From contig JACQXE010000070.1 of NCBI GenBank assembly GCA_016208915.1, forward strand, positions 1 to 37,063: DNA of 37,063 nucleotides, read 5' to 3'. This document shows positions 1-37,063 of this stretch, piece by piece (position 1 is the first letter of the stretch; each line of letters starts with the position of its first letter). A model generated the notes under the pieces. It was not told the origin of the DNA. It searched no databases and saw nothing but the letters and a program-made list of their open reading frames with translations. The DNA is from Nitrospirota bacterium. Its GTDB lineage: Bacteria; Nitrospirota; Thermodesulfovibrionia; Thermodesulfovibrionales; UBA1546. The position numbers and the translations under genes were made by a program.

Positions 1-10
1 CTTGGAATTA

Positions 11-51
11 GGACATTTCTATTTCTGCAAAACCGGACATTTCTATTTCTG
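11..51. repeat. Tandem 17-nt direct repeat at window edge
   Basis: The 17-mer GGACATTTCTATTTCTG occurs at 11-27 and again at 35-51, a 24-nt period. No gene covers it. Repeats of this form are often found at the ends of insertion sequences, so this could be the edge of an element lying to the left of the window. No transposase is visible here, so that reading is only a guess. Confidence 0.5.
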
Positions 52-120
52 AATTACAAGGATTCAGAAGGGATTTCCTTATATAAAAAATTTATAAATC
101 TATAATGCGCTTGCAGCTAT

Positions 121-246
121 TGTGCTGTCCCATAAATAACTTTGCTCTACTTGTCATTCAGAGCAAAGCGAAGAATCTCGTTTTGAGATTGCTTCAGGAC
201 TCTGTCCCTCGCAATGACAGTGTACAGAATTGTTAGGGACAGCACA
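121..246. repeat. Inverted-repeat-bounded MITE-like element at the prmC 3' end
   Basis: An 11-bp perfect inverted repeat, TGTGCTGTCCC (121-131) and GGGACAGCACA (236-246), encloses an inner pair of a common intergenic type (TTGTCATTC near 152, GCAATGACA near 212). The right arm overlaps the last codons and the stop of prmC, so the element appears to supply the end of that protein. The same architecture recurs at 5542-5704, 6753-6955, 19681-19858 and 34016-34150. Confidence 0.65.
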
Positions 247-1129
247 CTATGATTCTCTCTATGCCGGCATAGTCTTTAATCACAGAGATATTACAGAAAC
301 CGTTCTGCATGGCAATCACTGACACTTCCTCTGCCTGTCCTTCTCCGATTTCAAGAAAGATAACTCCACCCCCCCATCCCCCCCTTGGCAAGGGGGGGCA
401 AGAGGGGGTTAAGTATTTCAGCGCCTTTGAAAGTATCGTCCTGTAATAGGTGAGCCCGTCCTCGCCTCCATCAAGTGCATTCCTCGGCTCCCACTTGTTT
501 ATCTCAGGCTGAAGATTCGGAATATCAGTGGTCTTAATATAAGGGGGGTTGGAGACAATAACATCAAAAGTAAACGGTGAATAGTGAATAGTGAATAGTT
601 TTTTTATTGGTTCGAACAGAGAACCTCTCAAAAATGTCACATTTCTAATCTCATTTGTCTCCGCATTTTCTCTTGCATATCTCAGGGCATCACCAGATAT
701 ATCTGTGCCGTATACCTTTGATTGAGAAAAATGTTTTGCTATTGCCAAAGCCAGACACCCACTGCCAGTGCAGAGGTCAAGAATTTTGAGCCTCAGACCT
801 TGAACCTTAAACCTTTTTGTTATTTCTTCCACCATTAGCTCTGTCTCAGGTCTTGGCACAAGCACTCCGGGTCCAACCTTTATCTTCAGGCCACAGAAAT
901 CAACATATCCTAAAATATACTGGAGTGGTTCTCTGTGAGCGCGCCTTGATGCGAGCGCATCTATTTGTTTTGATTCATCTTCGGATATTTCAAAACTGCC
1001 GGCATAAAGCTTTGATTTGTTGATGCGGAGCGTTTCAATAATGAGGATTTCAGCCTCCTTGGCGGCATCTTCAATGCCTTGAGACTTAAGAAAAGCCGAA
1101 ACCTCTTTCAGTTTGTCAATGACGGTCAT
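233..1129 (-). CDS. prmC: Peptide chain release factor N5-glutamine methyltransferase PrmC
   Basis: This cytosolic SAM-dependent enzyme methylates the glutamine of the GGQ motif of release factors. The SAM-binding motif DLCTGSGC lies at residues 118-125 and the catalytic NPPY at 194-197. The length of 298 aa is longer than usual (about 280). The excess can be traced to repeat-derived peptide: residues about 241-255 (Pro/Gly-rich, encoded by the G/C-tract palindrome at 361-412) and about 178-188 (encoded by a GTGAATA repeat at 571-600). The C-terminus VCCP is encoded by the arm of another repeat. It lies downstream of prfA, its substrate gene, in the usual order. The ATG is preceded by a GGAA box. 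The motifs remain intact, so the gene is probably functional. Confidence 0.93.
   Translation of the reverse strand: MTVIDKLKEVSAFLKSQGIEDAAKEAEILIIETLRINKSKLYAGSFEISEDESKQIDALASRRAHREPLQYILGYVDFCGLKIKVGPGVLVPRPETELMVEEITKRFKVQGLRLKILDLCTGSGCLALAIAKHFSQSKVYGTDISGDALRYARENAETNEIRNVTFLRGSLFEPIKKLFTIHYSPFTFDVIVSNPPYIKTTDIPNLQPEINKWEPRNALDGGEDGLTYYRTILSKALKYLTPSCPPLPRGGWGGGVIFLEIGEGQAEEVSVIAMQNGFCNISVIKDYAGIERIIVCCP
361..412. repeat. G/C-tract palindromic repeat inside prmC
   Basis: A palindrome made of C-runs, the core TTGGCAAG and G-runs lies inside prmC and is translated in frame as a Pro/Gly-rich loop. A near-identical palindrome occurs at about 5589-5637 between accB and accC. This shows a dispersed repeat family that also enters coding sequence. 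Confidence 0.8.
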
Positions 1130-1366
1130 TATTTATTTCCATAGAGAGCATCAAGCGGGCTTTTCGGAGCAGTCGATAATTTTCCCATATTTTACCTGCA
1201 TTACTTTTAGTCCATATTACCACAAACTACCAAGTAGTTTAAAATTGTTCTATTTGATTTACAAGGATTTTTGTTCTATCCTACCTCTAAGAAGACATGC
1301 AAGAAATTTTGGAGATAGACACAAATATAAAAGTTTATAAAATAAATTAAAATTTTTAACAAGACA

Positions 1367-2431
1367 TTACAATTCTTTCAGTTTCTCTGCCTGATAATGC
1401 GCAATAAGACTGTCTATTATCTCATCCATATTGCCTTCAAGGATGCTCTCAAGCCTGTAAAGCGTAAGCCCTATCCTATGGTCAGTAACCCTGTTCTGGG
1501 GAAAATTATATGTCCTTATCCTCTCGCTCCTGTCACCAGTGCCGACCTGGGTTTTTCTGTCAGCAGCACGTTCTTTCTCTTTTTTCTCTATCTCAAGTTC
1601 AAGAAGCCTTGAACGTAATACCTTCATCGCCTTTCCCCTGTTCTTTAACTGGGACCTCTCATCCTGACACTGAACTACAATGCCTGTGGGCACATGCGTA
1701 ATCCTTACAGCCGAATAGGTAGTGTTAACACTCTGACCGCCTGCACCAGATGAGCAGAACGTATCGATCCTCAGGTCCTTCTCTTCTATCTTGATGTCAA
1801 CCTCTTCAGCCTCAGGCAAAACCGCGACTGTTGCCGCTGATGTATGAATCCTTCCCGATGCCTCAGTAACCGGCACTCTCTGAACCCTGTGTGCGCCGCT
1901 CTCATATTTCAGCCTGCTGTATGCGCCTTTGCCCGTTATATTTGCCACTATCTCTTTTAACCCGCCTATCCCTGTCGGGCTGGAATCAATTACCTCTATT
2001 TTCCATCTCCTTGCCTCAGCATATTTAGAGTACATCCTGAAAAGATTTGCCGCAAAAAGAGCAGCCTCTTCTCCGCCTGTGCCTGCCCTTATCTCAAGAA
2101 TTACGCTTTTCTCATCACGCGGGTTTTTTGGCAGAAGCATTATCTTGAGCTCTTCTTCAATCTTGGGTTTCTTCTCCTTGAGTTCATTCAGCTCTAACTG
2201 TGCAAGCTCCCTCATTTCATTATCGCTGCTTTTCATAATCTCCTCTGCGCCCTCAATGTCTGATAACAGCTTTATGTATTCACGAATCTTCTCAACGAGA
2301 GGCTGCAGATCAGACTGCTCTTTAGAATATTTTTGATACTCCTGTGGTGTGGATAGAACCTTCGGGTCTAGCATAAACTCTGTGAGCTTATCGTATCTCT
2401 CTTCTATTGTCTGGAGTTTTTCAACCAACAT
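1367..2431 (-). CDS. prfA: Peptide chain release factor 1 (RF1)
   Basis: RF1 recognises UAA/UAG stop codons and triggers peptide release on the ribosome. The 354-aa protein has the RF1-specific anticodon-mimic PVT at residues 187-189 and the universal GGQ at 231-233 within [15 protein letters not shown]. Length is normal for RF1. It starts 11 nt inside the upstream DUF1385 gene (2421-3305), suggesting translational coupling, and is followed by prmC after a 237-nt gap in which I see no gene. RF1 does not read UGA, which matters for the in-frame UGAs described at 23157 and 27402; the competing factor there would be RF2. Confidence 0.97.
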
Positions 2432-3305
2432 TGCCGGCCTCGAATTTAAGCGCTTCCTTTAAAGCGATAATAGCAACCTCTATCTGCCTGTCATCAGGCT
2501 CCCTTGTTGTAAGCCTCTGAAGAAGAAGACCCGGCATTATTAAGAAATTAATGACAGGATTATCCTTCAGCTTTGCCGATAATTTCAGGACCTCATATGA
2601 AAGTCCTGCAATCACTGGTATGAGCACAAGCCTTGAGAGAAACTTATAAACAAACGGCCATGACTGCGGGATAAAAGAGAAGACAAAGACACTTATCACC
2701 ATAACTATCAGTAGAAAACTTGTGCCGCATCTCGGATGATGAGGGCTGAACTGCCTTATATCCTCGACATTCAGTTCCTTCCCGGCCTCATACGCATGTA
2801 TAACTTTATGTTCGGCGCCATGATATTCGAATATTCTTCTCATCTCTTTCCAGAGCCCAATTGCCGTAACATAAATCAGAAATATCAGAACCCTTATTAC
2901 TCCATCAACCATGTTAAACATAAAGGAATTCTTAGAAACAATATTGAATACAAGGCCGAGGAGCTTTGTTGCATAGAGCGGCAAAAATATGAAAAGCCCG
3001 ATTCCAATAAAAAAAGCAAAGACAATGGTAATGCTTATTGACAGGGGACTCAGCGGCTTTTCGCCTTCATCCTCATTGTATGCCTTACCAGCAGAAAACT
3101 CTATCGCCTTTATGCCAAGCAACAGGGCATATAATAAGGCAACCACTCCCCTTAACATTGGAAGTTTAAACAGACGGGGAAGCTCAGCGAGATTCTCCTT
3201 TTTGACATGGATATCTCCCTTAAGGTCCCTGACTGCCACTGTCCAGCCTCCGGGAGCCTTCATCATCACCCCTTCTATTACAGCCTGCCCGCCTATGTTT
3301 TTCAT
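2421..3305 (-). CDS. DUF1385 family integral membrane protein
   Basis: The 294-aa protein starts with the family signature [14 protein letters not shown] at residues 5-18. It has several hydrophobic segments (about 50-70, 88-115, 130-150, 198-220 and 225-245) and the conserved polar motifs [14 protein letters not shown] and HPRCGTSFL. The family (COG3872, YqhQ-like) is widespread and very often sits beside prfA and rpmE, as here. Its biochemical function is not established. The His/Glu/Cys-rich conserved motifs suggest a metal site, but that is inference. No strong ribosome-binding site is visible before the ATG. Confidence 0.9.
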
Positions 3306-3496
3306 AATATATATATTACCTATACGTCATATAGCAGCGCTAATGTTGCGAAGAAAATTTATTTTTCGATACCTTTACTACCATCCACAGATGTTTTACG
3401 AATCTTATTATTCGGTATAACAAACCAGGATAATCCCGATATCTATCGAGTTAAATAAATTTTATGAGCAATACCAGCGCTGCTTCTTTTGTCAAT

Positions 3497-3530
3497 AAAA
3501 AAGCCGTTAGTCCGGAAAAATGAACTAACG
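3497..3530 (-). terminator. Rho-independent terminator after rpmE
   Basis: Read on the minus strand, a 7-bp stem (arms at 3524-3530 and 3505-3511) is followed, after a short GGC, by TTTTTT (3497-3502). It sits about 20 nt past the rpmE stop, separating rpmE from the DUF1385-prfA-prmC unit. Confidence 0.75.
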
Positions 3531-3550
3531 ACTTTTACTTGCCAAGGTAT

Positions 3551-3757
3551 CTACTTATTCTTTTTTGCGTATTTTTTCTTGAACTTCTCTACCCTTCCCT
3601 CTGCATCCAGTATCTTCTGCTTACCTGTAAAGAAAGGGTGGCATACAGAGCAGATATCGATATGAATCTTCTGCTGTGTTGACCTTGTGGTAAAGGTCTC
3701 GCCGCACGCGCATACGACCTTTATCTCTTTGTAATCGGGATGAATTCCTTCTTTCAA
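3551..3757 (-). CDS. rpmE: 50S ribosomal protein L31
   Basis: This 68-aa protein matches the zinc-binding (C+) form of L31: CxC at residues 16-18 (VCACGETF) and CxxC at 36-39 (CSVCHPF). It begins with the typical KEGIHPDY segment and ends in a basic tail. It is a structural component of the large subunit, at the central protuberance bridging to the small subunit. An AGGAGGGCGG-like ribosome-binding site precedes the ATG. It has its own terminator and is probably transcribed alone. Confidence 0.96.
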
Positions 3758-3829
3758 CTCCGCCCTCCTTCAGAAATTTATATATTATAAATAATTCCAG
3801 CTTGTTTTGACAATACAATAAATTGAAGT

Positions 3830-4123
3830 CTATTCCCCGATATACTTTCTTACCTTCAGGGAATCTGTTTCAGACAGATCTATAAATTTTACCCCAAACC
3901 CGACATTCGGCTGGGCGTGCTGAACTTGCACCATTGTCTTGATTATGTCATTGCCAATCTTAAAGCTGATTTCACATATCGTCCCCACCACAAAACTTGA
4001 TTGTGTGTATATATACATCCCTTTGCTGCTTATGTCCAGCGCCTCTGCCTTTACCACAGTGTTGACTATCACGTCTTCCTGTATCAGTATCCTTTTAACC
4101 CTCTGTTGCAGCTCGCCATTCAT
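3830..4123 (-). CDS. PilZ-like domain protein
   Basis: A 97-aa single-domain protein with a PilZ-like beta-barrel pattern and the second c-di-GMP-binding motif DISSKG (D/NxSxxG) near residues 31-36. The first motif (RxxxR) is imperfect: only RVKR is seen at residues 8-11, so ligand binding is uncertain. Its ATG overlaps the accC stop by four bases (ATGA), so it is translationally coupled to accC. No functional link to fatty-acid synthesis is evident. Two further PilZ proteins occur in this window (33663-33986 and 36628-36918). Confidence 0.8.
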
Positions 4124-5502
4124 TTTGTCACCTCTGAGTCTGACTTTGCCTGCTGAACAATGTCACTGCCCTTCTCGATAAATCCTGTGTTAAACTCGCC
4201 TTTTATAAAATCAGGCTGGGCTAACACCTTCTTATGAAAAGGGATTGTTGTCTTTATACCCTCAATAAGGAACTCGTCGAGGGCGCGCTTCATCTTTGAA
4301 ATAGCCTCATTTCTATTTTTCCCGTGCACAATGACCTTTGCGATCAACGAATCATAATATGAAGGCACTGTCCACCCGCTGTAAGCAGCAGTATCAACCC
4401 GAACACCAGGCCCTCCCGGCAGAGATAAGAATGTGATCTTGCCCGGAGATGGTATGAAGCGGTCAGGGTCTTCTGCATTTATCCTGCATTCTATGGAATG
4501 CCCTGATATCTTTATCTGGTGCTGCTTGTATTCTATGGGCAATCCTAAAGCAAGCTTTATCTGCTCCTTTATGATGTCAATGCCGCTGACCATCTCTGTG
4601 ACCGGATGTTCAACCTGAACCCTTGTGTTTATCTCCATAAAATAGATATTGGCCTCTTTATCCACTATGAACTCAATAGTGCCGATATTCTTATACTTAA
4701 TCGCCTTTGCTGCCCTTACTGCAAGTTCCCCGATCTTTTTCCTGAATTTTTCTGTCGATATTGGAGACGGCGCCTCTTCTATAAGTTTTTGGTGCCTTCT
4801 TTGTATTGAACAGTCTCTCTCCCCGAGGTGAATAACATTTCCCTTGCTGTCAGACATTATCTGGACTTCCACATGTCTTATCTCAGGGATATACTGCTCT
4901 ATATACAGTTCGCCATTCCCGAATGCAGTGAGGGCTTCGCGCTGCGCAATATGAAATGCATTCTCAATATCCTTTTCACCATTCACAACCCTCATTCCCC
5001 TTCCGCCGCCACCTGCAGATGCCTTCACGATAACCGGAAATCCTATCTTCTTAGCCACTTTCATCGCAACATCTTCTGATACGACAGGGCCGTCGCTTCC
5101 AGGCACAACCGGTATGCCGCGTCTTTTCAGTATCTGTCTTGCCTTTGCCTTATCACCGCCTACCCTTATATTCTCAGGTGTTGGGCCGATGAATGTTATG
5201 CCTGACGTGGCGCATGCCTCTGCAAAATGCGGATTTTCTGAAAGGAATCCATAACCAGGATGTATAGCCTCAGAATCTGTTATCTCTGCAGCGCTAAGTA
5301 TCCCCGGTATATTCAGATAACTCTGGCTGGAATTTGCAGGGCCTATGCAGACAGCTTCATCAGCAAGCTTAACGTGCAGGGATTCTTTTTCCACATCAGA
5401 ATAGACAGCAACCGTTTTAATCCCGAGTTCCTTGCACGCACGAATAATCCTTACCGCAATCTCACCGCGATTTGCTATAAGTATCTTTTTGAATAATTCC
5501 AT
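4120..5502 (-). CDS. accC: Acetyl-CoA carboxylase, biotin carboxylase subunit
   Basis: This is the ATP-dependent biotin carboxylase of acetyl-CoA carboxylase, the first committed step of fatty-acid synthesis. The 460-aa protein has the N-terminal biotin-carboxylase fold ([13 protein letters not shown], residues 8-20), the ATP-grasp glycine loop [10 protein letters not shown] (161-170), the [14 protein letters not shown] segment (227-240) and the catalytic [13 protein letters not shown]-type segment ([12 protein letters not shown], 289-300). The extra C-terminal tail after about residue 445 is not conserved in the family. It follows accB, separated by a 223-nt gap filled by a repeat element. 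Confidence 0.97.
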
Positions 5503-5541
5503 AATACTTTTGCCCTCGACATCAATTCTTAGAATCTTAAT

Positions 5542-5704
5542 AAAAAGGCTGGCTGTAGTGTTTGAGCGACTTTATTTTGCCGATATTCAAAATCCCCCCT
5601 TAGTCCCCCCTTGGCAAGGGGGGACTAAGGGGGGTGAGGCAAAATACTTCGGAGGTCGCCTTAGGCGACCGAGAATGAGCGAAAATACTACATCCAGCTT
5701 TTAT
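5542..5704. repeat. MITE-like element between accB and accC
   Basis: Imperfect inverted arms of about 26 nt (left 5542-5567, right 5677-5704, sharing ACTACAxCCAGC) enclose the G/C-tract palindrome at about 5589-5637 and a small GGTCGCC/GGCGACC hairpin at 5654-5670. It fills most of the accB-accC gap and would put strong RNA structure between two subunits that are usually adjacent. Confidence 0.7.
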
Positions 5705-5725
5705 TCTATAATTATATTTCACGTA

Positions 5726-6151
5726 TCACACAGGCTCAATAAGGAAAAGCGGTTCTCCGTATTCAACTGTCTGACCGTTCTCAACCAGTATCCTGACCAC
5801 CACGCCATCCGCCTCAGACTCTATCTCATTCATAAGCTTCATCGCCTCGATAATGCAGACCACCTGACCTTTTTTAACGCGGGCGCCTGCCTCTATAAAA
5901 GGCTCTGCCTCAGGAGACGACGACCTGTAGAATGTGCCGACTATGGGAGATGTAACTGTTATAAGCCGCTGTGTGTCTTCTGCAATCTCAGCAGGTCTTT
6001 CCTGTGAGACAATAGATTTTGACAGCTCTATTGATGAAAGCAGCTTTTCCCTCTTTATTTTCACCTTCATGCTGTCCTGCTCTACCTGAAGCTCGGTGAT
6101 ATCTGTATCCTTAAGAAGCTCTATTAATCCTTTTAAATCATCAAGTTCCAT
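5726..6151 (-). CDS. accB: Acetyl-CoA carboxylase, biotin carboxyl carrier protein
   Basis: The 141-aa protein has an N-terminal helical region, a linker at about 45-65 and a C-terminal biotinyl domain with the biotin-accepting lysine in EAMKLMN (K105). It carries carboxybiotin between AccC and the carboxyltransferase. Length is normal for short AccB proteins. It lies 25 nt downstream of efp and is probably co-transcribed with it. Confidence 0.97.
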
Positions 6152-6176
6152 TTTTACCCCCTGACAGGCAATAGCC

Positions 6177-6740
6177 CTATCTTACCCTTTCAATATATTC
6201 GGACGTCCGCGTATCAATCTTAATTGTATCGCCTTCATTTATATGAAAGGGGACCTTGACAACTGCCCCTGTTTCTAAGGTTGCAGGCTTTCCTCCGCCG
6301 GAAGCTGTATCTCCCTTAAACCCGGCAGGAGCAGTCTTAACAACTTTAAGTTCAACAAAAGTCGGAAGCTCTACGCTTATAGGCGTTTCTTTATGGAAGA
6401 GCACCCTGACTGTCATGTTCTCTTTAAGAAATGTCTTTGTTTCACCTAACTGGTCCTCAGTCAGCGGAATCTGCTCATAGGTTTCCCCATCCATAAAATA
6501 ATACACCTCATCCTGTAAATAAAGATATTGCATGCTCTTTTCTTCAAGCCCCGGCGTTTCGAGCTTTTCCCCTGACCTGAAAGTTTCTTCTAATATTGCT
6601 CCTGTCTTAATATTTCTCATCTTTGTCCTGACCATGGCTCCGCCGCGGCCCATCTTGACATGCTGGAAATCCACTATCGCGCAGGGCTCGCCCTTAAACT
6701 CAACCTTCAGCCCCTTTCTGAAATCACTTGTTGAAATCAA
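6177..6740 (-). CDS. efp: Elongation factor P
   Basis: EF-P relieves ribosome stalling at polyproline. The 187-aa protein has all three OB-like domains and ends in the typical [15 protein letters not shown]. The loop that reaches the peptidyl-transferase centre reads [10 protein letters not shown], placing arginine (R32) where many EF-Ps have a modified lysine. Arg-type EF-Ps are known to be rhamnosylated by EarP in some proteobacteria; whether that applies here is unknown. A GGAGG box lies 7 nt before the ATG. The MITE-like element at 6753-6955 begins just upstream of that box. Confidence 0.96.
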
Positions 6741-6752
6741 TTCAAACCTCCT

Positions 6753-6955
6753 GTTACTAAGAAGTTCATAAGTAAAACCTCATAGTTTGTCATTCCCGCA
6801 GTCAGTAAGCGGGAATCCAGACTCTGTCCCCGCAAAAGCGGGGACCCATAATGATTGGATTCCTGTTTTCACGGGAAACCCTGGATGCCCGATTAAAAAC
6901 TTCGGGCATGACGGATAAAGTTTTATGTGTCTTTACTTATGAACTGATTAGTAAC
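6753..6955. repeat. MITE-like element between efp and pepQ
   Basis: The arms GTTACTAA plus, after 2 nt, AGTTCATAAGTAAA (6753-6776) are matched perfectly by the reverse complement at 6932-6955, leaving a 203-bp element. Inside are shorter palindromes of the common type CATTCCCGC...GCGGGAAT (about 6791-6818) and CCCCGC...GCGGGG (6828-6846). The right arm touches the pepQ stop codon and the left arm touches the efp ribosome-binding site, so it fills the whole intergenic space. Confidence 0.85.
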
Positions 6956-8038
6956 TTATAATATTTCCAACTCTCTTGACAGAGTGGTAAGCAGTTCCGC
7001 CTTCTTCTTGCCAACCACTACCATATCCTCTATCCTTAGACCGCCGAGCCCCTCGACATAAATGCCGGGCTCGATTGTAAATACCATATTTTCCCTTATA
7101 ACATCATCCGAATTCCAGGTTATCAGGGGAGATTCATGAACCTGAATCCCGACGCCATGCCCTGTGCCATGCCCGAAAAACTCTCCGTATCCTGCCTTTT
7201 TTATAACATTCCTCGCAGCGCTGTCAACCTTCTTTGCGTCTTTCCCTGAAGAAACTGCAGAGACAGCCTTCGCATGCGCCTTGAGTACTGTATTGTAAAT
7301 CTCCTTCTTTTTCGTTAAATCCGGTCCTTGTAAAAGCAAGGTCCTGGTCATATCAGAAAAATATCCGCCTGCCTCGCCTCCCCAGTCTATTATAACAAGG
7401 TCCCCCTGATTAAGCCTTTTCTCTGAAGGCCTTGCATGAGGCATGGATGAATTCTTGCCTGAGGCAACTATTATATCAAATGGAAGGCAATTACATCCTG
7501 CTTTTTTCAGGCTTTCCTCAAGCATCCTTTCTATCCTGTTCTCCCTCATACCTTCTCTTATGTAATCCTTTATATTCAGAAATGCAGACTCTGCCCTTGA
7601 TACAGCTTTTTTTATGAATACTATCTCCTCCTCATCCTTTATAGCGCGAAGCCTCTCCATCGAATCCCTGACAGGTTTCATACTTAAACCTTTTTTAGAA
7701 AGCTGCTGAAAAAAGGCATAAGACACTGATGGCTCAAAGCCGAGCCTTTTTATATTCAGGTCTTTCGAGAGCTTCGAGATGGTCGCTGCTCTCTCGCCTT
7801 TTTCTATTAAGATATCCCAGCCTTTTGTCTGCTTTTCAGCCTGTTCCTTATATCTGAAGTCAGTCGCAAAAATACTCTTCTTCTTAGTTAGCAGCAGAAA
7901 TCCCGAAGAACCTGTGAATCCTGTAAGATACCTTATATTATGAATATCAGTCACCAGGAGTCCGCTGATTCCCCTTAAGGAATCTCTTAACTTGGCAATA
8001 CGGGATGCGTAATGTATGACAAGCATTCTTTCAGGCAT
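6956..8038 (-). CDS. pepQ: M24 family aminopeptidase / Xaa-Pro dipeptidase
   Basis: A creatinase-fold metallopeptidase that removes N-terminal residues next to proline. The 360-aa protein has the N-terminal creatinase domain (about 10-125) and the C-terminal pita-bread catalytic domain. Metal ligands are visible: D218 (IDWGG), D229 (FSDMTRT), H294 (GHGTGHGVG), E323 (TIEPG) and E337 (RIEDM). The start shares one base with the aroQ stop. An internal ATG at residue 5 is an alternative start. Substrate preference (PepP versus PepQ) cannot be read from sequence. The placement beside efp is common. Confidence 0.93.
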   Translation of the reverse strand: MPERMLVIHYASRIAKLRDSLRGISGLLVTDIHNIRYLTGFTGSSGFLLLTKKKSIFATDFRYKEQAEKQTKGWDILIEKGERAATISKLSKDLNIKRLGFEPSVSYAFFQQLSKKGLSMKPVRDSMERLRAIKDEEEIVFIKKAVSRAESAFLNIKDYIREGMRENRIERMLEESLKKAGCNCLPFDIIVASGKNSSMPHARPSEKRLNQGDLVIIDWGGEAGGYFSDMTRTLLLQGPDLTKKKEIYNTVLKAHAKAVSAVSSGKDAKKVDSAARNVIKKAGYGEFFGHGTGHGVGIQVHESPLITWNSDDVIRENMVFTIEPGIYVEGLGGLRIEDMVVVGKKKAELLTTLSRELEIL

Positions 8039-8466
8039 TATTTAGAAAGGATGTTTTTTGCAGCCCTGAGCGCGAGGAGATAGCTGTCCACGCCAAAACC
8101 GCTTATCTGCCCGTATGAAACCTCTGCTATATATGATCTCCTTCTGAACTCTTCGCGTTTATGAATATTGGAAATATGAACCTCGATCACAGGTTTTCCA
8201 GCTGCTGATACTGAATCCCTTATGGCAATACTCGTATGCGTATAAGCGGCAGGATTTATTATGATAAGATCATAATCCTTCTTCTGTATGGCGTCTATTA
8301 TCTCTGCCTCGCTGTTTGACTGTATTGTAGAGAGCTCAATATCGAGTTCCGATGCCAGCGACATAAGCCTTTTGTTGACATCTTCAAGGGTGAAGCTGCC
8401 ATAAATCTCAGGCTCTCTTGTGCCGAGCATGTTCAAGTTAGGTCCGTGTATGACGAATACCTTCAC
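8038..8466 (-). CDS. aroQ: 3-dehydroquinate dehydratase, type II
   Basis: This shikimate-pathway enzyme converts 3-dehydroquinate to 3-dehydroshikimate. The 142-aa protein has the type II hallmarks: [17 protein letters not shown] with R17 and catalytic Y22, NPAAYTHTS with N71 and H77, and EVHISN with H97. It is probably the first gene of the aroQ-pepQ-efp-accB-accC-pilZ unit. A TTGGAGG box lies 7 nt before the ATG. It is divergent from the response regulator at 8646, with a 179-nt intergenic region in which I could not pick out a convincing sigma-70 promoter. Confidence 0.97.
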
Positions 8467-8645
8467 AAAACCTCCAATCAGTTAACAGGCGTTAGATTTC
8501 AGGTAACTGGAAACCTATTTTAGCAGGTTTATTCTCTTAACACAATATAAGCCGACGGCATAATTGTAGTAATCGGTTACACCGCTATGTTAAAATGATA
8601 TAGGCGTTTAATGAGGCAAAACTCTTTAATCTTATTGGAATCTCT

Positions 8646-10097
8646 ATGGACAAGCTAAAGGAGGCTAATATCGACAAGAACTCCTCAACAGGTTCCGTGT
8701 CAGGCGCCATAGCGCCGGCATCGCAAAAAAAAGTGCTCATCGTGGATGACGAATCCGTCATAAGGTGGTCGCTTAAGAAATTCTTTGATGAAGAGGGATT
8801 TGCCACCACAACAGCAAGCTCAGGCATAAAGGCGCTTAAGATCATAGAGGAAGAAGACCCTGAGATAGTCATATTGGATGTCCATCTGCCCGACCATAAC
8901 GGGTTGGCGCTGTTAAAAACAATCAAAGAGACAAAGCCTGATATCACAGTGATAATGGTAACAGGCCATGCCGACGTAAGAAGTTCTGTTGAAGCAATGA
9001 AGATGGGGGCATTGGATTATCTCGAAAAGCCCTTTGATTTTGATAACCTGAGAAAAATCCTGAGTTCGTTCTCGATAAAGGCAGAATCCTCCGGCGGCAA
9101 AAAACTCTCGCAAAAAGACGACTTCATTTTCTCAAGTGAAAAGATGAAAGAGGTCCTCAGGATCATGGAGCGCCTTGCGACAAAATCAGATGTAACTGTC
9201 CTGGTCCTCGGAGAAAGCGGGACAGGCAAAAACATGCTCTGCAAGAAGCTGCATGAGTTAAGTCCGAGAAATGAAATGCCCTTTGTAGAGGTCGGCTGCG
9301 TGAATATTCCTGACCATCTCATAGAAAGCGAACTGTTCGGCCATGAAAAAGGCTCATTCACTGACGCAAAGAACGCGAAGAAGGGGCTTATCGAGATGGC
9401 TGATGGCGGCACTGTATTTCTTGACGAGATAGGAGACATGCCCTATCAGATGCAGCCCAAGATACTGAGTCTCATAGAAGAAAAAAAATTCAGAAGGATT
9501 GGAGGACTTAAGTACATACACGCTGATGTCAGGATATGCACTGCCACAAACAGAAATCTGCAAGAACTCGTTGAGGCAAAAAAGTTCAGGCTCGACCTCT
9601 TTTACAGGCTGAACGTGGCAACGATAGAGATCCCCCCCCTTCGCGAAAGGCGTGAGGACATACATCTGCTCGTAAATTATTTTCTCGGTCATTACAGTGA
9701 TAAGTACCAATGCGTTACCAAAAGCATATCTCCCAAGGCGATGAACTTTCTCGAAGAATACGCCTGGCCCGGAAATGTCAGGGAATTAAAAAACCTTATT
9801 GAAAAAACCGTGCTTTTTGCCAAAGGAGAGGCGATTGATATTATTGACATCCCTCAGGGCGCAGTCACACAGAAATACGACGATGAATTCACAGTATCGG
9901 CATTAAAGGAAAAGATGGATATCGAGGCGCCTCCCGGGATGTCTCTCAAGGCAATGGAAGAGGCCTTTATCAAGACCGCGCTCAAGCTCTCTGAAGGCAA
10001 CCAGAGAAAGGCCGCAAGGCTCCTTGAGATCAGCAGAGACACCCTCCGCTACCGCCTGAAGAAGTTGGGAATTGTTTCTAAAGAGATTGAAGATTGA
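8646..10097 (+). CDS. NtrC-family sigma-54-dependent response regulator
   Basis: The 483-aa protein has an N-terminal receiver (acidic D34-D35, phospho-acceptor D78, T106, K128), a central AAA+ sigma-54 activation domain with Walker A GESGTGK (189-195) and Walker B VFLDEIGD (257-264), and a C-terminal Fis-type helix-turn-helix (about 449-476, GNQRKAARLLEISRDTLRYRLKKLG). The sigma-54-contact loop reads GSFTDA at 236-241 rather than GAFTGA. No histidine kinase is in the window, so it is an orphan here. It flanks the cytochrome locus, which carries four sigma-54-type promoters (21093-21108, 22497-22512, 30161-30176, 31038-31053), and I infer it activates some of them. TGA is used as its ordinary stop. 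Confidence 0.95.
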   Translation: MDKLKEANIDKNSSTGSVSGAIAPASQKKVLIVDDESVIRWSLKKFFDEEGFATTTASSGIKALKIIEEEDPEIVILDVHLPDHNGLALLKTIKETKPDITVIMVTGHADVRSSVEAMKMGALDYLEKPFDFDNLRKILSSFSIKAESSGGKKLSQKDDFIFSSEKMKEVLRIMERLATKSDVTVLVLGESGTGKNMLCKKLHELSPRNEMPFVEVGCVNIPDHLIESELFGHEKGSFTDAKNAKKGLIEMADGGTVFLDEIGDMPYQMQPKILSLIEEKKFRRIGGLKYIHADVRICTATNRNLQELVEAKKFRLDLFYRLNVATIEIPPLRERREDIHLLVNYFLGHYSDKYQCVTKSISPKAMNFLEEYAWPGNVRELKNLIEKTVLFAKGEAIDIIDIPQGAVTQKYDDEFTVSALKEKMDIEAPPGMSLKAMEEAFIKTALKLSEGNQRKAARLLEISRDTLRYRLKKLGIVSKEIED

Positions 10098-10220
10098 TCA
10101 CCTTAACAATTCTGAAGCCTCATAAAGAACAGCAGCAAGTAGACTCTATTCTATAAACAGAGGAAGCTCCTTAACTACCTGCCGCTAAATCATAAAAAGT
10201 GTCATGCATCATAGTCGAAA

Positions 10221-12026
10221 TCACGGATAAGATACATTATTATGTATTTTTACACTGCCGTCGGAGAGATGACACTCAAGGGTGCAGTTTCCTGAAAAAA
10301 CCCCGGCATCAGTGAATATCGGATAAGTATTTCCTGTCACAGGGGTTACAATTCGTGTATCAAAATTTATAAGATGTGTGTGGTCACCTGAGAGCACATC
10401 TGTTTTCACTCCGTGTGAGTCGTGACAAACAGAGCAGGGAGCATTTACAGCAGCGCCCAAATGTCCGCTATGACCTCCTTTGCCTGCTAATATATTCTTT
10501 TTAAAACTATCATCATTCAGTATACTGGTTTGGTTGTGACATCTATAACAAAGGGCATAATTTTGTCTGCCTTCAATAGTGCCAATAACTGTCTCGTAGC
10601 GCTCTCTCAATATCGGAGCATATATCGAGCCATGCGGTCCTCTGGGGCCTGTGCCTCCTATTGCTGAGCTTTCATCACTCTCATGACAGTCTTTGCAATA
10701 TATAACGCTCGTAGTAGTTAAGGGCATATCTAAACTAGGTATGCTGGGAACATTAGTATTTTTCCCTATGCCAACAACTGGATGATAGGATGGATTATTC
10801 AGATCAAACTCTAATCTTGCATTTGTCTCATTAATGACTCTCGGTATAAATGGAAATTGAGAAGCTGAATCAGCATGACACCTGAAACATATCTCATATT
10901 CATAGGTTACAGGAAAAACCTCAGTGCTGTTTATGTTTATGCCTCTCACCTTTTCAAGCCTTCCTGAGGCATAAGGAGCTGATGCAGTCCTTGCATTTGA
11001 GGCATGGGAGTTATGACAATCAACACATTCTACATGGCGGTTTGTAATCAGGGCTGATTCTTTTGGGTCATGATAGTTTGCCGTTACACCTATTGTAGTG
11101 AGTTCTACAGGATGCCTTGATAGCTTTTGGAATTGAGAATAGATATTTTTCTGTGCAACATTTCCCTTATGGCATGTATAGCAGTTTTCTTCCTCAGAAT
11201 TATAATAAAAAAGCCGTTGTTGACCTTTAGCAGAATGTGGGGTATGACAGCCCTCGCATCCCCATTCACTGACAGTCAGCCACGTTGGCCAATCTCTCGG
11301 ACTTACAGGCAATGCAGTGGATACTATACTTATTGCTGTCCTGTGAGTAGTTAATGTCCAGCCATCTTTGATATGGCAGCTTGTGCACAACGCAGAGTAT
11401 TGATTGCTCTTTACAAGAAACTTTCCATGGGTATTGTCATGCACATCATGGCAGGTAGAACAATGTATGGTGTTCTCAGAGCCATAAAACATGAGCCCAG
11501 TAAGTGGGGGGCTTACAAATTCCAGAGGCGCCAGTAAGACACTGGAATTATACGGGAAAGAAATAGGATGGTCATCCTTAAGAAAAGTGCCGATATATGA
11601 CAGTCTGTCCGGGGTAATCTCTCTTGTTGTTGCAATACCGCCTGCTGGGTTACGAACAGCTCCCAATGCAATAGTTCCGTCATGGCAACTGAGACATAAC
11701 CTTGATGGGCCGGTTGGCTGTGAAGGGCTCACATGGATTGTAGTGCTGGCATACGGATCATAGTTTCTTGCCTCTAACTTTTTATTCCATAGAGGAGTTG
11801 CAGGCTCAGCATTATGCGGCGTATGGCAAAAGACGCATATACGGGTTTCTGTCAGCGCCTTAATCTCTCCCAGCCCGGTAACTGAAAGGTTGTGCTTGGT
11901 ATTGATAATGCCTGTTTTTGCATTAGCTCTCAGCGGCAACATCGCTACAAATAAAAGACACATAAAAAATACTTTTACCAGAACAGAACATATAAAATTC
12001 TCGCTGCCTCTTCTTTTAGAACTCAT
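10221..12026 (-). CDS. Secreted multiheme c-type cytochrome (12 heme sites, doubled-CXXCH type)
   Basis: The 601-aa protein has an N-terminal signal peptide (hydrophobic about 14-32, cleavage likely after ANA at 36). It has eleven CXXCH motifs, several followed by a PH/VH/SH pair as in doubled-CXXCH domains (CHTPH, CHDVH, CHNSH, CHDSH). Near the C-terminus there is a twelfth, non-canonical CTLECH (CX3CH). No membrane anchor is seen beyond the signal peptide, so it should be periplasmic or exported. Its start overlaps the NHL gene by 11 nt, so it is the last gene of the isomerase-isomerase-NHL-cytochrome operon. The role is electron transfer; partner and substrate are unknown. Confidence 0.92.
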   Translation of the reverse strand: MSSKRRGSENFICSVLVKVFFMCLLFVAMLPLRANAKTGIINTKHNLSVTGLGEIKALTETRICVFCHTPHNAEPATPLWNKKLEARNYDPYASTTIHVSPSQPTGPSRLCLSCHDGTIALGAVRNPAGGIATTREITPDRLSYIGTFLKDDHPISFPYNSSVLLAPLEFVSPPLTGLMFYGSENTIHCSTCHDVHDNTHGKFLVKSNQYSALCTSCHIKDGWTLTTHRTAISIVSTALPVSPRDWPTWLTVSEWGCEGCHTPHSAKGQQRLFYYNSEEENCYTCHKGNVAQKNIYSQFQKLSRHPVELTTIGVTANYHDPKESALITNRHVECVDCHNSHASNARTASAPYASGRLEKVRGININSTEVFPVTYEYEICFRCHADSASQFPFIPRVINETNARLEFDLNNPSYHPVVGIGKNTNVPSIPSLDMPLTTTSVIYCKDCHESDESSAIGGTGPRGPHGSIYAPILRERYETVIGTIEGRQNYALCYRCHNQTSILNDDSFKKNILAGKGGHSGHLGAAVNAPCSVCHDSHGVKTDVLSGDHTHLINFDTRIVTPVTGNTYPIFTDAGVFSGNCTLECHLSDGSVKIHNNVSYP

Positions 12027-13053
12027 CTGTATCCCCTATTATCCTGAACATCTGAACCCTTTTGTTGTATGTATCACATATATAAAGCGTATCATTATCA
12101 TCAATAAATATCCCGGATGGCAACCAGAATTCGCCCTGATCGCCTCCGCGGTTCCCGAGGGTTAAAAGAAAATCCCCTTCGTGGTTAAAAAATTGAATAT
12201 TATCGAAAAGGCTGTCAACAACATAAATGATGTCGTATTTATCGGCTGCAACTCCTTTAGGCAGAGCAAAATCTCCGGAACCGTCTCCATGGTTTCCGAA
12301 GGCAGTCAAGAACTTGCCTGTAGAGTCAAAAATCTGTATCCTGAAGTTCATAGCATCAGTTACATATAGCTGCCCTGCAGAGGACAAGAAGATATGCGTG
12401 GGGAAATTAAATTCACCGCTGCCATTTCCTCTTCTACCAAATGAAAAAATGAGTTTTCCGTCGTTATTAAAGGCATATATCTTATGTGCAAGCGTATCAA
12501 CCACATAAAGCAATTTTTTATTGTGGTCGTATGCCAGACCAGTAGGCCTTTGCAAAATGCTGTCCCCTGCCTTACCGATTGAAAACAGAGAGTTCCCTTG
12601 TCTGTCAAAAACAACTACCTTATTCAGAACAGAATCTGAAACATAAAGCCTCAATTCATCATCAAAAGTTACACCCACAGGAGAGATTATCTCCTCTTCT
12701 TTCCCTCCTGCATTTACATCAAAAAGGTTGCGGTATAGTTTTTCAGATGGTATGTAAAGGTGAACGCTTTTTGAACCTGTATCGGCTATTGCAAATCTGC
12801 CATCACGGCCTGTTGATACTGCTATAGGCCTTACGATGACAGATTTGCCTTTCCCATATAAAAGAGACCTCAGGGTTGTGTTGGTTTCTTCAAAGCCTTT
12901 TACAGACATCAAATATTTTACCTTTGGTGTTTTGGGGCTTTTTAACCATAAAAGCTGCCTCACTGAAAAGTCAGTGTTCAGCGCCCACTTTGAAGCACAT
13001 CCTGCGGTCAGCAGGATTATCAAAAATAAAACTATCGTCAGTCCTTTTTTCAT
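12016..13053 (-). CDS. NHL-repeat beta-propeller lipoprotein
   Basis: The 345-aa protein has a lipoprotein signal peptide with lipobox LTAGC (Cys19), then about six NHL/YVTN-like blades (for example RPTGLAYD..LLYVVDTLAHKIYAFN and FPTHIFLS..LYVTDAMNFRIQIFD). It is probably anchored to the outer or inner membrane, facing the periplasm or the outside. NHL propellers are binding scaffolds rather than enzymes. It sits between isomerase and cytochrome genes: its start touches the isomerase stop with no gap, and its end overlaps the 12-heme cytochrome. A second NHL lipoprotein (18396-19583) shares the FDNxQxFN blade signature. A role in cytochrome assembly or presentation is inference. Confidence 0.9.
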   Translation of the reverse strand: MKKGLTIVLFLIILLTAGCASKWALNTDFSVRQLLWLKSPKTPKVKYLMSVKGFEETNTTLRSLLYGKGKSVIVRPIAVSTGRDGRFAIADTGSKSVHLYIPSEKLYRNLFDVNAGGKEEEIISPVGVTFDDELRLYVSDSVLNKVVVFDRQGNSLFSIGKAGDSILQRPTGLAYDHNKKLLYVVDTLAHKIYAFNNDGKLIFSFGRRGNGSGEFNFPTHIFLSSAGQLYVTDAMNFRIQIFDSTGKFLTAFGNHGDGSGDFALPKGVAADKYDIIYVVDSLFDNIQFFNHEGDFLLTLGNRGGDQGEFWLPSGIFIDDNDTLYICDTYNKRVQMFRIIGDTDEF

Positions 13054-14250
13054 TTACTGCTTTTTATCTTCAGTATCCTTTATTTTTTCCTTATCTTCAG
13101 GCTTCTGTGCGCTTTCCTTGTCTTCTGTTTTTTGTTTGCTGCTTTCCGTCTCTATTATCTCTATCTTAGCTTCTTTTTTCAATTCCTCACCCCATTCTTC
13201 CAATCTCTTCTGTTGAGCTGCAGCCCTGAACTTCCCTTCGAGACTGCCCCTCACCTCCTCAAATGTCAACTGTTTTTCAGGAGAATATTCCTTTAACTTT
13301 ATGATATGGAAGCTGTCAGATGTTTTTATTACGCCTGAAAGCTCTCCCACCTTAAGTTTTTTTGCCTCTTCGGAAAGCTCTTTATCCTTGTCTTTCGGGA
13401 TTTCAAAATCTCTAACGATAAACGTGCCGTCAAGGATAAGTTTCCACGGATCCTTATCCTTATCGTCATTTATCTTTTTAAGAACCTCTTTCGTCTTCTT
13501 AATGGAATCTTCACTATCCGTTTTTATGAGAAAGATGACGTCAATGACCACAATTTTCTCAGGTTTGATATATCTGTCCTTCAGTTTTTCATATTCTTTT
13601 CTTACCTCAGCCTCAGGTACGACAACCTTGCCGTATACCTCTTTTGCAAAGATACGCTGTAAAAGGAGGCTTCTTTCAATCTGTGCCCTTAATTCCTCTT
13701 CTGTAACCTGTTGTGCCTCAAGGAATTTTTTATATTCCTCCTCAGCGCCTGCATTTGCCTTAAAATTGCTTATTGCCTCATCAATATTTTTGGTCTCTAC
13801 TTTCAGCCCTTCGGCCTTTGCCTTCTGATAGGCAAGTTCCTGAAGTATCAGCTTGCTCAGCGCCTCTTTGTTAATCTTAGCTACCTCCTCAGGAGGCATG
13901 CTTGGGGTCAGTTGCCGATTAGAAGCAATACGATTCATCAACATCACAACAATAGCCATTGTGATGTTGGCTCCATTTACCTTTGCAACAACAATCTTCT
14001 TTGCCTCCTCCATGCCTTTTTTCATCTTTTCAAGCTCTTCCTGACTTGGTTGTGGTTGCTGTGCGGGCTGTGTTGTCTGCCCTGTCTCTGTTTGAGGCGC
14101 TTTCCCAGAACCACCTCTGGGGAAGGCATTACCTGTTGTACATATGGCAAAGGATAATAGAACCGAAACAATAATTGCTATAATCACCCTTTGTTTGCGA
14201 CTGTCTCTATCCGATACACTCTTCTTTCCGTATCCAAAGATTTTTTTCAT
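13054..14250 (-). CDS. SurA/PpiC-type periplasmic peptidyl-prolyl isomerase (copy 2)
   Basis: The protein has an N-terminal hydrophobic export segment (after a basic stretch), a Gln/Pro-rich linker, a SurA-like N-terminal chaperone region (VAKVNGANITM onward), and a C-terminal parvulin-type segment ending in LKVGELSGVIKTSDSFHIIKLKEY. It ends in a Lys/Glu/Asp-rich tail. I start it at 14250 (398 aa), because GGAG sits 6 nt before that ATG; the upstream ATG at 14286 has no ribosome-binding site. It is a tandem paralogue of the following entry, with near-identical linker and tail. It probably folds or escorts exported proteins, plausibly the cytochromes around it. Confidence 0.88.
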   Translation of the reverse strand: MKKIFGYGKKSVSDRDSRKQRVIIAIIVSVLLSFAICTTGNAFPRGGSGKAPQTETGQTTQPAQQPQPSQEELEKMKKGMEEAKKIVVAKVNGANITMAIVVMLMNRIASNRQLTPSMPPEEVAKINKEALSKLILQELAYQKAKAEGLKVETKNIDEAISNFKANAGAEEEYKKFLEAQQVTEEELRAQIERSLLLQRIFAKEVYGKVVVPEAEVRKEYEKLKDRYIKPEKIVVIDVIFLIKTDSEDSIKKTKEVLKKINDDKDKDPWKLILDGTFIVRDFEIPKDKDKELSEEAKKLKVGELSGVIKTSDSFHIIKLKEYSPEKQLTFEEVRGSLEGKFRAAAQQKRLEEWGEELKKEAKIEIIETESSKQKTEDKESAQKPEDKEKIKDTEDKKQ

Positions 14251-14286
14251 CGCGTTCTCCAATAATTTGGTTCTTACTCTTTTCAT

Positions 14287-15408
14287 CTACTGCTTTTTGT
14301 CTTCTGACTTCTGTGTGCTTTCCTTGTCTTTATCTTTTGTATCTTCTGTTTTTTGTTTGCTGCTTTCCGTCTCTATTATCTCTATCTTCGCGTTTCTTCT
14401 AAGCTCTGTTTCAAACTCTTTCATCCTTTTTTCCTGGGCAGCCATTCTGAACTTGCCCTCAAGACTTTCTCTCACTTCATCAAGCGAAAGCTGTTTTTCA
14501 GGCGAATATTCCTTGAGTTTTAAGATGTGCAAACTTTCAGATGTTTTTATTACGCCTGAAAGCTCGCCTGTTTTAAGTTTCCTTGCCTCATCGTAAAGCT
14601 CTTTATGCTTATCCTTCTTAATCTCAAGCGTTCTCACTGAAAATGTGCCGTCCAGCACCAGTCTCCATGGGTCCTTATTCTTATCCTCCTGAATCTTTTT
14701 CAGGATAGCCTTTGCCTTTTTAATTGAATCCTTGTCATCTGTCTTAAGGAAAAAGACCACATCCGTGACAATGGCCTTCTCAGGCGTTATATATCTTGAC
14801 TTCTCTTTCTCGTATTCTTTTCTGACCTCATCCTCAGGTATGACAATCTTGTCATTAATCTCTTTTGCAAATATAATCTCAAGGATAAGGCTTTTTCCAA
14901 CCTGCGACTTTAACTCTTCTTCTGTCACCATCTGGTTCTCAAGAAATTTTTTGTAGCTATCTTCGCTGCCAAGATTTATCTTGAGGTTATCCATTGCATT
15001 AGCGACATTCACAGGGTCGGCAGTCACGCCTTCAGCCTTCGCCTTCTGATATGCAAGCTCCTGAAATATAATCCTGTCCAATGCATCTTTTTTTATCGCC
15101 TCTATGTTGCTTAGCAAAGGGTCTCCCTGTTTTCTTCTTGCTGCAATCCTGTTCATTACGTTTATTACAGAATCCATTGTGATATTAACGCCATTCACCT
15201 TTGCAACCACAATCTTTTTCGCCTCTTCCATGCCTTTTTTCATCTTTTCAAGCTCTTCCTGACTTGGTTGTGGTTGCTGTGCGGGCTGTGTTGTCTGCCC
15301 TGTCTCTATTTGAGGCTCTTTTCCAGAATCACCTTTTGGAAAGGCAAAGCTTGTTATACCCACAGCGATGGATAACAAAACCGAGAGAACAACTGTTATG
15401 CATTTCAT
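14287..15408 (-). CDS. SurA/PpiC-type periplasmic peptidyl-prolyl isomerase (copy 1)
   Basis: The protein has a signal peptide (MKCITVVLSVLLSIAVG, cleavage after about SFA), the same Gln/Pro linker, a SurA-like chaperone region and a parvulin-type C-terminal segment (LKTGELSGVIKTSESLHILKLKEYSP). I choose the ATG at 15408 (373 aa) because AAAGGAGATAATT directly precedes it; the longer form from 15453 would bury the signal peptide. It is the first gene of an operon of four with almost no spacing (isomerase, isomerase, NHL, 12-heme cytochrome). DNA of the linker is nearly identical to that of copy 2, which points to recent duplication or gene conversion. Confidence 0.88.
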   Translation of the reverse strand: MKCITVVLSVLLSIAVGITSFAFPKGDSGKEPQIETGQTTQPAQQPQPSQEELEKMKKGMEEAKKIVVAKVNGVNITMDSVINVMNRIAARRKQGDPLLSNIEAIKKDALDRIIFQELAYQKAKAEGVTADPVNVANAMDNLKINLGSEDSYKKFLENQMVTEEELKSQVGKSLILEIIFAKEINDKIVIPEDEVRKEYEKEKSRYITPEKAIVTDVVFFLKTDDKDSIKKAKAILKKIQEDKNKDPWRLVLDGTFSVRTLEIKKDKHKELYDEARKLKTGELSGVIKTSESLHILKLKEYSPEKQLSLDEVRESLEGKFRMAAQEKRMKEFETELRRNAKIEIIETESSKQKTEDTKDKDKESTQKSEDKKQ

Positions 15409-15706
15409 AATTATCTCCTTTTTAAAGTAGTTTTTACATTCTGTGCTCTGCATTCTATATTCCGGACTTTATTTCATTATACTCCTCCATCTTTTAATAT
15501 TTCCTCTACAAATATTCTTCTTCGCTATCTTCTTGCTCCTTCCTCCCTTTTTATACATAGCGACTTAATTTATGTCGCATAAGGCAACCTCTCTGTCATG
15601 CTGGCTTGCCTGCCTGTCCGGTAGGCAGGTCCAGCATCCTTCTTCAAAGAAAGATTCCAGACAAGCTGGAATGACAGATAATTCGGCAATTATTATGACG
15701 TTATGT
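15409..15706. other. Intergenic region with a palindromic repeat
   Basis: This 298-nt gap lies between the barrel gene stop and the isomerase operon. It holds a CTGTCATGCTGG...CCAGC palindrome with an internal CCTGCC...GGCAGG stem and a following ATTCCAG...CTGGAATGACAG arm (about 15595-15683), of the dispersed intergenic repeat type. I found no sigma-54 match here. Whether the isomerase operon has its own promoter or is read through from 19583 is open. Confidence 0.55.
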
Positions 15707-17755
15707 TTAAAACAACTTTTTCTTTACATTCAGATAGACCGTCTCACTTGTTTGCCTTGTCTTTTCTGCAGCAAATTTGCTTTTTGAAATGTTCATATTG
15801 GCGTGCATGGCAATGTCAACATCCCTGAATTTCCACGATAGAATAGAATTTAATGCATATATCTTTGTCGTTGCTAATCCCTGTCTCTGGGCATAAGAAC
15901 CGCCAAGGGCCATGGAAAGCCTTCTGCGTGGAAAAGTTTTCTGTAAGTTTACACCTATGCCTGAGAGGGTATCAGAATAATCTTTGCTTTCTGTCCCTAA
16001 AGAAATCTGAGAATAACTTATCTTTGAATAGTGTATCTTTGCATAGAGATTAGTGTTTGTGTTTATCTCCTTACTGTAAGCAAGTTCAGACCTGTATGCC
16101 TTAGAGGGCCTGATTCTCGACCTGACCTCCTGATATTCCCCTAACAGGGAATAGGGGGCCTTTTTTAATAAAATGCCGATAGTTTGTGTTGTAACATTAT
16201 CGACGCCTCCAGGAATAGCGCCGGATATTAAGGTCTGTTTCGAATTCTGGCGCCTGTAGTAAGGATTGACAATCTTATCTAACAGGCTTAATTCTATCAC
16301 GTAACCAACCTCTGTTGTTTTAAGCTCGAAATCACCTTTTATGGCGCTGTATGTGACTCGAAACTCATAAACATGGCCTGCAATAATTGACACTGACGCA
16401 GGAAAAGGATTTACTGGATCTATGAAAATTTTAAACGTGTTACCAAATGGAACCACAGTGTAATTTGTGCCCTTTTGCAATTCGACTAAGTCGCCTGAAG
16501 GGGCATAAGGCGGTATCGGATCTGGTTTATTCACAGAGACCTTTATCGTACTTTCATCTGCATTCTGCTGGTTTAAGGTGAAAGAGTCGCCTATCTGGGC
16601 CTTGTAAGCCTCGTTTATTGTCGCTGGCGCGCCACTTCGGTCGGTAAACAATTCGTTCAGATTTATCCCAAGCTTTAGTGTGCCGCCTTTTATCGTTTTT
16701 GAATAAAAACTGATAAAGGAACGACCCTTTGCTTTAATATCTCCGCTGGAAGTCCTGGCTGTTACATAGCTCTGTCTGTAACTTGTTGCCAGACTGCGAT
16801 AAAGCTTGTGCGAGATAGTCATGCTGGTGTTATCAATTTTACTGGATACCTTAGTCTCAGGAGATGCTGATGCCGTGATTGTTTTTAGAGTATCCTCATA
16901 ACGGTTATAATCAAGACCCCAATTAAGGTTCCACGGCAGTTCAATATCCAGCCGCTCTCTCCATGAAAGGGTATCATCACGCATAGAGTAGATTTCAGAG
17001 CTTTTCTGCTCTGATCTGTTAAAATTTACTCCGCTGTTGAGCCTGATTTTATTGAACTCCAACTCATTTTCAAGGAAATAATAATCCCTCTTGTTTTTTG
17101 CGTTGTTTGAAGAGGCAGAATCTGAATGCGAAAAGCCTGCTACATTGTGAATGGGATGCCTGAAATAAGTGCTGCTCACCGCATAAGTCTTAGAATCAGT
17201 CGTATAAAGTTTCGTTGTGACAGTATTCAGAATGTAGGTCGCATCCAACAGGATAGGTCTTTTTTTATAGTGAAATGTTGCGCCTTTTATATAACTCACA
17301 GGCTTTATACCTTTTGAAAGCCTTCCATGAGCAAAATAGGTCTTGCGCGAAGTGAAGAGCTCCAGTGTATAGGGATGCTCGGGCAGTATCATTGTCTTGA
17401 ATTCATACTCATTCGCAGTAGTCGTGGACCAGGAATAATCAACGGTGCTGCTCTTAAACTTCTCCTGCTTTAAACCGCCTGATACTTTAGCAAAGAATAA
17501 AATAAATCTCGGGTGATAGACAAACCCTGCTGTGGAGAGACGTATCCTTTCTGTCAAGGCCGTATTTGATGTTTTTATCCCCCTGTTCTGTGACCTGTTT
17601 TCATGGCTCTCATACCTCATTTCTATTTCCAAATCTCCTTCATAGCTGAAAATTCGGGGGATAAAACGCCTCATATCGCCAAAGGCAGCAGAAGGGACTA
17701 TAACAAAAGCCAGGATAAAAATAATGCTTCTCACAATGCCCTTTGTCCCATTCAT
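15707..17755 (-). CDS. Large outer-membrane beta-barrel protein (porin-like)
   Basis: The 682-aa protein has a signal peptide (cleavage after about AAFG, residue 26) followed by a long succession of alternating polar/hydrophobic strands with aromatic belts (for example SYSQISLGTESKDYSDTL, RRLSMALGGSYAQRQG). It ends in VYLNVKKKLF, a C-terminal phenylalanine beta-signal typical of BAM substrates. No heme sites are present. It is the last gene of an operon after a pentaheme lipoprotein and an NHL lipoprotein, so it could be the barrel of a porin-cytochrome conduit, functionally analogous to MtrB. I cannot assign it to a named family. Confidence 0.82.
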   Translation of the reverse strand: MNGTKGIVRSIIFILAFVIVPSAAFGDMRRFIPRIFSYEGDLEIEMRYESHENRSQNRGIKTSNTALTERIRLSTAGFVYHPRFILFFAKVSGGLKQEKFKSSTVDYSWSTTTANEYEFKTMILPEHPYTLELFTSRKTYFAHGRLSKGIKPVSYIKGATFHYKKRPILLDATYILNTVTTKLYTTDSKTYAVSSTYFRHPIHNVAGFSHSDSASSNNAKNKRDYYFLENELEFNKIRLNSGVNFNRSEQKSSEIYSMRDDTLSWRERLDIELPWNLNWGLDYNRYEDTLKTITASASPETKVSSKIDNTSMTISHKLYRSLATSYRQSYVTARTSSGDIKAKGRSFISFYSKTIKGGTLKLGINLNELFTDRSGAPATINEAYKAQIGDSFTLNQQNADESTIKVSVNKPDPIPPYAPSGDLVELQKGTNYTVVPFGNTFKIFIDPVNPFPASVSIIAGHVYEFRVTYSAIKGDFELKTTEVGYVIELSLLDKIVNPYYRRQNSKQTLISGAIPGGVDNVTTQTIGILLKKAPYSLLGEYQEVRSRIRPSKAYRSELAYSKEINTNTNLYAKIHYSKISYSQISLGTESKDYSDTLSGIGVNLQKTFPRRRLSMALGGSYAQRQGLATTKIYALNSILSWKFRDVDIAMHANMNISKSKFAAEKTRQTSETVYLNVKKKLF

Positions 17756-17796
17756 ATAAGCTGTTCCCCTTATCCCTTCTCATAACTAAACACGGT

Positions 17797-18363
17797 CTAT
17801 TTCAATAAAAACTCATTGTCAGACATATGCGCATCATGGCATGTTATGCATACGACATCATTAATTCCCTTATGAACGTCTCGTTTGGACACAGCATTCC
17901 TATCATGGCAGTAAAAACAGAACTCTGTTGCTTCAGAAACCAGGAGGAAGCGGTTGGATGAGGTATGGGGGTCATGGCATACCTTGCACCCCCCTGAGGC
18001 AATGGGGCCATGAAGCCTTTTATCTGTTCTGAATGTATGACAATTAAGGCAAAGAGCTTCAATAGGCATGATTAATTTATTGGAGCCTCTTTGGTGACAG
18101 CCTTCACACAGCCTTGCTGCATAAGGACCATGTTCTATATTCACGGTCTGAGGGATGTTTTTGCCTGATGCTGTTTTAACGGAGCCGGCATCGCCTTTTT
18201 TATGAGATGGCACGCCATCAAACAAAAAGCTTAGGACCTTATACCTCTGCTCAGGGGCGCCGAAGACATTGCCCTCTTTATCCTCGAGCAGATACTCTTT
18301 GGAACATCCGTATGCCAGGGCCATTGCCATAATAAAAACAATTATTAAAGTCCATCTTCCCAT
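17797..18363 (-). CDS. Pentaheme c-type cytochrome lipoprotein
   Basis: The 188-aa protein has a lipoprotein signal peptide with a lipobox-like LAYGC (Cys20). It has five CXXCH motifs: CEGCH, CLNCH, CKVCH, CFYCH and CITCH, several of the doubled type (CHDPH, CHDAH). It is 41 nt upstream of the beta-barrel gene and 32 nt downstream of an NHL lipoprotein gene. A small lipid-anchored multiheme cytochrome next to a barrel is what one expects of the periplasmic or surface partner of an outer-membrane electron conduit. That assignment is inference; the heme sites and lipobox are directly visible. Confidence 0.9.
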   Translation of the reverse strand: MGRWTLIIVFIMAMALAYGCSKEYLLEDKEGNVFGAPEQRYKVLSFLFDGVPSHKKGDAGSVKTASGKNIPQTVNIEHGPYAARLCEGCHQRGSNKLIMPIEALCLNCHTFRTDKRLHGPIASGGCKVCHDPHTSSNRFLLVSEATEFCFYCHDRNAVSKRDVHKGINDVVCITCHDAHMSDNEFLLK

Positions 18364-18395
18364 CTATACTTTTAAGATCGTTTTATTTCCCTGGT

Positions 18396-19583
18396 TCATT
18401 CCTCTGCCTTTTCAGGAGGAGCCTCCTGCTGGAACTTCTTCATTTTCTGAAGAACCTCCTCCTTGAGCGCCTCATCTGTAGGGTATTGCTTTCCTTTTTC
18501 TTTTCCAAAGGCGTATACGTTAACCATCCGGTCGCCAAACTGACTCGTTACCAGGATGAGGGCCTCAACCTCGAATCTCGGGTCCACATACTTCTCAAAG
18601 TATTTAATGTTTTCATAATCTACAATAACCTTTGCAGGAAGGTATAAATCTCCTGGTTTTCTGCCGGCCTTTCCAAAGAACATGAGGAGCCTGCCTTCTT
18701 TATTAAAAACCTGCACATTGTCAAATGCAGCATCCACAACATAAAGCCTGTCTTCCCTGTCTATTGCTATCCCTCTCGGCCTTGCAAAGGTGCTCGGGTT
18801 AGCGCCTAATTTCCCTACGATTCCTTTAAAGTGCCCATCCCTGTCGAATTTCACAATCTGGAATCTGGCGGAATCCGATACATAGAGGTAGCCTTCTTTA
18901 TCAAAGGCCACATTTGTCGGGATAGCGAGGATTCCCTCGGGCTCTTCTTTTTTCTGGCCAATCCTTTTTACGAGATCGCCTGTCTTTTTATCAAGAACCC
19001 TTACCTCTTTATTTTTGGGGTCCGCTACATAAAGTCTGTCTTCATAGACCGCAACGTCAACAGGCTTCCATTCGCCTGCTATTCCAAAGGTCCCTACATA
19101 GAAATCATTCTTGTCAAAGATAACAATCTGTCCCCTGATAGGGTCTGTCACATACTTTATGCCGTCCCTATCAATGGTTATGTTAACCGGCTGAATAAGC
19201 TTTCCGAGACCCTGTGCGCCCAGAAGCTTGCCAAAGGCGCCTTTCTCGAGATCAAAGACCATGAGTGTGTCATTGGTATCGCAGACATAAATCTTTCCAT
19301 TATGGATTGCAAGACCATATGGTTTATCAAGCCTTTTGAACATTTCCTGCCCGCCTGTTACGAACAGTTCAAATGCAGACTTTCCTTCTTCTATGTCTTG
19401 CGAACCTGTGTATGAAGTGAGATATTGTACGCGGGCGAGGTCAGGCGGGGAGGGATAAAATACAGGTTCCATCGGTTTCTTGGGAGGCGCGGCGCATCCT
19501 GTTACTATCAGGGCCAGGGCCATCAATACCACGTAGAGCATTGAATTTTTCACATTATTGTGGCTTCCACTTTTTACGAACAT
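18396..19583 (-). CDS. NHL-repeat beta-propeller lipoprotein
   Basis: The 395-aa protein has a signal peptide with lipobox IVTGC (Cys30) and a Pro-rich linker. It then has a propeller of NHL-like blades (GLAIHNGKIYVCDTNDTLMVFD, GYLYVSDSARFQIVKFD, RPRGIAIDREDRLYVVDAAFDNVQVFN) and a charged C-terminal tail. GAGGTG lies 6 nt before the ATG. It is the first gene of the NHL / pentaheme / barrel operon. A 46-bp inverted repeat (19601-19646) lies just upstream, in the probable leader. It is the second of two NHL lipoproteins in the locus. Confidence 0.9.
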   Translation of the reverse strand: MFVKSGSHNNVKNSMLYVVLMALALIVTGCAAPPKKPMEPVFYPSPPDLARVQYLTSYTGSQDIEEGKSAFELFVTGGQEMFKRLDKPYGLAIHNGKIYVCDTNDTLMVFDLEKGAFGKLLGAQGLGKLIQPVNITIDRDGIKYVTDPIRGQIVIFDKNDFYVGTFGIAGEWKPVDVAVYEDRLYVADPKNKEVRVLDKKTGDLVKRIGQKKEEPEGILAIPTNVAFDKEGYLYVSDSARFQIVKFDRDGHFKGIVGKLGANPSTFARPRGIAIDREDRLYVVDAAFDNVQVFNKEGRLLMFFGKAGRKPGDLYLPAKVIVDYENIKYFEKYVDPRFEVEALILVTSQFGDRMVNVYAFGKEKGKQYPTDEALKEEVLQKMKKFQQEAPPEKAEE

Positions 19584-19600
19584 TTTTACACCTCACATTA

Positions 19601-19646
19601 GATAAAATTTTAGCTTTTATCATAAATTAAAAGCTGAAATTTTATC
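19601..19646. promoter_or_regulatory. 46-bp near-perfect inverted repeat upstream of the NHL operon
   Basis: Two 19-nt arms (19601-19619 and 19628-19646) pair completely with a single G-U, around an 8-nt loop. They lie 18 nt before the NHL lipoprotein start. There is no U-run after it on the minus strand, so it is not an obvious terminator. It could be an operator, an mRNA-stabilising hairpin or part of a repeat element. Confidence 0.6.
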
Positions 19647-19680
19647 AACATCACTCCCTAAAAAGCCGTAAAACCTATCC

Positions 19681-19858
19681 TATGGAGCTTGTCTGAAAAC
19701 TCAGTATTTGTCATCCTCCGGCCCTGGTCGCCTTCGGCGCCACCAGAGGCGGGTAAACTTGACCGGGGGATCCAAAAGGTATTGAAAACACTGGATTCCC
19801 GCCTTCGCGAGAATGACGACTTTATGTGGGAATGGTAGTTTTTTAGACAGGCTCTATG
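19681..19858. repeat. MITE-like element upstream of the NHL operon
   Basis: Imperfect arms (GGAGCTTGTCTGAAAACT near 19684-19701; reverse complement of the right arm near 19838-19856 reads AGAGCCTGTCTAAAAAACT) enclose a GTCATCC...GAATGAC inner pair and several GC-rich hairpins. The right arm runs into the end of the small ORF at 19843-20040. Confidence 0.6.
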
Positions 19859-20040
19859 TCCCCCATATCACTGTTATTGTCTGCCTCGAGCATGCTCATA
19901 TAAATATATTGTATTGCCTGTTCCTGTTCCCAGACCCTTAATGATTTAAACACGCTCGACTGTTGTGCGATTAGGGTTGCTGTTTTAATTGAAAGATCCT
20001 TTTCCATGTTACATATTTCCCAAATCTGCCTCGATGTCAT
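19843..20040 (-). CDS. Small hypothetical protein (doubtful)
   Basis: A 65-aa ORF with no recognisable domain. Residues 12-50 look like ordinary amphipathic helix. The last residues come from the arm of the adjacent repeat element, and the ribosome-binding site is poor. An alternative start is the ATG at residue 12. It might be a remnant of a larger gene or a small regulator; I cannot say. Confidence 0.3.
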   Translation of the reverse strand: MTSRQIWEICNMEKDLSIKTATLIAQQSSVFKSLRVWEQEQAIQYIYMSMLEADNNSDMGDIEPV

Positions 20041-20133
20041 AACCTTATCTTAATCTTACCTAAAGTCAAGCAAACTTCATGCCAGAGATGAGTTAATTAG
20101 CTTCTTATATACGAAACAATGCAACTACGGGTC

Positions 20134-20169
20134 AAAAAAAAGAGGGAATGGATTCCATTCCCTCTTTTT
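20134..20169 (-). terminator. Strong (bidirectional) terminator after the tetraheme cytochrome
   Basis: A perfect 10-bp stem GAGGGAATGG/CCATTCCCTC (20142-20151, 20155-20164) with a 3-nt loop is followed on the minus strand by eight T (20134-20141). On the plus strand it is followed by five T, so it can act both ways. Confidence 0.9.
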
Positions 20170-20188
20170 AGCGCTTGATATTACTATA

Positions 20189-20962
20189 TTACTGGTTCTT
20201 TCCTAAATGGCATGCCAGACAGAGTCCGCTCTGAGCTTCAGTTGTCCACAGGAATTTTTCGCCTGTGTTCTTTGAGTTGTGAACATCATGGCATGTTGAG
20301 CACTCCATTGAATCTGCTCCAACTGAGCCATTGTACCACAGAAGCTGGCCAATTGTGTATGCGCCGAGAGATGAGGTTGTTGGCTCTATCTCGTCATCTG
20401 AGGCCTGAGCTGCAGCATAGTCAAACCCTATTGGATGGTGGTTTGTAAGGTCTCCATTGTAGCCGATGACATTGCAATTAGTAGCAACAAATGTTTTGTC
20501 AGCTGCTCCTTTGGAGGTTGGGCATGTTTGTGCTGTTCCATATGCATTAGTAGCAACGGTAGCATCGTGGCAGCTCAAGCAAAGCTTTGATATACCACCT
20601 GGCTCAACAGCATTAGCCTCTGCATATGATGCATGGTTTGCATCAGATGGCTCCTCAGAACCATTTGAATACATTGTCCATGATGTGGTGGTAGTAAGAG
20701 CATGGTTCCAGAGAGGCACATAATTTACACCCACTGTAGCTGCATCTGCTGGTTTGATTGTGTGATGCGGTGCATGGCAATAAATACATATTCTGTTAAG
20801 TCCTGCTTGCTCAGCAGTATCACCCCATAAAACGCCTCCGCCAAGTGAGCTGAGGTCATGCGGTGTTCCACCGATACCAGATCCAGGGGCAGTTCCTGCC
20901 ATAACAGCAGAAGCCATCAAGACTATCCCCAGTGTCAGAAATAATACAAATAACTTTCTCAT
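20189..20962 (-). CDS. Secreted tetraheme c-type cytochrome
   Basis: The protein has a clear signal peptide (RKLFVLFLTLGIVLMASAVMA) and four CXXCH sites: CIYCH, CLSCH, CSTCH and CLACH, with doubled-CXXCH context (CHAPHH, CHDVH). Extra cysteines occur at TCPTSKG and NCNVIG. I start it at the ATG at 20962 (257 aa), because the in-frame ATG at 20974 is itself part of the GGAGG ribosome-binding site for 20962. It is monocistronic, with a sigma-54-type promoter at 21093-21108 and a strong terminator. The isolated, apparently strongly expressed arrangement is what one would expect of an abundant structural or shuttle cytochrome. Its size and heme number are similar to the tetraheme filament cytochrome OmcE, but homology is not established here. 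Confidence 0.92.
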   Translation of the reverse strand: MRKLFVLFLTLGIVLMASAVMAGTAPGSGIGGTPHDLSSLGGGVLWGDTAEQAGLNRICIYCHAPHHTIKPADAATVGVNYVPLWNHALTTTTSWTMYSNGSEEPSDANHASYAEANAVEPGGISKLCLSCHDATVATNAYGTAQTCPTSKGAADKTFVATNCNVIGYNGDLTNHHPIGFDYAAAQASDDEIEPTTSSLGAYTIGQLLWYNGSVGADSMECSTCHDVHNSKNTGEKFLWTTEAQSGLCLACHLGKNQ

Positions 20963-21092
20963 TTTTTCCTCCATATTGTTGTGAATCTTTGTTCTTTGTC
21001 AATGACAAAGAATCTCTTCCTTTTGCTCTTCTCCGGAACCCCCGTACCTCGAAGAGCCAAGTCATAATAGCAGGTAAACTTATCTGTTTAGA

Positions 21093-21108
21093 AGCAATTC
21101 CTATGCCA
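21093..21108 (-). promoter_or_regulatory. Sigma-54 (-24/-12) promoter for the tetraheme cytochrome
   Basis: Minus strand TGGCATAGGAATTGCT: GG and GC are 12 nt apart, matching TGGCAC-N5-TTGCW with one mismatch in the -24 box. It lies about 130 nt upstream of the chosen start, leaving a roughly 115-nt leader. Confidence 0.72.
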
Positions 21109-21270
21109 GCAGTCAAATTTTAAGTTTCTCGCCTCAGGCGAGTCGCCGAGGAGACAAGTTTTAAGATACAAACTGCTTGAAAACAAAAGCAAATTTAATA
21201 AAATCTCCCTTTTGTTTTTCACTTTTCACTTTTTACTTTTCACTTTTTACTTTTCACTTCCGGCCTTTGT

Positions 21271-21310
21271 TGGGGTGAAATCACCCCGCGCTGGGGTAAA
21301 ATCACTCCAG
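21271..21310. repeat. GGGGTGAAATCACCCC palindrome, copy 1
   Basis: A 16-nt palindrome GGGGTGAAATCACCCC followed by CTGGGGTAAAATCACTCC. A second copy with the same following CTGGGG lies at 22299-22332. The two flank the SurA-like lipoprotein gene. Confidence 0.7.
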
Positions 21311-21349
21311 CCAAGTTCCTGCCCTTAACATTTCACATATATGTATCGT

Positions 21350-21441
21350 CATTCCCGCGAAGCTTGTCCCCGCAGGTCGTAAGCGGGGAGCGGGAATCCA
21401 GACTGAAAATTCTGGATTCCGTGTCAAGCACGGAATGACAA
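21350..21441. repeat. Dispersed GTCATTCC...GGAATGAC repeat
   Basis: An inverted pair GTCATTCCCGC / GGAATGACA encloses CCCCGC...GCGGGG and CAGACTGAAAATTCTGG stems. It is the same repeat class as the inner part of the 6753-6955 element. Confidence 0.7.
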
Positions 21442-21511
21442 ATATGACATTTGCTTGCCAGTTTGTTAGTTTTTCTGTTAACATTTCTCATTCTACATTT
21501 CAGGAGGAAAA

Positions 21512-22288
21512 ATGAAAAAAAATCTTTTAGGAATCATGGCCGCGCTTATCACTCTTGCATTTCTGGCAGTCCCTGCGTGCAAGAAGGCGGATGAACAAAA
21601 GGGAGCGACCCATGCCCCTGTATTGACCCCGGAACAAAAAAAGCAGGCAGAGATAGTAAAAAAAGGCATAGAAGAGTCAAAAAAGATAGTGGTTGCAAGG
21701 GTTAACGGCGCTGAGATAACAATGAGCGTAATTATAAGGGCAATGAACAAGCTTGCCCCGAGATATATCAAAGAAGGCCAGCCGGCAACGCCTGAGATAA
21801 CAGAAAAGATAAAAAAAGCAACCATTGACAGGGCGATATTTGAGGAACTTGCTGTTCAGGAGGCAATAAGGCAGGGTATAAATGTCAAGCCTGAGACTGT
21901 CAATAATGTAATAAAAAATCTAAAGACCCAGCTCGGAAGCGAAAAAGCATATAAGGAATATCTTGGAAATGCAGGGCTTACTGAAGACGGGCTTAAAAAA
22001 CAGATAGAGCGAAGCCACAGGTTTGAGCTTATCACAGCCAAAGAAATATACCAGAAGATCCAGCCTGACGAAAAGAAAATGAGGGATAAGTACGAGAAAA
22101 ATAAAGATAAATTTGCAGTCAGGACTTCAAAAAACGCCCCCCCCAAACAGATGACTTTTGAAGAGTCAAGAGACATAATCGAGAGAATGCTCAAGGCTGA
22201 GATTGGTGAAAAACGCATAAAAGAATGGGACAGCGAGCTAAGGAAAAATGCAAAGATCGAGGTGTTGCGTGGCGATGGGGTGAATTAA
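21512..22288 (+). CDS. SurA-like lipoprotein chaperone lacking the parvulin domain
   Basis: The 258-aa protein has a lipoprotein signal peptide with lipobox AVPAC (Cys23). It then has the SurA N-terminal chaperone fold homologous to the two isomerases at 13054-15408 (shared KKIVVARVNGAEITM segment and the ExRxRhKEWDSELRKNAKIEV-type end). The parvulin segment present in those paralogues (the GELSGVIKTS...HIIKL part) is absent here; the sequence runs directly from the SurA-like helices into the C-terminal helix. GGAGG lies 4 nt before the ATG. It lies upstream of the octaheme genes and between two palindromic repeats. A holdase or chaperone role for cytochrome export is inference. Confidence 0.87.
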   Translation: MKKNLLGIMAALITLAFLAVPACKKADEQKGATHAPVLTPEQKKQAEIVKKGIEESKKIVVARVNGAEITMSVIIRAMNKLAPRYIKEGQPATPEITEKIKKATIDRAIFEELAVQEAIRQGINVKPETVNNVIKNLKTQLGSEKAYKEYLGNAGLTEDGLKKQIERSHRFELITAKEIYQKIQPDEKKMRDKYEKNKDKFAVRTSKNAPPKQMTFEESRDIIERMLKAEIGEKRIKEWDSELRKNAKIEVLRGDGVN

Positions 22289-22298
22289 CATATACCTT

Positions 22299-22332
22299 GG
22301 GGTGAAATCACCCCTTTGCTGGGGGGAAATGA
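22299..22332. repeat. GGGGTGAAATCACCCC palindrome, copy 2
   Basis: Same 16-nt palindrome as at 21271, followed by TTTGCTGGGG. It lies 11 nt after the SurA-like lipoprotein stop and, with the following TTT, could serve as a weak terminator. Confidence 0.7.
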
Positions 22333-22496
22333 CATCGCCTTCAAAAAACTCCCTCTTATTTGCGCGCTGATATTAGCTCCGGCACCATGCGGCTTTTATT
22401 ACAGAAAGGGCTGCGAACCTTAATAATCTAATAATTACAAGCAATTACAAGATTCTTTTGCCATTAATTTTAGATGGGCGCTTTGTTTCGAAATAA

Positions 22497-22512
22497 TGGC
22501 ACAGAATTTGCT
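22497..22512 (+). promoter_or_regulatory. Sigma-54 (-24/-12) promoter for the first octaheme cytochrome
   Basis: TGGCACAGAATTTGCT has a perfect TGGCAC -24 box, a TTGCT -12 box and the required 12-nt GG-to-GC spacing. Transcription would start near 22523, about 150 nt before the start codon. Confidence 0.8.
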
Positions 22513-22673
22513 TCTAAGAGTATAGAGTTCAACCCCCAATTTAGCATCATAAGCAGCAGGTAACGTTGAGGTAAGAGGCGAAATGCCAAAGTTCAAGCCT
22601 CACACGTAAAAACTGGAAGCAATGGTGTTTTCAGTAATCAGAAAAACCCGAATAGGGAAAGGAGAAAAGTTTT

Positions 22674-25600
22674 ATGAACAAGCGTTTATGGCTTATAGCA
22701 GTACTTTCTGCTATATTGCTCCTTGCCGGTTTTTCAGTGGCAATGGCGGTCCATCCAACCGTAAATGTGTTAAAGGCAGACGGCACAGCAGCCGGCACAA
22801 CAGAAGCCTACAGCCCGAAGAACACATGCGGTGGTTGCCATTTTAACTGTTCAACAGGGGCATATAGCACAACAACTTCTGAGTGGTGCCAAGATTACAC
22901 CACAAAGAAGAACTGCGCATCAGTTGCATGCCCTGACTATGCATCAGTAGCTACAGATACTGTTACACATAATCAGGGATATGGAAATTCTGACGGCAAA
23001 ACAGCTTTTCAGGACTGGACAGCAACTTCACCTGCGCACGGCGTATCAGTTGGAAAACACAGCCAGCAGGGAAGGAATGAAGAATTCACATCATCAATGA
23101 GACAGATCTGGGGCGCACCCGGATTTGCAAGCTCACCAGGCATGTGGGGAAGATATTGACCACCGTCTAACCGTCAGTTGGCGGTAAAAGACATAATAAC
23201 AGGACCTTCCGGAACAGAAACAATAATGGACGCTGCAAAAAGGCAGATAGAGACATCCCCTATGGCATGGGCAACACAGTGCGGTGTTTGCCATGTTGGT
23301 GGCGGAGCGCTCGAACACGACAGAGACATGCTGCCTTATGGACAAGCAGGCGCAAACAATGAGGGTGACAGATATACATATCTTGGTAACCGCATTGTAG
23401 GCGGCGCTGTTACAGCAGGAGGCATTGTTGAGCTTACAGCTCCTCAAACCACACAGCTTTTTGCTGACAACAATGTTGAGGTTGACTGTATGATGTGTCA
23501 TGCAAACACGCTCCAGACAGGAGCAGCATGGTACAAGTCCATTGGTTGCAGCGATACCAACATGGTAGGCCCTGCTGATAACCCGAACTGCGATAGTACG
23601 AACGATGCAACCGGTCAGCCAGATTCAAGATTTACTTGGGTTAACGGCTCCTATGACTCCTTCAACAGGAATGCTGCTGTGTCAGCAGGCTGGTTTAAGC
23701 AGGCAGCATCAGCAGGTATTGGAGCAGCAATTACCCTTTCAGATGGTTCACTCAGCGGAACACCTGCAACCATTCCTGCGTCAGTAATCGCATATGCGCC
23801 TAACAGCGCAAACTGCGCTATCTGCCATGCAAGGAATGAGAATGATACCATTGGACTTCCGGGCGAGGCTCAGATGTACGGCGGCATGATTGTTGGTTTT
23901 GGAAACTACTTCAGGATGACACCTGCCGGCAATGCATTTGATTTTGACGAGATTAATACAGACGGAACCTCTTGCGGAGACGACTGCAAAAACAACACGC
24001 AGTGGAACGAATTCGGCTGTAAAACAGGCATGGGCAAGAGAGCTCAGAAAACAGGATACGGCTCATCAGACAGATTCGGCTTTGGAATCTGCTTTGGCTG
24101 CGCAATGTTCAGCGCTATGAACGGCGGGCCAATGGCATGGTGGGTAGGTATGGACGGAATCGAATACACTGCTGATGACGGCGTATGCGCGCTTCCGAGC
24201 GTCCGCGCATCATGTAATACAAAGGCCGGCGCTGACATTGTGGCTAATCCAATGAACATCTATGATGGTATGGGCTATCCAAAACAGATAGCCGGCAAGA
24301 TGCCTGATGTTGATGTTCATGACATGGTCACATCACCTGACAAGGATATCAAGTGCGGAACATGCCACTATGCAGTTTCCGGAACAACAGCGGCAAAGAC
24401 AATATCAGCAACAGTAGGCGGAACCGCATATACCTACACTTATGCGTCAAAGTCAATCGAGAAGATTGACCATATGATAGCACAGGGTTACAGCACACTT
24501 GAGAAGGCAAATGACTATCTCGACGGCACAGTAACATGCGAAGGCTGCCACAGTTCAACTGGAACACATCCAAACAAGGCAGCATTGAATCCTCCTGACC
24601 CTGACATAGCAGGAGGAGGGCATGTTAACATCCCTGCGCTTCACTTTGAGAAGATAGACTGCAGAACATGCCACATCCCTTCAGTATATGCAGCTCCTGG
24701 AAGGCTGTTACTCAGAGACTGGTCAGCAGGCGCATACAGACAGGCTGACGGAAGCAATGGAAATGCAAACCATTTTGATTTTGCATACAATTTTATGGAC
24801 GGCGGCGCAGTAACAATGCCTACTCTCAGGGCTTGGATAAAAACACCTGAGGGCACAAAGATAGCTCCTATTCTGCCTTCCACTCTCACAGTATGGACAG
24901 GTTCAGCAGTAAGGGCGTCTGATGACTTTGTTCTCGGCTGGTCTCCTGCAAAAACAAGAGACATCACTGCAGCAGCAGCAATTGTTTCTGCAAACAACTC
25001 AGGCTTTGGAATCAGGATTAACGGCACAAACGAACATCCTCCGTTCGAGGGATTCCAGCTTGCAGACCCGATTAAGATTGACTCTGCGGCAAAGATTGGC
25101 GCAATGGTCACAGAGCTTGGCGCAGCAAGGGCCACTGGCTATGCAAACCATGCAAAGGTCGGCAATGCAAGACTGAATATCTTCCCGACATTGTTTGACC
25201 CGTCACACGGCGTTACACCAAAGGCCTTTGCCCTTGGTTCACCTTCAAGTGGCGGCTGCATAATGTGCCATTCAAGCTCTAACACGGCTGACGCAACATA
25301 CAGCTCAAAATCAGTCGGATTCTTCGACAGCAAAAAAGAACTGCTGAAGAACGGTATGGTTCAGATGGCTGATTATGACTGCGGCGGCGGTGACATGGAT
25401 TATGAAACAGGCGGATGGCTCAACGCGGATCATCCTGACTGGTACTGCGGTATGTTCGACCCTCTAGCAATGGGCGGCGATAATGACGGCACATGCGATA
25501 CCTCTGAAGTAATGGCTTGCAGAGGCTATGTCGCAAGCAATCTGTATCCTCAGTTTGGAATGCCTGCTGATATCCCAATGCTGGTGGACGGCATATCCAT

Positions 25601-26711
25601 GATGCAGATGATGGCAATTAGAGAAGGCGCATTCGGATTCCCGTCTCAGGGCAAATGCGATCCTCGTTATTCATTCTTTGGATTCGGAAACGGCCCGGAC
25701 ACGAGCCGTGGTGATGATGGCTATAACAATGGCTGCTATCCACAGCTCGGCGACTACTACAGCCGCGATGAGATAAGGGCGCATTACAAGAAGAACATGC
25801 AGCAGGTTAAATTCCAGCCTGCAGGCCTGCCCTCAGGCGCACAGTGGGTAAACCCGATTACAAACGTAACCGGCGCAGTTCCCACAACAATGGGCAGAGT
25901 ATTCGGCATAGTAAAAGTTGCACAGCACCCGAGCAACGCAGCGCACGCTAATATTTTTGATCTTGGCGCAAGTTGCAAAGACCCGTCGACCGGCGCAACA
26001 ATTGCATGCGGTGATGCTCCAAGCCCGAGCAATCCAAACTATGTACAAACAACAGTCACCGCTAACCAGCTCCTCGGTTATACAGCAAGCATGCTGTCAT
26101 ATCTCGAAGACTACTATAGCCTTGGGTCACTGGTTCACCCTGTAGCATCATTCTCATGGGGTTCAGACGGTACAACCAGTCTGAAGGTGAACTTCAATGC
26201 CTCAGGCTCTACATGTAACACCGGTAGTACATGCACATATACATGGAAGACATGCACTACAAAAGATGACCCAGCTACTCCTGCGATTGAGTGTGGCACT
26301 GAGGTTGCCATGACAGCAGGTATAACCACTTCATACACGTATACAGCCGGCGGAGCAGGCATCTACAAAGCGACTTTAACAGTAACAGACACCACCTATG
26401 GGCTTATCTCAAGCACAAGCAAGCAGGTTCAGGCAAAGGTTATTAACACAGCTCCAGTTGCAGCCAAGACATCACCTGTTGTAGCAGGAAAGTTAGTAAC
26501 GTATACTGACTCCTCTTCAGATGCACAGGATGCACAGGCTAGCCTGAAGGTAACCACAACCTGGGGTGACGGCGCAACAACAGTAGGCGTTGGCGGCGCT
26601 CTCCAATCTCACACATATCTCCGTGGAGGTATATACACCATCAGACATAAGGTAACAGACACTGGCGGACTCTCCAAATTCTCTGCTAATGTCACAGTTA
26701 CTGTTAACTAA
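22674..26711 (+). CDS. Putative selenocysteine-containing octaheme cytochrome with PKD domains (copy 1)
   Basis: I annotate one 1345-aa protein, reading the in-frame TGA at 23157-23159 as residue 162 (selenocysteine). Residues 1-25 are a signal peptide ending AMA. Heme motif 1 (CGGCH) is at 52-56; after U162 come CGVCH (203-207), CMMCH, CAICH, CGTCH, CEGCH, CRTCH and CIMCH, giving eight CXXCH. A CFGCA lacks the histidine. The last roughly 195 residues are two PKD-like beta-sandwich domains. Without read-through, the first piece is a 161-aa monoheme stub. The second piece would start at a TTG with no ribosome-binding site and no signal peptide, so it could not be exported for heme attachment. 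GGAG lies 8 nt before the ATG. Paralogue: 26985-30059. The decoding is inferred; the heme sites are seen. Confidence 0.85.
23157..23184 (+). promoter_or_regulatory. In-frame UGA with SECIS-like hairpin (copy 1)
   Basis: UGA (23157-23159), an 11-nt spacer, then the hairpin CCGUC-AGUU-GGCGG (23171-23184, five pairs including one U-G, loop AGUU). Bacterial SECIS elements lie just 3' of the UGA inside the coding sequence and have a short stem with a G/U-containing apical loop; the 11-nt spacing equals that of E. coli fdhF as I recall it. An alternative pairing ACCGUC/GGCGGU with a bulged U is also possible. Confidence 0.72.
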
Positions 26712-26744
26712 GGAGTTGCTATATAGGGAATAGTAACCCCTCTC

Positions 26745-26779
26745 AAAAAGGCAGGTCGAATCGACCTGCCTTTTTTTTT
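26745..26779 (+). terminator. Rho-independent terminator after octaheme cytochrome 1
   Basis: A long stem, GGCAGGTCGA/TCGACCTGCC (26750-26759, 26761-26770), is preceded by A-run and followed by nine T. It lies 34 nt after the stop. The same GGCAGGT stem follows the paralogous gene (30079-30115). Confidence 0.92.
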
Positions 26780-26831
26780 ATTTAGTAAGTTTCAGTAAAC
26801 TTAACACATTAAGTTTGCTGAAACTTATAGT

Positions 26832-26984
26832 TTTATTTTTAGAGCTATGCTACTATGCTGAATCCTTACAATATCCTGCAGGAAAGGAGGGCGCATGAAA
26901 ATCTGCTGAAATTTTTAGTTTTAATTCTATGGTCGTGTCACTGTGCTGAATCCTTACAATATCCAAATATAAAAGGAGGGATGC
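26832..26984 (+). repeat. Duplicated leader with a vestigial start codon
   Basis: Two similar segments, each running from TTTTTAGTTTTA or TTTTATTTTTAG through GCTGAATCCTTACAATATCC to a GGAGG and an ATGAAAA, lie in tandem (about 26832-26905 and 26915-26990). The first copy has ribosome-binding site GGAAAGGAGG and ATG at 26895 but stops after four codons (M-K-I-C-UGA); the second starts the real gene at 26985. No other gene is in the 26712-26984 gap. Confidence 0.7.
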
Positions 26985-29900
26985 ATGAAAAAAGGAAAAT
27001 TTTTAGTGTTGTTTCTTCTGATTGCAGCAGGGATTTTTTGGCTTGTAAAAAATGCGCATGCCACACACGACAATGTCTTTTTGCAGGCAGCTGACGGCGC
27101 GTACATAAGAAGGTACAGCAATGTCCCTTACAGCCCCAAGATGACATGCAGTACTAATGGCTGTCACGATCCTTATGCAGTTATAATGTGGGGTCTGGCA
27201 ACCCCTAATGTGTATGAAAGCGAGGTAGGTTATGCAACAAAGGATCAGGGCGGGGTTGCCTATACTGTTCCTTATGCCCTGCACGGAGTGTCTGCAGGCT
27301 ATCACTTCCAGCAGGGAAGAAACATCTCGTGGGGAGACGCCCAGAAAAACTATTATAATGACCCTTCTTTTACAAGCTCAGGAGGAATGTATGGCAGGTA
27401 CTGACCTCCGTCTAACCGCCAGTTGGCGGATTTGACAGAGAGCAATCCCAATAATTTTGATATGAGCAGTTATGATTTTGCCCATTCAGAGTGTGGATAC
27501 TGTCATCCGGGCGGCGGCTCTATGGAGTATGACAGGGCGGGATACCGATATGATGGGATGGGGAGTGAAATCGTTCCGGGCTATGACCCATTCAACCCTT
27601 TTGCCACTCTATTCAACCCAAACCGCAACAGCGCCTACGGTGACTATTTCACATTCGACCCTGCTACAGGCGCCATAGTCGACAAGGCAATGGATTGGGA
27701 GAATGGCGGTGTTGCTGAGGTAGACTGCCTTATGTGCCACTACGCAAAACAATACTCCCTTTTAGAGAGGAACTGGGCTATCTCTGAGTCAAAAATGCCC
27801 TCGTGGGCTCCGTCCCTCGGTCTGGTGGGCTCAGGGGTATTGAACATAGCCCAGAAAGGCGCGCCAGGGGTTAATCCGAATATTTCTCGGACTGGGTGGT
27901 CGTGGACCGGACTTAAGATAGGCTCATATACTTATGCATATGCCGGAATAAACGGGTTAGATATAGTAAAAACCCCTCAACCGGCAAACTGTGCCAACTG
28001 CCACTTTGGAGACAATAGCTTAGTGCCCAAGGTTGAACTTGGTCAGACATGCACGACAAATCCTTCACTCTGCGGTCCTGCCGGCGTATCCCTCGGGCTC
28101 ACTGTATTTCAGAAGTACCTTGCTCCCGGCACAGTTGTGGACGGCGATAAGGTGGGAGCCGGCACAAATGATTCTGCATGGTATGTTGTCAAAGACAGGG
28201 TTGAGCTTGCAAAAAGAGGCGAGTCCTTTAATGCCCCTTATGATCCTACGGATCCGAATAATACAAAAGGGCGTCTGGTTAATCCTGATATCCATCTGGA
28301 CAAGGGGATGAAATGCGCTGAATGCCATTATGCCCTTGGCGGTGAAGTTGATCCTGATACAGGCGAACCTGCCCCTGTGAGATATCCTGCCCTTACAGAC
28401 AGCTTAGGCAATGTTATTCAGCCGGCAATAGATGTATTTAAGGTTGATCACCAGTTCGCAAAAGGCAATGACGTCCCTGATGGCAGAAATATGGACCAGT
28501 TCGATAACACACTGACCTGTGAAAGCTGTCATACAACAATGACACATCAGAATTTAAGATACAATGCCAGTTATGGGGTGTATTATATGGTGCAATATGA
28601 TTCTTCTTGGAATGAGATGCCTTACGACCCGCTTACAAGCAGGGTTTCGATGGTAGCAACACACAGTGGTTTTCCAGTTTTTCATTTTACCGTGATTGAT
28701 TGCAGAACTTGTCATTCGCCTGAATACAATTCTGTTGAAAAAGACATTCTTCGCGACTTTACTGGCGGGCTATACAAGGGCGCTGAAAGAGTACAGGTTA
28801 TTTCTAATCCTTTAGGCATTCACTATAAACCATTGTATATATGGCGTGCAAAAAATCATAATGACCCAACCATAATGATACTTCCTTCCTCAGTTCTGGT
28901 GGTGGCAAGCTGGATAAGAGACGGCGACCCTGATAAACCTGTTTATCAGAGGACAGCTCAAAAGGCTGCTGAGGATTACAGGGCGCAAATAGGCGATGCA
29001 AACCTTGACGGCATCTATGATTGGACGCTTAACAGACCACAGAGCGGAGACACAACCCTGATAGTTAATACCCCGGCTGAAATACAGGGCATGGTCCAAC
29101 AACTAATTGCCAATGGCGTTTCAGACCCTGTTATGAATCTCTATGTGAATGTCATGAACGTAAGCCGCAATGTTGCGCCCAAGGCAAACAACAAGATATT
29201 AGGTTCATCAGCGAGCGGCGGGTGTGTGATGTGTCATTCAAGCTCTGACCCATTATCACCAAACTACACCCCCAGATCCGTTGGCTTCTTCAATAAGACA
29301 TTTACGCTCTTTAATCAGCCAAACAGCGGTCTTATGCAGACTGACCTGGGAGATGGAATAAAGAGGGTTAATCTGAAACTCCAGTACACAAAAGCAGATC
29401 GTTCATCAGCTATTATTGACCTTTCAAACAATGCCGGTGAAGTTGTTGGGAACACCATTAATCAGGGCACAGTTTTTGGCTTTACTCCAGCAAGGCTTGC
29501 AGGACTTCAGGATCCTGCAACAGCAGGTATAGTAAAGCCTGTGGCGTCATTCTCATGGGGTTCAGATACCATAACCAGCCTGAAGGTAAACTTCAATGCA
29601 TCACTGTCCACATGCGGAAGCGGCAACTGCACATATTTATGGGACTTCACAACCGACGGCACATATGACGCAACAGGCAAAACAACCAGCAAAATATACG
29701 GCGCAGCAGGCTACTACAATGCAACCTTGAAAGTGACAGACAATACATACGAATTCAGCTCTACGACGACAAAAACAGTTCAGGCAAAGGTTATTAACGC
29801 GCCTCCGACAGCAGTCAAGACTGTCACTACCTCAGGGCTGACAGCAACACTCGTTGACAGCTCTTACGATGCCATAGATCCACAGTCTGCCCTCGTGGTG

Positions 29901-30059
29901 ACCATAACCTGGGGTGATGGCGCAACAGACCAAATCGCCGGCGGTGCCAGTAAAACTCACACATACCTCCGTGGAGGTATATACACCATCAGGCATAAGG
30001 TAACAGACACCGGAGGACTCTACTCATTCTCTCCTAACGTTACGGTTAATGTTAAATAG
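26985..30059 (+). CDS. Putative selenocysteine-containing octaheme cytochrome with PKD domains (copy 2)
   Basis: One 1024-aa protein if the in-frame TGA at 27402-27404 is read as residue 140 (selenocysteine). It has a signal peptide (1-26, ending NAHA). Heme site 1 is non-canonical: CSTNGCH (CX4CH, 55-61). After U140 come CGYCH, CLMCH, CANCH, CAECH, CESCH, CRTCH and CVMCH, in the same order as in copy 1. The C-terminus has two PKD-like domains, the last nearly identical to that of copy 1 (TYLRGGIYTIRHKVTDTGGL). The context HGVSxGxHxQQGRN ... GMYGRY-U-PPSNRQLA is shared with copy 1. GGAGG lies 5 nt before the ATG. The gene lies after a terminator, so it has its own promoter, which I could not locate. 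It is shorter than copy 1 by about 320 residues, mainly in the middle. Confidence 0.85.
27402..27429 (+). promoter_or_regulatory. In-frame UGA with SECIS-like hairpin (copy 2)
   Basis: UGA (27402-27404), an 11-nt spacer, then the hairpin CCGCC-AGUU-GGCGG (27416-27429), five Watson-Crick pairs. Compared with copy 1 the stem has C-G instead of U-G, a synonymous (CGU to CGC) pairing-preserving change. The only other change between UGA and the hairpin end is also synonymous (CCA to CCT). Confidence 0.75.
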
Positions 30060-30078
30060 TCAACAGTAACCCCTTTCT

Positions 30079-30115
30079 AAAAGGCAGGTGGCCAAATCCC
30101 CCACCTGCCTTTATT
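30079..30115 (+). terminator. Terminator after octaheme cytochrome 2
   Basis: An 11-bp stem AAGGCAGGTGG/CCACCTGCCTT (30081-30091, 30101-30111) with a 9-nt loop, followed by TTATTTATT. The preceding AGTAACCCC is shared with the 3' region of copy 1, so the 3' untranslated region duplicated with the gene. Confidence 0.8.
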
Positions 30116-30160
30116 TATTAATAATATTTTAAAGATTATTGTCTCTCTACCGTCCAAACA

Positions 30161-30176
30161 TGGCATGGGAATTGCT
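30161..30176 (+). promoter_or_regulatory. Sigma-54 (-24/-12) promoter for hexaheme A
   Basis: TGGCATGGGAATTGCT: GG and GC 12 nt apart, TTGCT -12 box. It is almost the same sequence as the promoter of the tetraheme gene (TGGCATAGGAATTGCT), about 57 nt upstream of the start codon. Confidence 0.78.
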
Positions 30177-30232
30177 ACAAACACTATAAACAAAGGTAAA
30201 AATGTTAAGACCGGGCAACACTGTTGGAAATG

Positions 30233-31015
30233 ATGAAAAAGATTTATATTTGCTTGCTTTGTTTATGCGCCTTTTTATTTATGCTCTCAGCATTGTTATT
30301 CTCGCAGGACGTTATGGAACTTCCTGTTTCGCCTCCCGCAGAAATATATGGGGATGTATTTATAGACAGATCATCTATAGCTAATAAGGTTATTCCGATA
30401 GTCTTTTCACATTGGGTTCATAGAGTCAAATACACATGCAGGGTCTGCCACTATGAGCTTGAGTTCTCGCTAAGCGCTGGTGAGACGCCTATTTTATGTG
30501 AGAGTGGAACAATAAGTGATAGACACTGTACTGCATGCCACAATGGCAAGATTTCATTCGGACCGATAGGCGAAGATGGAGAAAAAAATTGTGACAAATG
30601 CCATAATGCAGATACGAGCCCGAACACTGAAAAATTTTTTGAACTTCAAGGGAAATTGCCAAAAGCCAAGTTTGGAAATAAGATTGACTGGACAAAGGCC
30701 TTTAATGACGGACGGATAAAGCCAAAGAATAGTCTATTAGAAAACTTTAAGCCTAGCTCTCTGATTATCAAACGTACTCTTACGCTGAGGGCAGAGATGT
30801 CAGGAATCTCTTCTGCCGTTTACCCACACAAAACACATGAAGATTGGATGGACTGTTCAACTTGTCACCCTGATATTTTCAATATCAAAAAGAAAACAAC
30901 GGAGAGTCTTTCCAAGGCGAGCATGTTAAAAGGCAAATCCTGTGGCGTCTGCCATCTCCGCATCGCCTTCCCGTTGAATGATTGTAAACGATGCCACCCA
31001 AAAATGAGGATGTAA
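30233..31015 (+). CDS. Hexaheme cytochrome, two c7-like triheme units (A)
   Basis: The 260-aa exported protein has an N-terminal hydrophobic signal (MKKIYICLLCLCAFLFML) and six CXXCH sites: CRVCH, CTACH, CDKCH in the first half, then CSTCH, CGVCH, CKRCH. Each half begins with a conserved FSHWVHR / YPHKTH histidine pair that supplies axial ligands, as in cytochrome c7-type triheme domains. I start it at 30233 because the paralogue A' (32877-33659) then has the same length and N-terminus; ATG at 30230 and TTG at 30224 are alternatives. It is the first of four tandem paralogues. Likely role: periplasmic or extracellular electron shuttle. Confidence 0.9.
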   Translation: MKKIYICLLCLCAFLFMLSALLFSQDVMELPVSPPAEIYGDVFIDRSSIANKVIPIVFSHWVHRVKYTCRVCHYELEFSLSAGETPILCESGTISDRHCTACHNGKISFGPIGEDGEKNCDKCHNADTSPNTEKFFELQGKLPKAKFGNKIDWTKAFNDGRIKPKNSLLENFKPSSLIIKRTLTLRAEMSGISSAVYPHKTHEDWMDCSTCHPDIFNIKKKTTESLSKASMLKGKSCGVCHLRIAFPLNDCKRCHPKMRM

Positions 31016-31037
31016 AAACAAACTTAAAATATATTTT

Positions 31038-31053
31038 AGGCATAAAAGTTGCA
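31038..31053 (+). promoter_or_regulatory. Sigma-54-like promoter for hexaheme B
   Basis: AGGCATAAAAGTTGCA keeps the invariant GG and GC 12 nt apart and the GTTGCA -12 box, but the -24 box is weaker (AGGCAT). It lies about 96 nt before the chosen start of hexaheme B. Confidence 0.6.
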
Positions 31054-31149
31054 TAGTTTAGCATATAAATGATTAATCGGTTGTATATAAAATGCAAACA
31101 AAGCGCTGCAGGGATATCCCTATTCAGCAAGGCAAAAGCAAACCGAAAC

Positions 31150-31947
31150 ATGCAAAGAACACTCTGGCTTTTGTCAGTAACTATCGCGGTTTTAATCGCG
31201 TCATCCGTTGCCTTTGCTCAGACAAAGGGCATGATGAAGAAAAGATCTTTGCCGCAAGATTACGGCAATATTGTAATTAACAGCCTCTCGGAGAAAAACG
31301 GTATGGCGCCTGTTGTCTTCAAACACTGGCTTCACAGGACAAGATATACATGCAGGGTATGCCATGTGGATTTTGGATTCGCAATGATAGCTGGCAAAAC
31401 AGCAATGAAGGAAGCTGGCAACGAGGGTCATTACTGTAGCTCATGCCACAACGGCAAAGAGGCATTTGCCCCTGTGGCAAAAAACCCTTCAGGAGAAGAT
31501 ACGGTAAACTGTGACAGGTGTCACTCTTATGGTAAGTATGTCAAGTTTGAGTTTGACTTTTATAAATTTACAGCAAAGTTTCCAAGAGAAAGCTTTGGAG
31601 ACGGAATTAATTGGGAAAAGGCAGAAAATGAAGGGATAATAAAACTTCAGGATGAGGTCCCAGCTTCAACAACTAAGAAAGAGCCTCTGGAGGGCCCAGC
31701 TGATTTCACTGCTGGGTCTGACGCCTTGGGGCTCCCTGCCAGTGTTTTTTCTCATAAAAAGCATATTGTAGGGATAAGCTGCGAGCTATGCCACAATGAT
31801 ATATTTGACTATGAAAAAGGAATCACAAAATATTCAATGGATGATATATTTGATGGGAAATATTGCGGGCGATGTCATGGAAAGGTTGCTTTTTCAAATG
31901 ATGATTGCCTGCGTTGCCATAGGATTTCGGCGCAGGCTGTAAAATAA
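31150..31947 (+). CDS. Hexaheme cytochrome, two c7-like triheme units (B)
   Basis: The 265-aa protein has a signal peptide (MQRTLWLLSVTIAVLIASSVAFA) and six CXXCH sites (CRVCH, CSSCH, CDRCH; CELCH, CGRCH, CLRCH), with FKHWLHR and FSHKKH ligand motifs opening the two halves. The ATG at 31150 is chosen because it gives the same N-terminus as its neighbour B' (31998-32789); a longer form from 31069 would hide the signal peptide. DNA of the signal peptide is nearly identical to that of B', so the duplication is recent or maintained by conversion. A 50-nt gap separates it from B' with no terminator. Confidence 0.9.
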   Translation: MQRTLWLLSVTIAVLIASSVAFAQTKGMMKKRSLPQDYGNIVINSLSEKNGMAPVVFKHWLHRTRYTCRVCHVDFGFAMIAGKTAMKEAGNEGHYCSSCHNGKEAFAPVAKNPSGEDTVNCDRCHSYGKYVKFEFDFYKFTAKFPRESFGDGINWEKAENEGIIKLQDEVPASTTKKEPLEGPADFTAGSDALGLPASVFSHKKHIVGISCELCHNDIFDYEKGITKYSMDDIFDGKYCGRCHGKVAFSNDDCLRCHRISAQAVK

Positions 31948-31997
31948 CTTGATGCGTAATTTCATATGACGTATCCAGTAATTTATTTAGGGGAGAC

Positions 31998-32789
31998 ATG
32001 AAAAAGACAATCTGGCTTTTGTCAGTAACTATCGTGGTTTTAATTGCATTATCCATCGCCTTTGCTCAGGCAAAAGGCGTGAAAAGGAAAAGAGTTTCAG
32101 CGCAAGATTACGGCAATGTTGTAATAAATAATTTTTCAGAGAAAAACAACGTTGCGCCTGTTGTCTTCAAACACTGGCTTCACAGGACAAAATACACATG
32201 CAGGGTCTGCCATGTGGATATAGGCTTCAGCATGAAAGCCGCTGAAACTGGGGTGCGATGTGACGATATCAAAAAAGGTTTCTACTGCGGCTCGTGCCAT
32301 CATGAGGATAAGGATTCCTTTCCGCCTCTTGAAAAAAAGGGTTTCAGCGGAGAGATAAAAAACTGTGACAGGTGTCATTCTTATGGTAAAAATGTCAAGT
32401 TTGAGAACGAATTTAATAAAATTACAGCAAAGTTTCCAAGGGAACGCTTTGGTAATGGGATTGATTGGGAAAAGGCAGAAAATGAAGGGATAATAAAACT
32501 TAAGAATGAAATCCAAGGGATAACGATTAAGAGAAAGCCTTTGGAAAACCAGAAGGACTTCGGTATTGAGTCTAAAATTACAGGTATTCCTGCCATCATC
32601 TATTCTCATAAAAAACACACTGTATGGAACGGCTGTGAGGTGTGTCACCCTGATATATTTAGCGCTAAGAAAGGAAAAACACAGTATTCAATGGAGGATA
32701 TATTTGATGGAAAATTCTGTGGGCAATGTCATGGAATTGTTGCATTCCCCAATGACGATTGTCAGCGATGTCATACAGAACAGGTATGA
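31998..32789 (+). CDS. Hexaheme cytochrome, two c7-like triheme units (B')
   Basis: The 263-aa protein has a signal peptide (MKKTIWLLSVTIVVLIALSIAFA) and six CXXCH sites (CRVCH, CGSCH, CDRCH; CEVCH, CGQCH, CQRCH). The FKHWLHR and YSHKKH motifs open the halves. GGGGAG lies 2 nt before the ATG. It is closest to B, and the second half of each contains the shared segment MxDIFDGKxCGxCHG. It ends with TGA as a normal stop. No terminator separates it from A'. Confidence 0.92.
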   Translation: MKKTIWLLSVTIVVLIALSIAFAQAKGVKRKRVSAQDYGNVVINNFSEKNNVAPVVFKHWLHRTKYTCRVCHVDIGFSMKAAETGVRCDDIKKGFYCGSCHHEDKDSFPPLEKKGFSGEIKNCDRCHSYGKNVKFENEFNKITAKFPRERFGNGIDWEKAENEGIIKLKNEIQGITIKRKPLENQKDFGIESKITGIPAIIYSHKKHTVWNGCEVCHPDIFSAKKGKTQYSMEDIFDGKFCGQCHGIVAFPNDDCQRCHTEQV

Positions 32790-32876
32790 ACGAGAAAGTA
32801 CGCGGTATTAGTATTATATTGCGTGTGCAATTACGATTGAATAATAAAAATAGTTATGCTAAGATTGGATAACAAA

Positions 32877-33659
32877 ATGAAAAAAATTTATATCTGTTTG
32901 TTTTGTTTTTGCATCTTCTTATCTATTCTGTATGGATTATCATTTTCTCAGGGTGGTCTTCAGCTTCCTGTTTTGAGTTCTCCTGAAGAATACGGTGATA
33001 TCTTTATAGACAGGGTTTCGACAAAAAATAAGGTTACCCCTGTAGTTTTTTCCCACTGGATTCACAGGGTCAAATACACGTGCAGGGTCTGTCACGACGA
33101 GCTTGAGATTGCCATGAAGTCTTCAGAGACAGAGATATTGTGCGGAAAAGGGGAGGCAAAAGGGGAAAGGCACTGTGTCAAATGCCATAATGGCAAAGAA
33201 TCATTTGCGTTTGCGCCAAAAGATGCAGAAGGAGAAAATTGCAAACGGTGTCATAATGCAGATTCAAGCCCTAACAGGCAAAAGTTTTTTGAACTTCAAG
33301 GGAAACTGCCCCGCAGTAAGTTTGGGAATGAGATAGATTGGGGAAAGGCCCTGAACGATGGTTTAATAAAGCCTAAGGACAGTCTTTCTGATAAAACCCG
33401 AACTATCGTTCATGATAAAATCCTTACACTGAAGGCTGAGATGTCTGGGATCTCCCCTGCTGTCTTTCCGCACAAGACGCATGAGCAATGGTTAGACTGC
33501 GCCAATTGCCATCCTGAAATATTCAATATAAAAAAGAAGACAACCAAAAACTTAAAAATGGCGAACATGCTTAAGGGTGAGGCCTGTGCTATTTGCCACC
33601 TCAGGGTTGCCTTTCCTCTGAATGATTGCAAGCGCTGCCACCCGAAGATGAGGGGGTAG
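32877..33659 (+). CDS. Hexaheme cytochrome, two c7-like triheme units (A')
   Basis: The 260-aa protein has an N-terminal export signal (MKKIYICLFCFCIFLSIL) and six CXXCH sites (CRVCH, CVKCH, CKRCH; CANCH, CAICH, CKRCH). FSHWIHR and FPHKTH open the halves. The start at 32877 has GGA 7 nt upstream, and makes it exactly as long as paralogue A. It shares with A the segment KFFELQGKLPxxKFGN and the C-terminus NDCKRCHPKMR. It is the last of the A-B-B'-A' array and is convergent with the PilZ gene at 33663 with only 3 nt between them. Confidence 0.92.
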   Translation: MKKIYICLFCFCIFLSILYGLSFSQGGLQLPVLSSPEEYGDIFIDRVSTKNKVTPVVFSHWIHRVKYTCRVCHDELEIAMKSSETEILCGKGEAKGERHCVKCHNGKESFAFAPKDAEGENCKRCHNADSSPNRQKFFELQGKLPRSKFGNEIDWGKALNDGLIKPKDSLSDKTRTIVHDKILTLKAEMSGISPAVFPHKTHEQWLDCANCHPEIFNIKKKTTKNLKMANMLKGEACAICHLRVAFPLNDCKRCHPKMRG

Positions 33660-33662
33660 GCC

Positions 33663-33986
33663 TTATTCCCTTAATTCTGACTCGCCAAAAGGGAACTCCA
33701 TAAGAAATACCTCTGCTTTGCATGTATTCTCAGTTGTTACTGTCCACATAACAATCCCTACACTCGGGTCCTCAATGTTATTGAATTTAATCAGGTTACC
33801 TGGTTTTAAAGGGTAAGCTGTCAGGAGCCTTAAACCTTTATCGCTGGTGGCAACCACATTGCCTTTCTGTTCCGGCTCGGCAAGGCATTCTCTACATTCA
33901 GCTATATTGCCTACAACAGTAAAATCAGCAGGTTCTGATGACATCTGCCTCTTGTGCTGTCTCCTATCAGCGCTCTCCTTTCTCAT
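33663..33986 (-). CDS. PilZ-like domain protein (degenerate ligand site)
   Basis: The 107-aa protein starts with a basic stretch containing RRQHKR (RxxxR-type). It has a PilZ-like beta-barrel pattern (PGNLIKFN, VGIVMWTV). The second c-di-GMP motif is degenerate: ATSDKG, where the family has D/NxSxxG. It also has cysteines (AECREC) and an unusual C-terminus. It resembles the PilZ protein at 36628-36918 (shared GNLxKF and VGVVMWT segments), so the two are paralogues flanking the HAMP/cytochrome operon. AAAGGGG lies about 8 nt before the ATG. Whether it still binds c-di-GMP is uncertain. Confidence 0.75.
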   Translation of the reverse strand: MRKESADRRQHKRQMSSEPADFTVVGNIAECRECLAEPEQKGNVVATSDKGLRLLTAYPLKPGNLIKFNNIEDPSVGIVMWTVTTENTCKAEVFLMEFPFGESELRE

Positions 33987-34015
33987 GCCAATATCCCCTT
34001 TGATATAAATTTAAC

Positions 34016-34150
34016 TGAGCCTTTTGCAAAAGTACAGATTTGTCATGCTGAGCCTGTCGAACGGGTAACATAAGTGCTTGATTTTCCATCATTCTTCGAC
34101 AAGCTCAGAATGACAGAAGGGCTTTTTCCCAGACTTTTGCAAGAGCCTCA
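34016..34150. repeat. MITE-like element between PilZ and the tetraheme cytochrome
   Basis: Imperfect 18-nt arms (TGAGCCTTTTGCAAAAGT at 34016-34033; right arm 34133-34150) enclose a TGTCATGCTGAGCCTGTCGA...TCGACAAGCTCAGAATGACA pair. The surrounding 239-nt gap (33987-34225) holds no gene that I can see. Confidence 0.75.
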
Positions 34151-34225
34151 ACTATTAAAACAAAAATATACACTATTTGTTAATGCAAACTTTGTGCCAA
34201 AACAGGCATTTTTTTATAATATTGT

Positions 34226-34633
34226 TCATTCAAAAATATTTTTATGGCAACCATAACAGAATGTCTTTCCCTTTGCGCGCCTGAGAAAATATCCCCTGTT
34301 GCCATCTGCATCCTTATAACCGCTGTGATATGTGTGGCAGGTAATGCATGTCACCCTTCCTTTTGCGTCAACAGGCATATCAGGGGGAACCGGCGCTAAA
34401 GGGATCACATTCAAAGGATGAGGAAACCCTTTGGCGCTGCCGTGATAAAGGTTATGGCATCTTATGCATGCCTCTCCGCTTTCTTCATTGAACGTTATGG
34501 CGCTGCCTTCAAAAGGCAGCCTGAAATGACATTCGAGGCATCCTGTCTTGTCTGCTTCATCGTGAACAGCATGAGCAGTATCAAAGGAAACGACGGCTAA
34601 AAAAAAAATCAAAAAGGCTGTTTTTCTCATCAA
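34226..34633 (-). CDS. Periplasmic tetraheme c-type cytochrome
   Basis: The 135-aa protein has a signal peptide (MMRKTAFLIFFLAVVSFDTAHA, cleavage after AHA) and four CXXCH sites: CLECH, CIRCH, CITCH and CYGCH. The start could be either of two adjacent ATGs. It lies 4 nt downstream of a HAMP membrane protein gene and ends its operon. It shares with the heptaheme protein at 35217-36044 the central pattern of CHxxHS plus YFLRR/YLRR and FCxxCHK. It may be the heme sensor or electron carrier of the adjacent HAMP protein (inference). Confidence 0.9.
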   Translation of the reverse strand: MMRKTAFLIFFLAVVSFDTAHAVHDEADKTGCLECHFRLPFEGSAITFNEESGEACIRCHNLYHGSAKGFPHPLNVIPLAPVPPDMPVDAKGRVTCITCHTYHSGYKDADGNRGYFLRRAKGKTFCYGCHKNIFE

Positions 34634-34637
34634 TATA

Positions 34638-35213
34638 TCACCTCTGAAACTTCTCCAATGTCTCTTCCACTGCCCTGACCTGCTCCTTTAATGCCTCTAA
34701 CCTCTCCTTATTTTTATCGCCTGAGAGGTCTTTCAGTTCTCTGGCGTATTCACTCAACTGCTGCGCATTGCCTTTTATCTCTGTGAAGCGCTGATGAAGG
34801 CCTAAAATCATTCCATTCAGTTCGTCTGCAACATCCTTAAACTCATCACCTCTCCTTAATGCTATCTTAAGGCTAAGGTCGCCGCTTCTTATCTTCTGGA
34901 GGTTTGCCCTTATGGCATACAGGGGTCGGGCAATCTTATGGAAAATGCCTCTTACCGTAATCATAACCATTATCACAACAACGGCAATGGCAAAGAGGTT
35001 TGAATAAAACGCCTCTTTTAAGAGAAGTTCTCCTGCGCCTGACGCTGGAATCCTCATCGAGAAAAGTACAGAGTCAATTTTCCTGTATGCAAGGTAATTG
35101 AATAATAATATTGACAGGATGCTCGCTATTGAAGACAACACAAGAAATTTCAGTATGAACCTCGCCTGAAAGTTCTTCTTTACGAAGTATTTTTTTCTTC
35201 TGTACGTTCTCAT
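34638..35213 (-). CDS. HAMP-domain membrane protein without an output domain (1)
   Basis: The 191-aa protein has a basic N-terminus, a transmembrane helix at about 20-43, a short periplasmic stretch of about 28 residues, a second helix at about 70-90, then a HAMP domain (ARPLYAIRANLQKIRSGDLSLKIALRRGDEFKDVADELNGM) and a C-terminal coiled coil. No kinase, cyclase or methyl-accepting domain follows. It is only 3-4 nt from cytochrome genes on both sides. HAMP domains relay signals across membranes, so a separate output partner would be needed. It is a paralogue of 36041-36616. Confidence 0.88.
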   Translation of the reverse strand: MRTYRRKKYFVKKNFQARFILKFLVLSSIASILSILLFNYLAYRKIDSVLFSMRIPASGAGELLLKEAFYSNLFAIAVVVIMVMITVRGIFHKIARPLYAIRANLQKIRSGDLSLKIALRRGDEFKDVADELNGMILGLHQRFTEIKGNAQQLSEYARELKDLSGDKNKERLEALKEQVRAVEETLEKFQR

Positions 35214-35216
35214 CAG

Positions 35217-36044
35217 CTACCTCTTATCTATCATATGGCATGCAAGGCAAAGCCTGCTCTGCTCGTCGCTCATGACGAGTTTGCCCTTGAGAGAGGAATA
35301 TGGATCATGGCATGAGCCACAGCCTATTTTCCCATTGAAAAATCTTATCCGTCTGTCAACCATCCCCATGGGCTTGAGGTCGGTCTTGCGTCCCCTCGTA
35401 ACCCTCGCTGACTCGTAGTCAATGCCGATGGGATGACTTCCCATGTCATGCTGTATGAAATCTTTCCCGTGCGTCCATGTGCCGGCCTTTATGGTTGCTG
35501 ATTGTGAAAAAGAGCCGTCATGGCATGAGATGCAGTTCTTTGATGTGGAATCTATCTCCTGAGACGGAGATGTTACTATGTATTTCGACCTGAAATGCGC
35601 CTCTCCGAGCGTGCCTTTGTGCCCTTTCATCATCCCCTTATGGCAGACATCACAGAATTTCCGGCCTGTCTCATAGCGTCTCAGATAGCGGGATGGCGCC
35701 CCGTATGGAGTGAGATATGGGGAGTGTATGTCATGACAGGTACTGCAGGTGACATGCCCATAGTTCGAAAGCGGCATATCCGCCGGTATCCTGACGTTTT
35801 GCGGACTGACATCTACTGGATGCATATACCCCTCCTCAAATACATCCTCATGGCATTCCCTGCACGATAATGATACCGGAGCAGCCATCTGTCCCTTCAC
35901 AACCCTGCCCTGCAGATCCATCGCATGGCAGGAAGGACATTTGGACTGCGGGAATTTATGAGGTTCTTTTTCCATGCTGTAAACCGCTGCAAGCGCTATG
36001 CCTGAAAGCAGCAATATGGCAAGAGGAACTGATTTTCGCCTCAT
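35217..36044 (-). CDS. Heptaheme c-type cytochrome, probably membrane-anchored or periplasmic
   Basis: The 275-aa protein has an N-terminal hydrophobic segment (LAILLLSGIALAAVYSM, no clear cleavage site, so perhaps an anchor) and seven CXXCH sites: CPSCH, CRECH, CSTCH, CDVCH, CISCH, CGSCH and CLACH. Some have doubled-CXXCH context (CHDIH, CHDPY). It overlaps the upstream HAMP gene by four bases (ATGA) and precedes the second HAMP gene by 3 nt, so it is tightly coupled to both. A role as redox input of the HAMP proteins, or as quinol-to-periplasm carrier, is inference. Confidence 0.9.
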   Translation of the reverse strand: MRRKSVPLAILLLSGIALAAVYSMEKEPHKFPQSKCPSCHAMDLQGRVVKGQMAAPVSLSCRECHEDVFEEGYMHPVDVSPQNVRIPADMPLSNYGHVTCSTCHDIHSPYLTPYGAPSRYLRRYETGRKFCDVCHKGMMKGHKGTLGEAHFRSKYIVTSPSQEIDSTSKNCISCHDGSFSQSATIKAGTWTHGKDFIQHDMGSHPIGIDYESARVTRGRKTDLKPMGMVDRRIRFFNGKIGCGSCHDPYSSLKGKLVMSDEQSRLCLACHMIDKR

Positions 36045-36616
36045 AATTTAATGCTGTATAATATTTTCTGAATCTCATCTGCCTTCTCTGAAACATTTTT
36101 TAACGTATTCTGCGCATTGGCCTGAGAAGAGGCATGCGCTGCGGAAACAGCGTCTCTCATCTCTCTTGTCTTTGCCTCAAGGCGCCCTAAAATCTCTTTA
36201 TACCTTGCTGTTATGCCATTGAGATCATCTGCCATCGGATGAACTGCATCGTGGCGCCTTAAGCGCACAGCGCCGGAGAGGTCTCCTGACGCAATCTTCC
36301 TTGCAAAGATTCCAAATTTGTAAAGGGGGCCTGCAACCCTGTGGGAGTACAAAAGCGATATGATTATGATCCCGGCTATCTGGACAAGCGCTGTCGTCAG
36401 ATATATAATGGCTGATTTATAAAGGAGTTCTTCTCTCAGTCTTGCAATTGCGTTATAGCTTTCGGCGTACGATGAGCCGATTTCCTTCTGTAGAAAAGCA
36501 TAGAGGAAAAATGCCGTTAGGACTGCGCCAAAAATAATTATCACTATACATTTGAAAGCAAGCCTGTATGAATAAGCCGTTGTAACAGCATCAAACATTT
36601 CTGCCTGTTTGTTCAT
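36041..36616 (-). CDS. HAMP-domain membrane protein without an output domain (2)
   Basis: The 191-aa protein, the same length as its paralogue at 34638-35213, has transmembrane helices at about 20-43 and 67-90 with a short periplasmic loop. It then has a HAMP domain (RVAGPLYKFGIFARKIASGDLSGAVRLRRHDAVHPMADDLNGI) and a C-terminal coiled coil. No catalytic output domain is seen. GGAG lies 3 nt before the ATG. It is preceded by a PilZ gene (11-nt gap) and followed by the heptaheme cytochrome with a 4-nt overlap. Confidence 0.88.
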   Translation of the reverse strand: MNKQAEMFDAVTTAYSYRLAFKCIVIIIFGAVLTAFFLYAFLQKEIGSSYAESYNAIARLREELLYKSAIIYLTTALVQIAGIIIISLLYSHRVAGPLYKFGIFARKIASGDLSGAVRLRRHDAVHPMADDLNGITARYKEILGRLEAKTREMRDAVSAAHASSQANAQNTLKNVSEKADEIQKILYSIKL

Positions 36617-36627
36617 GCGCTCCGGTT

Positions 36628-36918
36628 CTATATAAATCTTACCCCTGCTCTATATGCATCGCCTGCATTCAGAGTCCACATAACGACCCCTAATTTGTTA
36701 GGATTGCTCTTGCTGAACTTAACAAGATTTCCAATCTGCAGCGGAGTGTCTGTCGTAAGCCCTATCCCTGTCTTGCTGATATCAACCATAGAGCCTGTTA
36801 TCTTTGGTCCGTCAAGAAACTCCTTATGCCCAACAACCACGCCTAAGATCGAAAACTCAACATGCTCTTTTAAAGGATCTCTTTTCTGCGTCCTCTTGTC
36901 ATCACTTGTATTCTTCAT
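36628..36918 (-). CDS. PilZ domain protein (probable c-di-GMP receptor)
   Basis: The 96-aa protein has both c-di-GMP signatures: a basic DDKRTQKRD segment at the N-terminus (RxxxR-like) and DISKTG (D/NxSxxG, about residues 47-52). The remainder forms the PilZ beta-barrel. The ribosome-binding site GGAGGGAGG lies 2-3 nt before the ATG. It is the first gene of the PilZ/HAMP/heptaheme/HAMP/tetraheme operon and so suggests c-di-GMP input to that module. It ends in FI without the extra tail of its paralogue at 33663-33986. Confidence 0.85.
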   Translation of the reverse strand: MKNTSDDKRTQKRDPLKEHVEFSILGVVVGHKEFLDGPKITGSMVDISKTGIGLTTDTPLQIGNLVKFSKSNPNKLGVVMWTLNAGDAYRAGVRFI

Positions 36919-36960
36919 TACCTCCCTCCTACTAAGAATTTGTGTTATAAGATTTATATA

Positions 36961-36977
36961 AACGGGTTTTACCCGTT
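36961..36977. promoter_or_regulatory. 17-nt palindrome upstream of the PilZ operon
   Basis: AACGGGTTTTACCCGTT has 7-bp arms and a 3-nt centre, 43 nt upstream of the PilZ start. It could be an operator or a terminator of something upstream; the flanking AT-rich TATATAAA offers no T-run on either strand. Confidence 0.45.
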
Positions 36978-36988
36978 AAAGTTGGACA

Positions 36989-37047
36989 GGCAGGAGAACT
37001 CCATTTCACCTGGGTCATGGAACCCTTAAAGGAGTCTGTTCCCTGCC
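36989..37047. other. Structured intergenic segment at the window edge
   Basis: GGCAGG-AGAA-CTCC (36989-37002) can pair with GGAG-TCTGTT-CCCTGCC (37031-37047), enclosing a GGGT/ACCC hairpin (37012-37025). The result is a branched or bulged stem of about 59 nt. It could be a leader structure or small RNA; I could not match it to a known family. Confidence 0.4.
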
Positions 37048-37063
37048 TCCCAAAGCCATAATA

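Follow-up and report, generated by a model that had tools for sequence, protein, structure and literature searches.

Predicted selenocysteine-containing octaheme cytochromes encoded in tandem in a Nitrospirota genome

Two interrupted octaheme cytochrome genes and their neighbourhood

The window analysed here is a stretch of 37,063 nucleotides of contig JACQXE010000070.1 of a Nitrospirota bacterium (assembly GCA_016208915.1). Gene A runs in one frame from ATG 22674 to TAA 26709–26711, with a single TGA as its sole interruption (Table 1). A preliminary description of the locus had seen two open reading frames in the same frame, parted by this TGA and six codons, and had assigned a signal peptide and heme 1 to the first and hemes 2–8 and PKD sequence, but no ribosome-binding site, to the second. 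Our analysis bears this out: AAAGGAG precedes the ATG, a signal peptide and one CxxCH motif lie before the TGA, and seven CxxCH motifs follow it, giving eight in the full product (residues 52, 203, 272, 381, 561, 622, 663 and 862).

Table 1 Features of the window and of the selenocysteine machinery in the same genome (C7, C18, C34 and C59 are contigs; roles are predicted from sequence)
Feature	Position	Strand	Remarks
Gene A, exported octaheme c-type cytochrome	22674..26711	+	1345 aa via UGA; C-terminal PKD domain
Heme 1 (CGGCH), gene A	22827..22841	+	
In-frame UGA, gene A (predicted Sec162)	23157..23159	+	between heme 1 and heme 2; conserved UGA/Cys column
Putative SECIS hairpin, gene A, CCGUC-AGUU-GGCGG	23171..23184	+	stem 23171-23175/23180-23184, loop 23176-23179
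Heme 2 (CGVCH, then GGG..E-D-R), gene A	23280..23294	+	proposed catalytic heme, by likeness to octaheme tetrathionate reductase
Lys455 (GKR), gene A	24036..24038	+	putative counterpart of Lys153 of 1SP3, by alignment
PKD domain, gene A, residues 1258-1344	26445..26705	+	PF18911, 39 bits vs cut-off 27
Gene B, paralogous octaheme cytochrome	26985..30059	+	1024 aa via UGA; two PKD stretches
In-frame UGA, gene B (predicted Sec140)	27402..27404	+	
Putative SECIS hairpin, gene B, CCGCC-AGUU-GGCGG	27416..27429	+	
Divergent conserved cluster	10221..20974	-	genes listed in the text
Four tandem six-heme c7-type cytochromes	30224..33659	+	two triheme domains each, TIGR04257
tRNA-Sec (selC)	C7:22412-22505		69.6 bits
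SelB	C18:23252-25108		394 bits
SelA	C34:64743-66095		630 bits
SelD	C18:13866-14783		own in-frame UGA
FdhA	C59:16175-18235		in-frame UGA

Gene B, the downstream paralogue, carries its hemes in the same order and is split like gene A, by a TGA followed after six codons by an in-frame TTG that the open reading frame finder took as a start; this identical arrangement was absent from the preliminary description. When the plus strand of the window was scanned for TGAs flanked on both sides by more than 90 open codons, only three were found, namely those at 23157 and 27402 and a third at 13214 that is antisense to predicted genes. Neither gene was claimed by any NCBIfam model, and a PDB sequence search with full-length profiles returned PKD domains only, with nothing but chance matches for the heme part. 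AlphaFold models of the heme cores were of low confidence (pLDDT 37 for gene A and 49 for gene B), and a fold search with the poor gene B model gave nothing meaningful.

The divergent cluster encodes a 12-heme cytochrome, an NHL propeller, two PPIase-type proteins, a 682-residue putative outer-membrane protein, a 5-heme cytochrome, a second NHL propeller and a 4-heme cytochrome, and the same set adjoins a member of the gene A/B family in four other genomes (G053, G084, G040 and G194). The 682-residue protein has a weak match to a porin family (OmpO, E 0.005) and, as a tentative guess, may be an outer-membrane barrel or porin. The conserved cluster suggests that the product of gene A works with an outer-membrane electron conduit, and the c7-type cytochromes encoded after gene B are candidate electron partners. 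The PKD tails suggest display at the cell surface, as does a protein without hemes from another part of the genome, 71% identical to the PKD tail.

Conservation of the UGA, the hairpin behind it and the selenocysteine machinery

The preliminary description had proposed that the UGA encodes selenocysteine (Sec) at residue 162, and this proposal is supported by a conserved UGA/Cys column, a SECIS-type hairpin and the sel genes of the organism. We searched 396 genomes of the phylum and then 230 genomes of the class, and found the family in few of them. Ten homologous genes carry UGA at the same column, in seven Nitrospirota genomes from six genera, four families and two classes: both genes of G000, G268 and G040, gene A of G041, G024 and G053, and gene B of G194. 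In the last of these the frame appears to shift ahead of the UGA; we retained both the UGA and the hairpin in the counts. The two genes are adjacent in this genome, G041 and G053. The UGA lies in the context SPGM-x-G-[RK]-[YF]-U-PPSNRQLA, with SSGGM at the start of this motif in gene B of the window.

Three family members have Cys at the UGA column (gene A of G084, SPGMFGRYCMPSNRQL; gene B of G053, CPPSDRQL; gene B of G041, CLSSLRQL), as does gene B of G063, on a contig broken by Ns. Cys is also aligned to the Sec column in three distant cytochromes, L061–L063 (E 5.7e-49), and no residue other than Sec or Cys was found at this position among the family members and relatives compared. On the family tree the Cys forms are scattered in separate places among the Sec forms, and exchange between Sec and Cys has therefore happened more than once. 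The counts leave out a TGA in a partial match, G401, which is located apart from the Sec site in a contig end with a damaged frame. A contig scan returned only two loci, in a groundwater Nitrospirae MAG and in a Nitrospiria bacterium from Hainich, both already among the genome-search matches, and no relatives were found among viral contigs and plasmids.

Directly past the UGA, all ten Sec genes read UGACCNCCNUCNAACCG[CU]CAGUUGGCGG, which can form the hairpin CCG[CU]C-AGUU-GGCGG, with a 5-bp stem and a 4-nt loop that begins 16 nt past the UGA. The published model of bacterial SECIS elements has a stem of 4–16 bp, a distance of 16–37 nt from the UGA and a loop of 3–9 nt with a G as its first or second base (PMC13188914); the hairpin agrees with all of these, having G at loop position 2, followed by U. 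The strongest part of the SECIS evidence comes from codon usage. The ten Sec genes share 88 invariant residues, of which 32 have 4- or 6-fold degenerate codons. A single codon is used in at least nine of the ten genes at only three of these 32 columns, R167 (CGC), L169 (TTG) and A170 (GCG), all of them within the hairpin, although TTG is a minor codon that makes up 6–15% of Leu codons in the Sec genes. The codons of P163, P164 and S165, between the UGA and the hairpin, drift freely. A hairpin of the bacterial type, for which the preliminary description had suggested a search, is present and shows conservation at the codon level.

The hairpin is gone in two of the Cys genes (gene B of G053 and of G041). 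In the third, gene A of G084, it is decayed: ACCGCCAGUUGG is kept and the rest of the 3' arm is lost, and the remnant looks like the fossil of a former Sec gene. Folding gave strong z-scores for the two hairpins of the window (−3.0 and −3.5); in five further Sec genes that were folded they ranged from −0.2 to −1.7. Given these weak values in the other genes, the case for a SECIS element is built on the conservation of sequence and codons.

The genome is a metagenome-type draft of 2.5 Mb in 88 contigs, 98.8% complete, and it contains selA, selB, selC and selD, all the genes that the preliminary description had named for a check. Two further genes with in-frame UGA, those for FdhA and SelD, likewise have a small hairpin after the UGA, with a loop that starts about 16–18 nt downstream. 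The FdhA hairpin (GCC-AGUCU-GGC) closely resembles that of the cytochromes (GCC-AGUU-GGC), whereas the proteins themselves are cytoplasmic or molybdo-enzymes, unlike the products of genes A and B. Apart from G000, eight genomes that bear the family were tested, and all have tRNA-Sec. It is, however, widespread in the class, occurring in 130 of 158 good genomes, so that its presence in the family genomes is a consistency check only, and we dropped co-occurrence as evidence. None of the sequence-level outcomes that the preliminary description had named as refutations came about: the sel genes are there, and homologues carry UGA or Cys at the position. With the column, the hairpin and the machinery in agreement, the UGA of gene A, and likewise that of gene B, is almost certainly read as selenocysteine.

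Relation to octaheme tetrathionate reductase and to other predicted selenocysteine cytochromes

The octaheme tetrathionate reductase (OTR) family (TIGR04315; 1SP3, Shewanella) gave weak partial matches in 12 of 14 family members, none of which reached the cut-off of 375 bits (best member 37 bits, E 2.5e-9; P0002 18 bits; P0001 no match). When a profile built from thirteen genuine TIGR04315 proteins of the phylum was compared with the family profile, the probability was 98% (E 6.6e-14), in a local match that spans hemes 5–7 only. The genuine proteins have eight hemes and exactly one more invariant Cys, in the motif NNFC between hemes 1 and 2. In 1SP3, with numbers counted along the printed match, this Cys is residue 64 and the Lys of VKHGD is residue 153. 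Aligning the heme 1–3 stretch placed the Sec column on Cys64 and aligning the heme 4–5 stretch placed K455 of gene A on Lys153, both in multiple alignments that cross large insertions. When 28 proteins were aligned jointly (from Sec genes and Cys genes, together with OTR-like proteins), the Sec/Cys and Lys columns were both invariant.

Genes A and B thus share with the OTR family eight hemes in the same order, a detectable profile similarity and two conserved sites: a lone Cys or its counterpart between hemes 1 and 2 and, between hemes 4 and 5, a Lys-Arg/His motif. They differ from it in having Sec for Cys, in being two to three times longer and in their PKD domains, and no internal stop was found in the genuine TIGR04315 members of the phylum (25 genomes over the cut-off). 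The distant cytochromes L061–L063, from the same order, are homologous to genes A and B from heme 1 to heme 7 but are shorter, lack PKD domains and have a partial TIGR04315 match (7e-13). L061 has a hydrophobic segment at its end.

In the crystallised reductase, Lys153 reportedly binds the catalytic heme 2 as its distal ligand, and Cys64 lies close by (Mowat et al. 2004). If this site carries over, Sec162 would be an active-site residue, and the protein would belong to the octaheme reductase superfamily as a remote and greatly enlarged member. The suggestion in the preliminary description that residue 162 is redox-active near hemes 1 and 2 gains support from the alignment with the lone conserved Cys.

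Selenocysteine has been predicted in multiheme cytochromes before. For ExtKL of Geobacter (GSU2937–GSU2936) the proposal dates from 2007 and was made with no recognisable SECIS element and no Cys homologues (PMC1914089), and ExtKL was later tied to selenite reduction and to growth on Fe(III) (PMC5877670). An inventory of 2026 counts two cytochromes among 119 Sec families, and names both ExtKL and an octaheme of the tetrathionate reductase family whose Sec is annotated in GenBank, WP_331457571.1 (PMC13188914); the latter is compared with genes A and B here by its inventory entry. Like genes A and B, ExtKL is a multiheme cytochrome that is exported, has its frame interrupted by a UGA and is encoded in an electron-transfer gene cluster (PMC1914089, PMC5877670, PMC6148476). 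It is, however, a pentaheme protein with all five hemes before the Sec (NF040886), whereas genes A and B encode eight hemes with the Sec after the first, and its model gave no match to either gene at E values up to 10.

The preliminary description had considered a selenocysteine in a large secreted multiheme cytochrome unusual and had left it unsaid whether one had been described. Proteins of this kind are already predicted, namely ExtKL and the octaheme of the inventory (PMC13188914), and genes A and B add to them a distinct, larger family, of which we found no earlier description in the literature searched, for the most part open-access journal papers. What the family adds is a tandem pair, natural Cys counterparts, a clear SECIS hairpin with codon-level conservation and a specific hypothesis for the active site. 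We lean, by a modest degree, towards regarding it as an undescribed Nitrospirota family of very large, tandem-paired, cell-surface Sec octaheme reductases, in which Sec would stand in for the active-site cysteine beside a Lys-ligated catalytic heme.

Proposed function and alternative readings

In the explanation that we favour, positions 22674–26711 would form one gene in which ribosomes decode UGA 23157 as selenocysteine, with the downstream hairpin, judging from its conservation, directing Sec insertion through SelB and tRNA-Sec. The product would be exported and loaded with eight c-type hemes. Sec162 would lie between heme 1 and heme 2, where OTR has its only conserved cysteine outside the heme motifs, and would probably form the active site at heme 2 together with K455. 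Electrons would reach heme 2 through the other hemes and there reduce a substrate, most plausibly, as a guess from the resemblance to OTR alone, a sulfur- or selenium-containing compound or oxyanion. The PKD tail would allow display outside the cell, where the neighbouring cluster of cytochromes, NHL and PPIase-type proteins and putative porin could serve as the outer-membrane conduit that feeds the enzyme; gene B would encode a second enzyme of the same kind. We regard a terminal reductase as the most likely role: Sec-dependent, fed by the conduit and placed either at the outer membrane or outside the cell. As a whole, from Sec read-through to the second enzyme, we hold this explanation to be highly probable.

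Selenocysteine could also be inserted and yet be structural, or a plain axial heme ligand, in a protein that is an electron carrier or wire and no enzyme. His/Cys heme ligation is known in other cytochromes (TsdA, PMC5146829), and a carrier would suit the electron-transfer gene cluster in which genes A and B sit. However, conservation of the lone Cys/Sec together with the Lys extends to the OTR-type enzymes. Selenocysteine is also costly and usually catalytic, and we consider a role confined to electron transport unlikely, though well within the range of serious possibilities.

If the UGA were a real stop, the downstream part would be a separate gene starting at TTG 23178, the first possible in-frame start. 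Automatic calling yields two open reading frames here, and a like doubt was voiced for ExtKL in 2007 (PMC1914089). Against a separate gene, every Sec gene keeps the residues PPSNRQ between the UGA and the TTG, as for the most part do the Cys genes, whose frame runs on unbroken, and the bases upstream of the TTG double as the codons of these residues. Neither a signal peptide nor a ribosome-binding site was found after the UGA, the TTG having no AAAGGAG-like bases before it, and hemes 2–8 need export. A second, independent start is accordingly very improbable.

Slightly less probable still is ordinary read-through or suppression, which would insert, for example, Trp instead of Sec. The residue at the UGA is predicted from sequence, which leaves room for such a reading, but it is replaced in homologues by Cys and in no case by Trp or Arg, and both the codon-level conservation of the hairpin and the complete Sec machinery of the genome speak for selenocysteine. 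TGA also terminates at least eight other genes in the window, so that UGA is not recoded genome-wide, as the preliminary description had argued. A pseudogene or a sequencing error with a chance stop, which a metagenome-type draft in many contigs might invite, has a negligible probability and is already refuted by conservation: seven genomes, assembled independently, carry the same TGA in a total of ten genes, two of them in the window, and the frames are otherwise intact.

Known Sec enzymes are mostly thioredoxin-fold, molybdenum/tungsten or NiFe proteins. In a Sec-dependent octaheme reductase as proposed here, Sec would act beside an eight-heme chain in an exported protein, and selenium chemistry would be coupled directly to an extracellular active site with a c-type heme. 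Through the equivalence of Sec162 and K455 with Cys64 and Lys153 of an octaheme reductase of known crystal structure, the part played by the chalcogen can be tested, as Sec against Cys at one position. Because automatic annotation halves the Sec cytochrome genes, cytochrome inventories of electron-transferring Nitrospirota will miss or misjudge them.

Gene B and the modules of the predicted selenocysteine cytochromes

Directly 3' of gene A, the octaheme cytochrome gene with an in-frame UGA almost certainly read as selenocysteine, lies another octaheme cytochrome gene divided by UGA (gene B), which the original note does not mention, and its SECIS hairpin is the same as that of gene A. Four six-heme c7-type cytochromes, tandem paralogues, follow the selenocysteine genes.

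Elsewhere in the window's own genome, a protein (L018) whose read frame contains no heme motif has 71% identity to residues 1140-1344 of gene A, its PKD tail, which is possibly a shared surface-anchoring module. In G268, a related genome, genes A and B (L011 and L020) carry an identical additional multiheme tail (...CTSCHSAGALNGLERHDGAVPSTDNASCIECHGSKTLDLSGMAL) at the 3' side. The tails sit at the ends of two different contigs, a pattern suggesting that the assembly broke at a cytochrome module present more than once.

Features and their coordinates
Feature	Coordinates	Description
Conduit-like cluster	10221-20974	conserved; includes two NHL propellers
PPIase-type protein	13054-14286	inside the cluster
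PPIase-type protein	14287-15453	inside the cluster, adjacent to the preceding
Gene B	26985-30059	
c7-type cytochromes	30224-33659	
L018	G000 C37:6672-7238	
Second tRNA-Sec match	G040 C110:2178-2292	

The PPIase-type pair

In each relative, both PPIase-type proteins match the same place, and they therefore look like a local duplication.

Variation at the predicted selenocysteine site and tRNA-Sec matches

The cysteine form from G084 (L013) still has, right behind the Cys codon at the Sec site, the SECIS hairpin's 5' arm and its loop, with TTG, a minor Leu codon, among them; this remnant looks like a fossil left by a change from Sec to Cys. In two cytochromes resembling octaheme tetrathionate reductase (L102 in G190 and L103 in G308), the lone Cys that is otherwise conserved between hemes 1 and 2 has been lost: they read NYSF/NYTF at this site instead of NxFC. 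A second tRNA-Sec match above the family cut-off was found in G040 and also in several other genomes of the class.
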